Shown here piece after piece: positions 1 to 64,000 of a stretch of 64,000 nt of DNA. Origin of the DNA: Sipunculus nudus (taxonomy: Eukaryota; Annelida; Sipuncula; Golfingiida; Sipunculidae); the NCBI GenBank assembly GCA_026874595.1, contig CM049306.1, forward strand, positions 85,028,142 to 85,092,141, in the 5' to 3' direction. The number at the start of each line of letters is the position of its first letter. Position 1 is the stretch's first letter. The translations under genes and the position numbers were made by a program. The notes beneath the pieces were generated by a model, which was given only the letters and a program-made list of their open reading frames with translations, made no database searches and was not told where the DNA came from.

Positions 1-764
1 ATACAGTCAGTATCATGTGTTATATGGTTCACCTCCATGTAGATACACAGTCAGTATCATGTGTTATATGGATCACCTCCATGTCGATACACAGTCAGTA
101 TCATGTGTAATATGGATCACCTCCAAGCAGATACACAGTAATATGGATCACTTCCTTGTAGATACACAGTCAATATCATGTGTAATATGGATCACATCCA
201 TGCCAATACACAGTCAATTCCATGTGTAATATGGATCACCTACATGTAGATAAACAGTCAGTATCATGTTTATATGGATCACCTCAAAGCAGATAACAGT
301 CAAAATCATGACTCCCTGATCACCTCCAAGCAGATAACAGTCAGTATCATGTTTACTATGGATCACCTCCATGTAGATACACATTCATATCATGTGTAAT
401 ATGGATCACCTCAACGCCAATACACAGTCCATATCATATGTAATATGGATCACTTCCTTGCTGATAAACAGTAAATATCATGTGGAATATGGATCACCTC
501 CATATAGATAGTCATACACAATAAAATATCATGTGTAATATGGATCACCTCCACGCCAATACATAGTCAGTATCATGTGTAATATGGATCACCTTCATGT
601 AGATACACAGTCAGTATCCTGTGTTAAATGTATCACCTCCATGTGGATACACAGTCAATATCATGTTTAATATTGATCAACTCCAAGCAGATACACAGTA
701 TATATCATGTTTAACATGGATCATGTCCATGCTGATACACAATCAAGATCATTTGTAATAAGGA
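1..764. repeat. 44-bp minisatellite array (about 17 units)
   Basis: A tandem array of an approximately 44-bp unit runs from the first base of the window, so its left end lies outside. Each unit carries a core like ATGGATCACCTCCATG followed by a GATACACAGTCAGTATCATG-type half. Units differ by point changes and small indels, for example near 290-330 and 500-530, so the array is old. Short open frames across it are an effect of the period and not genes. Confidence 0.92.
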
Positions 765-790
765 GTTGGTGCAGAGGGGTAGATATTCAA

Positions 791-1261
791 CTACGCTCCC
801 TAGGCAGTGGAAATCTTTCACATCTTAAGAAGCTACAGATTTTTGCGCTGCCTGCTTTGACCGTTTATGATGCATTTAAACACCAGGTGGTGGTGATGGG
901 CCTGTCTGCTGGAAAAACTGATGATGTGATGAGCAGCCAACCAAATGCAAGTCAACAAATACGCGACAGGCATCAGGTTCCGCCCAGAAACCACGTGTGG
1001 GGCAATTCTCCCTGAGCCTGTGGCCTGTTCAAATGGTCGCCGGGGCGATAAGCTGTCACTCAAAATGACATGAACAACATAAGCTCCGTGTATTCCTCGC
1101 TTGGCTGGTAAACCGTGTTGTCTGCAGCACAGGGTCTCATCTGAATGGACCAAAATACAGTGCTCCCCTCTGGTGTAGAGATTCAGGATACAAGTTCATA
1201 ACAAACAGCACTTATGATATAGGTAGTTGGCCTATGGGTTAAGCGCTGTTTAAAGAGCGTA
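791..1261 (-). mobile_element. Short non-autonomous hAT-like element (family E, copy E1)
   Basis: The element starts CTACGCTC and ends GAGCGTA, which are short terminal inverted repeats. It is flanked by identical 8-bp direct repeats ATATTCAA (783-790 and 1262-1269), the length typical of hAT transposition. It is about 471 bp long with no transposase. The whole body matches 36409-37109 in the opposite orientation, so E1 is a shorter, internally deleted sibling of E2. The superfamily assignment rests on the 8-bp duplication only. Confidence 0.68.
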
Positions 1262-1269
1262 ATATTCAA

Positions 1270-2568
1270 AAAATTGTGTACTATATGGGACAACCTCTAA
1301 GTGTGGATATACAAACCTTAATTAGTGAAGTAATTGGTCTCATTAAAATTTTCATATATACAACTGAGTCTCAGCAGTCACAGTTACTGTGTTAATGTTC
1401 TTACTCCCAGTAAAGGTTGCTTATTACAGAACATATTTTATTACTTCTACAAAGGGAAAAATAGGAGTTTAACAATTTAAAGCAAACAGGCCTGTCTAAT
1501 CTTAAATATTTTACTGCAGTATCAGTTTGAGCCTTATCAGATGTAGATCAGGTATAACATTTTTCTAGATCTAGTACATGAGGGGTCAATATTATTGAGC
1601 ACATATAACCTGCTGCTACTAATAACCTCACATGTATCACTCTGATGCCTTTAACAATTGTGTACAAAATGTGTCAGTGACCTGTGACATCATTAACAGA
1701 AGGGACAGAATGAAAGTCATTCTAGTTAAATGCCACACCTAATGGACCACTTGTTATGACAGTTTAAGTGCTGCTGCTCCATCTCTAGCTGGATTGCTCA
1801 AGTTACAGCACTGATATAAACATAGAATACATACAGTATTACTGGTATATATCACAGGTTCATACGGCACACCTGTAGAACTTCTGGTCTGCTGAACAAT
1901 CATATACTCACACTTCTCCATTGTGGTTTGGGAAGCAGTATAATTTAAAACCACACCATGCTTACCAGAAAAAGTTACTTTGTTTCATGATTTAGAGTTT
2001 CATTTTTAAACTGCAGAAATTGGGCTCTATATTTTGTTTCCTTCTTCAAAAAGAGTGTGTTGAGTCTTTAATTTTGTGATTTTCACATTGGGTCAGACAA
2101 GCAGAAAAAATTAACATTTTCTTAATACTCTAGATCTGTAGGGAAAGTTTAAGTCTTTTATATCAATTGATTTTCCAGTTAGCTCTCTGAATGTTTGAGA
2201 ATCCGATAAATAAATATTGTATTGTAATGATTTCAGAGTTGATTAAAGTTTATAGTGTATAATTATATAATTAAAATAAAAGTTTATAATGAGTTATTAT
2301 TGTGAAATAATTATCATTATTGAAAGTAGATCATATTCTTACAAAAGATCATATGATTTTAACTTCTGAAAAATGAGAACCCATGAGGTCTGTGAAATAA
2401 AAAAAATTGTGATAAATTAAAAAAAAAAAGACAAAGTCATGTTGACCAGTATTTCATAATGAAAATTTAAAATTTCATGGATCCAACATTTTATCTTCTC
2501 ATGCAGTTGGACTGATGATAGATGGTCACTAGTGTCTATCTGTTTATATACCAGGTGGAGGAATTTTT
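1270..2568. other. Anonymous AT-rich DNA
   Basis: I see no supportable gene, tandem repeat or element boundary here. Short open frames on both strands are what this base composition would give by chance. Confidence 0.5.
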
Positions 2569-2948
2569 GTCCCCCGCTTCCGCGGAACGGGGGACATTGA
2601 TTTGGGTTTGTCTGTCTGTCTCTCCCCACATCCGTCAGCTTTTCATTTCTGTGCAATAGCTTTCCTAAATATTATCCAATTTCATTAAAATTTGGGTCAC
2701 TGATTGCTCTCATGCATACCTTGGTTGGGATTTGTTTTGGAAAGTCTGTCTGAAAATGTATTACCACCAGCTCTAAAACAAAAAAAGAAGTTTCCCTTAT
2801 GTTCCCAATTCACAAGCAAATTATGACATGTGGAGACATCTTCAGGGGACAATGTAAACTAAACACAGGCACTATGACATGTGGAGACATCTTCAGGGGA
2901 AAATAAAAACTAAAACATATTGACAAGGCAGAGGCGGAAGCGGGGGAC
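2569..2948 (+). mobile_element. Hairpin-ended non-autonomous element (family G)
   Basis: The left end, GTCCCCCGCTTCCGC (2569-2583), is matched by its reverse complement at 2934-2948, giving a 15-bp perfect inverted repeat about 380 bp apart. The left end also folds on itself: 2569-2595 has GTCCCCCG and CGGGGGAC arms around the palindrome TTCCGCGGAA. A short GTCT-rich run follows (about 2607-2625), then a duplicated core. This order (hairpin, tetranucleotide run, tandem core, complementary 3' end) matches families A and H in this window. No target duplication could be assigned. Confidence 0.62.
2822..2920. repeat. 51-bp tandem duplication inside element G
   Basis: Two adjacent copies begin TATGACATGTGGAGACATC at 2822 and 2873. 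They are nearly identical over the first 30 bases and then diverge by a few changes. They form the repeat core of the element. Confidence 0.85.
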
Positions 2949-5126
2949 ATATGTTCCACAAAATTTGCATGTTTCTACAAATTATGGACCTTTAGGCAAG
3001 GGAAAGTTTTTGATGTGACCTTGATTGGATTGAACCATTGAGATAAATGTGTGCTGCATGCTGTCACATTTGTTTGTTTACTCAGTTTTATTTAGACATA
3101 TTCATTCTATAAAAAAAACCACATGATTCATGTTGTTTAGATCTAATTAATTTTTAGGTGTAGTACATTTAGCTTTTTGATTTTGGCACAGGCCACTATC
3201 TAGTCTTAGGAATGATTTTAATGTGAGTGGTTCTCATTGTTAATCACATTATGTGCTGAAATTTTATAGGGACATTAATATGAATGTAACTGAAAGATTC
3301 ATCAGCATTATGTGGGATAAGCATGGTTAGTTACTCCCATGATGGACAAGCTGAATCACAAAGTGTAAAGGATTCCCTGGAAAATTCCATCACAAGTGCA
3401 CACAAAAAAATTGGATTAATTGATCGAGTTATGCTAATTGCAAAGATTAAAAAAGTAAGGTGAGCAACAGTGATAAATAAAAAGAAATATAAAATTGAGT
3501 TAGGCTGGGTGAAAGATAGATAAAAATATGGAGAGCAAAAATAATAGGTAAAAGGTCAAGCAATTTGTGTTATATATTAAAGGCCATGAGAAACCTGTCA
3601 TGACTAATTAATTTCATTTGCTATTAAAACCTCAAAATTTTCAAGTAGGGATGATTTTGTTATGACAGACTTATTTTTTTTTATAAACACATGTTAATAT
3701 TATAAAATTTGATATAAAGGCACTTCATTGCTAAATAGGAATATTGTGATTCTTAACATGTTCATTTGGTTGTAAAGACCTGAGCTCAGATGATAAATAT
3801 GATTAAAACCTGATTGATTGTATATTCCTTTGACAGTGTTATTTTGGCCAGCATTTACTTAGCAGAGTATACATGAACTGGACAAACAGCAATCACTTGC
3901 ACAATATTAGGTAACTCAAAGTCTATTGTTGTAAAGTGCTGACTGAAATAACTTGAGCATTACTTAAATAGGCAGATGACAAGGAAGAACTGGAGATAAA
4001 AATAGCCGCAAGCTGCCCTGGATCCCCACAGCACAACCTGGAACTGAAACTGGGATAATTTATTCTACCTCGTAATTGATTTAGAAAGGACAGATGTTGA
4101 CACTGCCTTGTGGTCAGTATGGACAGGTGCAGATGAACAGCTTGTTGACCAAACAGCTAACAGAACCTTGTTTCATTTAACTCTCAGAAACAAAATAACT
4201 TAACATCACTGAATTAAAGATGAGTAACAAATTAGCTGAACTGATCCCCAAGCTAGGCCTCGTCAGGCGAGCATCCACTGTCACAGCGCTGTCCAGCCAC
4301 TTGACAGTCCCTGGAGGGCTGTCCTCTGAAATGAGTCCCAAGATCCCAGCAGCACTGCCATGAGACATTGTTTGCTCAAGATACCTCGTTTTCACACCCG
4401 TCTTTTTTATTCCTATTCTCATTCATCTTAAAAGATCATGTAGATACCATATTAAACAATGGTGCATCACCAGGAAAGATGGCAAGCATTGTGAAGGGTA
4501 TTCAGTGAGAAAATACTTGTGTCAAGTATTGTACAATAAAAGCAGGATCCAAACTACCTCATTAATCATCATATTTTGTTTATACATTACTCTTAATCTT
4601 CACAAGCTGTGATGCTCAGCTCAATATATGTTTCAGTTTCCGCAGAGAACAGATCACTATTTAGATCATCATTATAAGCTCAGCTGACTAAATTCTGCTG
4701 AGCTGTAGCCATCACCTAAGCTTCTAACTCTTATTCCTGCAGAGCTGGAGTGATATTCCTGTATATTGTCAGACAAAAAGAAACTGGTGCATATCTAGTA
4801 TTTTACTGTTACAGGTATGAATTTTAAATTTGGTTTTTGAGATCTTGGTCTAGCTAGATAATCTTTAATTAAAAATACCAAAAATTTGATAAATGTAAAG
4901 TTTTTTTGCAAGCTGCATGCCATAGTATTACTCTTAAAACCAAATATAGTATGGCATATTCCCTATAACTGTCATGAATCCTGTTGTGAAAGTTGCTGAT
5001 ATATGCCTCTTGTGCCTGGATATATGGAAGATTAGATTTCTGAGCAATTATCATATGGATTGTATTGATATTGGTGTGCCAGTATTTTATATAGCTTAAC
5101 AAGGTTTATCTGTTCCTATGTCCTTT
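2949..5126. other. Anonymous DNA with two weak exon-like stretches
   Basis: There is no recognisable gene. Two stretches stand out. One is a GC-richer open frame at 4220-4363 (+, 47 codons, ATG to TGA) with no recognised family. The other is 4743-4814, 72 nt, open in phase 0, preceded by a good acceptor (TTATTCCTGCAG) and followed by CAG/GTATGA. A sequence like the 5' hairpin of family A (AGCTCAGCTGACTA ... CTGAGCTGTAG) lies at about 4677-4710, so this stretch may be old repeat. Both exon readings are inference and could be chance. Confidence 0.3.
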
Positions 5127-7019
5127 AGGCCTTGGCCTTTTAAGCCTATATTTAATGTGCTTGTCAGATATTTTTGTTGTGACTGGGATCATGCACCTTT
5201 CTGCTAGTGCTCTAAAATTATTTATTACCAAGAAATAATGTATAGGTATGCCCTAATGGTTCTTGAATTTTTTTCAATCTATGTTTCTATCACTCTTGTG
5301 AATATGTGATCTTCTATTTTAACTTAAAAAATAAGTTTCACAAAATTATCAGTGATAATTACTTTTATACATTAATATGGTAAATTGGGTCATAGTCATT
5401 TATGTATTTATAGGTCAAAACTCATTGCTCAGACAGGTACTCAAGCCAAGAATCAAACCAGTTTTTTGGACACGTGTGCCTTAGTATCGATTAGTTTATC
5501 TTTCACATTAATTATTTTGAACTAAAGAAACAGTTTAGATTCATCCCATATATGACAGATTATAATGTAGTTTGGCTAAACTTTTTAAATATTGATAGAT
5601 TATGTAACAAAACATGCATGACAGGTGTACATTTTGTTCCACAGGCCTTAGAAAGAACATGCCTAAAGATAATTTGTAAATTAATAAGCACCACATATGT
5701 TACCACATATGCTGTATTTTCCCATATGAGTTATAAAACTGCAAAACATTTTTTGACTGACGCCACTGAGGCCAATTTGTTTAATATTTTACAAGAATAA
5801 TTCCCTGAATAAATCCTATTAAAATCGTCTTTTATGGTTTCAAAGAATGAATTTTTTGCTGAATTATAAAGATTGAATTGCGTCATTTTACCATATATGT
5901 TAGCTGTGTGAAGCAGAAACATCTAGCCTGGCACCAGTTTATCAGCATCTGTTACATCATGCCTCTAGACATTTAGATTTCAGGTTATCTATGGTTAATA
6001 TTGACAAGAATGTTTTATAAAAGCTTTTAAAAAATGTAGATTTATGATTTTAGATATTCCTCATGCCAAGCAATGTTTACAATCACAGGTATACAGCTGT
6101 TGGTATATAAAGACAGCTGTACATGGATTATAAATAAATGGTATCCATACTCAACTTAATTCAAGATTTTGCCATCAGTGAGATGTATCTGTTTTATAAT
6201 TTTGCGTTCAGTATGCATCTGTAGTAATTTTTAGCAAACCTGTGAGCTAATGCAGTGGTGTGGCGGCTTCCGTAGTCCGTTGTCTGTACGTTAACCCATA
6301 CTATCTCAAAAACGACTGGAGCTAGCATCATGAAGTTTAATGCAAAAAATTAGCCATCCGAAAAACTTTGCATTTTAATAGATTTTATAGAGAAAAAGCT
6401 AAAAAACCCTTAAAAATCTTCTCCTCTGAACGGTCAAGCCAAATTGTTCAATATTTCACAGAAGTAATCTTTTATACCATCTCTGTCAAGTTTGTTCGAA
6501 TGGTTCAAGTTTGGTGAATTTAGGCTGAGTTACAGGAAGTTGAACTTAGTCATCTGTCCAAAAAAGCATACTAAAATGACAATCTCAGTAACGGCTGGAG
6601 CTATCTTCACCAAATTTTATGCCAATGTTGGTCACATGAGTCATATATGAAATACAGGTATTGGTGGCGCCACCTGCATTGGCCTTTTTTGTACAGGGGT
6701 CATTTGTCATCTGTACGTTAACCCATAATTTCTCAGGAATAGCAGGAGCTACCATCCCCAGATTTTATGCAATAATCTGTCACATATCAAATGTTGTGGG
6801 AATCAGCTTATTTTTTGCTATCTGCATTTACTTAGATTTTATGGGGAAAAAGCTGAAAAACTTTAAAAGTCTTCTTATTGTAAACGGTCCAGCAAAATTG
6901 GTCAATTGACCCGTTTTTATGGGCAAACACCTCATAATCTTAGCCTCTTTCAGCTTAAAATGTTTATGATGAAACTGTCAAGTTGAATCATTCAGTTTTT
7001 CAAAAGAATTATCCTAGGA

Positions 7020-7147
7020 CATGGTTCTTTCAATCATATCAGAATAGATTGAGTTTGTTGATTTTTTGTTGAGTCGTGATAAACATGGTTCTTTCAATCA
7101 TATCAGAATAGATTGAGTTTGTTGATTTTTGGTTGAGTCGTGAAAAG
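7020..7147. repeat. Recent 64-bp tandem duplication in B1
   Basis: CATGGTTCTTTCAATCATA and the next 45 bases occur at 7020 and again at 7084 with almost no difference, ending in GAGTCGTGA both times. Other B copies have a single copy, so this is a local, recent duplication. Confidence 0.85.
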
Positions 7148-7275
7148 CTTAAGTTGGTCTTATAGCCATTAGTATTATTTCACACTGAGGACTGCAATAG
7201 TGTTCCTCTACAAAATTATTGTTTCAATTATAACTTCTGTAACATTGCACAAAAATTATTCTTAGGTGGCATTTT

Positions 7276-9922
7276 TAGCTCAGCTGACTATAAGTCATCT
7301 GAGCTATAGTCGTGGTCCATTGTCCGTCGTCCGTCCGTCTGTCCGTCCGTCCGTCCGTCCGTCCGTCCGTCCGTCCGTCCGTCCGTAGATGTGGCACGTT
7401 TTGAAACCGTAAGACTTAGGAATCCAAAATTTGGCATAATGTTAGCTGTCCCCAAGATCTCCTACCAAGCCGAAAACTGGGTCTTTGAGACTTTGTTCCT
7501 TTGAGAAATTAAGGAAAAACCTCAATTTTTTATTAAAAACCCATTTTCACACTTTAGGGCTGCCTAATAACAAAACCACTCATCTGTTTTTCCTCATATT
7601 AACCATAAATATTCCTCTATATAGTTCCTATGTACATGCCTGAAATTATGTCTGTAATATATAATTTAAGAAAGTTATGGGCCAGAACATAATGCATTTT
7701 GTAAAAAATCAGGAAAGATATTTGATTACTTAACACAAAACTTGTTAAAGCTATGGACTTTTTTTCAAGTAATATAACTTCAATTAATCAAAATTAAATT
7801 GTATACCCAAAATTAGATCAAAATCTTTTAAATTTTTTAAAATATTAGCAAAAACAAAAAATTGGTACCTTAAATTTTGCCTAACTTTGACCATGGCACG
7901 TTTTTTTCCTGTAAGTACTGTGGATTTAATTTTCTCAGCATGTTTTTGTTAGCATTTTGTCTGTTAACACCAAAAATTTGAAACCAGTTGATCAAAAACT
8001 GTAGATTTTATTCAAGTGTTCAAGCACCATGTAACATATTGTTTACATCAGGCTAGTGTTATGCAGTTTGCAAGTGCTCAGCTCCCCAGCTTAAGCTCTC
8101 AGTTCCTAAAATTTGGCATACAATTAGATGTCTCTAAAATTCCCTACCATGCCAAGAATTTGGTCACTAGGACTTAATACCTTTGAGATATTAATGAAAA
8201 ACTTCATTTTTCAATTAAAAACCCGTTATTACACTTCAATACTGCCTAATATCAAAACCACTGATCTGACTTTAATCATATATAATATACATGTTTTTCA
8301 ATACATTCTCTGTGCACATGCCAGAAATGATGTCAGTATTGCGTAATTGTTTTTAGTTATGGGCCCAAACATAATGCACTTTGTAAAAAATCAAGAAATA
8401 TATTTACTCCCTTAACAAGGGGCTTGCTGAAGCTAGAGATTTTTTGTCAGGGATGTAAGATTATTTAATCAAGATTCAATTGAATACCCAAAATTAGTTC
8501 TGAATTTTTAAAATTTTATAAGTTATTAGTATAAATATAAAATTAGTACCTTAAATTTTGCCCAACTTTGACCATTTCACTTTTGTTTCATGTGAGCTCT
8601 GTTTATATAATTTTCATATCATGCACACATATGGATTTCAGCTTTTTAGTTTAGAAAGCTGAAAGAAATTGGCCAAAAATTGTAGCTTTTATTAATGTTT
8701 TTATGAGACCATGTCAGACCTTGGCTCTTTCCAGCCACTCTTGAGTCACCTGTATGTTGACCTTGTTGAACTTTCAGCAAATTATGCACGCTTGAGGCGA
8801 GGCAGATACCGAGGCAGCTTATGGCCAGCCACAGTTGATCCAGGTGTCCAACCCAACTCATCAAGTAGTTTTAACCAACAACATAACAATAAATTAATCA
8901 ATTTTTATTGGTTTTTAATAACAAATTAAAGAAAAATAGAAAAGGAATTTGTTAGTTTATATTAATAGGGAAATAACTTGCAGTTACTGATGATATTAGA
9001 ATCTTGTATTGATGGATAGAATGTCACATATTCCAAATAACACCATGCAGTCACCTATGGCATTTTTCAGTTCAATTTTAATAATAAAAAAGTAATTCAT
9101 ATTATTCATTACTAATCATTAGGGATCATATGAAGGAAATTAATGATAGACAAAGATGCAGTTGATAATATTAATCTAGATTCCTACTGTGTCTAGTGTG
9201 TACATTGATGTGAAATTAGTCCAAAATAAATATATCACATTTATTTTTTTTTTAATATAAATAAAAGCCATAAAACCAGGTACTTGTGATCATTATTTAA
9301 ATGTGTGAATTTTGTACATTCTGGATTCTCAACACCATTGTTTGGTGAAAACTGAATAAATACCAGACATGGTGGGAATACTTTGCAATTGTATTTAAAT
9401 ACGAATATGAATATGTACTCCATTATAAAATTTCTTGCATAAAGAATGGGAATTCAGGAAAAAATGAAAGTATATGAATACCAGTGCAAATACTTTCCAA
9501 ATGTATTCATGAATGCATTCATGAATATATTCTTAAATATTATTTTAATAATCATTTCAGTTATATTTAATTTTAAAAATCATACGATTCTCTTATTATT
9601 TTTAATAAAAAATTATATCTGGGACAATATTTGTAATTTTTTTAATAAATAGTTAAACTCTTATATTATATGTTCTGCTTATAAGTTATATGGCCAAGTC
9701 AAAATCTGTGTGACAATAGTACTCCATTTGTTAATAAAATAAATGAAATCAATTCTCTTCTCTGTCTCCAAAGGTACTATCAAAATCATACATAAGCTTT
9801 ACAACAACAACTCATAATACAGCTTATACTTATTACCACACAAAACCAGCATGTGCCTCATTTCTAAATCATATTTTTTTATCATATATAACAGCTGAGC
9901 GCCGTGACCCATAGGTCCCTTG
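7276..9922 (+). mobile_element. Repeat family A, copy A0 (nested in B1)
   Basis: The 5' end has inverted arms AGCTCAGCTGACT and AGTCATCTGAGCT around a 3-nt loop (7277-7306), then a (TCCG)n microsatellite (7322-7385). The core contains two diverged tandem units of about 680 bp, starting near 7420 and 8105. The 3' end is GTGACCCATAGGTCCCTTG at 9904-9922, followed by T. Flanking DNA on both sides is family B and would join at a run of T, which fits insertion between two T residues as reported for Helentron-type rolling-circle elements. No transposase is present. The layout also matches bivalve 'pearl' elements. The class assignment is inference from architecture. Confidence 0.66.
7322..7385. repeat. 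(TCCG)n microsatellite of element A0
   Basis: A tetranucleotide run of TCCG/GTCC, about 16 units with one TCTG variant. The same run sits at the same place in A3 (15931-15970) and A1 (18040-18092) with different lengths, so it belongs to the element and changes length between copies. Confidence 0.95.
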
Positions 9923-10199
9923 TTTCAAGTTTACTTGAATGATTTTTGGCAGAATTATTGGACCTTTAACAATGAAAGAACTGCATCTTTTATTATTCTA
10001 GATATTTTGATAAAAAGTTTATGAATATGTCAGCTTGAAAAAAAAGCATTTTAGCCAAAGTCTTTCAGTATGTGTAAACAGATTTACCTACAGGCCAAGA
10101 TTGTGTCTGTATCTTTAAATAGGTTGAGAAACTGCCAACTGTTTCAGATTTGGCAACAGATCATGAGTTCATTCAGTGCAGCCAGATATAGGTCAAGAG

Positions 10200-10325
10200 T
10201 TCAATCAGTGCTGCCAATCACAAGGCATGTGATGCCCTCATGGGTGACATGTGAACACCTCATGGGGACCATGTGTTCACCTCATGGGTGTCCTGCCCCT
10301 CAGGGCTGCATGTGGAGCCAATCTG
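10200..10325. repeat. Short CCTCATGGG repeats with partial inverted symmetry in B1
   Basis: Within about 100 bases CTCATGGG occurs four times, along with facing GTGAACAC and GTGTTCAC segments, so the stretch can fold imperfectly. Other B copies lack this block, suggesting a local expansion. Confidence 0.5.
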
Positions 10326-11738
10326 TGAGCTTATTCAATGGTGTGGCTACTATTTCAGATTTGGCAACAGGCCAAAGGTCAGTCTGGATCTATTTATAGC
10401 TTTGGCAGACTACCCACTGCATCAGATTTGGCACCAAAGTTCAGCCTGGATCTCTTTATAGCTTTGGCAGATTGCCAACTGTGTCAGATTATGCAACAGG
10501 TCAAGAGTTCACTCAGTGCAGCCAGGTACAGGTCAAAAGTTCACTCAGTCTAGCCAGGTGCAGGTCATGAGTTCACTCAGTGCAGTACCCTGAGCTAGCA
10601 AATTTGTCACAGTTCACTTGGGGCAACTGCCTTTCTCACCTAAGCCTGGTCAGCCCCATGCATCAGACTCCAGGTAAGTTTGATGTATTGGCCTGATATT
10701 TTGACCTGTCTATGTGTCTTTGATGGCTTTCTCTTTCACAAGACAGGTGTTGCCACCTACAGAGACTTTTGCACAGTGTATGTGCCTGCTTATTTCTATA
10801 GAGGGTTTGATATATCAGTCTGAAATTGGGCATATGTATAATCTCTGATAGCTTCGTTGAATACAAGACTGGTGGTGCCAGCTACAATCATTTTTGTGTT
10901 GTGTGCACCCATGCCATAATTTCAGCAGTGATACATGAGAAGTAATGGTCCAGCATTGAAGCATTATACCTGGTGTATTTCCCAATGCACAGGTTTCCAT
11001 TAGGCCTGTAGGCCTTGTTAATTTATTGTTCATTTTATGGCATTTAGTGATGAATCTACTTAATTAACCAGATATATTTATTAATTAAGAAACTTAAGCC
11101 TTTCCTTGAACCCATGCTATCTTAAAAACCGTAGGAGCTAGCAGCTCCAAATTTTATGGAAGAATCAAGTTTTTTTGCAAATGTTAGTCATATGACTCAT
11201 ATTTAAAATTGAGGTTAATGTGGTGCCATCAAACCATTATGGGCAAAAAACTCATAATATTAGCCTCTATCGGCCACTCCACTGAAAATGTTTTATGATG
11301 AAATGATCAACAGAATTGTTTTCTTCTTTGCAAAGGTTATGCTACTGTAGGGGTCTCTCATTTGTATAAGAATAGATCTGGTTCATTGATTTTTTTAGTC
11401 ATAGAAAGATGCAGTTGATCTGAAGTGGCCAATTAAGCCTGTATCAGACTGAGGGGAAGCATTAGTCTTTTCTGCAAAACTCTTGTTTCAAATTCTGTAT
11501 CATAGTCAAGAATGACTTTTAGGTGGTTTTGTTCAAGTTTACTTAAATGATTTTTTGCTGAACTATTGGACCTTTGTCTAGTAGATTTATTGCATTAACA
11601 GACTGTAGGTATATAAGATAAGCAGAGCTGTATGGGCAACATAAATAATTGGTGTCCATATCCAAATTATGTGTAAGATAAATCCATGAATAAAATATAT
11701 CTGTATTCTGATTTCGCTTTCAATAGGCATTTGTTTTT

Positions 11739-13164
11739 GTATCCGCCAAAGTTTTGCGGATACTATGTTTTTGACCGGGTTCCACCGCCGCCTTTGCCAC
11801 CTCCGCCGTATTCGTTTCCGGAGAACTCCCCTGAGACTACTGGACTGATTTTTCCGAAACTTACACCAATTATCAGGTCACATGTGAACTGGTGCCTAAC
11901 CAATTGGCGTTGACCTCTGACCTTTCCTCTCTGCACAGCATCCATTTGTGCGTCTGTTTCCACACATAAACCCACATATCTTGGGAACCATTTGACCAAT
12001 CAGGAAAAAAATTTTTTACAAATGTTATAGCCCTTGAATAGCTTTATAACATACACAAAAAATGGTGGGACCTCCTGCAACCATGCTTGCACAGTGTACA
12101 TCTGTTCGTCTGCCTTGGGTTAAAATGACTCATATCTCTGCAGAGGTTTGACTAATTCACCTGAAATTTGGCATGCTTCTACGGCCTGGATAGCTTTCTT
12201 GATCTTATGACAAGTGGTGCCACCTACATTCATGTTCATGCTGCAGACATCCATGCTTATATCTTCGGACTGGTTTGACATATGTTCCTGAAAATTAGCT
12301 TGTGTATAGATCTCACATAGCTCTTTATCATACGCAAAACTGGTGGCACCACCACCTGCAACCATTTTTGCACAGCATCCGTCTTTTTGTCTGCTGTGGG
12401 ATAAAATCACTCATATCTCGGCAGTGGTTTGACATATCTGCCTAAAATTTTGCAGGTTTATTTATCCTGGACAGCTTTCTTGATTTTATGACAGGTTTCA
12501 CCACCTGCATTCTAGTTTACGCTGAAGACATCCAAGCTTATATCTCAGGAACCCTTTGACTGATTGGGCCAAACTTTTGCATGTGTATAGATCTCACATA
12601 GCTCTTTATCATAAGCAAAACTGGTGGCGCCACCTGCAACCATTTTTGCACAGTGTCTATCTGTTTGTCTGCCATGGGCTAAAATCACTTGTATCTCAGT
12701 AGTGTCTGCCTAAAATTTTGCATGTTTATACATCTTGGACAGCTTTCTCGATTTTTTTTTGGCAGGTGGCGCCACCTACATTTATGTTAACACTACAGAC
12801 ATTCAGGACTGATTGGACATATCCCCGTGAAATTATGCTTGTTTATAGATCTCACATAGCTCTTAATTATACACAAAATTGGTGGCACCACCTGCAACCA
12901 TTTTTGCACAAGTCCTGTTTGTTTGCTGTGGGATAAAATACTCATATAAATGTAGTGGTTTGGCTTATCTGCCTAAAATTTTGCATATGTATACAACTTG
13001 GACAGCTTTCTGGATTTTGTGGTAGGTGGGCAACCTACATACACATTTCGGCTGCAGACATCCATGCTAATATGCAACACACCTCACTCTATTTCCCCTT
13101 GCTACTCAATCCATTCCCCCCTCACCCGTTCCACTCTGATTTTGGCGGATACACAAGTTGCTTG
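11739..13164 (+). mobile_element. Hairpin-ended tandem-repeat element (family H), nested in B3
   Basis: The 5' end is a hairpin, GTATCCGC (11739-11746) facing GCGGATAC (11756-11763). The 3' end carries the complementary GGCGGATAC (13144-13152) and then CAAGTTGCTTG followed by TTG, the same CTTG/T terminus as families A and B. The core is an array of about 280-bp units. The empty site is visible in B4 around 43070-43090, although about 20 bases beyond 13164 remain unassigned to either H or B3. It has the same overall plan as family A but no sequence relation to its 5' end. Confidence 0.6.
12065..12960. repeat. About 280-bp tandem units of element H
   Basis: The landmark ACCATTTTTGCACAG (or its close variant) recurs at about 12081, 12361, 12639 and 12898, giving periods near 280, 278 and 259. 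Each unit also has TCTCACATAGCTCTTTATCAT and usually a GGTGGCGCCACC-type palindrome. Units are diverged by tens of substitutions. Confidence 0.85.
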
Positions 13165-13996
13165 TTGACTACCCATGTTCTAGTTATCCTAAACATTTTA
13201 ATAAAAAAGTTCTTATGAATATGTCAGCGAAAAAAAGCTATGTAGCCAAAGTCTTTCAGTTTGTGTAAAATGATATGCCAACAGGCTAAGGTCATGTCTG
13301 TGTCAATAAATAGCATGGCAGACTGCCAACTATTTCAGATTAGGCAACAGGTCAAGAGTTCAGTCAGTAAAGCCAAATGCAGGTCAAGAGTTCACTTAGT
13401 GCAGTAGCTGCAGCTGGCAATTCGTTTGGTTCACTCAGGTCAACTGCCTTACTCGGCTGAGCTTGGTCAGACCAGTGCACTTGGCTCGAGAGAAGTTTCA
13501 CTTAACTGCCTGATATTTTGGCATGTACATGCATCTTTGATGGCTTTCTCATAGACAAGGCTGATGGCACCACCTACAATGATTTTTTCACAGTGTATGC
13601 TCCAGCTTAATTTCCAAAAGTGATTTAACATATCAGCCTGAAACTATGGATGTTCTTACATCTCAGATAGTTTTGTTGTGTACAAGATTGTTGCACCACC
13701 TACAATTGCTTTGGGTTTCATGCATCTGTGCACATAACCCTAGAGTGTTTGAAGTATCTGCATGAAAATTTGCGTGTCCATATATCTTTGATGGCCTACA
13801 ATCATTGGTGTTGTGAACATCCATGCCTTTATTTCAGGAGTGACGTTTGGTGCTTTCATTCGGGATCAAAATATTTAGTACTTGCATTGTACATATACAT
13901 GTCACAAATGTACTTGAAAAGTAATGGTCCAGCATGTAAGCATTATACCTGATGTATATCCCATTGCACAAGTTCCCATTAGGCCTGTAGGCCTTG

Positions 13997-15220
13997 TTTT
14001 GTAATAGAAAATCTATATATTTCCCATATTTTAAATGGCCTTGCTGAATACAAAATAACTGGTGATTAATTTGTCATCAGTTGCTTTCAGTCATTCAAGC
14101 CATTATATAAGTATTAAAGCTTTAGTTTTGAAACCAGAAATAGATGACAATAAAGGAGGTATAGTGTTCTATAGTTAAACCAGAAAAACGTCATTTGAAC
14201 TTTTTAGTTAAATTAATGGATCTACTCTGTCATCATTTACTGTTTTGTTAAAGTCTTGACGAACATGAAGAACACAAAAACAGCTCTTTTATAAAAAATC
14301 TGATTAAAAATGGAGAGATCTCGTCAGTAACCTTTGTCTTGTATTTTGTGACATAAATTATCGATCAGCTGTTCACTTTCTTCTTCCCATTGTTTGGAAG
14401 GGAAAATGAAAGATGCAAGAAACCTTGTAAATAGATGGAGAAACAGGCCACCATCTGCACGGAGACAATATGCCAGTAACACTGAAACTGAGCAGATTTT
14501 CTGTAGCTAAAGATGAGCCAGAAAAAAAGAAGACGCCAATCACTTTGTGGCGGGACCGGATTTCTCTGATGCCTAAATGTCTGGTCCCAGCTGGAGGAGG
14601 AATATACTTGTTTCCCGAACCAGGGACTAAAAAGGTCTTCTGGAGCTCTATAATTGATTGGCTGGCATTCGCCTGCCCTCAAGACATGTGACACAGTTCC
14701 AGGTTGGCTTTACATCTGTAGCATGTAAATATTTATAGATATTACCCCAAACAAGTATACCCTGATTACTAAAAAAGAACACCTCCAGCCGCCGGTTTAT
14801 TTTAGCACCACACCTCTCAGTGACATCCTGCCTTTGGATTCGCCAGAATCCCCAACCAAACATTTCTCGCTTTGATTTTTTCCCTGCCACAACTTACAAT
14901 GTGATACCATCAGTAAAGTCAATAATAGAAATTGAACTTAGTTAATAGAATAACCCCAAGCATGTTATACCCTCCAGCAGGTGATTCAAGCCCCACTGTT
15001 CAGAACAACATACCATTCAGTGTTACCTATAGGACTTGGCTTGCTACTCTCACATTCTTACACTGTACATAGATCTTGTAACATAATGTTGACTGTGTAT
15101 GCTATCAAAACTGGTAGCTTACTAGCAGTCCTATCTAGGATGCAAAGTTTGATATTTGTGCCCACATTCAGTGTCTGTATCTGATTCTGTATTCACTTAT
15201 TCACTAAGATTTTGTGTATA
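13997..15220. other. Anonymous DNA with a GC-richer ORF stretch
   Basis: Most of this gap shows nothing. The stretch 14470-14691 is richer in GC than its surroundings and is open for 73 codons on the + strand (ATG to TGA), while the minus strand of 14365-14694 is open for 109 codons. I recognise no family in either. It could be an exon remnant or a conserved non-coding element. Confidence 0.3.
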
Positions 15221-17035
15221 AAGGCCTTGAAGGCCTTTTGCCTTTTTAGTTAACCTGTGAGCTTATGCCATGATGCAGCGCCTTCCGTCCACCATCATCC
15301 TTAAGTTGACAATGCTATCTTATTAACTGTCAGAGCTAGCATTTATTGAAGAATCAGTCACATGTCAAACTCTATTTGACTGAGCTTATTTTTTGGCTAT
15401 CTGCATTGACATAGATCATTTTATAAGGAAAAAGCTGAAAACCCTTAAAAATCTTCTTCTCCAAATCATCCAGCCAAATTGTTTCAATATTTCACAGAAA
15501 TAGTCCCAGAAACAATCTCTCTCAAGTTTGTTTGAATGGTTGTAGTTCGGTGATTTTTGGATGAGTTATGGGAAATCGAACTTAGTCATTTGGCCAAGAA
15601 AATTACTAACATAACAATCTCAAAAAACGACAGGAGATATCATCACCAAATTTTGTGCAAATGTTGGTCACATGACTCTTCTTTGAAGTTTAGGTTTTTG
15701 TGATGTCATCTACATTGACCTATGTTTAACAGGCAAAAACCTCATAATTTTAGCCCATTTAGCTTCTGTTTTAGAAATGTTTCATGATGAAACTGTCAAG
15801 CTGAATGGTATAATTTTTCACAAGAATTATTCCAGGGTAGGGTTCTCTCAAATTTATAAGAATAGATCATTTTTATTGATTTTTAGCTCAGCTGACTATA
15901 AGTCATCTGAGCTATAGTCGTGGTCCATTGTCCGTCGTCCGTCCGTCTGTCCGTCCGTCCGTCCGTCCGTAGATGTGGCACGTTTTGAAACCGTAAGACC
16001 TAGGAATCCAAAATTCGGCATAGTGTTAGATGTCCCCAAGATCTCCTACCAAGCCGAAAACTGGGTCTTTGCGACTTTGTTCCTTTGAGAAATTAAGGAA
16101 AAACCTCAATTTTTTATTAAAAACCTATTTTCACACTTCAGGGCTGCCTAATATCAAAACCACTTATCTGTTTTTCCTCATATTTACCATAAATATTCCT
16201 CTATATAGTTCCTATGTACATGCTTGAAATTATGTCTGTATTATATAATTTAAGAAAGTTATGGGCCAGAACAATGCATTTTGTAAAGCAAACTGTATTA
16301 TAATTAGGCAGCAGGTCAAGAGTTCAATCAGTGCAACCAGGTATAGGCCAAGAGTTCACTCAAGAGTGCAGTAGCTGCACCTGCAAATGAGTACTTGTTC
16401 ACTTTGGCGCAACTGCCTTCCTCATTTTAAGTTTGGTCATCAGAGTGCACCTTACTGAGAAGTTTAATGTATCAACCTGAAATTTTGGCCTGCCCATGCA
16501 TTTTGATGGCTTTCTCCTAAACAAGAATGGTAACACCACCTACAGTGATTTTTGCACAGTGTATGTCCCTGCTTATTTCTCAGAAGGGAATTGATATATC
16601 AGCCTAAAATTGTGGATTTCCATAAATCTCAAATAATTTTGTTGTATACAAGACTTTGGGTGACACCTAATATTGTTTTTAGGTTTCATGCATCTGTACA
16701 CATAGCTCATGAGTGGTTTGAAATATCTGCCTGAAATTTTGCATGTTCATACATCTTCGAGAGTTTCTCATACACAGGACTGGTGGTATCACCTACAATC
16801 ATTGTTTTTTCTAAACATGTCAGTTTTTTCAGGAGTGATGTTTGTGTAATTGGTGCTTGTACTCGGGTACAAAATATTTAGTACTTGCACTGTAGTTTGT
16901 ACATGTACATGTCACACGTGTACTTGAAAAGTAATCAAGTACTTTTCAAATAATGGTCAAGCTTGTTATTTGTGAAAGCATTATACCTGATGTATATCCC
17001 ATTGCACAGGTTCGCATTAGGCCTGTAGGCCTTGT
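15221..17035 (+). mobile_element. Repeat family B, copy B2 (complete ends, interrupted by A3)
   Basis: This copy shows both B ends: AAGGCCTTGAAGGCCTTTT at 15221 and AGGCCTGTAGGCCTTG at 17020-17035. The two ends are complementary over the AAGGCCT/AGGCCT blocks, and each is also locally palindromic. A truncated A element (A3) occupies 15884-16287, after which the B landmark AGGCAGCAGGTCAAGAGTTC resumes. Length without A3 is about 1.4 kb, so B copies differ strongly in internal content. No target duplication was evident. Confidence 0.62.
15884..16287 (+). mobile_element. Repeat family A, truncated copy A3 (nested in B2)
   Basis: It has the 5' hairpin, the (TCCG)n run (15931-15970) and the first 330 bases of the A core, closely matching A1. 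It stops at TTTTGTAAAG, where B2 sequence resumes, and the A 3' end is missing. A 65-codon open frame at 16030-16227 corresponds to the frames at 18151 and 40499. Confidence 0.72.
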
Positions 17036-17877
17036 CTTTAGGCTTTGGGGTTATGGCATTTCATTAAAAAAAAAGACAAATACTCTTGTAGAAAATTATA
17101 TCTTTTAGCTGACACTTTCATGGATGTTTCAACAAAAAATAATATGTTATAAGCTTTAAGTCATTATCAGTTGACTGACCTTACACCTCAATTAAAATGA
17201 TTACTTAGTCTCATGTACTGTTAATTTTGACCCTAAACTTCACTTCAGTATTTCCATCAGAATGGTTAACATTGACCCAAGTCATGGGCTCCCATGTTTA
17301 TGGAAAACCATTTAAATTTCATTAAAAAAAATTAAGCTTACATCAGTGAAATTATTATCATCAGGCTTTGTGATCTCTGTATGTCTCTTGACCGTTTAAT
17401 ATAGTTTCATTGTTGACATAAGAAGAAAGATGGTCGCATAATTAAAGCATAGATCAGTTTTACGTAAGAGAAATTTAATAACAGTATAGAAGAGCTCTTA
17501 TGAATGAAACGATGTGTGACACTTTATAAATTTACACCAGTTGTTCCCCAAACTAAGCATCTCCAAGGAATAAAATTATTTTAACCCTCTTTTACCTGAA
17601 ATAGAATACATGCTTCAATAGGGTTTATGTAGAGACTCATTTTCATTACACAGGATTCAGCTAAAAGACAGGGAAGAAATTATTCTTTTCGGGTCAGAGA
17701 AAAGTCAGTTAATTTTATTAAAAGCTGAGGAATCCTTTCCCTATTAGGGAATGTCATGGAAAAGATAACTATGGTAATTGTAGCTTATTGACAAGGATTG
17801 GCATTCCTAACTTTAAAGAATCAGCATTTCAGTCCATCTGTATTCTATATTAACTGTCCTTTCACTTCAGCTACTGG
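17036..17877. other. Anonymous AT-rich DNA
   Basis: No gene or repeat boundary is visible between B2 and the left target duplication of element C. Confidence 0.45.
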
Positions 17878-18150
17878 TTGTATACTAGTGGTGGGCCAAT
17901 CATCAAGTTTTATCGAAAGTCAGTCGGTTTGCTGCCACTTTCAAGCGCTCGATTACCAATGGCAACTATCGATTACATCATAATATGATTGTTAGCTCAG
18001 CTGACTATAAGTCATCTGAGCTATAGTCGTGGTCCATTGTCCGTCGTCCGTCCGTCTGTCCGTCCGTCCGTCCGTCCGTCCGTCCGTCCGTAGATGTGGC
18101 ACGTTTTGAAACCGTAAGACCTAGGAATCCAAAATTCAGCATAATGTTAG

Positions 18151-18354
18151 ATGTCCCCAAGATCTCCTACCAAGCCGAAAACTGGGTCTCTGCGACTTCG
18201 TTCCTTTGAGAAATTAAGGAAAAACCTCAATTTTTTATTAAAATCCTATTTTCACACTTCAGGACTGCCTAATATCAAAACCACTCATCTGTTTTTCCTC
18301 ATATTTACCATAAATATTCTTCTATATAGTTCCTATGTACATGCCAGAAATTAA
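18151..18354 (+). other. Short repeat-family ORF of A1 (67 codons)
   Basis: The open frame starts at the ATG in AGATGTCCCCAAG, and an equivalent frame exists in A3 (16030-16227) and A2 (40499-40702) with few amino-acid changes. In A0 the start is mutated. The product would be basic and short, with no recognised motif. Preservation in three copies may only reflect recent common origin. I do not claim it is translated. Confidence 0.3.
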
Positions 18355-19055
18355 GTCTGTTAGGTATAAATTCTTTAAGTTATGGGCCCAAACATAATGG
18401 ACTTTGTAAAAAATCAGGAAAAATATTTACTCACTTAACATGAAAAATTTTGAAACTAGAGTCTGTTTTCCCAAGTATATAACTATGTTTAATTAAGATT
18501 CAATTGTTTACCCAAAATTAGATCTGAATTTTGTAAATTTTTTAAGTAATTAGCATAAAAATAAAATCAGGACCTTAAATTTTGCCCAACTTTGACCATG
18601 GCACGTTTTTTTCCTGTAAGCACCATTGATTTAATTTTCACAGCATGTGAACATAAATATTTAATTAGTTTAAATCTGATATTTGGAAGTAAAAGCTTGA
18701 AAATTAAGCTAGTTATTGATTTTTTTCTTGAGGCTCTATTGTAGTCATTTGCTTTGTTTACAGATTACAGATGCAGGGTCCCACTCCAGATCACTGGAAG
18801 TCAGCTATACCAGAGTTTCTGATTTGTTACAGTCACTGGGGGAGATCCCCTGCTGTGACAGGTGTACAGTTATTCTCATATCACCACCCCAATGACCCCC
18901 CCCCCCCCCTGCAAACACAACCCACCAAGTGTTATGCAGTATTGTTATTGTTTTCACTGTATCTCCTTAATTGTAATGCTGCTTCCACTCTGATATGCAA
19001 AAACTTTCCTTGAAAAAGTAATTCAAGGTGTAATCCAGAAGATGCAATGTTGTGT

Positions 19056-19070
19056 AATGTAGCATTTTTA
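19056..19070. repeat. Left target-site duplication of the LINE
   Basis: AATGTAGCATTTTTA here is repeated at 31981-31993 (TGTAGCATTTTTA, with the two leading A merged into the poly(A) tail). Length 13-15 bp, typical of target-primed reverse transcription. Confidence 0.88.
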
Positions 19071-22000
19071 TATATATTACCGGTACCTAGAGACTAATTG
19101 AATAAGGTACACAAGATAACAGATAATTAACACTAAAATGAGAGGTAATGTGGATACGTTTTATACACTTGGCAATACAAAGATTCATTAATGAGTTTTT
19201 AACAACAGAATTTGATTTTCATTGTAACTTATGTAAATACATATTTAAAGATTGAAGGTTAAAAGCCGACTTGCTAGACAGAGTTGAAGGCATTCTAGTG
19301 AGAAATCAAAATTAATTTTTTAAAGGTTATACTTGCAATCATAATTATCAGAGATCTTAAGTCTGTTCCACTACAAATTGAGACAGTAATAATATGTTAC
19401 TTATGTCATTGTTTGATATATAGACCTGGAATTTGCATAGATTTCTGTATATTTTTAATATTGTTGAATATATATGTAGATACCAGTAGTCTGCATATTG
19501 TAGTAATTCAAATAATTAATAACCACAAATCCTTATGGACAGTGAATGTAATTTTTAAACATAAAAAATGTATATATACTGCATAAGGTTACTATCTTTT
19601 TCTCTGCTTATTTCACTGCACTAAATGGTATTTTACAGATATTATATAAAAAAGGGCTCACAATTACCATATGTATTCACTTATGTTCATATCATATAAT
19701 ACCATTGGTAGAATGCTTGGCAAAACTTTCCAGTACAACTCTGGATATACTTCAAATTGGTGGTTTTAAACCTTTCTTTAGAAGAACAAGAGTATGGTAA
19801 TTTTTATCCAGTACAAAGAAGGTACCTGTGTAATGTTTGTTCTTTTTGCCACATCATACAAAGGGATTTACATAATACATTTATAAATAGTAATCATATT
19901 TAAGCCACTTGCTCTGGCATTCAGTTTAGAGGGCCAATCAGAATTGTTACAGAATCAATTAATATATATCAGCAACATTTTCCAGTCTCTGTTTACCTGA
20001 AGAAATATGAAATTAAGAATAGCATCTGGATCTTACTCTTTTCCTAATTTTACATCAAAACGGTTATAGAAACTGTCAATGAAGATGCTGGTAAACTTTT
20101 TTTATTTAAAGTAGGTAAACATACTAATTATGTAAGAACAGCTTAATTTTTGCTGAGCCAAATTTTATTAATAGAGAGATAGATACATGTATCCAATCCC
20201 TAAGAATTGAAAAGTATTTTTCCTCATGGAGATGATTGTGCTATATATACATTTATGCTAATTTTGAGATAAATCTGAGATGGATTTAAATGGATTTTTT
20301 TACAAATGAATTTAGATACACAACCATCTTTGGTATCAAGTAAGGGATATTGAATTTGTATGCCTTTTTTATGCATGGTATGTTAAAATTATTGTTAATA
20401 TTAGATGAGACAATATAATATCAGATGATATGTTAAAATTAGATGAGAATGCTTAGCTTCTCTTTCAATAATTTCCACGATTATACTATATAATATTGTA
20501 TTAGAGATTCTGGTCAACCTTGAACCTTTATGTATGTACGTATATATATGTTTAAATATTGCGTATATAGTTTTATGTATCCCAGTTATATACTATAGTG
20601 CATTACAGTTAAAATTATAATTCATAGCTCAATTTACACTCAACTTTACAAAATACCCCCCCCCCCCCCAAAAAAAAAAAATTAGAAATAATATTTAATA
20701 AATTGATAACCTGTATCAATACCATAATGATATACCATATTACAAATCTACAACTTGTGATTCAGCTTAGTGCACTGTAGTGGAACAACATATCAGAATT
20801 ATTAATATATGTATTTTAGTCTAAGCTTTACGATAAGATTACTATTCAGGATAAGGAGTTACAGTTTCAACAGGTTGAGACAATTTATCTAAGACTAAGC
20901 TTTTTTTTCTTTTTTTTTATTATTTCTGGAGATAAGTCTCATGCTGTAAGTTACAATACAAACATGATAATTATGGAATATTATTATTCGTACTGGGCAA
21001 ATGATGCAAACATTTTATAAAAGCACCTAAAAAGAGTGTAAACATAAATATTTACTTATAAATTACTTTATATACACCCATAGTGTACCCATAGTCAGTT
21101 CTACTGTTAATTTTAGTGTTACAGTGAAAATTTTATAGGGATCTGACAGATCTTTACAAAAATCATCATATCTTTTTACCAACAGTTTTTCTTGCCTAGG
21201 TATGATTGTGGGTGTAGTAAACTGATTCCTAGTGGGGTTGGAGGACACCAAGCTACTTTGTGAGGCCATCATTATAACTAAATCGGAACGTGAAAAAATT
21301 TAATGAAAATCCATGCACATAATGAAAGCAGAAGTCATTAGACTTCGGTGGCACTGAGATGCCTCACCAAATATCTGATTGATTTTCATGCAAGTTATAA
21401 ACGTTAACCAATATAGTTTCTGAATAAAATTCTCAGAATGTTTGTATATTTAATTAGGTCAGAGGAAACTAGGCTACTTCTAGGGCCTGTTTATCTTGTA
21501 ATATCACAGTAATAATTTACTTGATTTGATAGAACTTCACAAATTCCATAACCTTTCACCAACAGATTATCATGCCCAAGTCAACTATTGGCAAAAAATA
21601 TATACACAATTAATGAGGCCAGAGGTGTAATTGCAATAAATTATCTGGAATACTGTAGACCTTAGTGAAACTCAACTCTAATTGAACCAATATAACACCT
21701 TCCCTTAAATCCATGTTCATTTAATGAGGTCAGAGGTCAACAGAATTTGATGGCACCATGATGATGCCAAAATATGGTAGATTTATTCTATTTAACTCAT
21801 AAATATGTATTAATACAAATTTCACTTGATCTAAAGTCTCAACAAAATGCATGTACCGATATATTAATTAGGTTAGAGGTCACAAGACACGACATATTAT
21901 GCATCTTAATAGGACTGCTGCATAGATTAGGTTTGTTCATATAATCTGCCATATAGGATAGAATATATTTTTTTATAACTTAAAATTTTGTTAGATTACC

Positions 22001-22306
22001 TTGTTTACTGTAGAAAGTAAGTTTTTTTTTAACTACTATACACATAATAAAGAGCTCCGCTGATAAGTAGTCAGCATTTGATAGGTATTCTTTCTGTTGC
22101 AAGATGCATCAGAACTTACTACACATCATAACTTGGAAGCATGTTATCGCGTCACATATCTGTTATCTAAGTGACTTAGTAACTTTTGTTATTTACTGTA
22201 TGTTTGTCATAGCTATTATATGTAATGTGGGTACATTAATGACCAAAATTGCATTAATATATATCTTTAAATCTTTTGTCAAAAAAATAATTAACATAGT
22301 ACATAT
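19071..22306 (+). other. Upstream part of the LINE, no ORF1 seen
   Basis: This is AT-rich DNA between the left target duplication and the ORF2 start. No open frame longer than about 75 codons occurs, and none has an ORF1-like coiled coil or RRM. It contains a C12/A11 homopolymer stretch (20656-20681) and a degenerate tandem block near its 3' end. It may be a 5' UTR with promoter function, or it may include undetected older insertions. Confidence 0.45.
21440..21900. repeat. Degenerate tandem units ahead of LINE ORF2
   Basis: The motif TTAATKAGGYCAGAGG recurs at about 21452, 21607, 21720 and 21865 in a similar AT-rich context, with spacing of 110-155 bases. Units are strongly diverged. L1 elements of some animals carry promoter monomers in this position; that role here is inference. 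Confidence 0.5.
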
Positions 22307-23244
22307 ATGTCTAATACTTGTCAGATAGTATCATTGAATGCCAGAGGACTGGCCAGTTATTCTAAAAGAAGAGAAGTTTTTCATTGGTTAAACAAGAAAG
22401 AATGTCATATTATATTTTTACAAGAGACTCATAGTACTTCAAAATGTGAAAATAAATGGAAATCAGAATGGGGACATCAAATATATTTTAGCCATGGCAC
22501 TAACCAAGCAAGAGGGGTATGTACATTAATTAAAAACAAAACTGCCTTAGAGATAAAAGCTGTAAGAGGGGATAATCATGGGAGATATTTAATTATTAAT
22601 ACAATAATAGGTCAACATGAGATCTCCTTTGTTAACATATATGCACCAAATAAGGATGAACCCTGCTTCTTTGAGGAACTTATTAATGTTATCAGCACCA
22701 ATTGTACAGGCAGCTTAATAATAGGTGGAGATTTTAATTTAACTCTTAATCCAAACTTAGATAAAAAGGGCGGGCATTCTAAAAGTCACATGAAATCTAG
22801 ACAAGTGATAAGCCATTGGATAGAATTAGAACAGTTATCTGATATCTGGAGATTACAACATCCCAATCATTTAGAATATACATGGCATAGATATCTTCCT
22901 AAACCAGTATTTTGCAGACTTGACTTCTTTCTAATTAGTGATAGCCTAATAAGTTGTATAAACCAATCTGATATTGAAGCTGGGTATAAAAGTGACCACT
23001 CTTTGATTAAAATAAATATGGCAATAACAGAACATAAGAATGGACCAGGTTTCTGGAAATTGAATTGTTCATTATTAAAGGATCAAAGTTATATCTCCAA
23101 AATAAAAGAGTGTATAAAAGACACTATTAACAATAATAAAGGAACAAATCCATCATTAATGTGGGATACTTTAAAATGTCAGATAAGAGGAGAAACAATA
23201 GCATACGCAGCCTACAAGAAAAAAGTACAAACACAACAGATTAA
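22307..23244 (+). pseudogene. LINE ORF2, endonuclease half (interrupted by D)
   Basis: This encodes the N-terminal exonuclease-endonuclease-phosphatase fold endonuclease that nicks target DNA for LINE integration. In about 312 residues one sees the metal-site Asn in LNARGL (N11), the catalytic Glu in LQET (E40), IYAPN (111-115), GGDFN (D142, N144), the substrate-loop CRLDFFL (203-209), and the C-terminal SDH (229-231) that carries the catalytic His. All expected catalytic residues are present. The ATG at 22307 is kept because the family's usual start lies a few residues before the LNARG motif. The frame runs into insertion D at the TTAA at 23241, after which 27 unrelated residues precede a stop at 23321-23323. 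Downstream ORF2 resumes at 28817. Confidence 0.92.
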
Positions 23245-23440
23245 CCCTTTACTGTTCAGATTAGCCTGTGGATTGTCACACTCCTACTGTTCAGATTTAT
23301 TTTGCATTTTTTCCACATTTTGACATGAATCTATATAAGAGACATTTACTCAGTAACCGTTAAAGGTATCTTTGTGAAATTTTCAGCTTTTACTGTCAGG
23401 TATATGTCCTTCATGTTATTTTATTTATTTTCTACATACC

Positions 23441-24890
23441 TGGTTTGATATGTATGTAACTAAGGTATATACAGGTAAAAACAGGTAAATCTGTACTACC
23501 TGTATTTCCACTCACTGGTATATCACCAAAATGACCCCTTTCATCCTGTTCAGGTAACCCATGAACCATTTGATAAAAAAAGGGAAATGTAAGGATTTTT
23601 TTTTCACTCTAAGGTAATTATATATTAAAGGTAAGAAAAAGGTAAATGATTTGGTTTAACACTGGAAAGGGAACCACCGACGAACCAGAATGTGCTAGTA
23701 AAATTGGATTTTTCTGTGGGAATCATATATTTTTCACCTGAAAAGCTTGCTGACCAAAAGAGCACATTCTATGACTATTGACATATAACACATATGTTTA
23801 CCTGTACAGGTAAGTAAAGGTAAATTATTTTTTTTTCTGAATATGTACGCAAACACCTTGTTCATCAATATAGTTACTATAAATTAATACCTTCTCTATT
23901 TATGGACTGTATAATTCATTTTGATATAAGAACAGGTGCTTTTAATACAGTAATTAAGTTACCTATGTGAATAGTACCTTTGTTCTTCAACTGATCTAAT
24001 TACCTGTGGCAGTGACAAAATCATGCTGAAAAGTGGCTGAGAAGAATATGGATAAACAAGTGTCAACTGTGTAAAACCATTATATTTTGATTTTTCAGAC
24101 ATGTAAAACATAAATTGATAATTTTGGTTACGGTTACACATAAAAAACATACTCACCTGTACAGGTGAGTTCAGGTAAATACAGGTAAATTATTTTTTTA
24201 ATGAAGTATATATTTTATACATGTAATAAGGGAGAAAAAAAACATACAACTTAATTTTGAGTGCCATGTGTAAAATTTATGAATTATAGGTACTAACTGC
24301 ACTATTTATTGGGTTACCTGAAATGATACCTTTGATCTTAAACAGATTTAATTACCTTTGTAAGTACAGAATATAAAGACAACTTTTTATTTTAAAAGTG
24401 GAGAGGAAATTTTTGAAGGAGTTAAAACAATATGCAGAAACTATCTTTTAATTAACTGCACAGCCACGAGACTTGTGGATTTCAATTTTGCCAATTTCTA
24501 CCTGTAAAAGTTTACTCACCTGCACAGGTAAGATCAGGTAAATAAAGGTAAATTCTCATTTTTTTAATTTAAATTATATATTATACTTGTTATAAGGGAC
24601 ATTGCAATAAAAACTATTTACTTTTGTCCAATGTGCAAAATATATAATTTATGGGTGTGAAATGCACTAATTATCTGGTTACCTGTAATATACCTTTTTA
24701 TGTCAAATTAATATATTTTTACATGTGCAGGCAAAAACAAATCGCCGACTGATTTTAAAATAAAATCTGGAAAAATGTGTCTACCCTGTTTGTTAACATT
24801 TCATGCAATAATAAAATTGCTGTTTAGTTGGTCTGTCGCGTTTAACTGCACTTGTAAAAATCCAGGTGCGACAGGTAAACAGGTGTGCAC
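23441..24890. repeat. About 360-bp tandem array inside D
   Basis: Units start at ACCTGNACAGGTRAG-type sites at about 23800, 24155 and 24518, with weaker copies before (about 23441) and after (about 24840). Periods are about 355-363. Units share GGTTACCT...GTACCTTT...TTAATTACCT blocks and ACAGGTAAAT repeats. Two units carry the perfect palindrome ACCTGTACAGGT. Confidence 0.82.
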
Positions 24891-27800
24891 TTGGTTCGAT
24901 CAACGATTAGCCTAAATAAACGTTGATATATCCAAATCTTTCCCATTCGAAACAGTGCGAATGTACTAAAATTTGAAATAAAAAATCAAAACAAATATGT
25001 CTTGCACTTGTGAAAACTCTTATTTTCTTAATTGAGGGTGTCCATGCAATTTCTTTTGAAGTAACCGCCCCTCCGCGGCTGACGGTGATTGAGCGATAAT
25101 GAGTGAATTTAGCAATATGTAGCACACAAGGTACATTAACGAGGCGGTTTTGCAGACTTTAGTCACAGAATTATCCTATCTAGTCAATATAACGAAAAAA
25201 TAAAAATAAATAAAACATTTACTGGACAATTAAGATGCAAGACGACACGTCTGTTTGGGTTTTTTTCCTGAACGGTCCAATTTTACCGCGTCATCCCTCA
25301 GCCAGCGGTGACGCACTGACGCTGCAAACTTTTCTCACCCAATCGTATCTACTTTTACATCAGCAAGGTTCACGTGACTGGGTCTGGCGTGTTTATTTTG
25401 TAAAGTCTTTTAAATGGACATGGTTCACGTGACTGAGTCTGGCGTGTTTATTATAAGAAGCATCATGAGATGCTGTGCCGACTGGCGGTCTGATTATTCT
25501 TTTTTTTTTGTGGGGGTGGTTGGGGGGGGGGGGGTGGGGGAGTTACCTGGAAACATCCTCTCACGTCATGCAATATGTATGCATTAGAATCGATTATTTC
25601 CCGCAGGGATCAGAAACAATGAAAACACTGGTAGTACTAGTGGAACAATAATTTATTAAATATATATAATAAATAGGCCTATGCACATTAATGTAAACAA
25701 ATCGTTATTAACAAGAATATAAAATAACGGAAAATCAATATTTTTTATTGTTGAAAAGGTGTTTTTAAAATGTGCTATTGGGGATAATGCACATAATACC
25801 AAAGTTTATAAACGTGAGAAAACGATACTAAACTGTGAAGTAACACCAAAGAAACATGTTTTCACAGTACATTTTAATGTATGTTAAGTTATTCAAATAT
25901 ATAGGCCTACGTAAGTCCAACAATGCTTATCAAAATCATGCCTAGTTACTATGATTTCATAGCAGTACATTCTGGTATCTTAGAGGAAAATTGCACGTAG
26001 GCTTACATATCTTCATGCACTTACTTATCCAGGTCTTCAATTTGCACTTTATTTCAGTGACATTTAAATGAAGCATAATTACGTCATATGAAATTAATAT
26101 AAAATGGAAATATAATATATAATTACATTTATTTAATTCAACTTCACTTGAAGAAAAGTAGGAAATTTATTTTATAATTTTGAGATGCACAATTCCTTGG
26201 TTAACTAGATGTATACACGAGACCTAACTTCAAATCATATAGCTAATCTGGTAACCTCCGTATGCAACTTTGTACATTTAGGCCCTCATATAGTCAGAAA
26301 TCATGCACTGCTGATAAAACTTCAGCTTTAGCAGGAAAGCATGCGGTCTCCCCAGGCTGCAAGGTGCATGGTGATTTCACGGAGAGGCAGAGTTCCAGTT
26401 AATTATAAAACAATATGCAGCAACAATTCAATAATTCTTAAGAAGCACCTGGAATGTTCCAAAAACTTCTAATAAGTTATGATCTCTTGGGTGTTTGTTT
26501 ATTTATTTATTTTGTATTCACCAGTCCCGTCAGCTGTAGAGACGCGGACCATGACCTACACCTGGCAATTATACATGTCGTTCGGTTCCCGAACATTGTA
26601 AATGATGTCATTATCCTTTGATGATTAATGTAATTGATGCCAATTTAAATTAGTAATTTTCACTCCGAATCCCCGTCTGGTTGGCCACATGTTGTGTGCT
26701 GTCTTTCCGCTAAAATCTTCTGTGTGATAGGAAAATTTCCTTGTGCTAATAAAACTGTCAATCAAACGTGAAAATGACAAGGTCGGTGGGTAAAAATAGA
26801 AGCCGACACCCTGTGGTATTTTAGGTCTTCGAAAGGGGCAAGTTTGAGACAAAGCCATCAAACATTTTGCAATATAAATATATTTGTATACCTGCGTCTT
26901 TTAAATCTTATTTTACAGCAATGGAAAGGTACAATTAGATTTCAGTCTAATTTGTCCACCTGCATGATTTCTCGATCGTCATTTTGAATACACCATGCGC
27001 ATGCATATCGAAAGTCCGCATCTTTGGTCTTAATATTTTACTTTCACTGTGTCACCGTCACTATATATATACGCTATAGCTTCTAATTTAAGATTGGCGA
27101 ATGCATTTTATTCATTTTCTTGCATGTATCATGACTGAGACTGACTCCGCCGTATGACTTTAAAGGATTATCATGACCACGACACATTTTCCATATTTAA
27201 TCCCTGGGCCATGCATGCAAGCGTTGACTGGGTTTTGAGAGCGATATCAATATAAAGCGGCGTTTATACCGGGTGCACGTACGGTATATGCGATGTATAT
27301 GCAGTCTGCGGTATACGTTATGTATTTTTTATGAATTTAGGCGGCGAATGAACCCGATTTGAGAAACTTTCATGGATGAAATATAAAAAGGAGTTATAAG
27401 TTCTGGTATTAGTGATCAGATTTTATGTTTAAAAGGTACAAACATTTATAACGCAGTACTATTCCTTACAACAATGAATAGCCTGTTATAGGCAAACGTA
27501 TTACAAAAAAAAAATAATTTACTTCAATTCATATAATAATAGGTTATATTTTTAAAATTTAGTTTGCTATGTGCCATATATATTTAAAGATGTTTTGCAG
27601 CTCCGCCCAAAATCTGTTTCACTGGCAGTGACAACTACTGGTGCTTTTATCAATCACTAATGAAAATTATAATACGCACATAGGCCTATATATACACACA
27701 CACACACACACAAAAGCGCGCACACGTGCACGTGCACATGTAGCCTATACATATAAAGGAAGTACTACACATATAAAAATTTGTAAAATCTGTTCAGTAT

Positions 27801-28730
27801 GTGTTAAAACCGTATTAATACATATTTGTTCAAGCGTATAAGTCACTTACTGTCTTGTTTTACATATTCAAGGATCTGGGTGTATAGGCGTACAGTTCCA
27901 CGTACGTCGTAAAATAATTACTTCAATATTTCATGGAGTATAAAGTTATCTTTATATTTTACACTGGAAAATTAACTATATCTCTATAATATCTGGCTGT
28001 TTCTAATTTAAGACGGTATTAATTTTATTTTCAATCCAAAAAGCCTCTTAGAATGATTGACAGTTCTTGTGCCCGATTACGATTGTACATAAAATGTTTG
28101 GCACAGAAATGATCACTAGTAAACAATCAGACATCACATATATATACGACATGATATATGACAGTATCTTCGATTTTTAGTTAAGAAAATATGTTAATAT
28201 TTAAAATAAATACTCATTTTATTATATGATATCGGTTAAAAATGGTTTTCCAGTGCCAGTACATGACACAGTAAGGAGGTCACGCAGATCACGTGCGTGG
28301 TGTCTTGTCAGACGCGTCAGTCAGTCGGACGGCGATCATTGGTCACAAGTTAAACCAATAAAAAAGGGGATAATATATGATCTTGGAAATGTTTAACGGA
28401 AGTTAAATCTGTAAACACACTGCACTTGATTTTGTCACCAGGATTGATTGCCAACATTTGGTAATTTACCGATTCCTGATGAATTTAGCGTAGGAGTCTG
28501 ATTTTACTCTCGCAGCCGACATGTTACCAGGGCCCACGTAACAAGGCCACGTGAGTGAAAGTCAATCATTTTTATATTTTTCCAACAAGTCTGCGTTCGC
28601 GCCAGTTTGGATCTTGGTCACATGTTAGAACAACACTTGACGTTTTTCTCTTTCATTTAAGTACAAATATGATGGATGACAATAGACATTTCACCCCCAA
28701 AACTTGCCCCAATTACGGGTATGTAAAATG
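24891..28730. other. Interior of insertion D, no gene recognised
   Basis: This stretch is less repetitive and richer in CpG than the flanking LINE. It includes a direct repeat GGTTCACGTGACTG-RGTCTGGCGTG (about 25368 and 25423), a G-rich tract (25522-25540), a CA-run leading into CGCACACGTGCACGTG (27694-27730) and several CACGTG E-boxes (for example 25373, 25428, 28554). It could be host DNA carried by the element. No ORF above 80 codons occurs. Confidence 0.4.
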
Positions 28731-28816
28731 GGCTTTAGCGCGCCCGGGCGGGCGCCTTTGAACTACAGGCCCGTGACAAACGCGCGCCCTGGCGGGCGTT
28801 ATTGGAGTTTAAAGCC
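28731..28816. repeat. GC-rich hairpin terminus of D
   Basis: Two blocks, GCGCGCCCGGGCGGGCGCC (28738-28756) and CGCGCGCCCTGGCGGGCGTT (28781-28800), are each near-palindromic. They lie inside outer arms GGCTTTA (28731-28737) and TAAAGCC (28810-28816). The last 86 bases can therefore fold into a strong stem. GC content here is far above the surroundings. Confidence 0.75.
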
Positions 28817-31651
28817 TTAAACATTCAGAAAGGTTAATTCATCAACTACAGACTATATATAACACAACAGGTGATACTAAAGATAAAGAAAATTGGGAAG
28901 TAGCAGTTAATAACCATAAAGAGTTTGTTGAAGAGAAAACAAGAGGAGCAATTATAAGATGTAGAACCACATGGTATACAGAGGGGGACAAACCGACTAA
29001 ATATTTTCTTAACTTAGAAAAAAGAAATTTTAATCGAAAATCGATAATAAAACTCAAAGATAAACAAGGTAGAATAATAATAGAACCCAAAGAGATATTA
29101 AATGAGGAACTACAATTTTATACAAATTTATATACAGCACAAGCCAAGTCTGATAATGTTAATAGGGATTTCTTTTTACTAGAAAATAATAAAATGCTCA
29201 ATGAAGAGGAAAGGACTTTGTGTGAAGAAGAATTTAAAATTGAAGAATTTAAAAACACTATTGATTCAATGGCCCTTAATAAGACTCCAGGCCCAGATGG
29301 GTTCCCAGTAGAATTTTATAAAACATTTTGGTCTGATTTAAAAGAATATTTTATAAATGCTATAAGTAACTCATATAATAAAGGCTGCCTTCCACTCACT
29401 ATGCGTCAAGGGATAATGTCTCATTCCTAAGAGAGGCAAGGACCAACTTCTTTTGAAAAACTGGCGCCCCCTTTCTCTTCTTAATACCGATTATAAAATA
29501 TTAGCAAAAACTTTAGCCAATAAACTTAAAATAGTCTTACCTTCAATAATACATTCAGATCAAACTGGTTTCATGAAAAATCGATATATCGGAGAAAATA
29601 TAATAACAATTATAAGCATTATCTCTCATTTAAAAAATAAAAAGATAGGAGGTTACCTGTTATCAGTTGATTTTGAAAAAGCATTTGATCAGTTAGAATG
29701 GCCTTATATTCAAGATGTTCTTCAAGCATTTAATTTTGGACCAATCCTTCGAAATTGGATTAAGATATTATATCATAATATTTTTAGCTGTGTTCTGAAC
29801 AGAGGATGGGCCACTGATTTCTTCTCAGTAACAAGAGGTGTTAGACAGGGATGTCCCCTATCACCATACTTATTCATATTGGCAGCAGAAATACTAGCAA
29901 ATGAAATAAGGAATAACTGTAAAATAAAAGGAGTAATAGTTGATCAGAAGGAACACAAAATTATTCAGTATGCAGATGACACTGTTTTAACTCTTACAGG
30001 AGGACCAATGTCAATCAAAGAAGTCTTGAATGTATTTAAAAGGTTTCAACAAATATCAGGTCTTAAAGTTAACTTAGAAAAAACAACAATAATGCCGATA
30101 ACAAACTATTTTTATAATCAGGCACAATTGAAAGACTTAGGTCTGTGTTGGTGTACTAATCCAGTTAAAATTTTAGGAATCTCAATTCATCCGGAATGGA
30201 AAAAAATGATAGAAACTAACTATAAAGAAATCCTTAGTAAAATTAAAACTATTATAAATATCTGGAGACACAGAATTATGTCCTTGTCTGGAAGGATAAC
30301 CATTGTGAAAACATGTATTATTTCACAACTCATATATTTATTCCTTGTACTTCCTAAGCCATCACAAGCTTATATTAAAGAAGTGGAAAGATTAATATTT
30401 AAATTTATATGGAATAACCAACCAGATAAGGTTAAGAGAAACACTTTAATAGCACCGAGAGATAAAGGAGGGTTAAATATGATTAATCTCCAAGCTAAGT
30501 TACAATCCTTAAAAATCTCATGGGTTAAACGTTTTCTTATTGGCTCTACTGAAAATGGTTGGAGACAGATTATTAATGTACAATTAAAAAATCTAGGTAC
30601 ATATATATTTAAATGTAACTTAAGAGTGAACGACTTAAAAGATTTGAATGTCTCTTGTGATCCATTCTGGAAAGAAGTACTCCAATCCTGGTGCAATTAC
30701 AATTACACTAAGACGGTTTCTATAAATGAAATTCAGTCACAAACTTTGTGGTTTAACTCTCACATAAAAATAAATAACACAGTAATATTTTATAATAAAT
30801 TATATAAGGCAGGGGTCAAAACAGTTTCAGACATTACTAAAAATGTGGGAAACAATGTAACATTTCTGAGCTTTGAAGAATTAATAAGCAGATACAAAGT
30901 TACTATTAACTTTATGCACTACACAGGATTGCTGCATGCAATCCCAGGAACTTGGAAAAAAGATATAAAGAATAACTCAAAGGTCCAACTGCAAGAATAT
31001 GGGGTTGAAAAAATTTTAAGAATGAAAAATACTTCACGTTTCATCTACAGTGATTTAATAAATAACCTCTATATTTTGCCAGTCAAATCAATGGAAAAGT
31101 GGACCAGAGAGTTAGAATTACAAAACAATGAAATCATACTTAAAGCCTTCAAAAATATAACTAGTATTACCATTTCTGAGAAGCTAAGAACCTTTCAGTT
31201 TAAACTATTACATAGGATTCTACCTTTGAATCCCTTCCTCTATAAATTGAAAAAAAGTGACACAGAATTGTGCACATTTTGCAATAAAGATAGAGAGACA
31301 TATTCTCATATATTTTATCACTGTGAAATAACATACAGCTTAATATCTGATTTAAAAAAATGGTTGAGAAACATAGGCTTAGATATACACATGAGCAATT
31401 TCAGAAAAACCTTTATAATTATGAACACTACCAACGACACCCTTCTAGATATTTTAATACTACTCTTTAAACATTTCGTATACACATGTAAGTGTAAAGA
31501 AAAAATTCCTACGTTCTGTATATATACAAACTACGTATTACAGATCTATAAAATAGAAGAAAATATAGCTAGAGCAAAAGGTAAAATAGTAATACATGAC
31601 CAGAAATGGAAACAACTTAAAAATAAATATTTTAAAGAAAACCATTGCTGA
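28817..31651 (+). pseudogene. LINE ORF2, reverse-transcriptase half (one frameshift)
   Basis: This encodes the reverse transcriptase that copies LINE RNA at the nicked target. The first part (28817-29430) includes a TEGDKPTKYFLNLE linker and KTPGPDGFP. A 2-nt deletion in a CTCT run near 29418-29421 shifts the frame to a stop at 29428. The second part (29453-31651, about 732 codons) continues with NWRPLSLLN, the catalytic block VDFEKAFD (about residue 72), GVRQGCPLSPYLF (about 127), the active-site YADD (173-176, DNA at 29969), and a C-terminal CCHC finger C-x2-C-x8-H-x4-C at about residue 607. Stop TGA at 31649. Catalytic motifs are intact; insertion D and the deletion make the copy defective. 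Confidence 0.92.
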
Positions 31652-31901
31652 AATAATACCTATCTTAAAGCAAAAACAAAAAATATTTACCATGATTATT
31701 TCAATATGTTTATAATGTACCCTGTCTGTATTTGTTGTTTATGTACATCCGGTTAGTGTGTATCAACCTTAGTGTGAATGTATACATGTATGCATGTTTT
31801 TGTTTTATGTAAATTGTATGATGATGTAAAATCATGTGTACTGTCTGTTACTGTATCTGTATTTTATGTTCAATTAATAAAAAAAAAAAAAAAAAAAAAA
31901 A
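31652..31901 (+). terminator. LINE 3' UTR, AATAAA and first poly(A)
   Basis: About 220 bases follow the stop codon, then AATAAA at 31876-31881 runs directly into an A tract up to 31901. This is the expected end of the LINE transcript. Confidence 0.75.
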
Positions 31902-31980
31902 GAGAAATCAGGCCGAGTCCATCTCGAGTCCAGTTTGAAAAGAAAAACCACATTCTAAAAAAAAAAAAAAAAAAAAAAAA
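31902..31980 (+). other. Extra 3' segment with second poly(A) (candidate 3' transduction)
   Basis: A 55-base non-A segment (31902-31956) containing CCGAGTCC and TCGAGTCC follows the first A tract. A second pure A tract (31957-31980) directly abuts the right target duplication. A LINE that reads through its own signal and copies downstream DNA leaves this arrangement. No clear AATAAA precedes the second tract, which weakens the reading. Confidence 0.5.
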
Positions 31981-32532
31981 TGTAGCATTTTTAAAGAAAT
32001 CATTTTTCTTTTAAATGATTTTACCAATCATAATGGAACCCATCAGTATGCTTAAATTATGATAAAATATGAAGCACATTATGGATAAATAAAGACACAA
32101 TTAAAAATTGTGAAATCTAAATTCAAGTATTTTTTTTAGATATTTATTGTTTTGCAGATTTAAAAGATATATTTTTGTGGTAAAAAATAAATAAACATTT
32201 TATATGCATGATGTGGTGTTATCTGACAAGATTGAGATTTATGATGATGCAATTGAGAATTATGAATCAACTTTTATATTCAGATATATATGTTATATTG
32301 AAAATGTATAGAAATATAAACTTAAATTAAAAAAAAAATTGATGTGATAAAAAAATGAGGATTTATTACAAACATTTGTTCATTATTTTCCTGCATCAGC
32401 AGAATTTGAGATCAGGCTTTGTTTGCCATGTTTTATGTTGTTAATTAGTTATATTTCAACTGTATACATTTCATAAAAAAAACATATATTTAATAATATA
32501 TATTATACAAAAAAAAAGATTCGATTGAACAA

Positions 32533-32778
32533 ATGTGTAAACTACTGAAATGTCAACAGTTAATTGAAAAGCCAACTAATGGTCATGGTAACTGTACAGA
32601 TCATTTGTTCACAAACTGCTCACATGCTTCAGTTTCAACATTAGGAAACACATGGTCAGGTCACAAAATATTATTTGCAACAATTTCTTGCTCATCAATA
32701 CAAACCAATCATATAAACCAACCATGGCCTTTATTACCTCTTCCTCTTACACTTTATCTCCATTTGATATTATTTTAG
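32533..32778 (+). pseudogene. 81-codon ORF of A1, possible LINE endonuclease relic
   Basis: An ATG-to-TAG frame of 81 codons, with the same start, stop and length in A2 (41947-42192) and about 8 amino-acid differences. The pattern QQLIEKPTN..., then TDHLFTNC, then LGNTWSGHKILF resembles the C-terminal part of Jockey/CR1-type endonucleases (PTR...LDLIFTN...SDH). The Asp of the SDH motif is replaced by Gly and the upstream domain is absent, so it would be inactive. It lies 55 bases before the 3' end of element A. The resemblance is by eye; it could be coincidental. Confidence 0.35.
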
Positions 32779-32832
32779 ATTTTTACCTTCAAGGTTAACT
32801 TCAGCTGAGCACAGTGACCCATAGGTCCCTTG

Positions 32833-33635
32833 TTTTCTTTCCAAAATGCCTTTTAGTTGTAGGCAAAAATGATTCTTCCATTTTTTACCACATTCCGGGC
32901 TTCGTATAATGAGTCCTTGTTCCCAAATAACTTCCATATGTAACCGAGTATGACACAGTAGATGCGAGAATGTAGGACTTATTAAACTTATTATCTGTGA
33001 ACTCGCAGGGAGCTGCAGAATTGGCGAAGAGTTTTCTAACGAGATGTACATTGTACAAATATGGGCGGGAAGGCGTTAAATACTCCATAAATTCTCCAGG
33101 TCTATGCCAATTTTAATAGATTCTCTTAGAAATAATCTATTCAACCGATGCCAGGCATCGCCGGTTAGGCAGTCCTTCAAAAAATTCTTTGTTGGGGCTT
33201 ACACGGCCGGTCGAGTATTTGGATTTCAGCTGGAATTTTTTTCGGACAAGTCTGCAATTGTTTTTTGTGGTATGATCTGCCCCAGTCACACCTGGGCCTG
33301 TAAATTTGCCTTCATGTGCTAGAAAAACAACCCCTTCTATAGGCCTAACATTCTTAGATGCTCTTAATTTCCATAATGAAAGATATTACCCGATGTTGCC
33401 GATCGTTTAATGTGATCCTTAAAATTAGTCTGATTGTGTCTATATACGTGGAAGATCATTACACTCGTGCGCGAGAGGGGAATACCTGCCGGGGAAACGC
33501 AGGTACTGTTTCACAGATAATTGCATAATTCTTTGATAATTGCCTATATTTGTCTGAACCGATTAATAATCGATCATCAGTCGGTTTGCTCAAACCGATT
33601 ATCGATTATGAAAAAGGAACCGACTCCCACCACTA
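32833..33635. other. Right arm of element C
   Basis: This is C's own DNA between the end of A1 and the right terminal repeat. It has a hairpin-forming CGATGCCAGGCATCG at about 33146 and a CCGATTATCGATTAT block near the end. Open frames of 60-90 codons occur on both strands, none recognised. Confidence 0.5.
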
Positions 33636-33643
33636 TTGTATAC

Positions 33644-36400
33644 ATATTTAATTCTTGATTGTTTTCTATCATATTTATATTTCTAGTGGATTCAGGTCTG
33701 TTATGAATGAGATTATGGAGGCCAGATTCAGTTTGATATATTTATTTACCATATTTATTTAAAGATTTGCAAATAAAATTTTATTAACCAGCCAAAAGTC
33801 CATGAAAAGTCAGTTGAAAGCCTGGGAATTTTTGTTTACTGCTGGCAGTCCTGGTTGCAGAATAATGATTGTTCATATTTGACTACACTCCAAAGTAACC
33901 TAGTATTTTCATTCTCTTACAGTTTAAGGCACAAGTGTAATGAAATTTATGCATTACGTTTCACATGAACCAAAATAATTAATTTAAATGATGCATGTTT
34001 CACAGGGTCCTTCTGAATTTGCATCAGATGTCCTTGATTACTAAGCCAATCTTAGATGAAGGTCATGTTTTAAACATTACAGACTTAGTATAACATGGGA
34101 ATCAGGGTATTCCAGCTGGGAGATCTTTTTCCACAGTTTGGGGTTTTGCAGTTACCATTCAGTTATTGCATCCTGACTTCCACGCTAAGTTCAGTAACAG
34201 TGTTATTTGATTAAATCAACATGTCTTTCAGGCTGTCCGATTTCACAAATCCTCTGCTGCATAAATCATATCCAGCAATCTGTTAATAGTACAATGGACT
34301 GGGTAATCACATTAGCAATGACAAATGAGAGAAACCTGTAGGAGACTTGAGGGGTAATTATGGAAAATGCTACATTTTTGATTGCAGCATGTACTGATCC
34401 AGATCACCCTTTGTGTGAACTATCACAATATTTTGTTCCACCAGCCTGTGTCTCCAAGTTCTTAGAGAAATTTTCCTCAAAGTTTTATATTTTTCAGTAA
34501 TTTCCTAGAAAGCTGCATATGGAAGTGACAGCCTAATGTGGCAATGAAGAATTTTACAATAAATCTCTAGTTTATGATGCCCAACTTTTTGGAACTTTTA
34601 CAGTGATCCAACAGATAAGATGTGTGCCAGCATGAAAGCCATATTTGTTTTAGCTAGAGTGTCTACATGACATCATCCAATCAGCAGCTCTCAGCTAAGA
34701 ATGTTTTTGCATGTGACTGATGACCTTGACTGCCACAAGGGGGCTGATATGTTGTAAAATGTAAACTGATTTCCCATATTTTAAAATAATTCTTTTTCTT
34801 AAATAATGTGCAAGGTAGGTTTTTATTTGCCTGGTTGGAATTAGGCCTTTTAATCATCTATCCTACATTACCATTTTCTCTCTTGAAATGTAACTAATAA
34901 AAATTTTCATTGCAAGAGGGGATACAAGGGGATGGAATAGACTGTAGTAGCTCCATACACACTGTCTGAGGAAGCTTGGATTTTCCTGACCAATAGACTG
35001 AAAAACAATTGTTTCTCAGGGACAGCTTTTAAGTACAAGAATCATTTCTTAATTACAATATATATTCATATTTACAGGAAAGCATGTTAATTGCAAAATC
35101 ATATACACTTTGTTTATGTTTGAGAGCTGGCTTAAAAGTCTGTCAGATAAAATGACTGTGCACCAGAATAGTATGCTGTAAATCAGTGATAAGAAAATCA
35201 AGGGACATGATAAGTTAAAATCCAGACATAAGAAAGTTTAAAAAGATTAAGAAGTAGCAGTTTAGGCAGTATTAAAAAGTATTGGGAATTTACCAAAGTT
35301 ATTACCCACTATATATAAGGTATATTATACAAATCACCCAATTGACAGGTTTAGTTATATGGGATCAGATTGTTAAAGGTTCAGTTTGATCAAGAAGACA
35401 AAGATCAATAGGTCGGATGGTAAGGTAAACTTTAGGGATAAAGAACATTTAGGACAGTATATCATAAAGATTTAGAGCAGAAAAAATGTAGGAAGTCATA
35501 TACTTTTGTGGTTGGTAATGAAACGTGAAGGTACAGGTTTTAATTATCTGGTGTCAGCAGTGGGATTAGCGGGGACCTGTTTTGCTCATAAACTGTTCTC
35601 TAGATAAATCAGGATGCATTCTTCTGCAGTTTATAACAACAGTAGAGTAACAGTATCAATCGAGGATTTTGCACACTGTTGCTATGTATATGAAATTTAT
35701 GGTGTGAGAAATAATTGCTGGTGTTATTTGGTACCCCAGTTAACTTGAACAAGGTCATGCACAAATGCAACAATAAATGCACCAAGTTCATGAGAATGTT
35801 TCATCTGTGTGCTTGCCTTGTCCACAAACAGTACACTTAAACCCATTTGGAGTCAATTGTTCTGTAATATTTGGCTGAGCTAAGCAATAGAATTTTTCAG
35901 TAAGTATCTGTACAACATTAATTATAGGCCAACATTACAAAGGTGTACACACACACATGTATGTGTGTGTGTGTGTATATACATATAAACCTTGTAAATA
36001 AGTAGTTCAGATTACATGAAATGTTTAGTCTGATATTCATATTTCATTCAATACCAATAACTGAAAACAGACCAAGGCACTGTTTGTCAGGCAGGAATTT
36101 GAGTCCTCCCCTTTATTTGATATGTGCATAATTTATTTGTCTGTTAATTCATTCATTCAGGAACATTAAACATACACAGCAGTTCATAAAGCTTACTTGT
36201 TCCGGGACTAAGGATAGAGCACAAGTTGTATGAACATTAGTCGAACCTCAGCAAAAAAGTCATGAGAATTTTCATGATCGTCGGGAATTGAAGATGAGTG
36301 CTCTTTAGGCTAAATTCGAAGGCTCACAAATCACTCACAAATGAGTTGTAATTTCGGGAGCTCCTAGGTTTGATCACACATCAGCAGGAATATTAATATA
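33644..36400. other. Anonymous DNA
   Basis: I see no gene and no element boundary. A CA/TG inverted microsatellite is listed separately. Base composition is similar to other unassigned stretches. Confidence 0.45.
35946..35980. repeat. (CA)n-(TG)n inverted microsatellite
   Basis: ACACACACACATGTATGTGTG and further TG units form a self-complementary dinucleotide run able to fold into a hairpin. Confidence 0.85.
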
Positions 36401-36408
36401 CCCCGGAC

Positions 36409-37109
36409 CTACGCTCTTTACACAGCACTTAAACTATAGGTCTACTTCCTATATGGTAAGCGCTGTTTGTTATGACCTCGTATCCTGAATTGCTACACCA
36501 GAGGGGAGCACTGTATTTTTGTCCAATCAGATGAGACCTTGTGCTGGAAGACACGGGCAAGCGAAGAATACACAGAGCCAATCATGTTCATTTTGTTTTG
36601 AGTGACATCTCATCGCCCCGGTAACCGTATGGACAGGCCACAGGCTCAGAGAGAATTGCCGCAGACGTGGTTTACTTAGGGCCTTGGGCACATAGGATGC
36701 CCGGTCGGTGAGCTGTAATTCAAACGAAACGTAACAACAAAGGCTGTGTGCACACCTCGCTGGCTGGTTTCAGTTCTGCAGACACCAGACACATGGCTAC
36801 GCTAACAAAGTCTTACTGTCAGGATCAAATTGGTCGATGATGCGAGAATGCAGAGGGAGCAATTAAAATTCGAACGTAAACTTGTCTTCAAACGGCGCTT
36901 GAAGCACAGCTATAGGTGGAGCCAGGATGCCTGTTGCGTGTTTGTATATTGGCATCTGGTTGGCTGCTTGTCACATCATACGCACGTTTTGTTCAGCGGA
37001 CAACGAACCGCCATCTGGTGTCTAAATTTATCATAAACGGTCAAAGCTGGCAGCGTGAAAATCAGTTGCTCCTTTAGAAGCGTAAGATTTCGGCTGCCTC
37101 GGGAGTGTA
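36409..37109 (+). mobile_element. Short hAT-like element (family E, copy E2)
   Basis: It begins CTACGCTC and ends GAGTGTA. Flanks are CCCCGGAC (36401-36408) and CCCAGGAC (37110-37117), an 8-bp duplication with one mismatch. It matches E1 (791-1261) in inverted orientation along its length, including CAGAGGGGAGCACTGTAT and the TCATAAACGGTCAAAG block. It is about 230 bp longer than E1, with an extra central part (roughly 36675-37010). There is no transposase. Confidence 0.65.
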
Positions 37110-37117
37110 CCCAGGAC

Positions 37118-40100
37118 CCAAAGATGCAGTAGTTTTTGGTGACACCTGGGTATAAATGAAAGGATGGGTGTACAGCATCCTTTCACATAGTCTCAAACCA
37201 AATTGGAATTATGCAGATGTTCACAGATTTATCCAGATGTTCATTAAAGATGGAGGTGTTTTTACCTCCTCAAAGAAGTGAAAAAAATATTATATTTACA
37301 TAGTATCTATTACACTACAGGGCTTTTATAATTTAGGTCATTCCCCTCAAAGAGTGTCTACTATATAAGTTTGTATGGTTTTTGAGAAGCAGCAATTCAT
37401 CCCCTGGTCCCTTTCCAGCCTATTATAACCATTGCAAAGAACAATCCTGCTCTTGGTACTCTTGGAGAAAGATTGCAAAGCTATCGGATCTCACTGATGA
37501 TAATTACAGGTACAATCCCAGGAAGGGGCACAAAGCCACAATATTCATTATTACCAGAATGGTAGAATTTCATGTCTTAATGATAGCCATGACTTCTTGA
37601 TTATCAGACTCCTATAAAAGCTCTAGTTCATGAAAATTAATTTCAGCATACACCATGCAATATTCCCCAACCACTGGGTATTGTCTGTAGAGCCATGCTG
37701 TCAGTCTTTAAAAATCTGGTCACATGATTCGTAAACTGAGGTATTTATCCAGAATATAAATAAAAAAGAGAATAGGTCTCCTGGCTGATTGTATGTGATC
37801 ACAATATATTCAGAATGTATGGTCTCAAGTAAAATGTCAAGGGATGTTCTGATTAGAGCTGGTTATTGTTAGATCAGGCCATGCAGTGTATTGACATGCT
37901 GGTCTTTAATGAACTTCCCCCATTTTAATTAATTGGCTACAGACATTGAAGCACCAGGGCAGTTTATCCTCCCCACAATCTGTTACATCCCTTTCAGTAA
38001 TTTATTGTCATGAATCTGATGGGAATTATCAAGTCACTGAATGTTTTGTCCCCATCTTGTGACTTGAATACAGAAAACCAGATAAGAGAAGAAATCTGTG
38101 TTAGGCTAAAGGGATCAATAGCAAAAACTAACATTTTTAAACATTCTGTAATATATAATGTTTTCTTGAATGACAAGTATGCCTACTGACTGTTGTGGTA
38201 TCAAATTTACATTAAATGTATAACATTAAAATTAAACCTTAAACATGAGTGAAATATTCAGCTCATCTGCAGTACAATTACCATTTTTTCTACAACTGTG
38301 AATACAATGAAAAAATGGTCTGCTGAATGTTCCCTTGACCCCTCCCATATACTTGTCTTACTTTGCTCTTGTCAGATCTTAAATAAATCCATTTTCTGTG
38401 TACAAGCACTATTGCCATAGTTATATCACCATTCTTCCTTGCTTATATTTCCTACTCTCTTTTCTTTATCTTTATAATATCCATGATAGATAGCTACAAA
38501 GTCCTCTTTCTTGAACTTTTCAATAAACAACTTCTATAAATGGTTTCCAGTAGCAGTATTGTACACATCTGTTTCAGTTTTCTTTTGTGGATTCTTTATA
38601 AATGTCAACTCCTTGCAGTGTTGTTAAAACTTATTTAGAAATTGCAGGTTCTCTCTGATGGGTCAAGTTATTTTAGCTGAGATTTATCCAGGTGAACACC
38701 AACCAAGGAGTTTTCTGCTGCTCATGATGATATACCTGTTCATTCACTGAATCACTGACAGCCCAGTTTGACTCCCTATATTTTCATGCCCAGGTCAGGA
38801 ACAGGATTTTCAAGCAGGAATATTGTACAATTGTTTGTGATAGTGCAGGTGATTAAGTCTTTTAGTCAAAATTTGCCTTGGAGTCATACTTCTTTCAGTG
38901 ATTTTCGGTTCCCAGCTAACCTAGAAATCAGAAGAAAAAAAAACCAGAAAAATGAGTTTTCCCATATGCCTGACTGGATGTGATTTAGTGAAAAATGCCT
39001 GGAAAGAGTAAGGGAATTTTATTGGTCCAAAAGAGAATGTGGCAAGTCTGTTATATTTGTACAGGAAACATCCATTATATGAATGGCTAAGATGGCATTT
39101 AAATGGTGAAATTCCTGATATAGGTCAAAATAATTATTTTTGAATTTTGAAAATTCAGCATGGAAATATCATAGGAAAAATCAGGAATAATGTTTTGCTG
39201 TGAACCCTGGTTATCCCAGTGTCTGTTTTATTCCAGTATATAATTGAGAAAATGTGGTAGCTTTAATTTCTATGTTGATATATAATGGACACATATATAA
39301 TTGTTATTTTCCTCCTACTGTGCCACTGCAATTCATTGCACCCTGTAATAGACAATGGTTGTGGTCCTTAGGCAGAATTAATAAAGAACATGGTGACTTT
39401 CTGAATTCATGAGATAACATATCACATATTTGCTGTTTTGTTATCAAATATGACATGAAAAGTTGGAAAAGGCTTATTTCAAGCATATGGAAATCAGGAA
39501 ACACTGGAGATAGCATTCTTTGTATCTAAGTGGGCAAGGAACTTAACACGATTCCATGTCATGTTGCAGGTGATAAATAACTTTGTTCATATAACTGATG
39601 TCACCTAGGTCAGTGAGTGATCTCTTTCATCCATTATGCGTGTGACCTTTTTACCTTTCATATTCTTGATGGCTTTGTCCTATCTGCACCTGGAGAGTCA
39701 TTGTCACCTTAGTGGTAATGTTAGATGGGAGGTACGTTTATTTTTAACCAAAGCTGTGATGGATCTGAAATGAGTTGGCTGGTGTTAATCAGGACCTGGT
39801 ATTTACAGAGTGAATTCCTAATTTGACTCCAGACAACGATTTCCTTTGTAGCCTGAACCCTTGCAGAATCAGCTGCCTGAGTCTGTACTGTGAATGAAGA
39901 GCAGTGGTCACAGACTGCCTCCTGGCTACTGAACTTTCATTCTCACCCTTTCTTTAATGAACAAGCTGGTCAAGTCAGAGGTCACTGACTGAGCCAGAGA
40001 AATGCTTTTTGAGCCACAAATAAACTGTTTTAGCTGGAAGTATACTGGCTAAACCTGAATCACTTTGGTTGAGCTAGAGTAATACTGGTAGAGCCAGAGG

Positions 40101-40475
40101 TGTCCTTATTAAACTGTTGTCATGCTAATTGATCCAGTAATCCTACTATAATTTGAGAATTTGGACATGGTCAGAAAAAGCATTATTCCACTTTAAACTT
40201 TGCTGGTACACATCCCCTTGTTACCAAACTCTTTCTGCAGACAGGTTCTCCCCTTGACACTGTCCTTGGAGTACTTGTGTGTTGCATCCCCTCACCCTTT
40301 TCAAACCCTGACAGGTTTATTTCTCCCAGTTTCTGAAACCATATATGGGGGCTGCCATTTTGCATACACATTAAAACCCGGATACTACAGGACAAAATGT
40401 GGAAATGATTGGTGAACCACTACTATGTTGAGTTAAATTTTCACCATTTTCAGAACAGTTAAAAGAGAACTTGAG
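37118..40475. other. Anonymous DNA with exon-like stretches and a degenerate short repeat
   Basis: No gene is recognised. Exon-like stretches are 37419-37509 (listed separately) and 39852-39893, where TTTCCTTTGTAG precedes 13 open codons and a stop. Around 39985-40145 a degenerate repeat of GAGCCAGAG/GAGCTAGAG-type words recurs about every 20-40 bases. None of this is decisive. Confidence 0.35.
37419..37509 (+). other. Candidate 91-nt exon
   Basis: A strong acceptor (CCCTGGTCCCTTTCCAG) precedes 91 bases that are open in two frames and end at TTACAG/GTACAA. One frame contains WRKIAKLSDLTDDNYR and the other NPALGTLGERLQSYR; both look protein-like, but neither is a family I recognise. No partner exon was found nearby, and 91 nt open in two frames can occur by chance. 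Confidence 0.22.
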
Positions 40476-42246
40476 TCCAAAATTCAGCATAATGTTAGAT
40501 GTCCCCAAGATCTCCTACCAAGGCGAAAACTGGGTCTTTGCGACTTCGTTCCTTTGAGAAATTAAGGAAAAACCTCAATTTTTTATTAAAATCCTATTTT
40601 CACACTTCAGGACTGCCTATTATCAAAACCACTCATCTGTTTTTCCTCATATTTACCATAAATTATCCTCTATATAGTTCCTATGTACATGCCAGAAATT
40701 AAGTCTGTAAAGTATAAATTCTTTAAGTTATGGGCCCAAACATAATGGATTTTGTAAAAAATCAGGAAAAATAATAACTCACTTAACATGAAAAATTTTG
40801 AAACAAGAGTCTATTTTCTCAAGTATATAACTATTTTTAATTAAGATTCAATTGTTTTCCCAAAATTAGATCTGAATTTTGTAAATTTTTTAAGTTATTA
40901 GCATAAAAAAAAAATCAGTACCTTAAATTTTGCCCAACTTTGACCATGGCACGTTTTTTTCCTGTAAGCACCATTGAGTTAATTTTCACAGCATGTAAAC
41001 ATAAATATTTAGTTTGTCTTAATCTGAAATTTGAAAATAAAAGCTTGAAAATTAAGCTAGTATATTTTAATTTTTTCTGTAGTCACTTGCAATGATTACA
41101 GATGCAGGGTCCCACTCCAGGTCACTGGAAGTCAGCTATGCCAGGGTTTCTGATTTGTTACAGTCACTGGGGGAGATCCCCTGCTGTGACAGGTGTACAG
41201 TTATTCTCATATCACCACCTCAATAATCCCCCCCCCCCCCCCCCCCGCGAACCCAACCCACCAAGTGTTATGGAGTAATTGTTATTGTTTTCACTGATCT
41301 CCTTAATTGTAATGCTGTTTCCACTCCAATATGCAAAAACTTTCCTTGAAAAAATAATTCAAGGTGTAATCCAGAAGATGCAATGTTGTGTAATGTAGCA
41401 TTTTTAAAGAAATCAATTTTCTTTTAAATGATTTTAACAAATATAATTGAACCCATCAGTATGCTTAAATTATTATAAAACATGAAGCACATTATGGATA
41501 AATAAAGACACAATTAAAAATTATGAAATCTAAATCAAGTATTATTTTTAGATATTTATTGTTATGCAGATTAAAAAAAATATATTTTTGTGGTAAAAAA
41601 TAAATAAACATTTGTATGCATGATGTGGTGTTATCTGACAAGATTGAGATTTATGATGATGCAATTGAGAATTATGAATCAACTTTTATATTCAGATATA
41701 TATGTTAAATTGGAAATGTATAGAAATATAAACTTAAATTAGAAAATAATTGATGTGATAAAAAATGAGGATTTAATACAAACATTTGTTCATTATTTTC
41801 CTGCCTCAGCAGAATTTGAGATCAGGCTTTGTTTGCCCTGTTTCATGTTGTTAATTAGCTATATTTCAACTGTATACATTTCATTAAAAAAATACATATA
41901 TATTTAATAATATATATTATACAAAAAAATAGATTCAATTGAACAAATGTGTAAACTACTGAAATGTCAACAGTTAATCGAAAAACCAACTAATGATCAT
42001 GGAAATAGTACAGATCATTTGTTCACAAACTGCTCACATGCTTTAGTTTCAACATTAGGAAACACATGGTCAGGTCACAAAATATTTTTTGCAACAATTT
42101 CTTGCTCATCAATGCAAACCAATCTTATAAACCAACCATGGCCTTTATTACCTCTTCCTCTTACACTTTATCTCCGTTTGATATTATTTTAGATTTTTAC
42201 CTTCAAGGTTAACGTCAGCTGAGCACAGTGACCCATAGGTCCCTTG
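40476..42246 (+). mobile_element. Repeat family A, copy A2 (5'-truncated, uninterrupted)
   Basis: The copy starts abruptly at TCCAAAATTCAGC (hairpin and TCCG run missing) and then matches A1 without a break to the terminus GTGACCCATAGGTCCCTTG. It is the empty-site reference for the LINE insertion in A1. A poly-C tract of variable length is at 41229-41246. Its right flank is immediately family B sequence. Confidence 0.82.
41947..42192 (+). pseudogene. 81-codon ORF of A2, possible LINE endonuclease relic
   Basis: This is the counterpart of the frame at 32533-32778, with the same start, stop and length. Differences include Gly-to-Asp, Cys-to-Ser and Ser-to-Leu changes. The same PTN...TDHLFTNC...SGHK pattern is present. 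Preservation of an open frame in both copies may reflect recent divergence rather than selection. Confidence 0.35.
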
Positions 42247-43966
42247 TTTTGCTATATGCATTGACTTAGATTTTATAGTGGAAAAAGCAAAAAAATCTTC
42301 TCATAAACTGTCCAGCCAAATTGTTCAGTGTTGCACAGACATAATCTCATAATTTCTCAAGTTTGTTTGAATAGTTCCAGTTCAGTGATTTTTGCCCAAG
42401 TTACAGGAAGCTGAACTTAATCATTTGGCCAATTGAGCATACTTAATTACAATCTGGGAAAGGACAGGAACTATCATCACAAAGGTTATGCAAATGTTGG
42501 TCACGTGAGTCATATTTGAAATTGAAGTTTTTGTGGCGCCACCTTCATTTTTTTAAGGACAAAAAGCTTGTCATTTATCCTCCGCCAGCCACTGTATTAG
42601 AATTTTTTTATGATGAAACTTTCAACGGTATGGTTAAATTCTTGGCAAAAGTTATCCTACTGTAGGGGTCTCCCATATTATAAGAATAGATCTGGTTCAT
42701 TGATTTTTTGAGTCATAGAGAGCTGAAGTTGGTCTTGTAGCCAAGAAAGCCTGTATCTGACTGAGGGGATGCAATAGTCTTCCTACAAAACTGTTGTTTC
42801 AAATTCTGTATCATTGCACAAAAATTACTTTTTGGTGATCTTGTTCAAGTTTACTTAAATGATTTTTGGCTGAATTATTGGAACTTCAACAATGAAAGGC
42901 CTGTGAGATATTTTGGTAAATGAAGCTAGTAGATTTAATGTAATAAAACTGAGCCTTATGGAGATATAAGCATATATACAGACAGCATAATTATTGGTGT
43001 CAATATCCAACTTATTTGTAAGATAAATCCATTAATAAAATATATCTGTATTCTGATTTAGCTTTCAATAGGCATCTGTTATTATCCTAAACATTTTGAT
43101 AAAAAAAAATTCTTTTAAGTATGGCAGCATGAAAAAAATAAACATTGTAGCTAAAGTCTTTCAGTATGTATAAACAGATTTGGCAACAGGTAAAGATTTT
43201 GCATCTATAAATAACTTGGCTGACTGCCATCTATTTCAGTTTTGGCAACAGGTCAAAAGTTTAGTCACTGCAGCCAGGAACAGGTCAAGTGTTCATTTAG
43301 TGCAGTGGCTGCACTTCAAGACTTGGCAATTAGCTTCGCTTGACTTGTTTGACACTACCGCTCTCAGCTGAGCTTGGTCAGCCCAGTGCACCTGACTCAT
43401 AAGAATTTTGATGTATCTGCCTGAAATTTTGGCCTGTCCATCCATCTTTGATGGCTTTCTCATACACAAGACTGATGTCGCAACCTACTATGATTTTTTT
43501 AACAGTGTATGTACCTCTGTATTTTTCAGGAGGGATATGATATATAAGCCTAAAATTTGCCATATTTGTACATCTCAAAAAGCTTTATTGTATAAAAGAC
43601 TTATATTTAATGTGGCATCACCCACAATTGTTTTTGGTTTCATGCATCTGTGCACATCACTTGAGATTGGTTTTAAGGATCTGCCTGAAATTTTGCATCT
43701 CCATACACCCTCATTAGCTTTCTCATACACAAGACTTGTAGCGCCACCTACAGTCATTTTTGTGATGTATATACATCCATGCCAGGATTTCAGGAGTGAT
43801 GTTTGTGTAATTGGCGCTTTTACTCAGGTTCAAATGTTTAGTACTTGCATCGTACATATACATGTCACACATGTTCTTGAAAAGAAATGGTCAAGCATAT
43901 TATCATGAAAGCATTATCATGATGTATATCCCATTGCACAGGTTTGCATGAGGCCTGTAGGCCTTG
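42247..43966 (+). mobile_element. Repeat family B, copy B4 (5'-truncated)
   Basis: B sequence begins at once after the A2 terminus, at GCTATATGCATTGACTTAGA, and runs to AGGCCTGTAGGCCTTG (43951-43966). It has no nested element, so it serves as the empty site for A0 (at about 42845) and H (at about 43080). Part of a GGTGGCGCCACC-type palindrome is at about 42533. No ORF is recognisable; the 166-codon frame at 43408-43908 runs through diverged repeat units. Confidence 0.6.
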
Positions 43967-45797
43967 TTTATATTTTTCTCCAGGATTGGCTGGTCTTGAT
44001 GAGACACAAGGATAATAGGTATACTCACTGTAAACTATCCCTGTAGTCAATTTGATATTATATCCATATGTTTGCTCCCCAAAAAGATATAAAAAAATGT
44101 AGTTAAAGATTGTTATAGGGGCCTATTCCAGTATCTGATGTCTGTTTTCTAGAGATAATCCCTTGAATATTTTATAAAAATAGGCTTAAAAATGTCAATC
44201 CCAACACACATGCTTTTCGGTTATTTTTATATCCATTTTTTTTTACATATGGGTGTACGCAACAAAATAATCCAAACATATTCAACATCTGGTGGCAAGT
44301 CAGTTGAACCAGAGTATTGCAAATGACCTTTCAACTTCCATATATATGCAACCAACCACCTTAGGTTACATGGTGTTTCCATCTGTAACCATGGATGTGT
44401 TTACCCACAGCTTGTAGATAAACAAACTCAAACATCCATCGCAGAAGCATCATTAGAACCTTTCTGTACAGGAATTATCTAGAGTTTATGAAACTGTAGG
44501 CAGAGTAAGCTGGATATTACATAAATTCTATATAAGGCCAAAAAAAAAAAGGTTGGGTTCACAGCCCCTTTTTTTCAGAAATCAGTGAGGGCGGGCAATA
44601 TTTTATTTTTTACCTTTTTTGTATGTTTTGATAAAAATGTCAAATGATCAGGGGAAAACATGAAAATAACAGAATATTTTTACTGAAAAGGTAAAAGCAC
44701 TACTAAACAAAGGAAATCTTATCAAAATTGTATTTTATTATCTATTTGAAAGATGAAAATCAAAATCAAAATTTACACTTTTAGTTAAAAGGATGGCAAA
44801 TTGAGTTCGATGTCAGTTTGGTAAAATTAAGAATTATTGAAAATGAAGAAGGCATGCAGGTTCAGGCACAGACGCATTATTTAGCCTTGCACGGGTTCAC
44901 CTCGCACAAAGACACTGTCATAGCTGCTCTGGACAATTGACAGTCAAACTGCTGAGAAACTGTTATAGTGCAAACAAATTTTGGTTGTTTGTGAGGAAAA
45001 ACAAGAGCCTTGTGTAATTACTGCAGTATGTATTGTCAGAGGTCTGGCAGAAGCGTGATGCGATCATGATCTAATGTGATCCCCCTACAGACAGAGGTGT
45101 GCTGCTTGACTTTTTGTCAGTATCATTAATTCTTTGATGGGACCATTTGAGGTCGCAGATAAAAGGACCACGTCACATCCAAATACTAAATCTTGTATTT
45201 TTAGCTCAGCTGACTCTTGGCCTATAGAGCTATACTGATCGAATGCAGACCCGGGACCTGGTGTTCCCATGAGATACATCGCACTCAGGAATTTCCAGGA
45301 ATTTCTAGGATTCCTGCTGCCCCAGAAACACTTTGCCATGGAGTCAGCTGGCCTCTGCTGAATGTTCTGTTTCACTGTCATCAGCAGGAGACACTTCCAA
45401 AGGCCTGGACATGTGCTTTAAATTTATACACTGAATTACCTGCTATTTTCATAAATATATGCAGACATTCTAACTCAGAAGCAATTTATAATTAATAAAT
45501 ATTATTGTAAAACTAACAATTAAAAGGCCACTAGTTGCAAAACGCTCTTTTCAACACACTGGTGCGTCTGTTATGTCTCCAGATGTCCTTGTTGAATGTG
45601 TTTGGATTATTTTGGTCTGCCACCCACATGTTATAAACATGTTAATAAAAAAAAATAAACAGCCTGGTGTGTGATGGGATGGGGTTTTCTAGCCTATTGT
45701 TAAAGGTTCCAGGGGTTATCTTTAGTCAGATATGGGAATAGGCCACTTTAAATGTGAAATATCCATGAAGGGTCAAATGGAAGCTGAGTAGCAAGCT
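43967..45797. other. Anonymous DNA
   Basis: There is no gene. A short match to the family A 5' end (TTTTTAGCTCAGCTGACT) lies at 45197-45214 without the rest of the element. The GC-richer stretch 45085-45495 is open for about 95 codons on both strands, with no recognised family. Confidence 0.4.
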
Positions 45798-45801
45798 TTA
45801 A

Positions 45802-46070
45802 CCCTTTACTGATCACCGGTCAACTTAAGTGCACTCAAAAGTGACACCTTAAACTCCCACATAAGGCTAGGTTCTCAGAGGTCAAATATATTGCATATTT
45901 ACTTTCTGTTCTGAAGATTTCAGGATTTTAACCTAAAGCAGAATTTCTCTGTAGAAACATTTGAAAATTTGGTAAAGATACAACTAAAGCTGAGCTAGAT
46001 ATTGACTGTAATGTCATATGTTAAGAATGTCAGGAATCAGAAATCCTAAATACCGGTATACAGGAAAGGG
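45802..46070. mobile_element. TTAA-flanked MITE (piggyBac-like), 269 bp
   Basis: TTAA occurs at 45798-45801 and 46071-46074. The terminal repeats are CCCTTTACTGATCACCGGT and, read inward on the other strand, CCCTTTCCTGTATACCGGT: 19 bp with a few mismatches. TTAA duplication and a CCC start are characteristic of piggyBac elements. There is no coding capacity. The left end is identical over CCCTTTACTG to insertion D. Confidence 0.8.
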
Positions 46071-46074
46071 TTAA

Positions 46075-49000
46075 TCAGTATACAAAAATGCACTAAGGGC
46101 AGCTTCCTTGTACATTCTCACAATTCAGAAAAGGCTATTTATGGCCATCAGAAAGAATTATTATAAGCCAGCTTTAAGAAAAAAACCAAGAAGTTATTAT
46201 TAAAAAATGTTGTTGTATTTGCTCGGTAGGAGTTGTTTTCCTGTAGTGTTTTATTGCTCTTATTTATTAAGAAAATATAGGGGCGAGGGGTTTGAACAGC
46301 TCCAAATAATTTAAAAGTTTGTTTTTAAATTACCAGGCAAATAATTTAAGGATGAACATTTCATGGATTTTACAGCATTGTTTACGTCCAGGGGTTATAA
46401 CATTAGTCATGAATACATGACTCAGTAGTCATTTATATTGAACTTGAGGCCCACTGGAGTGGTGGTATAAGTCATATGGGGAACTCCAGTGCAAGGGCCA
46501 TCCATCCTTTTGCATTACTATGGTTGTAAACATTTGGTTATGTTAACATTTGGCAAAAGCTAATGAATTAACACAAGAGAATACATGTGAACTCACTAAC
46601 TGAAGTGTAAATCCAATTGCTACAGAAACCAATCATTTCCTGTGTCACACACAATGAAGCCATCTCACAGTAACCCATGCAAGATATGCTGATACAAATG
46701 CAGTCAGGAAGTTCATGGGATTAATACAAGGATGTTTACCAATATTCTGTGTTATAAAAATTTCTCTCGCACATAGTAGGTGTTGTTAGAAATTACACAA
46801 ATATATCTGACCATTTTCAGGTTAAATTGACAGCATACCTGAAGGCCTTTAGGTGTCAAATATGCTGAAAATATTTGTAGCCTCATCAAATGTTACAATG
46901 TGATTCTTGACATTACAAAGCACACCACTCTGACGGGATGGTGTAGACTCTTATTTTAGAGTTAAAATGCTGCTATTATATCATGTGATTAGACAACTGT
47001 CTATGAAGCATGATTTGTGATGTCTCTGAGTATAATTACATCAGTCCCTTGCCATGTTGTGACATCACAGGGCAGGTGCCACGGAAAGAAATGTAAATTT
47101 GCAGATCAGGATACTGTATTATGATGCTTGTTGATTTCTTTGTGTTCATATAGTCCAAAAGTAAAAGTGCACAGTGTTTATTTCGCAAGACATATTTTCA
47201 TATATGTTAATACTTATTTCTCACTTCAGGACCTAGAGACGATGTCACAAGAGTTGGTACGTGTGACAAAGGGGACAGACAACCAGCACTGAGGCAAGAG
47301 TGCTGACAGCAAGATTGGAGTGTATGAATTAAGGAATTCAGCAATAACAGCGCTCTGTCAGTCACCTGGCCCAGGCCATGATCCTCGTACAATCACACTG
47401 GACCTCGAGGGACCATTGTACAATTACTCATTAGTAGCAGCAACATGTGAGCATCACATGTCCATTGTTGTGCGGCTCCATGCCATCTTGTACATCAGAT
47501 TTGAAGTCGGAATCTCAGAATAATCCGATTATAATTGTGTGTTCTGTATGTATATTCTAGTCATTCTATGTGATCATTAGTCAGTGGCTGTGTCTTAGAA
47601 CAGTAAGGTACAGACAGGCTTACATCATTAGAGAAAAAAATTCATCTAATTCACATAGTACCAATATTGTATGTATATAGCTGTAATTTTATACATATGT
47701 GGTTTTGTAGTATTTTAAGGTGTAAAAATACACTGATATTGTGTTTTCTTTACACAGAATATCATAGTATCAGAGATGAATGTTCACTCAGTGTTCTAGG
47801 TCATAGAAATATAAAATGTTGGTTACTGTGATGGCGTTAATAGAAATCATACTGCAGTCATGAGAATGTACTAGGCCAGCATTTTGTAATTTATATAGAT
47901 TTAAGGTAAGTCTGGAGTGAACATACAAGACCTGGCATATCTTAAGATCATGAGAATATCCCATCTGTGTCTGTGGAAAATGCATAATTAAGTAAACCAG
48001 GGCAAGGCATAATATGGTGTTTCCTGTTCCTGCCAAACATGATCCCAAACTTCAGGGATTTGAAGGATATGGTGATCAGCCATGATCTGGACTGTTAATC
48101 AAATAAAATGACATTGACTGGAGGTAGTTCCCTACATATTCAGGTGTCCAGCTTGGAGAGGTGTTCATAGTGGCAAGTTCCATTGTATAATCCTAACATA
48201 ATAAGATATGCCAAACCAAGCCAAAATATATCTCAAAATGGAAGGGAGTGAATTTGCTTCCAGATTAGAAATCTAATGTATGTGAGATGTCATTGGAATG
48301 GGTACCATGTACTTTAATTCTGTGCATATCAAGGAAAAGAGTTGTAAGGCTTGGTCCATAGTTGACATTTAACACAGACATACCAGTATGCTAGAAATTT
48401 TGTAACCACTGATGCTGAGAAGACACTGCTGATTCAGAGAGAAATAACACAGCAGTAACACTGGTGTACTTTGTTGTCATTAAAGGACATTGATCGTTGA
48501 ATTTTATTTGTAACTAGACTTCTTGTAACTGTCATATGACAGTAGCAGATGGCATAGAAATGTTCAGAATGATATTTGATGGCATTTTTATGCATTTGCT
48601 ACCTGGTGGAGATATTTGATAAAAAGAAAATTGACATTGAAAATCTTAAATAAAATCCCTTTTTGAGTCCTATGACCTTGGAAAATAGGTCAAGGTCACT
48701 GAAACTGAGTGAGAGTAAGTATTGTATTGTAGTAAGGTACATCTTGAGTAAGCATCAATGAAATTGTATAGGAAAATTGGGAGAATAATGATAATAATAA
48801 TAAGAAGAATGCCACAAACAAATATCTCAGCCCATGGATAGTTATTGATAGGTGGAGATCCAGAGTAACTCCTATTCAGTAAATCATGGTTGTGAACCAC
48901 CTACCATATGTATACACTTGACAGTAATAAGTGTGCATGCTTTTATTACTGATTTGTTCCACCAGGAGGTGTGATTTTTACCTTTCTTTTATGTCATAAG

Positions 49001-50692
49001 TACAAAAAATGGTTTCATTGAAGTGTGGAGATTTTGTTATTTTTGTTACCACCAGCTTCAGTGTAGCATTGTTAATGTTTTTTTGCACTCTCCCTTTTGC
49101 TGCAAGTAAGAATTGGTTTTTACCCTGAGAGACTGAAATGAGTGCATTTTTAATATGACCAGAAGCTATCCCTCTATCATTAGCCTGTTTAACTTTCAGT
49201 TTGCTAAGGCTGTGATAGGACCGTTTGTCCTTTACTGGCTTTAGTTGTGTCAGTTTATTTGTAAGATTTCAAAGATACACTTGACATCTTCTCATAAGAT
49301 GTTATCTGAGAAATATGACCCACTGGTCATTGTATATTACTACATATGTTAATGTAAGCTTAAGAATAACTGCAGATTCTATACCTCAAAAAAAATCTGG
49401 CTTTGATCAAATTTTTAGTAATTGAATGATGATAGTCACATTTATCAATGGCACATCCATATAACCACTTCATTCATGATGGCATAATGATAACCACCTG
49501 ATAACTGATGACACCAAATATACACATGTGACTACTCAGATGTGATCGATAGGGGGTTCTGTATGTAAGATACTTGATAACTAAGATGCTAGATATATAA
49601 GATGCTTGATATTGCCAGTGTATTCTCTTTTATGATTTAGTAATGCATGCTGAATAATGTACTTCAGAACTACAGATACATCCCAGTTCCAGGGTCCTGT
49701 TGCAACAACATTTACTGGACTAAGGGCCAGCAGCTGGTCTAAATACCATTGTTACAGGTGTGATGTCATAATGGTCACCATAGTAGCACACAGGTGGTCC
49801 TGGGCTTAAGTCACATGCATGACTGACGTCACCTTATTTAACACACCCCAGGGTCAATAAGCCTTCATATAAATCATTTGTATTTTGTTTAACTATCAAA
49901 GCTATCTGTTATCAGTGACTAATAATGGTTTCTTAATCCCACGGCTTAATTCAAAACACCAGATGTTATTATTGTGATGTCTCTCTGAATGAGAATCTTG
50001 TCACAAGTTAAAGATGCATGAATTACATGGAAATGATGAAAGGATTGATAGAAACACTGTATGGAGAGTCACTTTATAATTTTCATGTAATATTAATTAA
50101 CATTTACTTTTTTTTAATAATAAACTAAATACTGAATTAGATAATCAGTTATTTATTTACACTGCTTTAATCACTGGTCAGTAGGCCTTTTAAATGATGC
50201 TAATATTAACATTTATAATTGATTTTATATTGCTAATTATCCTTTGTATAATGCATTTAAGCACATAAATCAGTTTTGTTAAGAATGATATTTTAACAGT
50301 CATGGTCCACATGGCACACAGGTGGTCATGTGTCCTGGAAAAGATGTGTCCTGCAAATTAGGGAGAAATATTTGAAATAATATTTCCCTAACAGATTTCC
50401 CTCTGCAGCTTTTGGACAAGTACTTCTGGCTTCATATTTGAAAGATAATTACACTTTTAGTGATAATGCCAGATTAATACAGCATGTGTCCAGAAATATA
50501 ATAAAATTAGTTTGGCAAAAAGTAAACTTTTAATAAACACTATATCCGCCTAGAAATGGTTGGTCAATATTTAAATATGCAGTAGTCATATTTGCATGTT
50601 TTGTCCCTTTACGGCCAAGATAAATTTCAGACAGATTTTGACACTGTTTATATTAATATTACTGGTATTATTTTGCAGGTTATCATTCATCT
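46075..50692. other. Anonymous DNA
   Basis: No element boundary or gene is recognised in this 4.6-kb stretch apart from the candidate exon at 47230. It has no CpG enrichment and no long open frame. Confidence 0.4.
47230..47292 (+). other. Candidate exon after a strong splice acceptor
   Basis: TTATTTCTCACTTCAG precedes a frame reading DLETMSQELVRVTKGTDNQH and a TGA stop. The peptide has a coiled-coil-like pattern. A possible donor, TTG/GTACGT, falls after nine codons, which would make a 27-nt microexon instead of a terminal exon. No matching upstream exon was found, and I do not recognise a family. Confidence 0.25.
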
Positions 50693-51205
50693 TTACCAAG
50701 TTTCCAGAGTAACGGAGATGGTTTGCTTTGGGTTAAAGGAATTCTTTAGAACTGAAAAAAATAAATACGCATGATGTCGAACAAAATCTTCCCAAATTGT
50801 GCCCTTTTCGGTTTCAATCGTTAGTGGTCCTCTGAGCAGGGAAGGGTTAGGAGACTGTTTATATTGTTTTATACCTCGAAACTGCTCCATTTTGGATTGA
50901 TAGACTAGACTATAATGTATATGGTCAACGTATTCTAAATCTATGATGTAACCAAATCCATGGATCACAAGCCATGCTTTACACTTATTGACGAAAGTTT
51001 GATTTTGTGGTGCCGCTGGTCACCGAGAGCTAAAAATGACCAAATAAAACCCCATAAGATTGCATATTTCCTTAAGTTGGTGGTTATTTTCACGTATTTC
51101 AGCATGCCCTTTTTGCTCATTCTTCATTTTTCTTTCATTTATTCCATTGTCAGCCGATGATTGATACGTGTTAAAGCCTATTTGCAGTATTTTTACTTGT
51201 TTCAT
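50693..51205 (-). pseudogene. Minus-strand frame of about 170 codons with one internal stop
   Basis: On the minus strand an ATG at 51205 opens 61 codons ending at a TGA (51020). The same frame then stays open for about 110 further codons to a TAA at 50693. The first part contains a polar, helix-prone stretch (NERKMKNEQKG, then ENNHQLKEICNL); the second is mixed polar and aromatic. One stop in about 170 codons is unusual for this base composition and suggests a decayed coding region or TE protein fragment. No family is recognised. TTTTTAG just before the TGA could instead be a splice acceptor that skips it. Confidence 0.3.
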
Positions 51206-53969
51206 TGATATAAATTACAACAAGTATTACTATGTGTTATTTTAATATTTTAGGCAGGTGACTGTTCACCATGTAATTGTTTCAATGTTGATATATTATA
51301 TAAACTATAGACCATTATTCAGTTTATCTTTGATTCCTATATTCATCCATGTTATTTCATGAGAAACTATATAGCGTGTTCCGTATAGACAACTAGCGTC
51401 TGTCCTTGCCAGGAGTCGAGGAAACTGGGTTACTGAGATGGACTTTACAACTGCTTCTCTCATTTGCATTGCAAGTGTGTGTAAGTCATGATATCAATTT
51501 GACAATCTTGAGAAATGACTGTAGGACTCTGAAGTACTTTACCTTATTTGACCAGTCCAGTCTGAGGCAACATACCTGCCGTGGTTTTGTGCATTTAACT
51601 TTGTCTGAAGTTTCCACTTTTTTTTGTTTTTATATTATTGTTTTCATTATAAATTAATTAATTCTGTGAGTTAAGACTAAAGCCCCTCCTTATAGGCACT
51701 ATTAGTCCATGTGCAGATTCATGTATATTTCCTCTTCCATATAAGGAAAGTATATTTATACCGGGCAAAAGGAAGCACTAACGTCATCCTGTAGAAGCCA
51801 TCGCCCAAATTTGATTCCATTGTTTATTAAGTGGATGTCTCATATTCTTATCTTAATCCGCATCAGAAAATCAGATGATAGTGGTTAGATATGGGACTGC
51901 CAGGCCAAGTGTAATCTTACATTGGAAATCGGAAGAAAATTTAATCATGGAATATTTATTGATCTAACCAACTAAAAAATGATTTATTCGGTAGATTATA
52001 TGCTTCTGTTGCAAGTTGGCAGATTACTTCAGTGGCGTTTCTGAAGTTCGTCTGTTACTTGTAAATAGTACTATACTTTGTTCCACAGTTAGTTTTACTA
52101 AGACAAATGGCTGCTGCGGGTGTTAATATTATGTTCCTGTGTATTTTACCTAAATTTTACTTTTAAATCTAAATTAGCAGGTGAAATCTGCGGTGTATAT
52201 TCATGTGATTTTCGTATTTGCTCTTTTCTTTGTTCAGGTGATCGGTGATGTATGGTCTTGTTTATATATCAGACATTTACAGCAGATATCGTATGTGTGA
52301 AAATTAAAATGAAAAAAAAAAACCGCCCGGTAATTGATAAGAAAACGGTTTGTTTCCGTGGTGATTTCTCTTTGAAACATCATTTTAACATTAAGCCATT
52401 GAAATTACATTATAAATCCACTGCCTGGGTATACTCAATATCTTTGATAATTATGGAAACAGAAACAAGTGCGTTAAACCACGGGGGTGTGTCTGATCAG
52501 TCTAGCCTCTTGTCAGCCATTATGGTTTGTCCTTTGACTGACTTCTGTCTTCTGTGACGCAAGACGTTTAATGACCATCCGCTGGTTGTTAATACATCGA
52601 CGACCTTCATCAAAAACTGGTGACCATGTAAACTTCAAATTATTGCATCGTTCCGCCTCAGGCCATTTGGTGCTTAGGGTCAATGTTAAGATATATATAG
52701 TCACCTTACATAGATCTTTATTGTATATTTACTGGCTACAAAGAATCTCTGGTTTGCACGGAAGATCTTGGTACATGTACTCGATCGACCGCTCTAGGAC
52801 GCCAGTCATCCATAAGCCCATGGTCTGCGTCATTCTGTGGTTTAAATTGAATGATTTTCTGTGGTGCGGCAGTTTTGGTAATTGCCAAATAATTCAGCAG
52901 CATATGTTTTACATGTGTTTAAATGTATTTTGCGGGTATCTGTTCAGGGTTCATGGTAAAAAAAACTACCAAAATATTGATATCATTGTGCAAAAGATAA
53001 CAAACGTATTATACAACAACAATATCCATGAGGTGTGGCCAGGTCCAGTGTCATAAAGGTCAACTGGCTGTCAGTCAAACATGACAGAATTTAATAGATT
53101 TAATCTTCTTTGGCGGATCCAGAAAATGAACAATCTTGTCAGTTTGGCATTTAAGGAAGCCTTCCCTCGGAAGACTTAAATCTTGAATCTAATTTCTCCA
53201 ATGGCTTAAATAGATGGATGATTTCGGGCATTATTTCACAGTATCTTCGGCCATTATTATTAGTTTCTATTCACAATATTCAAATGTCAATTTCTTGTAT
53301 TTTAATGTCCCCCACCAGCTGCGAGGCTGAATACGTTCATGCCAGAATTGGGGAGGGGAAAAGGGCAGGAAACTTCTTCCATTCCCGAGCCAGTTCCCGC
53401 GTTTTTTTAATGAATTCTAGTCGCGAGAACTGCCAGTTGTTCAGAAAAAAAATATTTCAGTAAATCGCTGTTGGTCTATATATGACAAAGATTTCAGATG
53501 TTTTGAAGAACTTCCAGTTATATAGATAATACTGCTGAATACAAGGTATGAAATTGAATTTATTTTAATTACAGCCAATTTGCCAAGTCATGTGTAAAGT
53601 TGCTTTTATTAAATAACAGATGAATCGGGAAAGCAGAGGGAGCAAAATTCGACATATTATTTAATAAGAGTAGTGTTAAGCCGAATTGGTGGTGCAGACC
53701 GAATGATATTTCAACATATTCACTTGTATAATTTTGATATGTCAATTTTCAAAGGCATCTTGGTAGAAATGACATAATTATTACCACTGCCATTAGCCAA
53801 GTGTTATATGTATGTTGGCACATTGTTGAAACAAATAAAGTAACATTCCCGTGTATGGTTGCGTGTCGTTGTTTTGTAGGACAGCAGATATTTGCGAATA
53901 AATCAAGGGCCATACAAAGTAAACTCGGTATACCGTTTGCTATATTTAAAGTACACGTGCAGTATATAA
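51206..53969. other. Unassigned DNA, with one 161-codon ORF
   Basis: The stretch is richer in CpG than the left half of the window but holds no recognisable gene. The longest non-LINE frame in the window lies here (52571-53056). A TTG-started frame at 51406 contains a hydrophobic run ending near GTAAGT (51481), which superficially resembles a signal-peptide exon but has no ATG. Confidence 0.35.
52571..53056 (+). other. 161-codon ATG ORF, unrecognised
   Basis: The frame starts at ATG 52571 and ends at TAA 53056. The predicted product is basic and rich in Trp, His and Cys, with no motif, signal peptide or domain I can name. Codon use looks unbiased, and no splice or promoter context supports expression. 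Length alone makes it worth a search; chance remains the simplest explanation. Confidence 0.2.
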
Positions 53970-55624
53970 CAAGTGACCCATGGGTCATGACGCTCAGCTG
54001 ACTAGGAAGAGATTCACAAAAGAAATTTTATCATCTGAATGGTAGTATATACCCACTCAACTGAAGCATCAAACATTAACCAACAGGCCAAGATTGTGTC
54101 TGTATTTATATATCTCAAAAATAGAGAAAAAATGCGTAAAAGTTTTTTATAAAAAATACAGGTGGCTCCACCAGTTTGCAGAAACTAATAAAAAACACTT
54201 AATGGTCAATATCCATGCAAAGAATCATGGTGATCTCTGCATTAGTTGTTCAGATACTTCAGCTTTTTTGTCCATTATTCTGAGGGATACTTCGGAGTCC
54301 TATAGCTTGAAGGATATGGGAAACAGAGACCTAATTTTAGGTTTCCACAGACACTTTTCATGGGCCTCCTTGCATGACAAATATGAAGATTCTAGGTCCA
54401 GTTGTTACGATTTGTACCCTGTTGACAGATAACCACATCTTTAAAGGTCTCAAAAATAGAGAAAAAATTCGTAAAAATTTGAAAAAATACAGGTGGCGCA
54501 CCCAGTCTGCAGAACCTGATGGAACACCTCATGATGAATATGTATGCCAAAAATCATGACCATCAGTGTTGTAGTTATTGAGATACTTCAGTTTTCGTAT
54601 CAAATTTTTCATTATTCTGGGGGGGGGGATGTTGGAGCTATACAGCTTAAAGGATATGGGTAACAGAGACCTAATTTCAGGTTTCCATGGAGACTTTTCA
54701 TTGATCTACCTGTGTGTCAAGAATAAAAATTCTAGGTCCAGCTGTTATGATTTGTGCCCTGTTAACAGATAATCATATCTTTAAAGGTCTCAAAAATAGA
54801 GAAAAAAAAATTAGTAAAATAAAACCGAACAAATACAGGTGGTGCCAACAGTCTGCAGAAAATGTTGAAACACTCCATGATCAATCTCCATGCAAACAAT
54901 TATGGTGATCTCTGCATTAGTTGTTCAGATACTTCAGCTTTTGTATCAAATTTTCCATTATTCTGAGCTGTACTTTGGAGTGCCATAGCTCAAAGGATAT
55001 GGGTAACAGAGACCTTATTTCAGGTTTCCATGGAGACTTTTCATAGGTCTCTCACTGTGTCAAGAATGAAGATTCTAGGTCCAGTCTTTACGATTTGTAC
55101 CCTGTTGACAGATAACTACATCCTTAAAGGTTAAAAATAGAGAAAACAATTCGTAAAAAAATCGAAAAATACAGGTGGCGCCACCAGTCTGCAGAAACTG
55201 ATAGAACACCTCTTGATCAATATGTATGCCAAAAATCATGACCATCAGTGATGTAGTTAATGAGATATTAGAGTTTTTGTAAAAATACAGGTGGCGCCAC
55301 CAGTCTGCAGAAACTGATAGAACACCTCTTGATCAATATGTATGCCAAAATCATGACCATCAGTGATGTAGTTAATGAGATGTTAGAGTTTTTGTATGAA
55401 ATTTTTTACTATTCTAGGGGGTACTTTGGGGCCCATTAGCTCGAAGGATATGGGTAACTGAGACCTAATTTCTGGTTTCCAAGGAGATTTTTCATGGACC
55501 TCTCAGAATGTCAAGTTACCAGATTCTAGGTCCAGCGGTTACGATTTGTGCCTGGTTAACGGACAGGCGGACGACGGACAAAGAGTGATTACTATAGCTC
55601 ATATGACTTAAGTGAGCTGAGCTA
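53970..55624 (-). mobile_element. Family A-like element on the minus strand (A5)
   Basis: Read on the minus strand it starts TTAGCTCAGCTCACTTAAGTC with the family A hairpin (55624 leftwards), has TCCGTCGTCCGCCTGTCCG instead of a long (TCCG)n, and ends in GTCAGCTGAGCGTCATGACC...CACTTG at 53970. The 3' end holds a perfect 14-bp palindrome, TGACCCATGGGTCA (53974-53987). The core is an array of about 335-bp units unrelated to the A0/A1 core. It is therefore a distinct subfamily sharing ends with A but carrying a different repeat core. Confidence 0.68.
54130..55400. repeat. About 335-bp tandem units in A5
   Basis: ACAGGTGGCNCCACCAGT-type sites recur at about 54160, 54490, 54835 and 55171, giving a period near 335. 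A fifth copy at 55287 comes from a near-identical 116-bp duplication. Units share TTCTAGGTCCAGYNGTTAYGATTTG and the TTTAAAGGTCTCAAAAATAG block. Confidence 0.85.
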
Positions 55625-57519
55625 AAAACTACTGGTCGGCAGTCGTTTCCTTTACTGACCTTGTGGCCGGGCAGATTTTTATTCTTGCTCCTGATCAGAT
55701 TTTCCTTAAAAATTCCATCGATATAGTCCCAGGCAGGATTGAGAATCACTTGGGGGGGGGGGGGGGGGAGTAGACCTTTTGCAGGATAAATGAGGGTTGT
55801 GTTGTGCAATGTCTTGGGAGGATTGCTTGTGCTGCGCATTCAAATCAATAGTATACCTGTGCAGGTTCGGTTGAATTAACTGTTAAATTTAAACTGAAAT
55901 GTGTCCATAAATGCATGCATCGGTTTCGATGTAATCGCTGACCCTTTTTTAGGTTTGTTGTTATAATAGAGATTCAGTATATTTTTATATACATGTTACT
56001 TTGACCATGCCAAGATATACGGAGCCCGTGATCTTTGATGTGCGCCCGGCTGCACAAGTGGGCCAGTATAACTGTATAGTTCCATAAATAATTAATCTGC
56101 CTATCAAACGCGGAAGTAAAAGGGTATTTTTTCTTGTATGCATATTTCACGCAGAGTTGTGTTGCTAAGACCTCAAAAAGCAGTGAAATTTATTTCTAGA
56201 AACCCACCAACACCGGGAAGCTGCAGCTAGCGTGTTCACGGTAATCAACAATAAATGCATTCCCCACACTCGCCTTTTGATTTCCCACAGACGTTACTCC
56301 TCTCATCAGCTCCAGATGGCGCTTTTCAAGTATAACGGTTATGTGCTTGGCTGTAAGTGAAATACAGGCGTCCCATGACAGTTTTTCATATGCGTTCCAC
56401 CCATACAAAAAAAGAATGCATATTTGCAAGTGCATAATGATACCCTTCTATTATGAGAAAGTACATTAGACCAGCTGCAGTCATTCTTCAAATACATCGG
56501 ACACTAGCAAATAGAAACAGAAGAAAGTAGTTCCTGGACTTATTTTATTTACACTTGCTGCTCAGGGGCAGGTAAGGGATTTTATAATTGGGGGGGGGGG
56601 GGGTGCCATACACTGAGGTCGAGGTTTGGTTCAGGGTATAGAGGATAGCCCTATCCATGGTTTAGAAACATTCTGAAGGTGTAGGCTATACTGGTGCAAC
56701 CTTTGGGGGTAGTTTCGATGCTCCTTTAATTTTGGTATTAATCATGTTTACTGTTTGATTTTCCAAGTTTTAAATTAGAAAAAAACTAAATACGCCCCTG
56801 ACTCGTGGACGACCTCGGGAGAGCTATATAATCTGGTACGTTCATTATAAACATTACTTTAATCTGGAGTACTTGCTTCAACATTGTTAAGTTATATATG
56901 GCTGTTGCATGCTTGCCCATGCAGAAGATGCATGCATATACATTTGATTATGGCACAATATTTTTTGTAAGGAAATATATAGTTATAGTAAAGTGTAGGC
57001 AACTCTTTAAAGGGACATAATCATGAACAATATTATGCCTATTCTTTCACACTATCAGTTCAGTTTTGCTCTGTACCTCTTATACGGCTGTTTGATACCT
57101 TGTTATGGGTCCGCGTGTTGGTAAACACAGTCCACATGTGTCTGTTTACCATTACAAGGCCGCGTGATCAGAGGGTTGATTGTTAGCCTTAACAGGCGGT
57201 GTTTCAACAAGCGGGAACATGTATTACATTTTTTGGGTTAAGTCAGTTAGGGTATCTCCTGATTGGCGTGTTGTGGCCGGGCGATGCACGCGCTGTATTT
57301 ATGTTGACATCTTTGTTCGCGCCCGGTCCACTGTTTTAAGACTCGTTTACAGGAGTAGGCAAACGGTTTTGGGCAATATTTTGGCAGGTAAAAATTTATC
57401 TTAAAGGGAAGAATCTATTTTTCATGTTAATTCAACATGCTTTGTAGGTGATTGGGCCCCTTTAATAAACTAACCAGAACAAAGTCAGCAGAGTCGTAAA
57501 GTCTTGCAACAATATACTG
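55625..57519. other. Unassigned DNA
   Basis: No gene or element is recognised. Poly-G tracts occur at 55752-55768 and 56590-56603. CpG is comparatively well preserved. A minus frame at 55516-55839 is low-complexity where it crosses the G tract and is not credible. Confidence 0.4.
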
Positions 57520-57740
57520 GACAGTCGATGGGTAAAACGCTCGGCACTCTCCGCTGGCTACTCAAGTTCAATACCCGGCGTGGCTGTGAGAGTGGGTTGT
57601 AGTTGCCCCTCCAAGGCCGCTGGTTTTCTCCCGTTTCCTACAGCCCCTACAGACAGCTGAACGCCACCATCTGGGCAATAGAGAGTACTGGGATTAGTTA
57701 TAATACCTATTTGTAAAATTCATGTAAAAATAAATGAGTG
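57520..57740 (+). mobile_element. tRNA-derived SINE
   Basis: A tRNA-like head at about 57520-57580 has a B-box-like AAGTTCAATACCC (57564-57576) and a weak A-box (ATGGGTAAAACG). A body with GGTTTTCTCCCGTTTCCTACA follows, of the kind seen in mollusc SINEs, and it ends in an A-rich tail. It would be transcribed by RNA polymerase III and mobilised by a LINE. Target duplication was not resolved. Confidence 0.58.
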
Positions 57741-57749
57741 TATATAAAT

Positions 57750-58265
57750 TGTTACGGAACCTAATATAAACAGATCACGTATGCGTGATGAACACAAATT
57801 CTGCAACGGAGATAAAAAAAATCAGATTCTGTAACACTAGAAAGCGTGAAATGTCTAGGGGAATGAATAAAGAAGTCAGTGTTTTTTTGTTAACAAATAA
57901 CCACAATTTATTCTTAAAACAACCCTAACAATACAATACACTAAATCAATATAATTATACAGTAAAACAGCGGTATAGCAACAAGTCAATACAATCACAC
58001 AGAAAATAATGTGCACAGTACCTGGATACCAACACTGTCACCACGATAAGTTCTTTTATTGTATACTCTCGGGGAATGACAGTCAAGTGTAAAGTTCTTG
58101 TAACAATCCGGAAAATAAACTGAAGTCCAAATGCACAAAATCTAGGAGAAAGTCTTAGAGAGTTCAACCAGCACGGATTAAACATAGAATGTAACAAACG
58201 GCCCGGCGAGGGTGTCACAACACGAGTTACGCCCGCGTCACACAATAAAAAGAGCACCTGTAACA
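57750..58265. mobile_element. Probable solo LTR (516 bp)
   Basis: It begins TGTTACGG and ends CTGTAACA, a TG...CA pair within 6-bp inverted repeats (TGTTAC/GTAACA). It is flanked by AAAT on both sides (57746-57749, 58266-58269), a 4-bp duplication. AATAAA occurs inside (58243 on +, and on the minus strand near 57905), so orientation is unclear. No internal retrotransposon genes or second LTR are near. A 114-codon minus frame starting at 58299 has a hydrophobic N-terminus but crosses the LTR border, so I do not call it a gene. Confidence 0.45.
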
Positions 58266-58269
58266 AAAT

Positions 58270-60604
58270 ACAGACTGCCAATAAGAACATTGCATGCATT
58301 ATTATGCTTGTAAATGTTTACACGTATATTTCCGATTCAAGTCCTCGAGTTCCAATATCTAGTGCTTATCGAAATTTCGCCAGAGAAACTTTTTGCAAAA
58401 ATTCGTTTCCGTATGAATGACATTTTCCGAAGAAATCAATAAAAATCATGCGTCAGGAATTAACTTTTAACTGTCCGACAGAAGATAGTCCGCTGCCTTT
58501 GAGGTGGGCGGCAGAAAACATGCTCTTAAAATAGGGGGATTATGCCAAATAGTTATTATGGGCAAGGCCTGCCACCTACATATTTCTTACATTGTTCCTT
58601 CATAATACATTTATTGCGTCGATTTTCAATACAGTTGTAAGAATTTGAACAAAATATATCAGAGCTAGGGAATTGGCAAAAGTTGAGAATCTTGTTTTCG
58701 TGAAGCTGATTAAAAGTATATACCTACAATATGTCGAGATTTATCGTACAGATTCAACACACACACACACATATATATGATGCTTTATTAATATACTTTA
58801 TGTTTAAACCTTTATAATTTAAATGTTTTAGTATAAGTAAAGCCTCGATTAAGCATTCTTGCTTAGATATATGTTCCACCTTATAAATGTATGTAAATAT
58901 TATATTAATAATATATACTAAAATAATTGGCGGAGGCTTGGTTAAGGCTCACGAAACATCTCTTGGTAAAAAACGTGTACTAAGTACAACGTATAAAGAA
59001 AACTGACGTCACCGATCTTACATAACAGCATAAGAGCTCATAGTTAATTGCATCGGTGTTCTTCCTCTGTACCCACGTTATCCCTCCGCGGGAGAGGTCG
59101 ACCTCGCGTCCTCTGTCCACCGCACACTCCGCCGTGACAGGAGCTGTGTCCTCACCGTGTCCTCAGCCCAGGTCAATTGGCCCCTAATAGATTTAATTAG
59201 GGAGTCGGCAGTTTGTTCCAGGGCTACCAGGGAAGTCGACTCTTGCTTCTAATTGACCAATAACGTGATCTGGCGATCGGACAATCAACTCACGTATATC
59301 ATTAACAAATTATATTTCAGGCTTCCATTCCACCGCTTTTTAGTGTAAAATCCCAATTAAGACCAAGCGATTTTCCATTTCAATGAATGTTTCTCGTCTC
59401 TTCGCATCTGTGAACCGAAACTTGACTAGGCAGATTCAAAAGTGCACAGCTATATTCTAGTTCATTATATTTTAACACATTTAAAGTCTGTGCCATATAT
59501 GCTCTTTGCTACTGTTCTGGACATAGAGAATGCAATTTATCTGGCTAAGATTCCTTTTCATCAAAATATTTTCGATATAGGTATTCCCTCAACGTCTACA
59601 TTTTAATATTTACCACTGTATTGAAACTTATTCTACACTGCCACTGTTGGCCCAGTTTTATGTTCAAATGTAAAGATAAATCCATATTGTCTATATTTTG
59701 TCCCGTCCCCGAAAACATACACGTGTACTTTTGACTGTTTCTCAGCCTGGGCCATTCTTATTTCTTATTTCTTATTTCTTATTTCATGGTTTCAGACACT
59801 GGAGTTAACACTCCTGTGTCTTTTCTGATTGTGGTTCGTCTGCCGATGCAGTAGACCGGTTCCTTCTCCCTCAAGGCTGTTCGCTCCCAACAGAGAGAAA
59901 GAAGAATAAAACCCGAAGCAGATGATCCGGCTTACCTGCGTGCAGGGCCCAGATAAGAGCTGGGAGCCAATCAACCACTGACTGTCCTGACACAATGCAT
60001 ATGTGGCCTTCAAGGACCCTGAAAGGATTTGCTCCATGAGGCAGTGCCAATGAATAGAGAAATCTGATGCAAACAACAGTCCCCTTGCCTGTTTAGAAAT
60101 TATTTTTGTCCCTTCGACGGCACCGTTTTTATTCGAAGAAATAATAGGGTGTCTACCATGCATTATTGAGACAAATGTGAAACTGGCGGACATCATGCCA
60201 TGGATCCACCCCATGAATAATTTGGATTATGCCATCTACCAATCAAGGAATAGACCTGAACGATTAATTAAATTACCCAAAGTGAGTTTATATATAATTC
60301 ACTTGCAGATCTGAATAAAAGGATTTAATATCAGTTTAAATAACATTATTTTGACAGCAGAAAACACAAGACTTCATGCTGAGGGCTGATTATCGATGGA
60401 AATGTTTCATGCAAAGTACTATTGAAATTTGCAATTATGTAAATCCCAGATATGTGTACAAGGGAAGCATTTTATATAACAAATGTCTAAATACAAGTAA
60501 ATCACCATGCAACATAGAAGGCAGTGGCGTCAATTTATCTTCAAGGGTGGAGGATGACTCGGAGTGGGAGGTAATTAAAGTTGGGACAACTTATATATAA
60601 ATAA

Positions 60605-60605
<1 letters not shown>
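58270..60605. other. Unassigned, CpG-retaining DNA
   Basis: No gene is recognised. The stretches 59090-59300 and 59800-60215 are less AT-biased and non-repetitive, with GATAAG, TAATTA and CCAAT-type words, and could be conserved regulatory DNA. The second is also open for 140 codons on the minus strand (60214 to 59792, true ATG), with no recognised domain. Confidence 0.35.
59757..59784. repeat. (TTATTTC)n short tandem repeat
   Basis: Four consecutive 7-base units TTATTTC. Confidence 0.85.
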
Positions 60606-60652
<47 letters not shown>

Positions 60653-60675
60653 TTATATATATATATATATATACT
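60606..60675. repeat. (AT)n microsatellite
   Basis: An almost pure AT run with a short CATATAATT interruption. Confidence 0.95.
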
Positions 60676-62608
60676 TTTATTGTCTGTGTTGCACATTTCA
60701 AATATATTTCTAATACTATTAAGTATAATTAAAGTTTTAGAAAATAAAGTATTATATTTCTCGTATAGTTTATACTTCTAAACAAGGTTTAGATATATAA
60801 CTCAGAAAGGAAACCAAAGTCTATAACCCACATTATTTATATATTTCATTCCAATATATAAATATTATTCTCTGAATTGTGTTGGGGGAATATATCTGAT
60901 CCCCCTCGATTAACACCGGTGACAGAAAGTATGCAAAGTCCTCTCCTATAGACCATCAGACTGTCTGGTTATTTGTAGGGCCGGCCACATGCTATCATCT
61001 TATTTACTGTGGCTATTTACGCAGAGTTTCCTTTTCTGAGGGTCGTTCCTGAAGGCCTGTGGGCTGGCTCTCAAATTACTTCTCAGGACGTTTGACCACG
61101 TCCTTAGGCGAACGACCTTGACAAGGCTTGCCTTGAGCAAACAAAGACCTCGATATTCCAAGTATATAGGGGCATTGCCGTAAGTCACAACGAGTAATTA
61201 ACGGACAACTTTATTTTCAATTGCTCTTCTAAAACGTAATTGCCTGTCGCACACACCAATCAAGCTTGAAAAGTTTACCAGGAATATCATTTATGAAAAC
61301 GTATGTACATGTCTGTGGTAGAAGCAATCTTGGTGTATATACACGTACATACGGAAAATCAAACGAGCTTACAACTGTTGCCTTTAACCGTTCGTAAATT
61401 TTGTAATTTGGTGGGTTTCACTTTATTCACTTGTTGTCAGTCCAAACAAAAAAAAATACTGCCTGATTCAAATCTGCTTGAGGTACAACTTTAGTTAAAG
61501 ATTTCACTACGAGTCATACCAAATATGAAAACAACATTGCATAAATATACGATCTCATGTAAAATTATAGTTTGTAGTTTTTCATTTGGATCAGGCTAAA
61601 AGAAAAAGAAAAAAAAAATAGCACTACCTAAATCAGATCTCAGAAAGAAAGGATATATATATTAGGGAACTTGTATTAGATGCTGATTTCTTGGGAATCA
61701 GACGTTCCATCCTTTCTGCCACATGAAATTGACCCTATAAATCTATACATATTATAACTGACGGCGATGCTTCTTAATCGTTGTCACGTAGCTTCTCTGT
61801 GGTCACACCTTGCTAATGTCCAGGATGATGCCAAGTGTGTCCTAAGGGGCTCATCTTCCATATTGCCTCATATGTCCTGATAAATTTGACATTATTTCGC
61901 AGAAGGGCTATCACTGCAGCGACATATATTAGTCACAATATCCCAGTGTATCAGGCCCGGTGCATTTGTAACAAGGTCAGGTTTGAAGTCGGTCTATAAA
62001 TGTGGGAAACCCCTTCCAGGACTAAGCCGCATGCAGGGACCTATGCCAAAGCAAGTATGGGTAACTTAGTGTATGATGTATTATTCATATACTTCAATAT
62101 CTTATATTTAGGACTAATCCTTTTCCATACTGCGCACAGTAAGAGTTTATGACATAAAGGCATGCAATACCACTACTTCTGCATTACCTGCATTTGGTCA
62201 TCCAAGGTCACTCGTCCCGCGTCAGTAATTAACTTTTAACTGCCGTTCATTCATGTGTGCATGGTGTCCTTGACATTGCACAGCCAGTTTTACACAATGG
62301 TACATCTGCTGGTTTCTATACACTTTGCATTGAAAGCCAAAAGAACGGGGCACAATTTTAATCATGCCGGACACGTTTTCAGGATCTTGGTTCCATACCA
62401 TGCATATATATATATATAGTATATACAGTGAACACCAGCTGACAGCTGTACAGGCATAAATACTGCGGCTCTAAAAAAATAGCACAATATTTTTCTCATC
62501 ATATATATATGAACACGTCACTTACAATGCTAAAGATTTATTACATAACATATATATATATATATGGTATGGCCGTGTTAGTCTGCATGTAGTTGAAGCG
62601 AAAGTAAA
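60676..62608. other. Unassigned DNA
   Basis: No gene is seen. The stretch 60970-61160 is GC-richer and contains several CCTTGA/TCAAGG and GGTCG half-sites (61110-61145) that resemble nuclear-receptor or FTZ-F1-type sites; this is pattern matching only. Confidence 0.35.
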
Positions 62609-62713
62609 GATAAACAGTGACGCCTTTATAGACAATGATAGACAATGTTGCGCGTTAATAAACTAGTTAGTCTAACTAGTTAGTCTATTATCTAAAAGGC
62701 GTCACTGTTTATC
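62609..62713. repeat. 19-bp perfect inverted repeat with nested palindrome
   Basis: GATAAACAGTGACGCCTTT (62609-62627) is exactly complementary to AAAGGCGTCACTGTTTATC (62695-62713). The 67-base loop holds a further palindrome, AACTAGTTAG...CTAACTAGTT. It lies between AT and TCTA microsatellites. Confidence 0.88.

Positions 62714-62797
<84 letters not shown>
62713..62797. repeat. (TCTA)n then (AT)n compound microsatellite
   Basis: About eleven TCTA units run directly into about twenty AT units, immediately after the inverted repeat. Confidence 0.95.
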
Positions 62798-62800
<3 letters not shown>

Positions 62801-62966
62801 TTTCAAATGCAGGATCATCAGGTATATATAAGTAGGGTATATATAGATATACAGATATTAATTATATATATAATTATATATATATATATGTATATAGTGT
62901 CTTGTAAAATATTTTCAAAACACGAAAGATAACAAATCATATGGTACCCAACCCTCAGCGGGGTTT

Positions 62967-62996
62967 TTAGGACATATATATATATATAATATATAT

Positions 62997-63046
<50 letters not shown>
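62967..63046. repeat. (AT)n microsatellite
   Basis: An AT run with regular ATAATATATA phase slips. Confidence 0.95.
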
Positions 63047-63049
<3 letters not shown>

Positions 63050-63050
<1 letters not shown>

Positions 63051-64000
63051 TGTGTGTGCTCTATATATAAACTATATAAAACGGATTTCATGTTATCATA
63101 ACTTGGGAAGCAGGTTTCTATAATTTATGCTTCATAAAAACGTTAACGAACTCCTAATTTTCTATCAATTCAAATTTACCTGAAAAATAAACCCGCAAAC
63201 ATCGGATTCTAATGTTAGATAATTAAAAATACATTTACTATCTATACATGTAAAATGAACAACATTGAGGAAGTCATTGTTAATTAAAAATAAATTAACA
63301 AATGAATTTACAAATGTCGTTGTCATTAATAGTATAACGTTGAGATATATTTTCGTCAAAATATCTCACAGTTAAATGGTTTAGTAAATACTTTCTTTTC
63401 AGTTTATTTACCTTAAATCTTGTTAGAATGCTTTTTTGTAGTTTGTTTTTAAGTACATTATTATTGTCGCAAATTAATAGATATCAATTATCTATAAGGC
63501 ATATACATACTTGGTTGTTAATCCTGTTTAATTCTGTGAATTAGTCCAGTTGATATAATTATATAATCCAATAAACGATCGACAAACCAATTAAAAGGAA
63601 TGTCAGTTACATTTTAGTATTTTGATTGTCCTTCTAGATTCACCTTTTTATGAAAAATAATATTCCTAAACTAATTGACACGGAACGCAAGCACTTCTGA
63701 GGGTAATTAAAATTGGGACAAATTTAAAAATCAATTCTTACATAATTAACCAGGGAATTGAGCACAGCTGCATTCTTAGCACCAATATTTGTTTTATACC
63801 AACGCAGATGAATAAACAACCATGTTAACCCAATGCGCATCCTTTGATTATATAATAGCGCCTGTTATATAGTTCCTTACAAGAGACAATATTGGTATAT
63901 TATGAAATATAGGGGCGTATTGCAACATGCAGGGGGCAATTTGCACGCTGCGAACCTCGAGCAACCACGTGCGCGCGCAAAAAAAAACAGCATTATTATA
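63050..64000. other. Anonymous AT-rich DNA
   Basis: No gene or repeat is supportable up to the window end. Confidence 0.45.

Follow-up and report, generated by a model that had tools for sequence, protein, structure and literature searches.

A nest of four transposons in Sipunculus nudus supports an order of successive insertion

Introduction

Elements of the hAT kind and piggyBac-like TTAA elements both move by cut-and-paste, and hAT TIRs follow a consensus of the (C/T)AGNG kind. MITEs of the hAT type are about 900 bp long, with short TIRs, 8-bp duplications that vary between copies and no 150-aa ORF. Elements of the piggyBac type duplicate TTAA, and their empty sites have a single TTAA. LINEs of the L1/Tx1 superfamily combine an APE-type endonuclease, reverse transcriptase and zf-RVT with poly(A), target-site duplications (TSDs) and 5' truncation. 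For DINE-1/HINE elements, the features described include subTIRs of 11-13 bp, a 5' inverted repeat overlapping the subTIR, a tetranucleotide microsatellite, a 3' palindrome, and insertion in T-runs with flanking Ts (PMC4067079, PMC7492417). Several oyster HINEs have GTCY, GTCC or GTCK microsatellites (PMC7492417). In the TinT chronology, the order of activity is taken from which element contains which, using counts over many nests (PMC3014933).

Here we describe four transposons, each inside the previous one, at positions 17878-33643 of a 64,000-nucleotide window from Sipunculus nudus (measured from 8-bp duplication to 8-bp duplication). All four kinds are already known. Unlike TinT, we use one nest and its empty sites. 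The window lies within a 1.43-Gb genome assembly, which supplied comparison copies for every layer. Hence, each layer can be compared with copies that the next element has not entered.

Results

The four-layer nest is real. Its boundaries are listed in Table 1. A preliminary description of this DNA had layer C closed by an 8-bp duplication and 10-bp terminal repeats, a LINE closed by a 13-15-bp duplication with poly(A), and layer D closed by TTAA on both sides. All three closures are present. The 8-bp duplication is perfect, and the LINE TSD is 13 bp beside poly(A), or 15 bp counting two poly(A) letters. Scans of the window for Rfam families and for tRNAs (the latter with the bacterial genetic code) each gave 0 matches.

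Table 1. Positions of the nested layers and their parts in the window
Feature	Position	Strand	Remark
C left target-site duplication TTGTATAC	17878-17885	.	direct repeat
C left part, putative hAT-like MITE	17886-17993	+	TIR TAGTGGTGGG at 17886-17895
A1 left part, HINE by structure	17994-19070	+	subTIR, 5' inverted repeat, microsatellite
A1 left subTIR GCTCAGCTGA	17995-18004	+	exact inverted match, 10 bp
A1 5' inverted repeat CTGAGCT	18016-18022	+	5' end fold
A1 (GTCC)n microsatellite	18039-18091	+	TRF
LINE TSD, left copy TGTAGCATTTTTA	19058-19070	+	direct repeat
LINE left part: ORF1-ORF2 spacer (truncated), followed by the endonuclease of ORF2 (22307-23240)	19071-23240	+	
D, candidate non-autonomous TTAA (piggyBac-like) element	23241-28816	+	first TTAA = 23241-23244
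Second TTAA closing D	28817-28820	.	duplicated target
LINE right part: remaining ORF2, with reverse transcriptase and zf-RVT, and 3' end	28821-31878	+	
First LINE poly(A), 23 A	31879-31901	+	
55-nt foreign segment (transduced or template-jumped)	31902-31956	+	54/55 identical to C5:76,698,563 onwards
Second poly(A), 24 A	31957-31980	+	adjoins TSD
LINE TSD, right copy TGTAGCATTTTTA	31981-31993	+	direct repeat
A1 right part	31994-32832	+	subTIR, 3' palindrome
A1 right subTIR TCAGCTGAGC	32801-32810	+	exact inverted match, 10 bp
A1 3' palindrome GACCcataGGTC	32816-32827	+	4-bp stem in fold
C right part	32833-33635	+	inverted TIR at 33626-33635
C right target-site duplication TTGTATAC	33636-33643	.	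direct repeat

The outermost layer, C, is about 909 bp (a corrected length, without the inserted layers) and has no ORF of at least 150 aa. Its 10-bp TIR is perfect and fits the hAT consensus; each terminal 10-mer occurs once in the window. The final TT of the left part could be C's or A's. Duplications were scored at the aligned ends of all 29 C copies examined; an initial terminal pattern had fitted only 15 of them. There are 23 perfect 8-bp duplications, three with one mismatch, and three with three or four (L015, L027 and L037), where no clear duplication is seen. The 8-bp pattern is shared by other C copies, with letters that differ between them. These features, all in common with hAT MITEs, suggest that C is a hAT-like MITE. 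Two of the 23 perfect duplications are ATATATAT, which could be trivial.

Every C copy examined is without A (29/29). The C landing site is itself uninterrupted at two places, L112 and L113. Alignment across the joined flanks scored 189 for L112, compared with 87 and 106 for the halves, and 169 for L113, compared with 68 and 102. With 100 shuffled left flanks, the best scores for the two were 42 and 41. The empty C site sought in the preliminary description is thus found as contiguous flanks; however, these places are diverged paralogs, not an allele of this locus. A third match, L114, covers the right flank only and yielded no C-free site.

Within C lies A1, about 1.9 kb long. Its start, previously placed at 18080, is corrected to about 17994, and its end is 32832. 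By its structure, A1 is a non-autonomous Helentron (HINE), sharing each of the DINE-1/HINE features listed above; its exact subTIR is 10 bp, as against the 11-13 bp given in those sources. Folding of the 5' end gives -21.7 kcal/mol (RNA parameters, native sequence alone). In the two insertions read, the targets are T-rich, with flanking Ts and no defined TSD. Four T in C became two plus four, and five T in a C5 LINE became five plus two, a net two extra T in each case. As proposed, both parts of A1 are collinear with A2, an uninterrupted copy in the window. Positions 18125-19070 align to 40473-41406 at 92.1%, and 31979-32836 to 41392-42250 at 94.6%. In all seven A copies examined, the LINE is absent and A1's two parts are contiguous (97.5-98.9%). 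On these seven copies, A is rejected as a LINE-bearing family, naturally carrying the LINE at this point.

Apart from the two copies in Table 1, the LINE TSD occurs only once in the window, in uninterrupted A2 at 41394. In sequence, the LINE is an L1-superfamily element. A profile search of ORF2 found PF03372 (5.2e-12) and PF00078 (9.6e-41), and the best PDB match is human LINE-1 ORF2p (2.2e-58, versus 2.8e-15 for R2). The ORF2 frame shifts between 29417 and 29430. The LINE here is 5'-truncated, and 5' ends vary among copies (L109 gave no 5' end of the C9 LINE). TSDs of 13-14 bp are present in the window LINE and in the C1, C3, C5 and C6 copies. All these traits are shared with L1/Tx1-superfamily LINEs. 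The ORF1-ORF2 spacer, about 4.5 to 5.1 kb in two full-length copies read, differs from L1/Tx1 type members, among which we know of no such distance. Tx1 affiliation is a lead only, from what PMC10294476 describes.

As anticipated, D-free LINE copies exist in the same genome: all eight examined lack D, each with a single TTAA at the D site. When the D flanks (300 bp each) are joined, one frame stays open. Closure of D at TTTAAA, at about 28810, instead of the TTAA at 28817, is rejected because 8/8 empty sites read AATTAAACATTCAG.

D is 5.58 kb long, and its left end is TTAACCCTTT. The left end lies at TTAA in 10/10 cases examined. Two copies were read from end to end, and each is bounded by TTAA on both sides; right ends are known from L094 and L095 only. 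L095 is 99.3% identical across 5.58 kb; the L094 right end, read inwards, is GCCTTTAA. There is no ORF of more than 91 aa in D, and it probably lacks a transposase of its own. In the genome, 101 matches to PF13843 were found, ten of them stop-free in open frames of 575-684 aa. The nearest is 12.9 kb from any of the 94 D ends listed on C1-C5 (of 281 D 5' ends in all), so no transposase partner is linked to D by position. Duplicated TTAA, and single TTAA in empty sites, suggest a non-autonomous piggyBac-like TTAA element. Unlike piggyBac-type elements, D lacks a long ORF, and inside the TTAA its ends match weakly, with only CTTTA near the tip in common.

Among the copies and sites examined, nothing contradicts nesting. 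The order first proposed (C, A1, LINE, D) is supported by uninterrupted landing sites for all four, those of A1, the LINE and D lying in copies without the next layer. Divergence was measured for the window copy against majority letters, and since the comparison copies are the closest matches, low values are favoured: 39/794 letters differ for C (4.9%), 6/964 and 5/835 for A1 (0.6%), and 2/394 for the LINE (0.5%). By this measure, C is old, and A1 and the LINE are recent. A1 and the LINE are too close in divergence to be ordered by it; their order comes from containment alone.

We conclude that four successive insertions at one locus are very probably the best explanation, together with the enzymes that we infer for each step and a LINE tail most likely from 3' transduction. 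In step 1, a hAT transposase acting in trans would insert C, duplicating TTGTATAC. Much later, rolling-circle transposition would place A in a T-run of C. The L1-superfamily LINE would then enter A via target-primed reverse transcription, being 5'-truncated and generating the 13-bp duplication. Finally, D would insert into LINE ORF2.

An assembly artefact, or chance matching, is highly improbable. Repeats at 98-99% identity can mislead assembly, and the layout comes from the assembly alone; against this, the junctions agree with independently defined element ends and with mechanism-specific duplications. Still less credible is a stack moved or amplified as a composite unit, its layers recording no separate events here: co-mobilisation is possible in principle, all four families being repeated (3,176 A 3' ends, 281 D 5' ends, 2,350 first-look C candidates and 142 first-look LINE candidates), but the copies without the next layer (29/29, 7/7 and 8/8) reject it, no other such unit is present among the copies examined, and the flank of 557 bp to the right of C is unmatched elsewhere save at three weak, short places.

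Two features of the LINE tail were absent from the preliminary description: another poly(A), and a segment of 55 nt. The distinctive 32 nt of this segment occur at two places in 1.43 Gb when up to 3 mismatches are allowed (none for the reversed control), one being C5:76.7 Mb. Its first 30 nt are a dispersed repeat (760 places, up to 3 mismatches). The segment is missing from all six sister LINE copies that could be read (L080 and L090 gave no usable LINE 3' end). No LINE was found in the 1.5 kb read upstream of C5:76,698,563. There, the junction between CTCGCC and GAGAAATC is without the A/T letters that adjoin five LINE insertion points read at both ends.

Most likely, LINE RNA would have carried the 55 nt past its own poly(A) by 3' transduction, the source LINE being one that the assembly does not contain. 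The tail may then be an address label: the source LINE stood, or in other individuals stands, at C5:76,698,563, and is missing from the assembled haplotype. We offer this tentatively, at somewhat under an even chance. The lack of a LINE at that place, and of A/T letters at its junction, weakens the transduction reading. Both observations, and the six segment-free sisters, favour a template jump, in which reverse transcription of a short C5:76.7 Mb transcript, begun at its poly(A), switched to LINE RNA at the poly(A) end. If so, no source LINE was ever at that place. This is possible, if doubtful; a segment that stops exactly where the second of two poly(A) tracts begins is also the classical structure of transduction. 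It is unlikely that double-strand break repair inserted a 55-nt genomic fragment into one long poly(A) after integration. While the dispersed repeat in the segment would fit such filler, the tail is split into similar tracts (23 and 24), as by two polyadenylation events, and filler predicts no particular place in the tail.

Discussion

The stack offers a clean case of transposon stratigraphy: for each layer, the same genome also has an uninterrupted counterpart. The nest was first described as four different mechanisms forming a relative clock. Four superfamilies are indeed present; however, hAT and piggyBac-like elements share cut-and-paste, so there are three mechanistic classes. Similarly, the clock holds at this locus but not for the families. 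At other loci of the genome, the same families are nested in reverse order; hence, the stack dates one locus. This exposes a limit of nesting clocks.

The tail provides a candidate source locus for a young LINE. If the address-label reading is true, a young L1-superfamily LINE outside the well-studied vertebrates would show 3' transduction, with source loci that are polymorphic and can be traced. It would also amplify with passengers: a TA-flanked MITE of about 540 bp sits within the unusually long ORF1-ORF2 spacer.

Uninterrupted copies bear out the order of insertion

The nest is real and its insertion order, C then A1, LINE and D, is right. Nesting of this kind is a known phenomenon; this example is unusually complete. 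Since the whole genome was searchable (1.43 Gb, 153 contigs, with the window at C1:85,028,142-85,092,141), the test proposed in the preliminary description, a search for each layer in uninterrupted form, was possible. Copies without the next layer were found for C, A and the LINE, as detailed below.

Positions in the window of the nested layers and related repeats
Feature	Position	Details
C duplication	17878-17885 and 33636-33643	TTGTATAC
A1	17994-19070 + 31994-32832	
LINE poly(A) tracts	31879-31901 and 31957-31980	55 nt between
Further A-family stretches	7271-8716, 15877-16287, 40473-42250	last is A2
Diverged collinear repeat family	9983-13999, 16304-17035, 42244-43969	flanks nest on both sides
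Tandem array	54113-55563	~340-bp units; related to surroundings of the L007 A copy

C, a hAT-like MITE, had been described as closed by an 8-bp duplication and 10-bp terminal repeats. Both were confirmed (TTGTATAC and TAGTGGTGGG), and the 10-mer occurs once per orientation in the window. A query with 32840-33635 gave 2,350 candidate matches; 40 were scored and, of the best 39 beyond the window's own copy, 29 were fetched. In 29/29, C is unbroken by A: its two parts adjoin, typically at ...ATGATTGTTTT/CTTTCC... Hence, C is an element of ~909 bp. Most of these copies show an 8-bp duplication: at the aligned ends, 23 are perfect (two of them ATATATAT), three have one mismatch and three have three or four. 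Elsewhere in the genome, the 557 bp right of C has only three weak, short matches (L112, L113 and L114). L114 covers only the right side of the C flanks. The other two align with the joined flanks, without C, and each has a single diverged target; these diverged paralogs are the two places that the search for an empty C site produced.

By its structure A1 is a HINE, a non-autonomous Helentron: subterminal inverted repeats of 10 bp, an overlapping 5' inverted repeat, a (GTCC)n microsatellite, a 3' palindrome and T-run targeting. The same features are given for HINEs in passages of two papers (PMC4067079, PMC7492417), with GTCC-type tracts for several of those in the Pacific oyster (PMC7492417). 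Across the whole genome, the A1 3' end matches 3,176 places at ≤1 mismatch, and the reversed control none. The two parts of A1 are contiguous in all seven close copies fetched from 39 other scored matches (97.5-98.9% identity). None of the seven carries the LINE at this point, an arrangement that the preliminary description had named as one that would count against it. A2 is a more distant relative (92-95%, in a match that excludes the left end).

The LINE and its tail

ORF2 of the LINE encodes endonuclease and reverse transcriptase; among solved structures, human LINE-1 ORF2p is the closest. D splits this frame, which is further disrupted where the reading frame changes, between 29417 and 29430. 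A 13-bp duplication, TGTAGCATTTTTA, closes the element, within the 13-15 bp of the preliminary description. The window LINE is a 5'-truncated copy, because four of eight sister stretches (L079, L081, L083, L089) reach further 5' than position 19072. In L087 the start lies later, and in L085, L091 and L093 no 5' end was seen. Two full-length copies, on contigs C6 and C5, have duplications AAGTTGAAAAAATC and (A)CATGACATTGTT, respectively. Both start at GACTTCCGG with ORF1 open. Calculated from match positions, the distance from ORF1 to ORF2 is about 4.5 kb in C6 and about 5.1 kb in C5.

The ORF1-ORF2 spacer of C5 and C3 copies holds a ~540-bp TA-flanked MITE (TAGTCC...GGACTA; L104 1760-2258, L105), which the C6 copy (L111) lacks. 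This MITE is a passenger amplified along with the LINE. For a sister-family LINE at C1:26.6 Mb, 4 kb upstream of ORF2 were read; they include A-family sequence and hold no other forward frame of at least 100 aa.

The tail, with its 55-nt segment between poly(A) tracts, is the part of the nest worth following. The first 30 nt of the segment belong to a dispersed repeat, with 760 places at ≤3 mismatches; among 30 places that were fetched, a poly(A) tract precedes just one, the copy in the window. A 32-nt pattern for the rest has two genome places at ≤3 mismatches, the window and C5:76,698,586 (one mismatch). The full segment is matched at 54/55 by C5:76,698,563, where DNA continues on both sides without poly(A), and no LINE was found there in the 2 kb read. 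Two of the eight sister stretches have no LINE 3' end; in the six readable, the segment is absent. The classical reading is 3' transduction, with a source LINE that this haplotype lacks. Against this reading, the C5 junction, CTCGCC/GAGAAATC, has no flanking A/T letters; such letters flank the five other insertion points for which both ends were read. In the main rival explanation, the segment would come from a short C5 transcript by template jumping.

D is a TTAA element

The D-free LINE copies sought in this genome were found: 8/8 fetched, from 39 other scored matches, read AACACAACAAATTAAACATTCAG with one TTAA. The left end of D has 281 places genome-wide at ≤1 mismatch (control 0). Note that copies were retrieved with a query omitting TTAA. 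TTAA precedes 10/10 left ends fetched from 39 other scored matches, in different surroundings. D had been described as closed by TTAA on both sides. TTAA also stands at both ends of the two copies for which the full sequence was read (L095, 99.3% identical to D over its length; L094, 91-94%). D is piggyBac-like in its TTAA targeting and in its CCCTTT end, but the match between its two ends is weak. No ORF >91 aa was found in D. The genome has 101 piggyBac transposase family matches, ten in stop-free frames of 575-684 aa, and none was linked to D as a partner. Across 24641-28816, D has a CpG observed/expected ratio above 0.6 in 19 of the 21 bins of 200 bp, compared with 0/7 bins in its left end.

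Limits of the divergence clock

The preliminary description took the nest as a relative clock. Judged by sequence divergence, C is several-fold older than the remaining layers, because the window copy departs from family majority letters at 39/794 positions for C, versus 6/964 and 5/835 for A1 and 2/394 for the LINE, where comparison with closest matches biases the A and LINE values low. Even so, divergence between the C of the window and the 29 other C copies, also closest matches, is 7.8-11.6%. Divergence cannot separate A1 from the LINE; their order rests on containment.

The clock holds for order at this locus and gives no family ages. Nesting among these families runs both ways, and the window order carries nothing on their ages. 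A C5 LINE (C5:64.315 Mb; L106, L104) holds its own HINE near the 5' end, the reverse of the window nesting. This HINE is 93.8% identical to A1 over the first 1.6 kb and has junctions GGTATTTTT/AGCTCAG...CCCTTG/TTAAGCG; the C6 LINE reads uninterrupted GGTATTTTTAAGCG at the same point. In L017 a diverged A-family copy has a C copy at its end, marked by the 8-bp duplication GCTCAGAT. In L092, a LINE 3' end adjoins A-family sequence.
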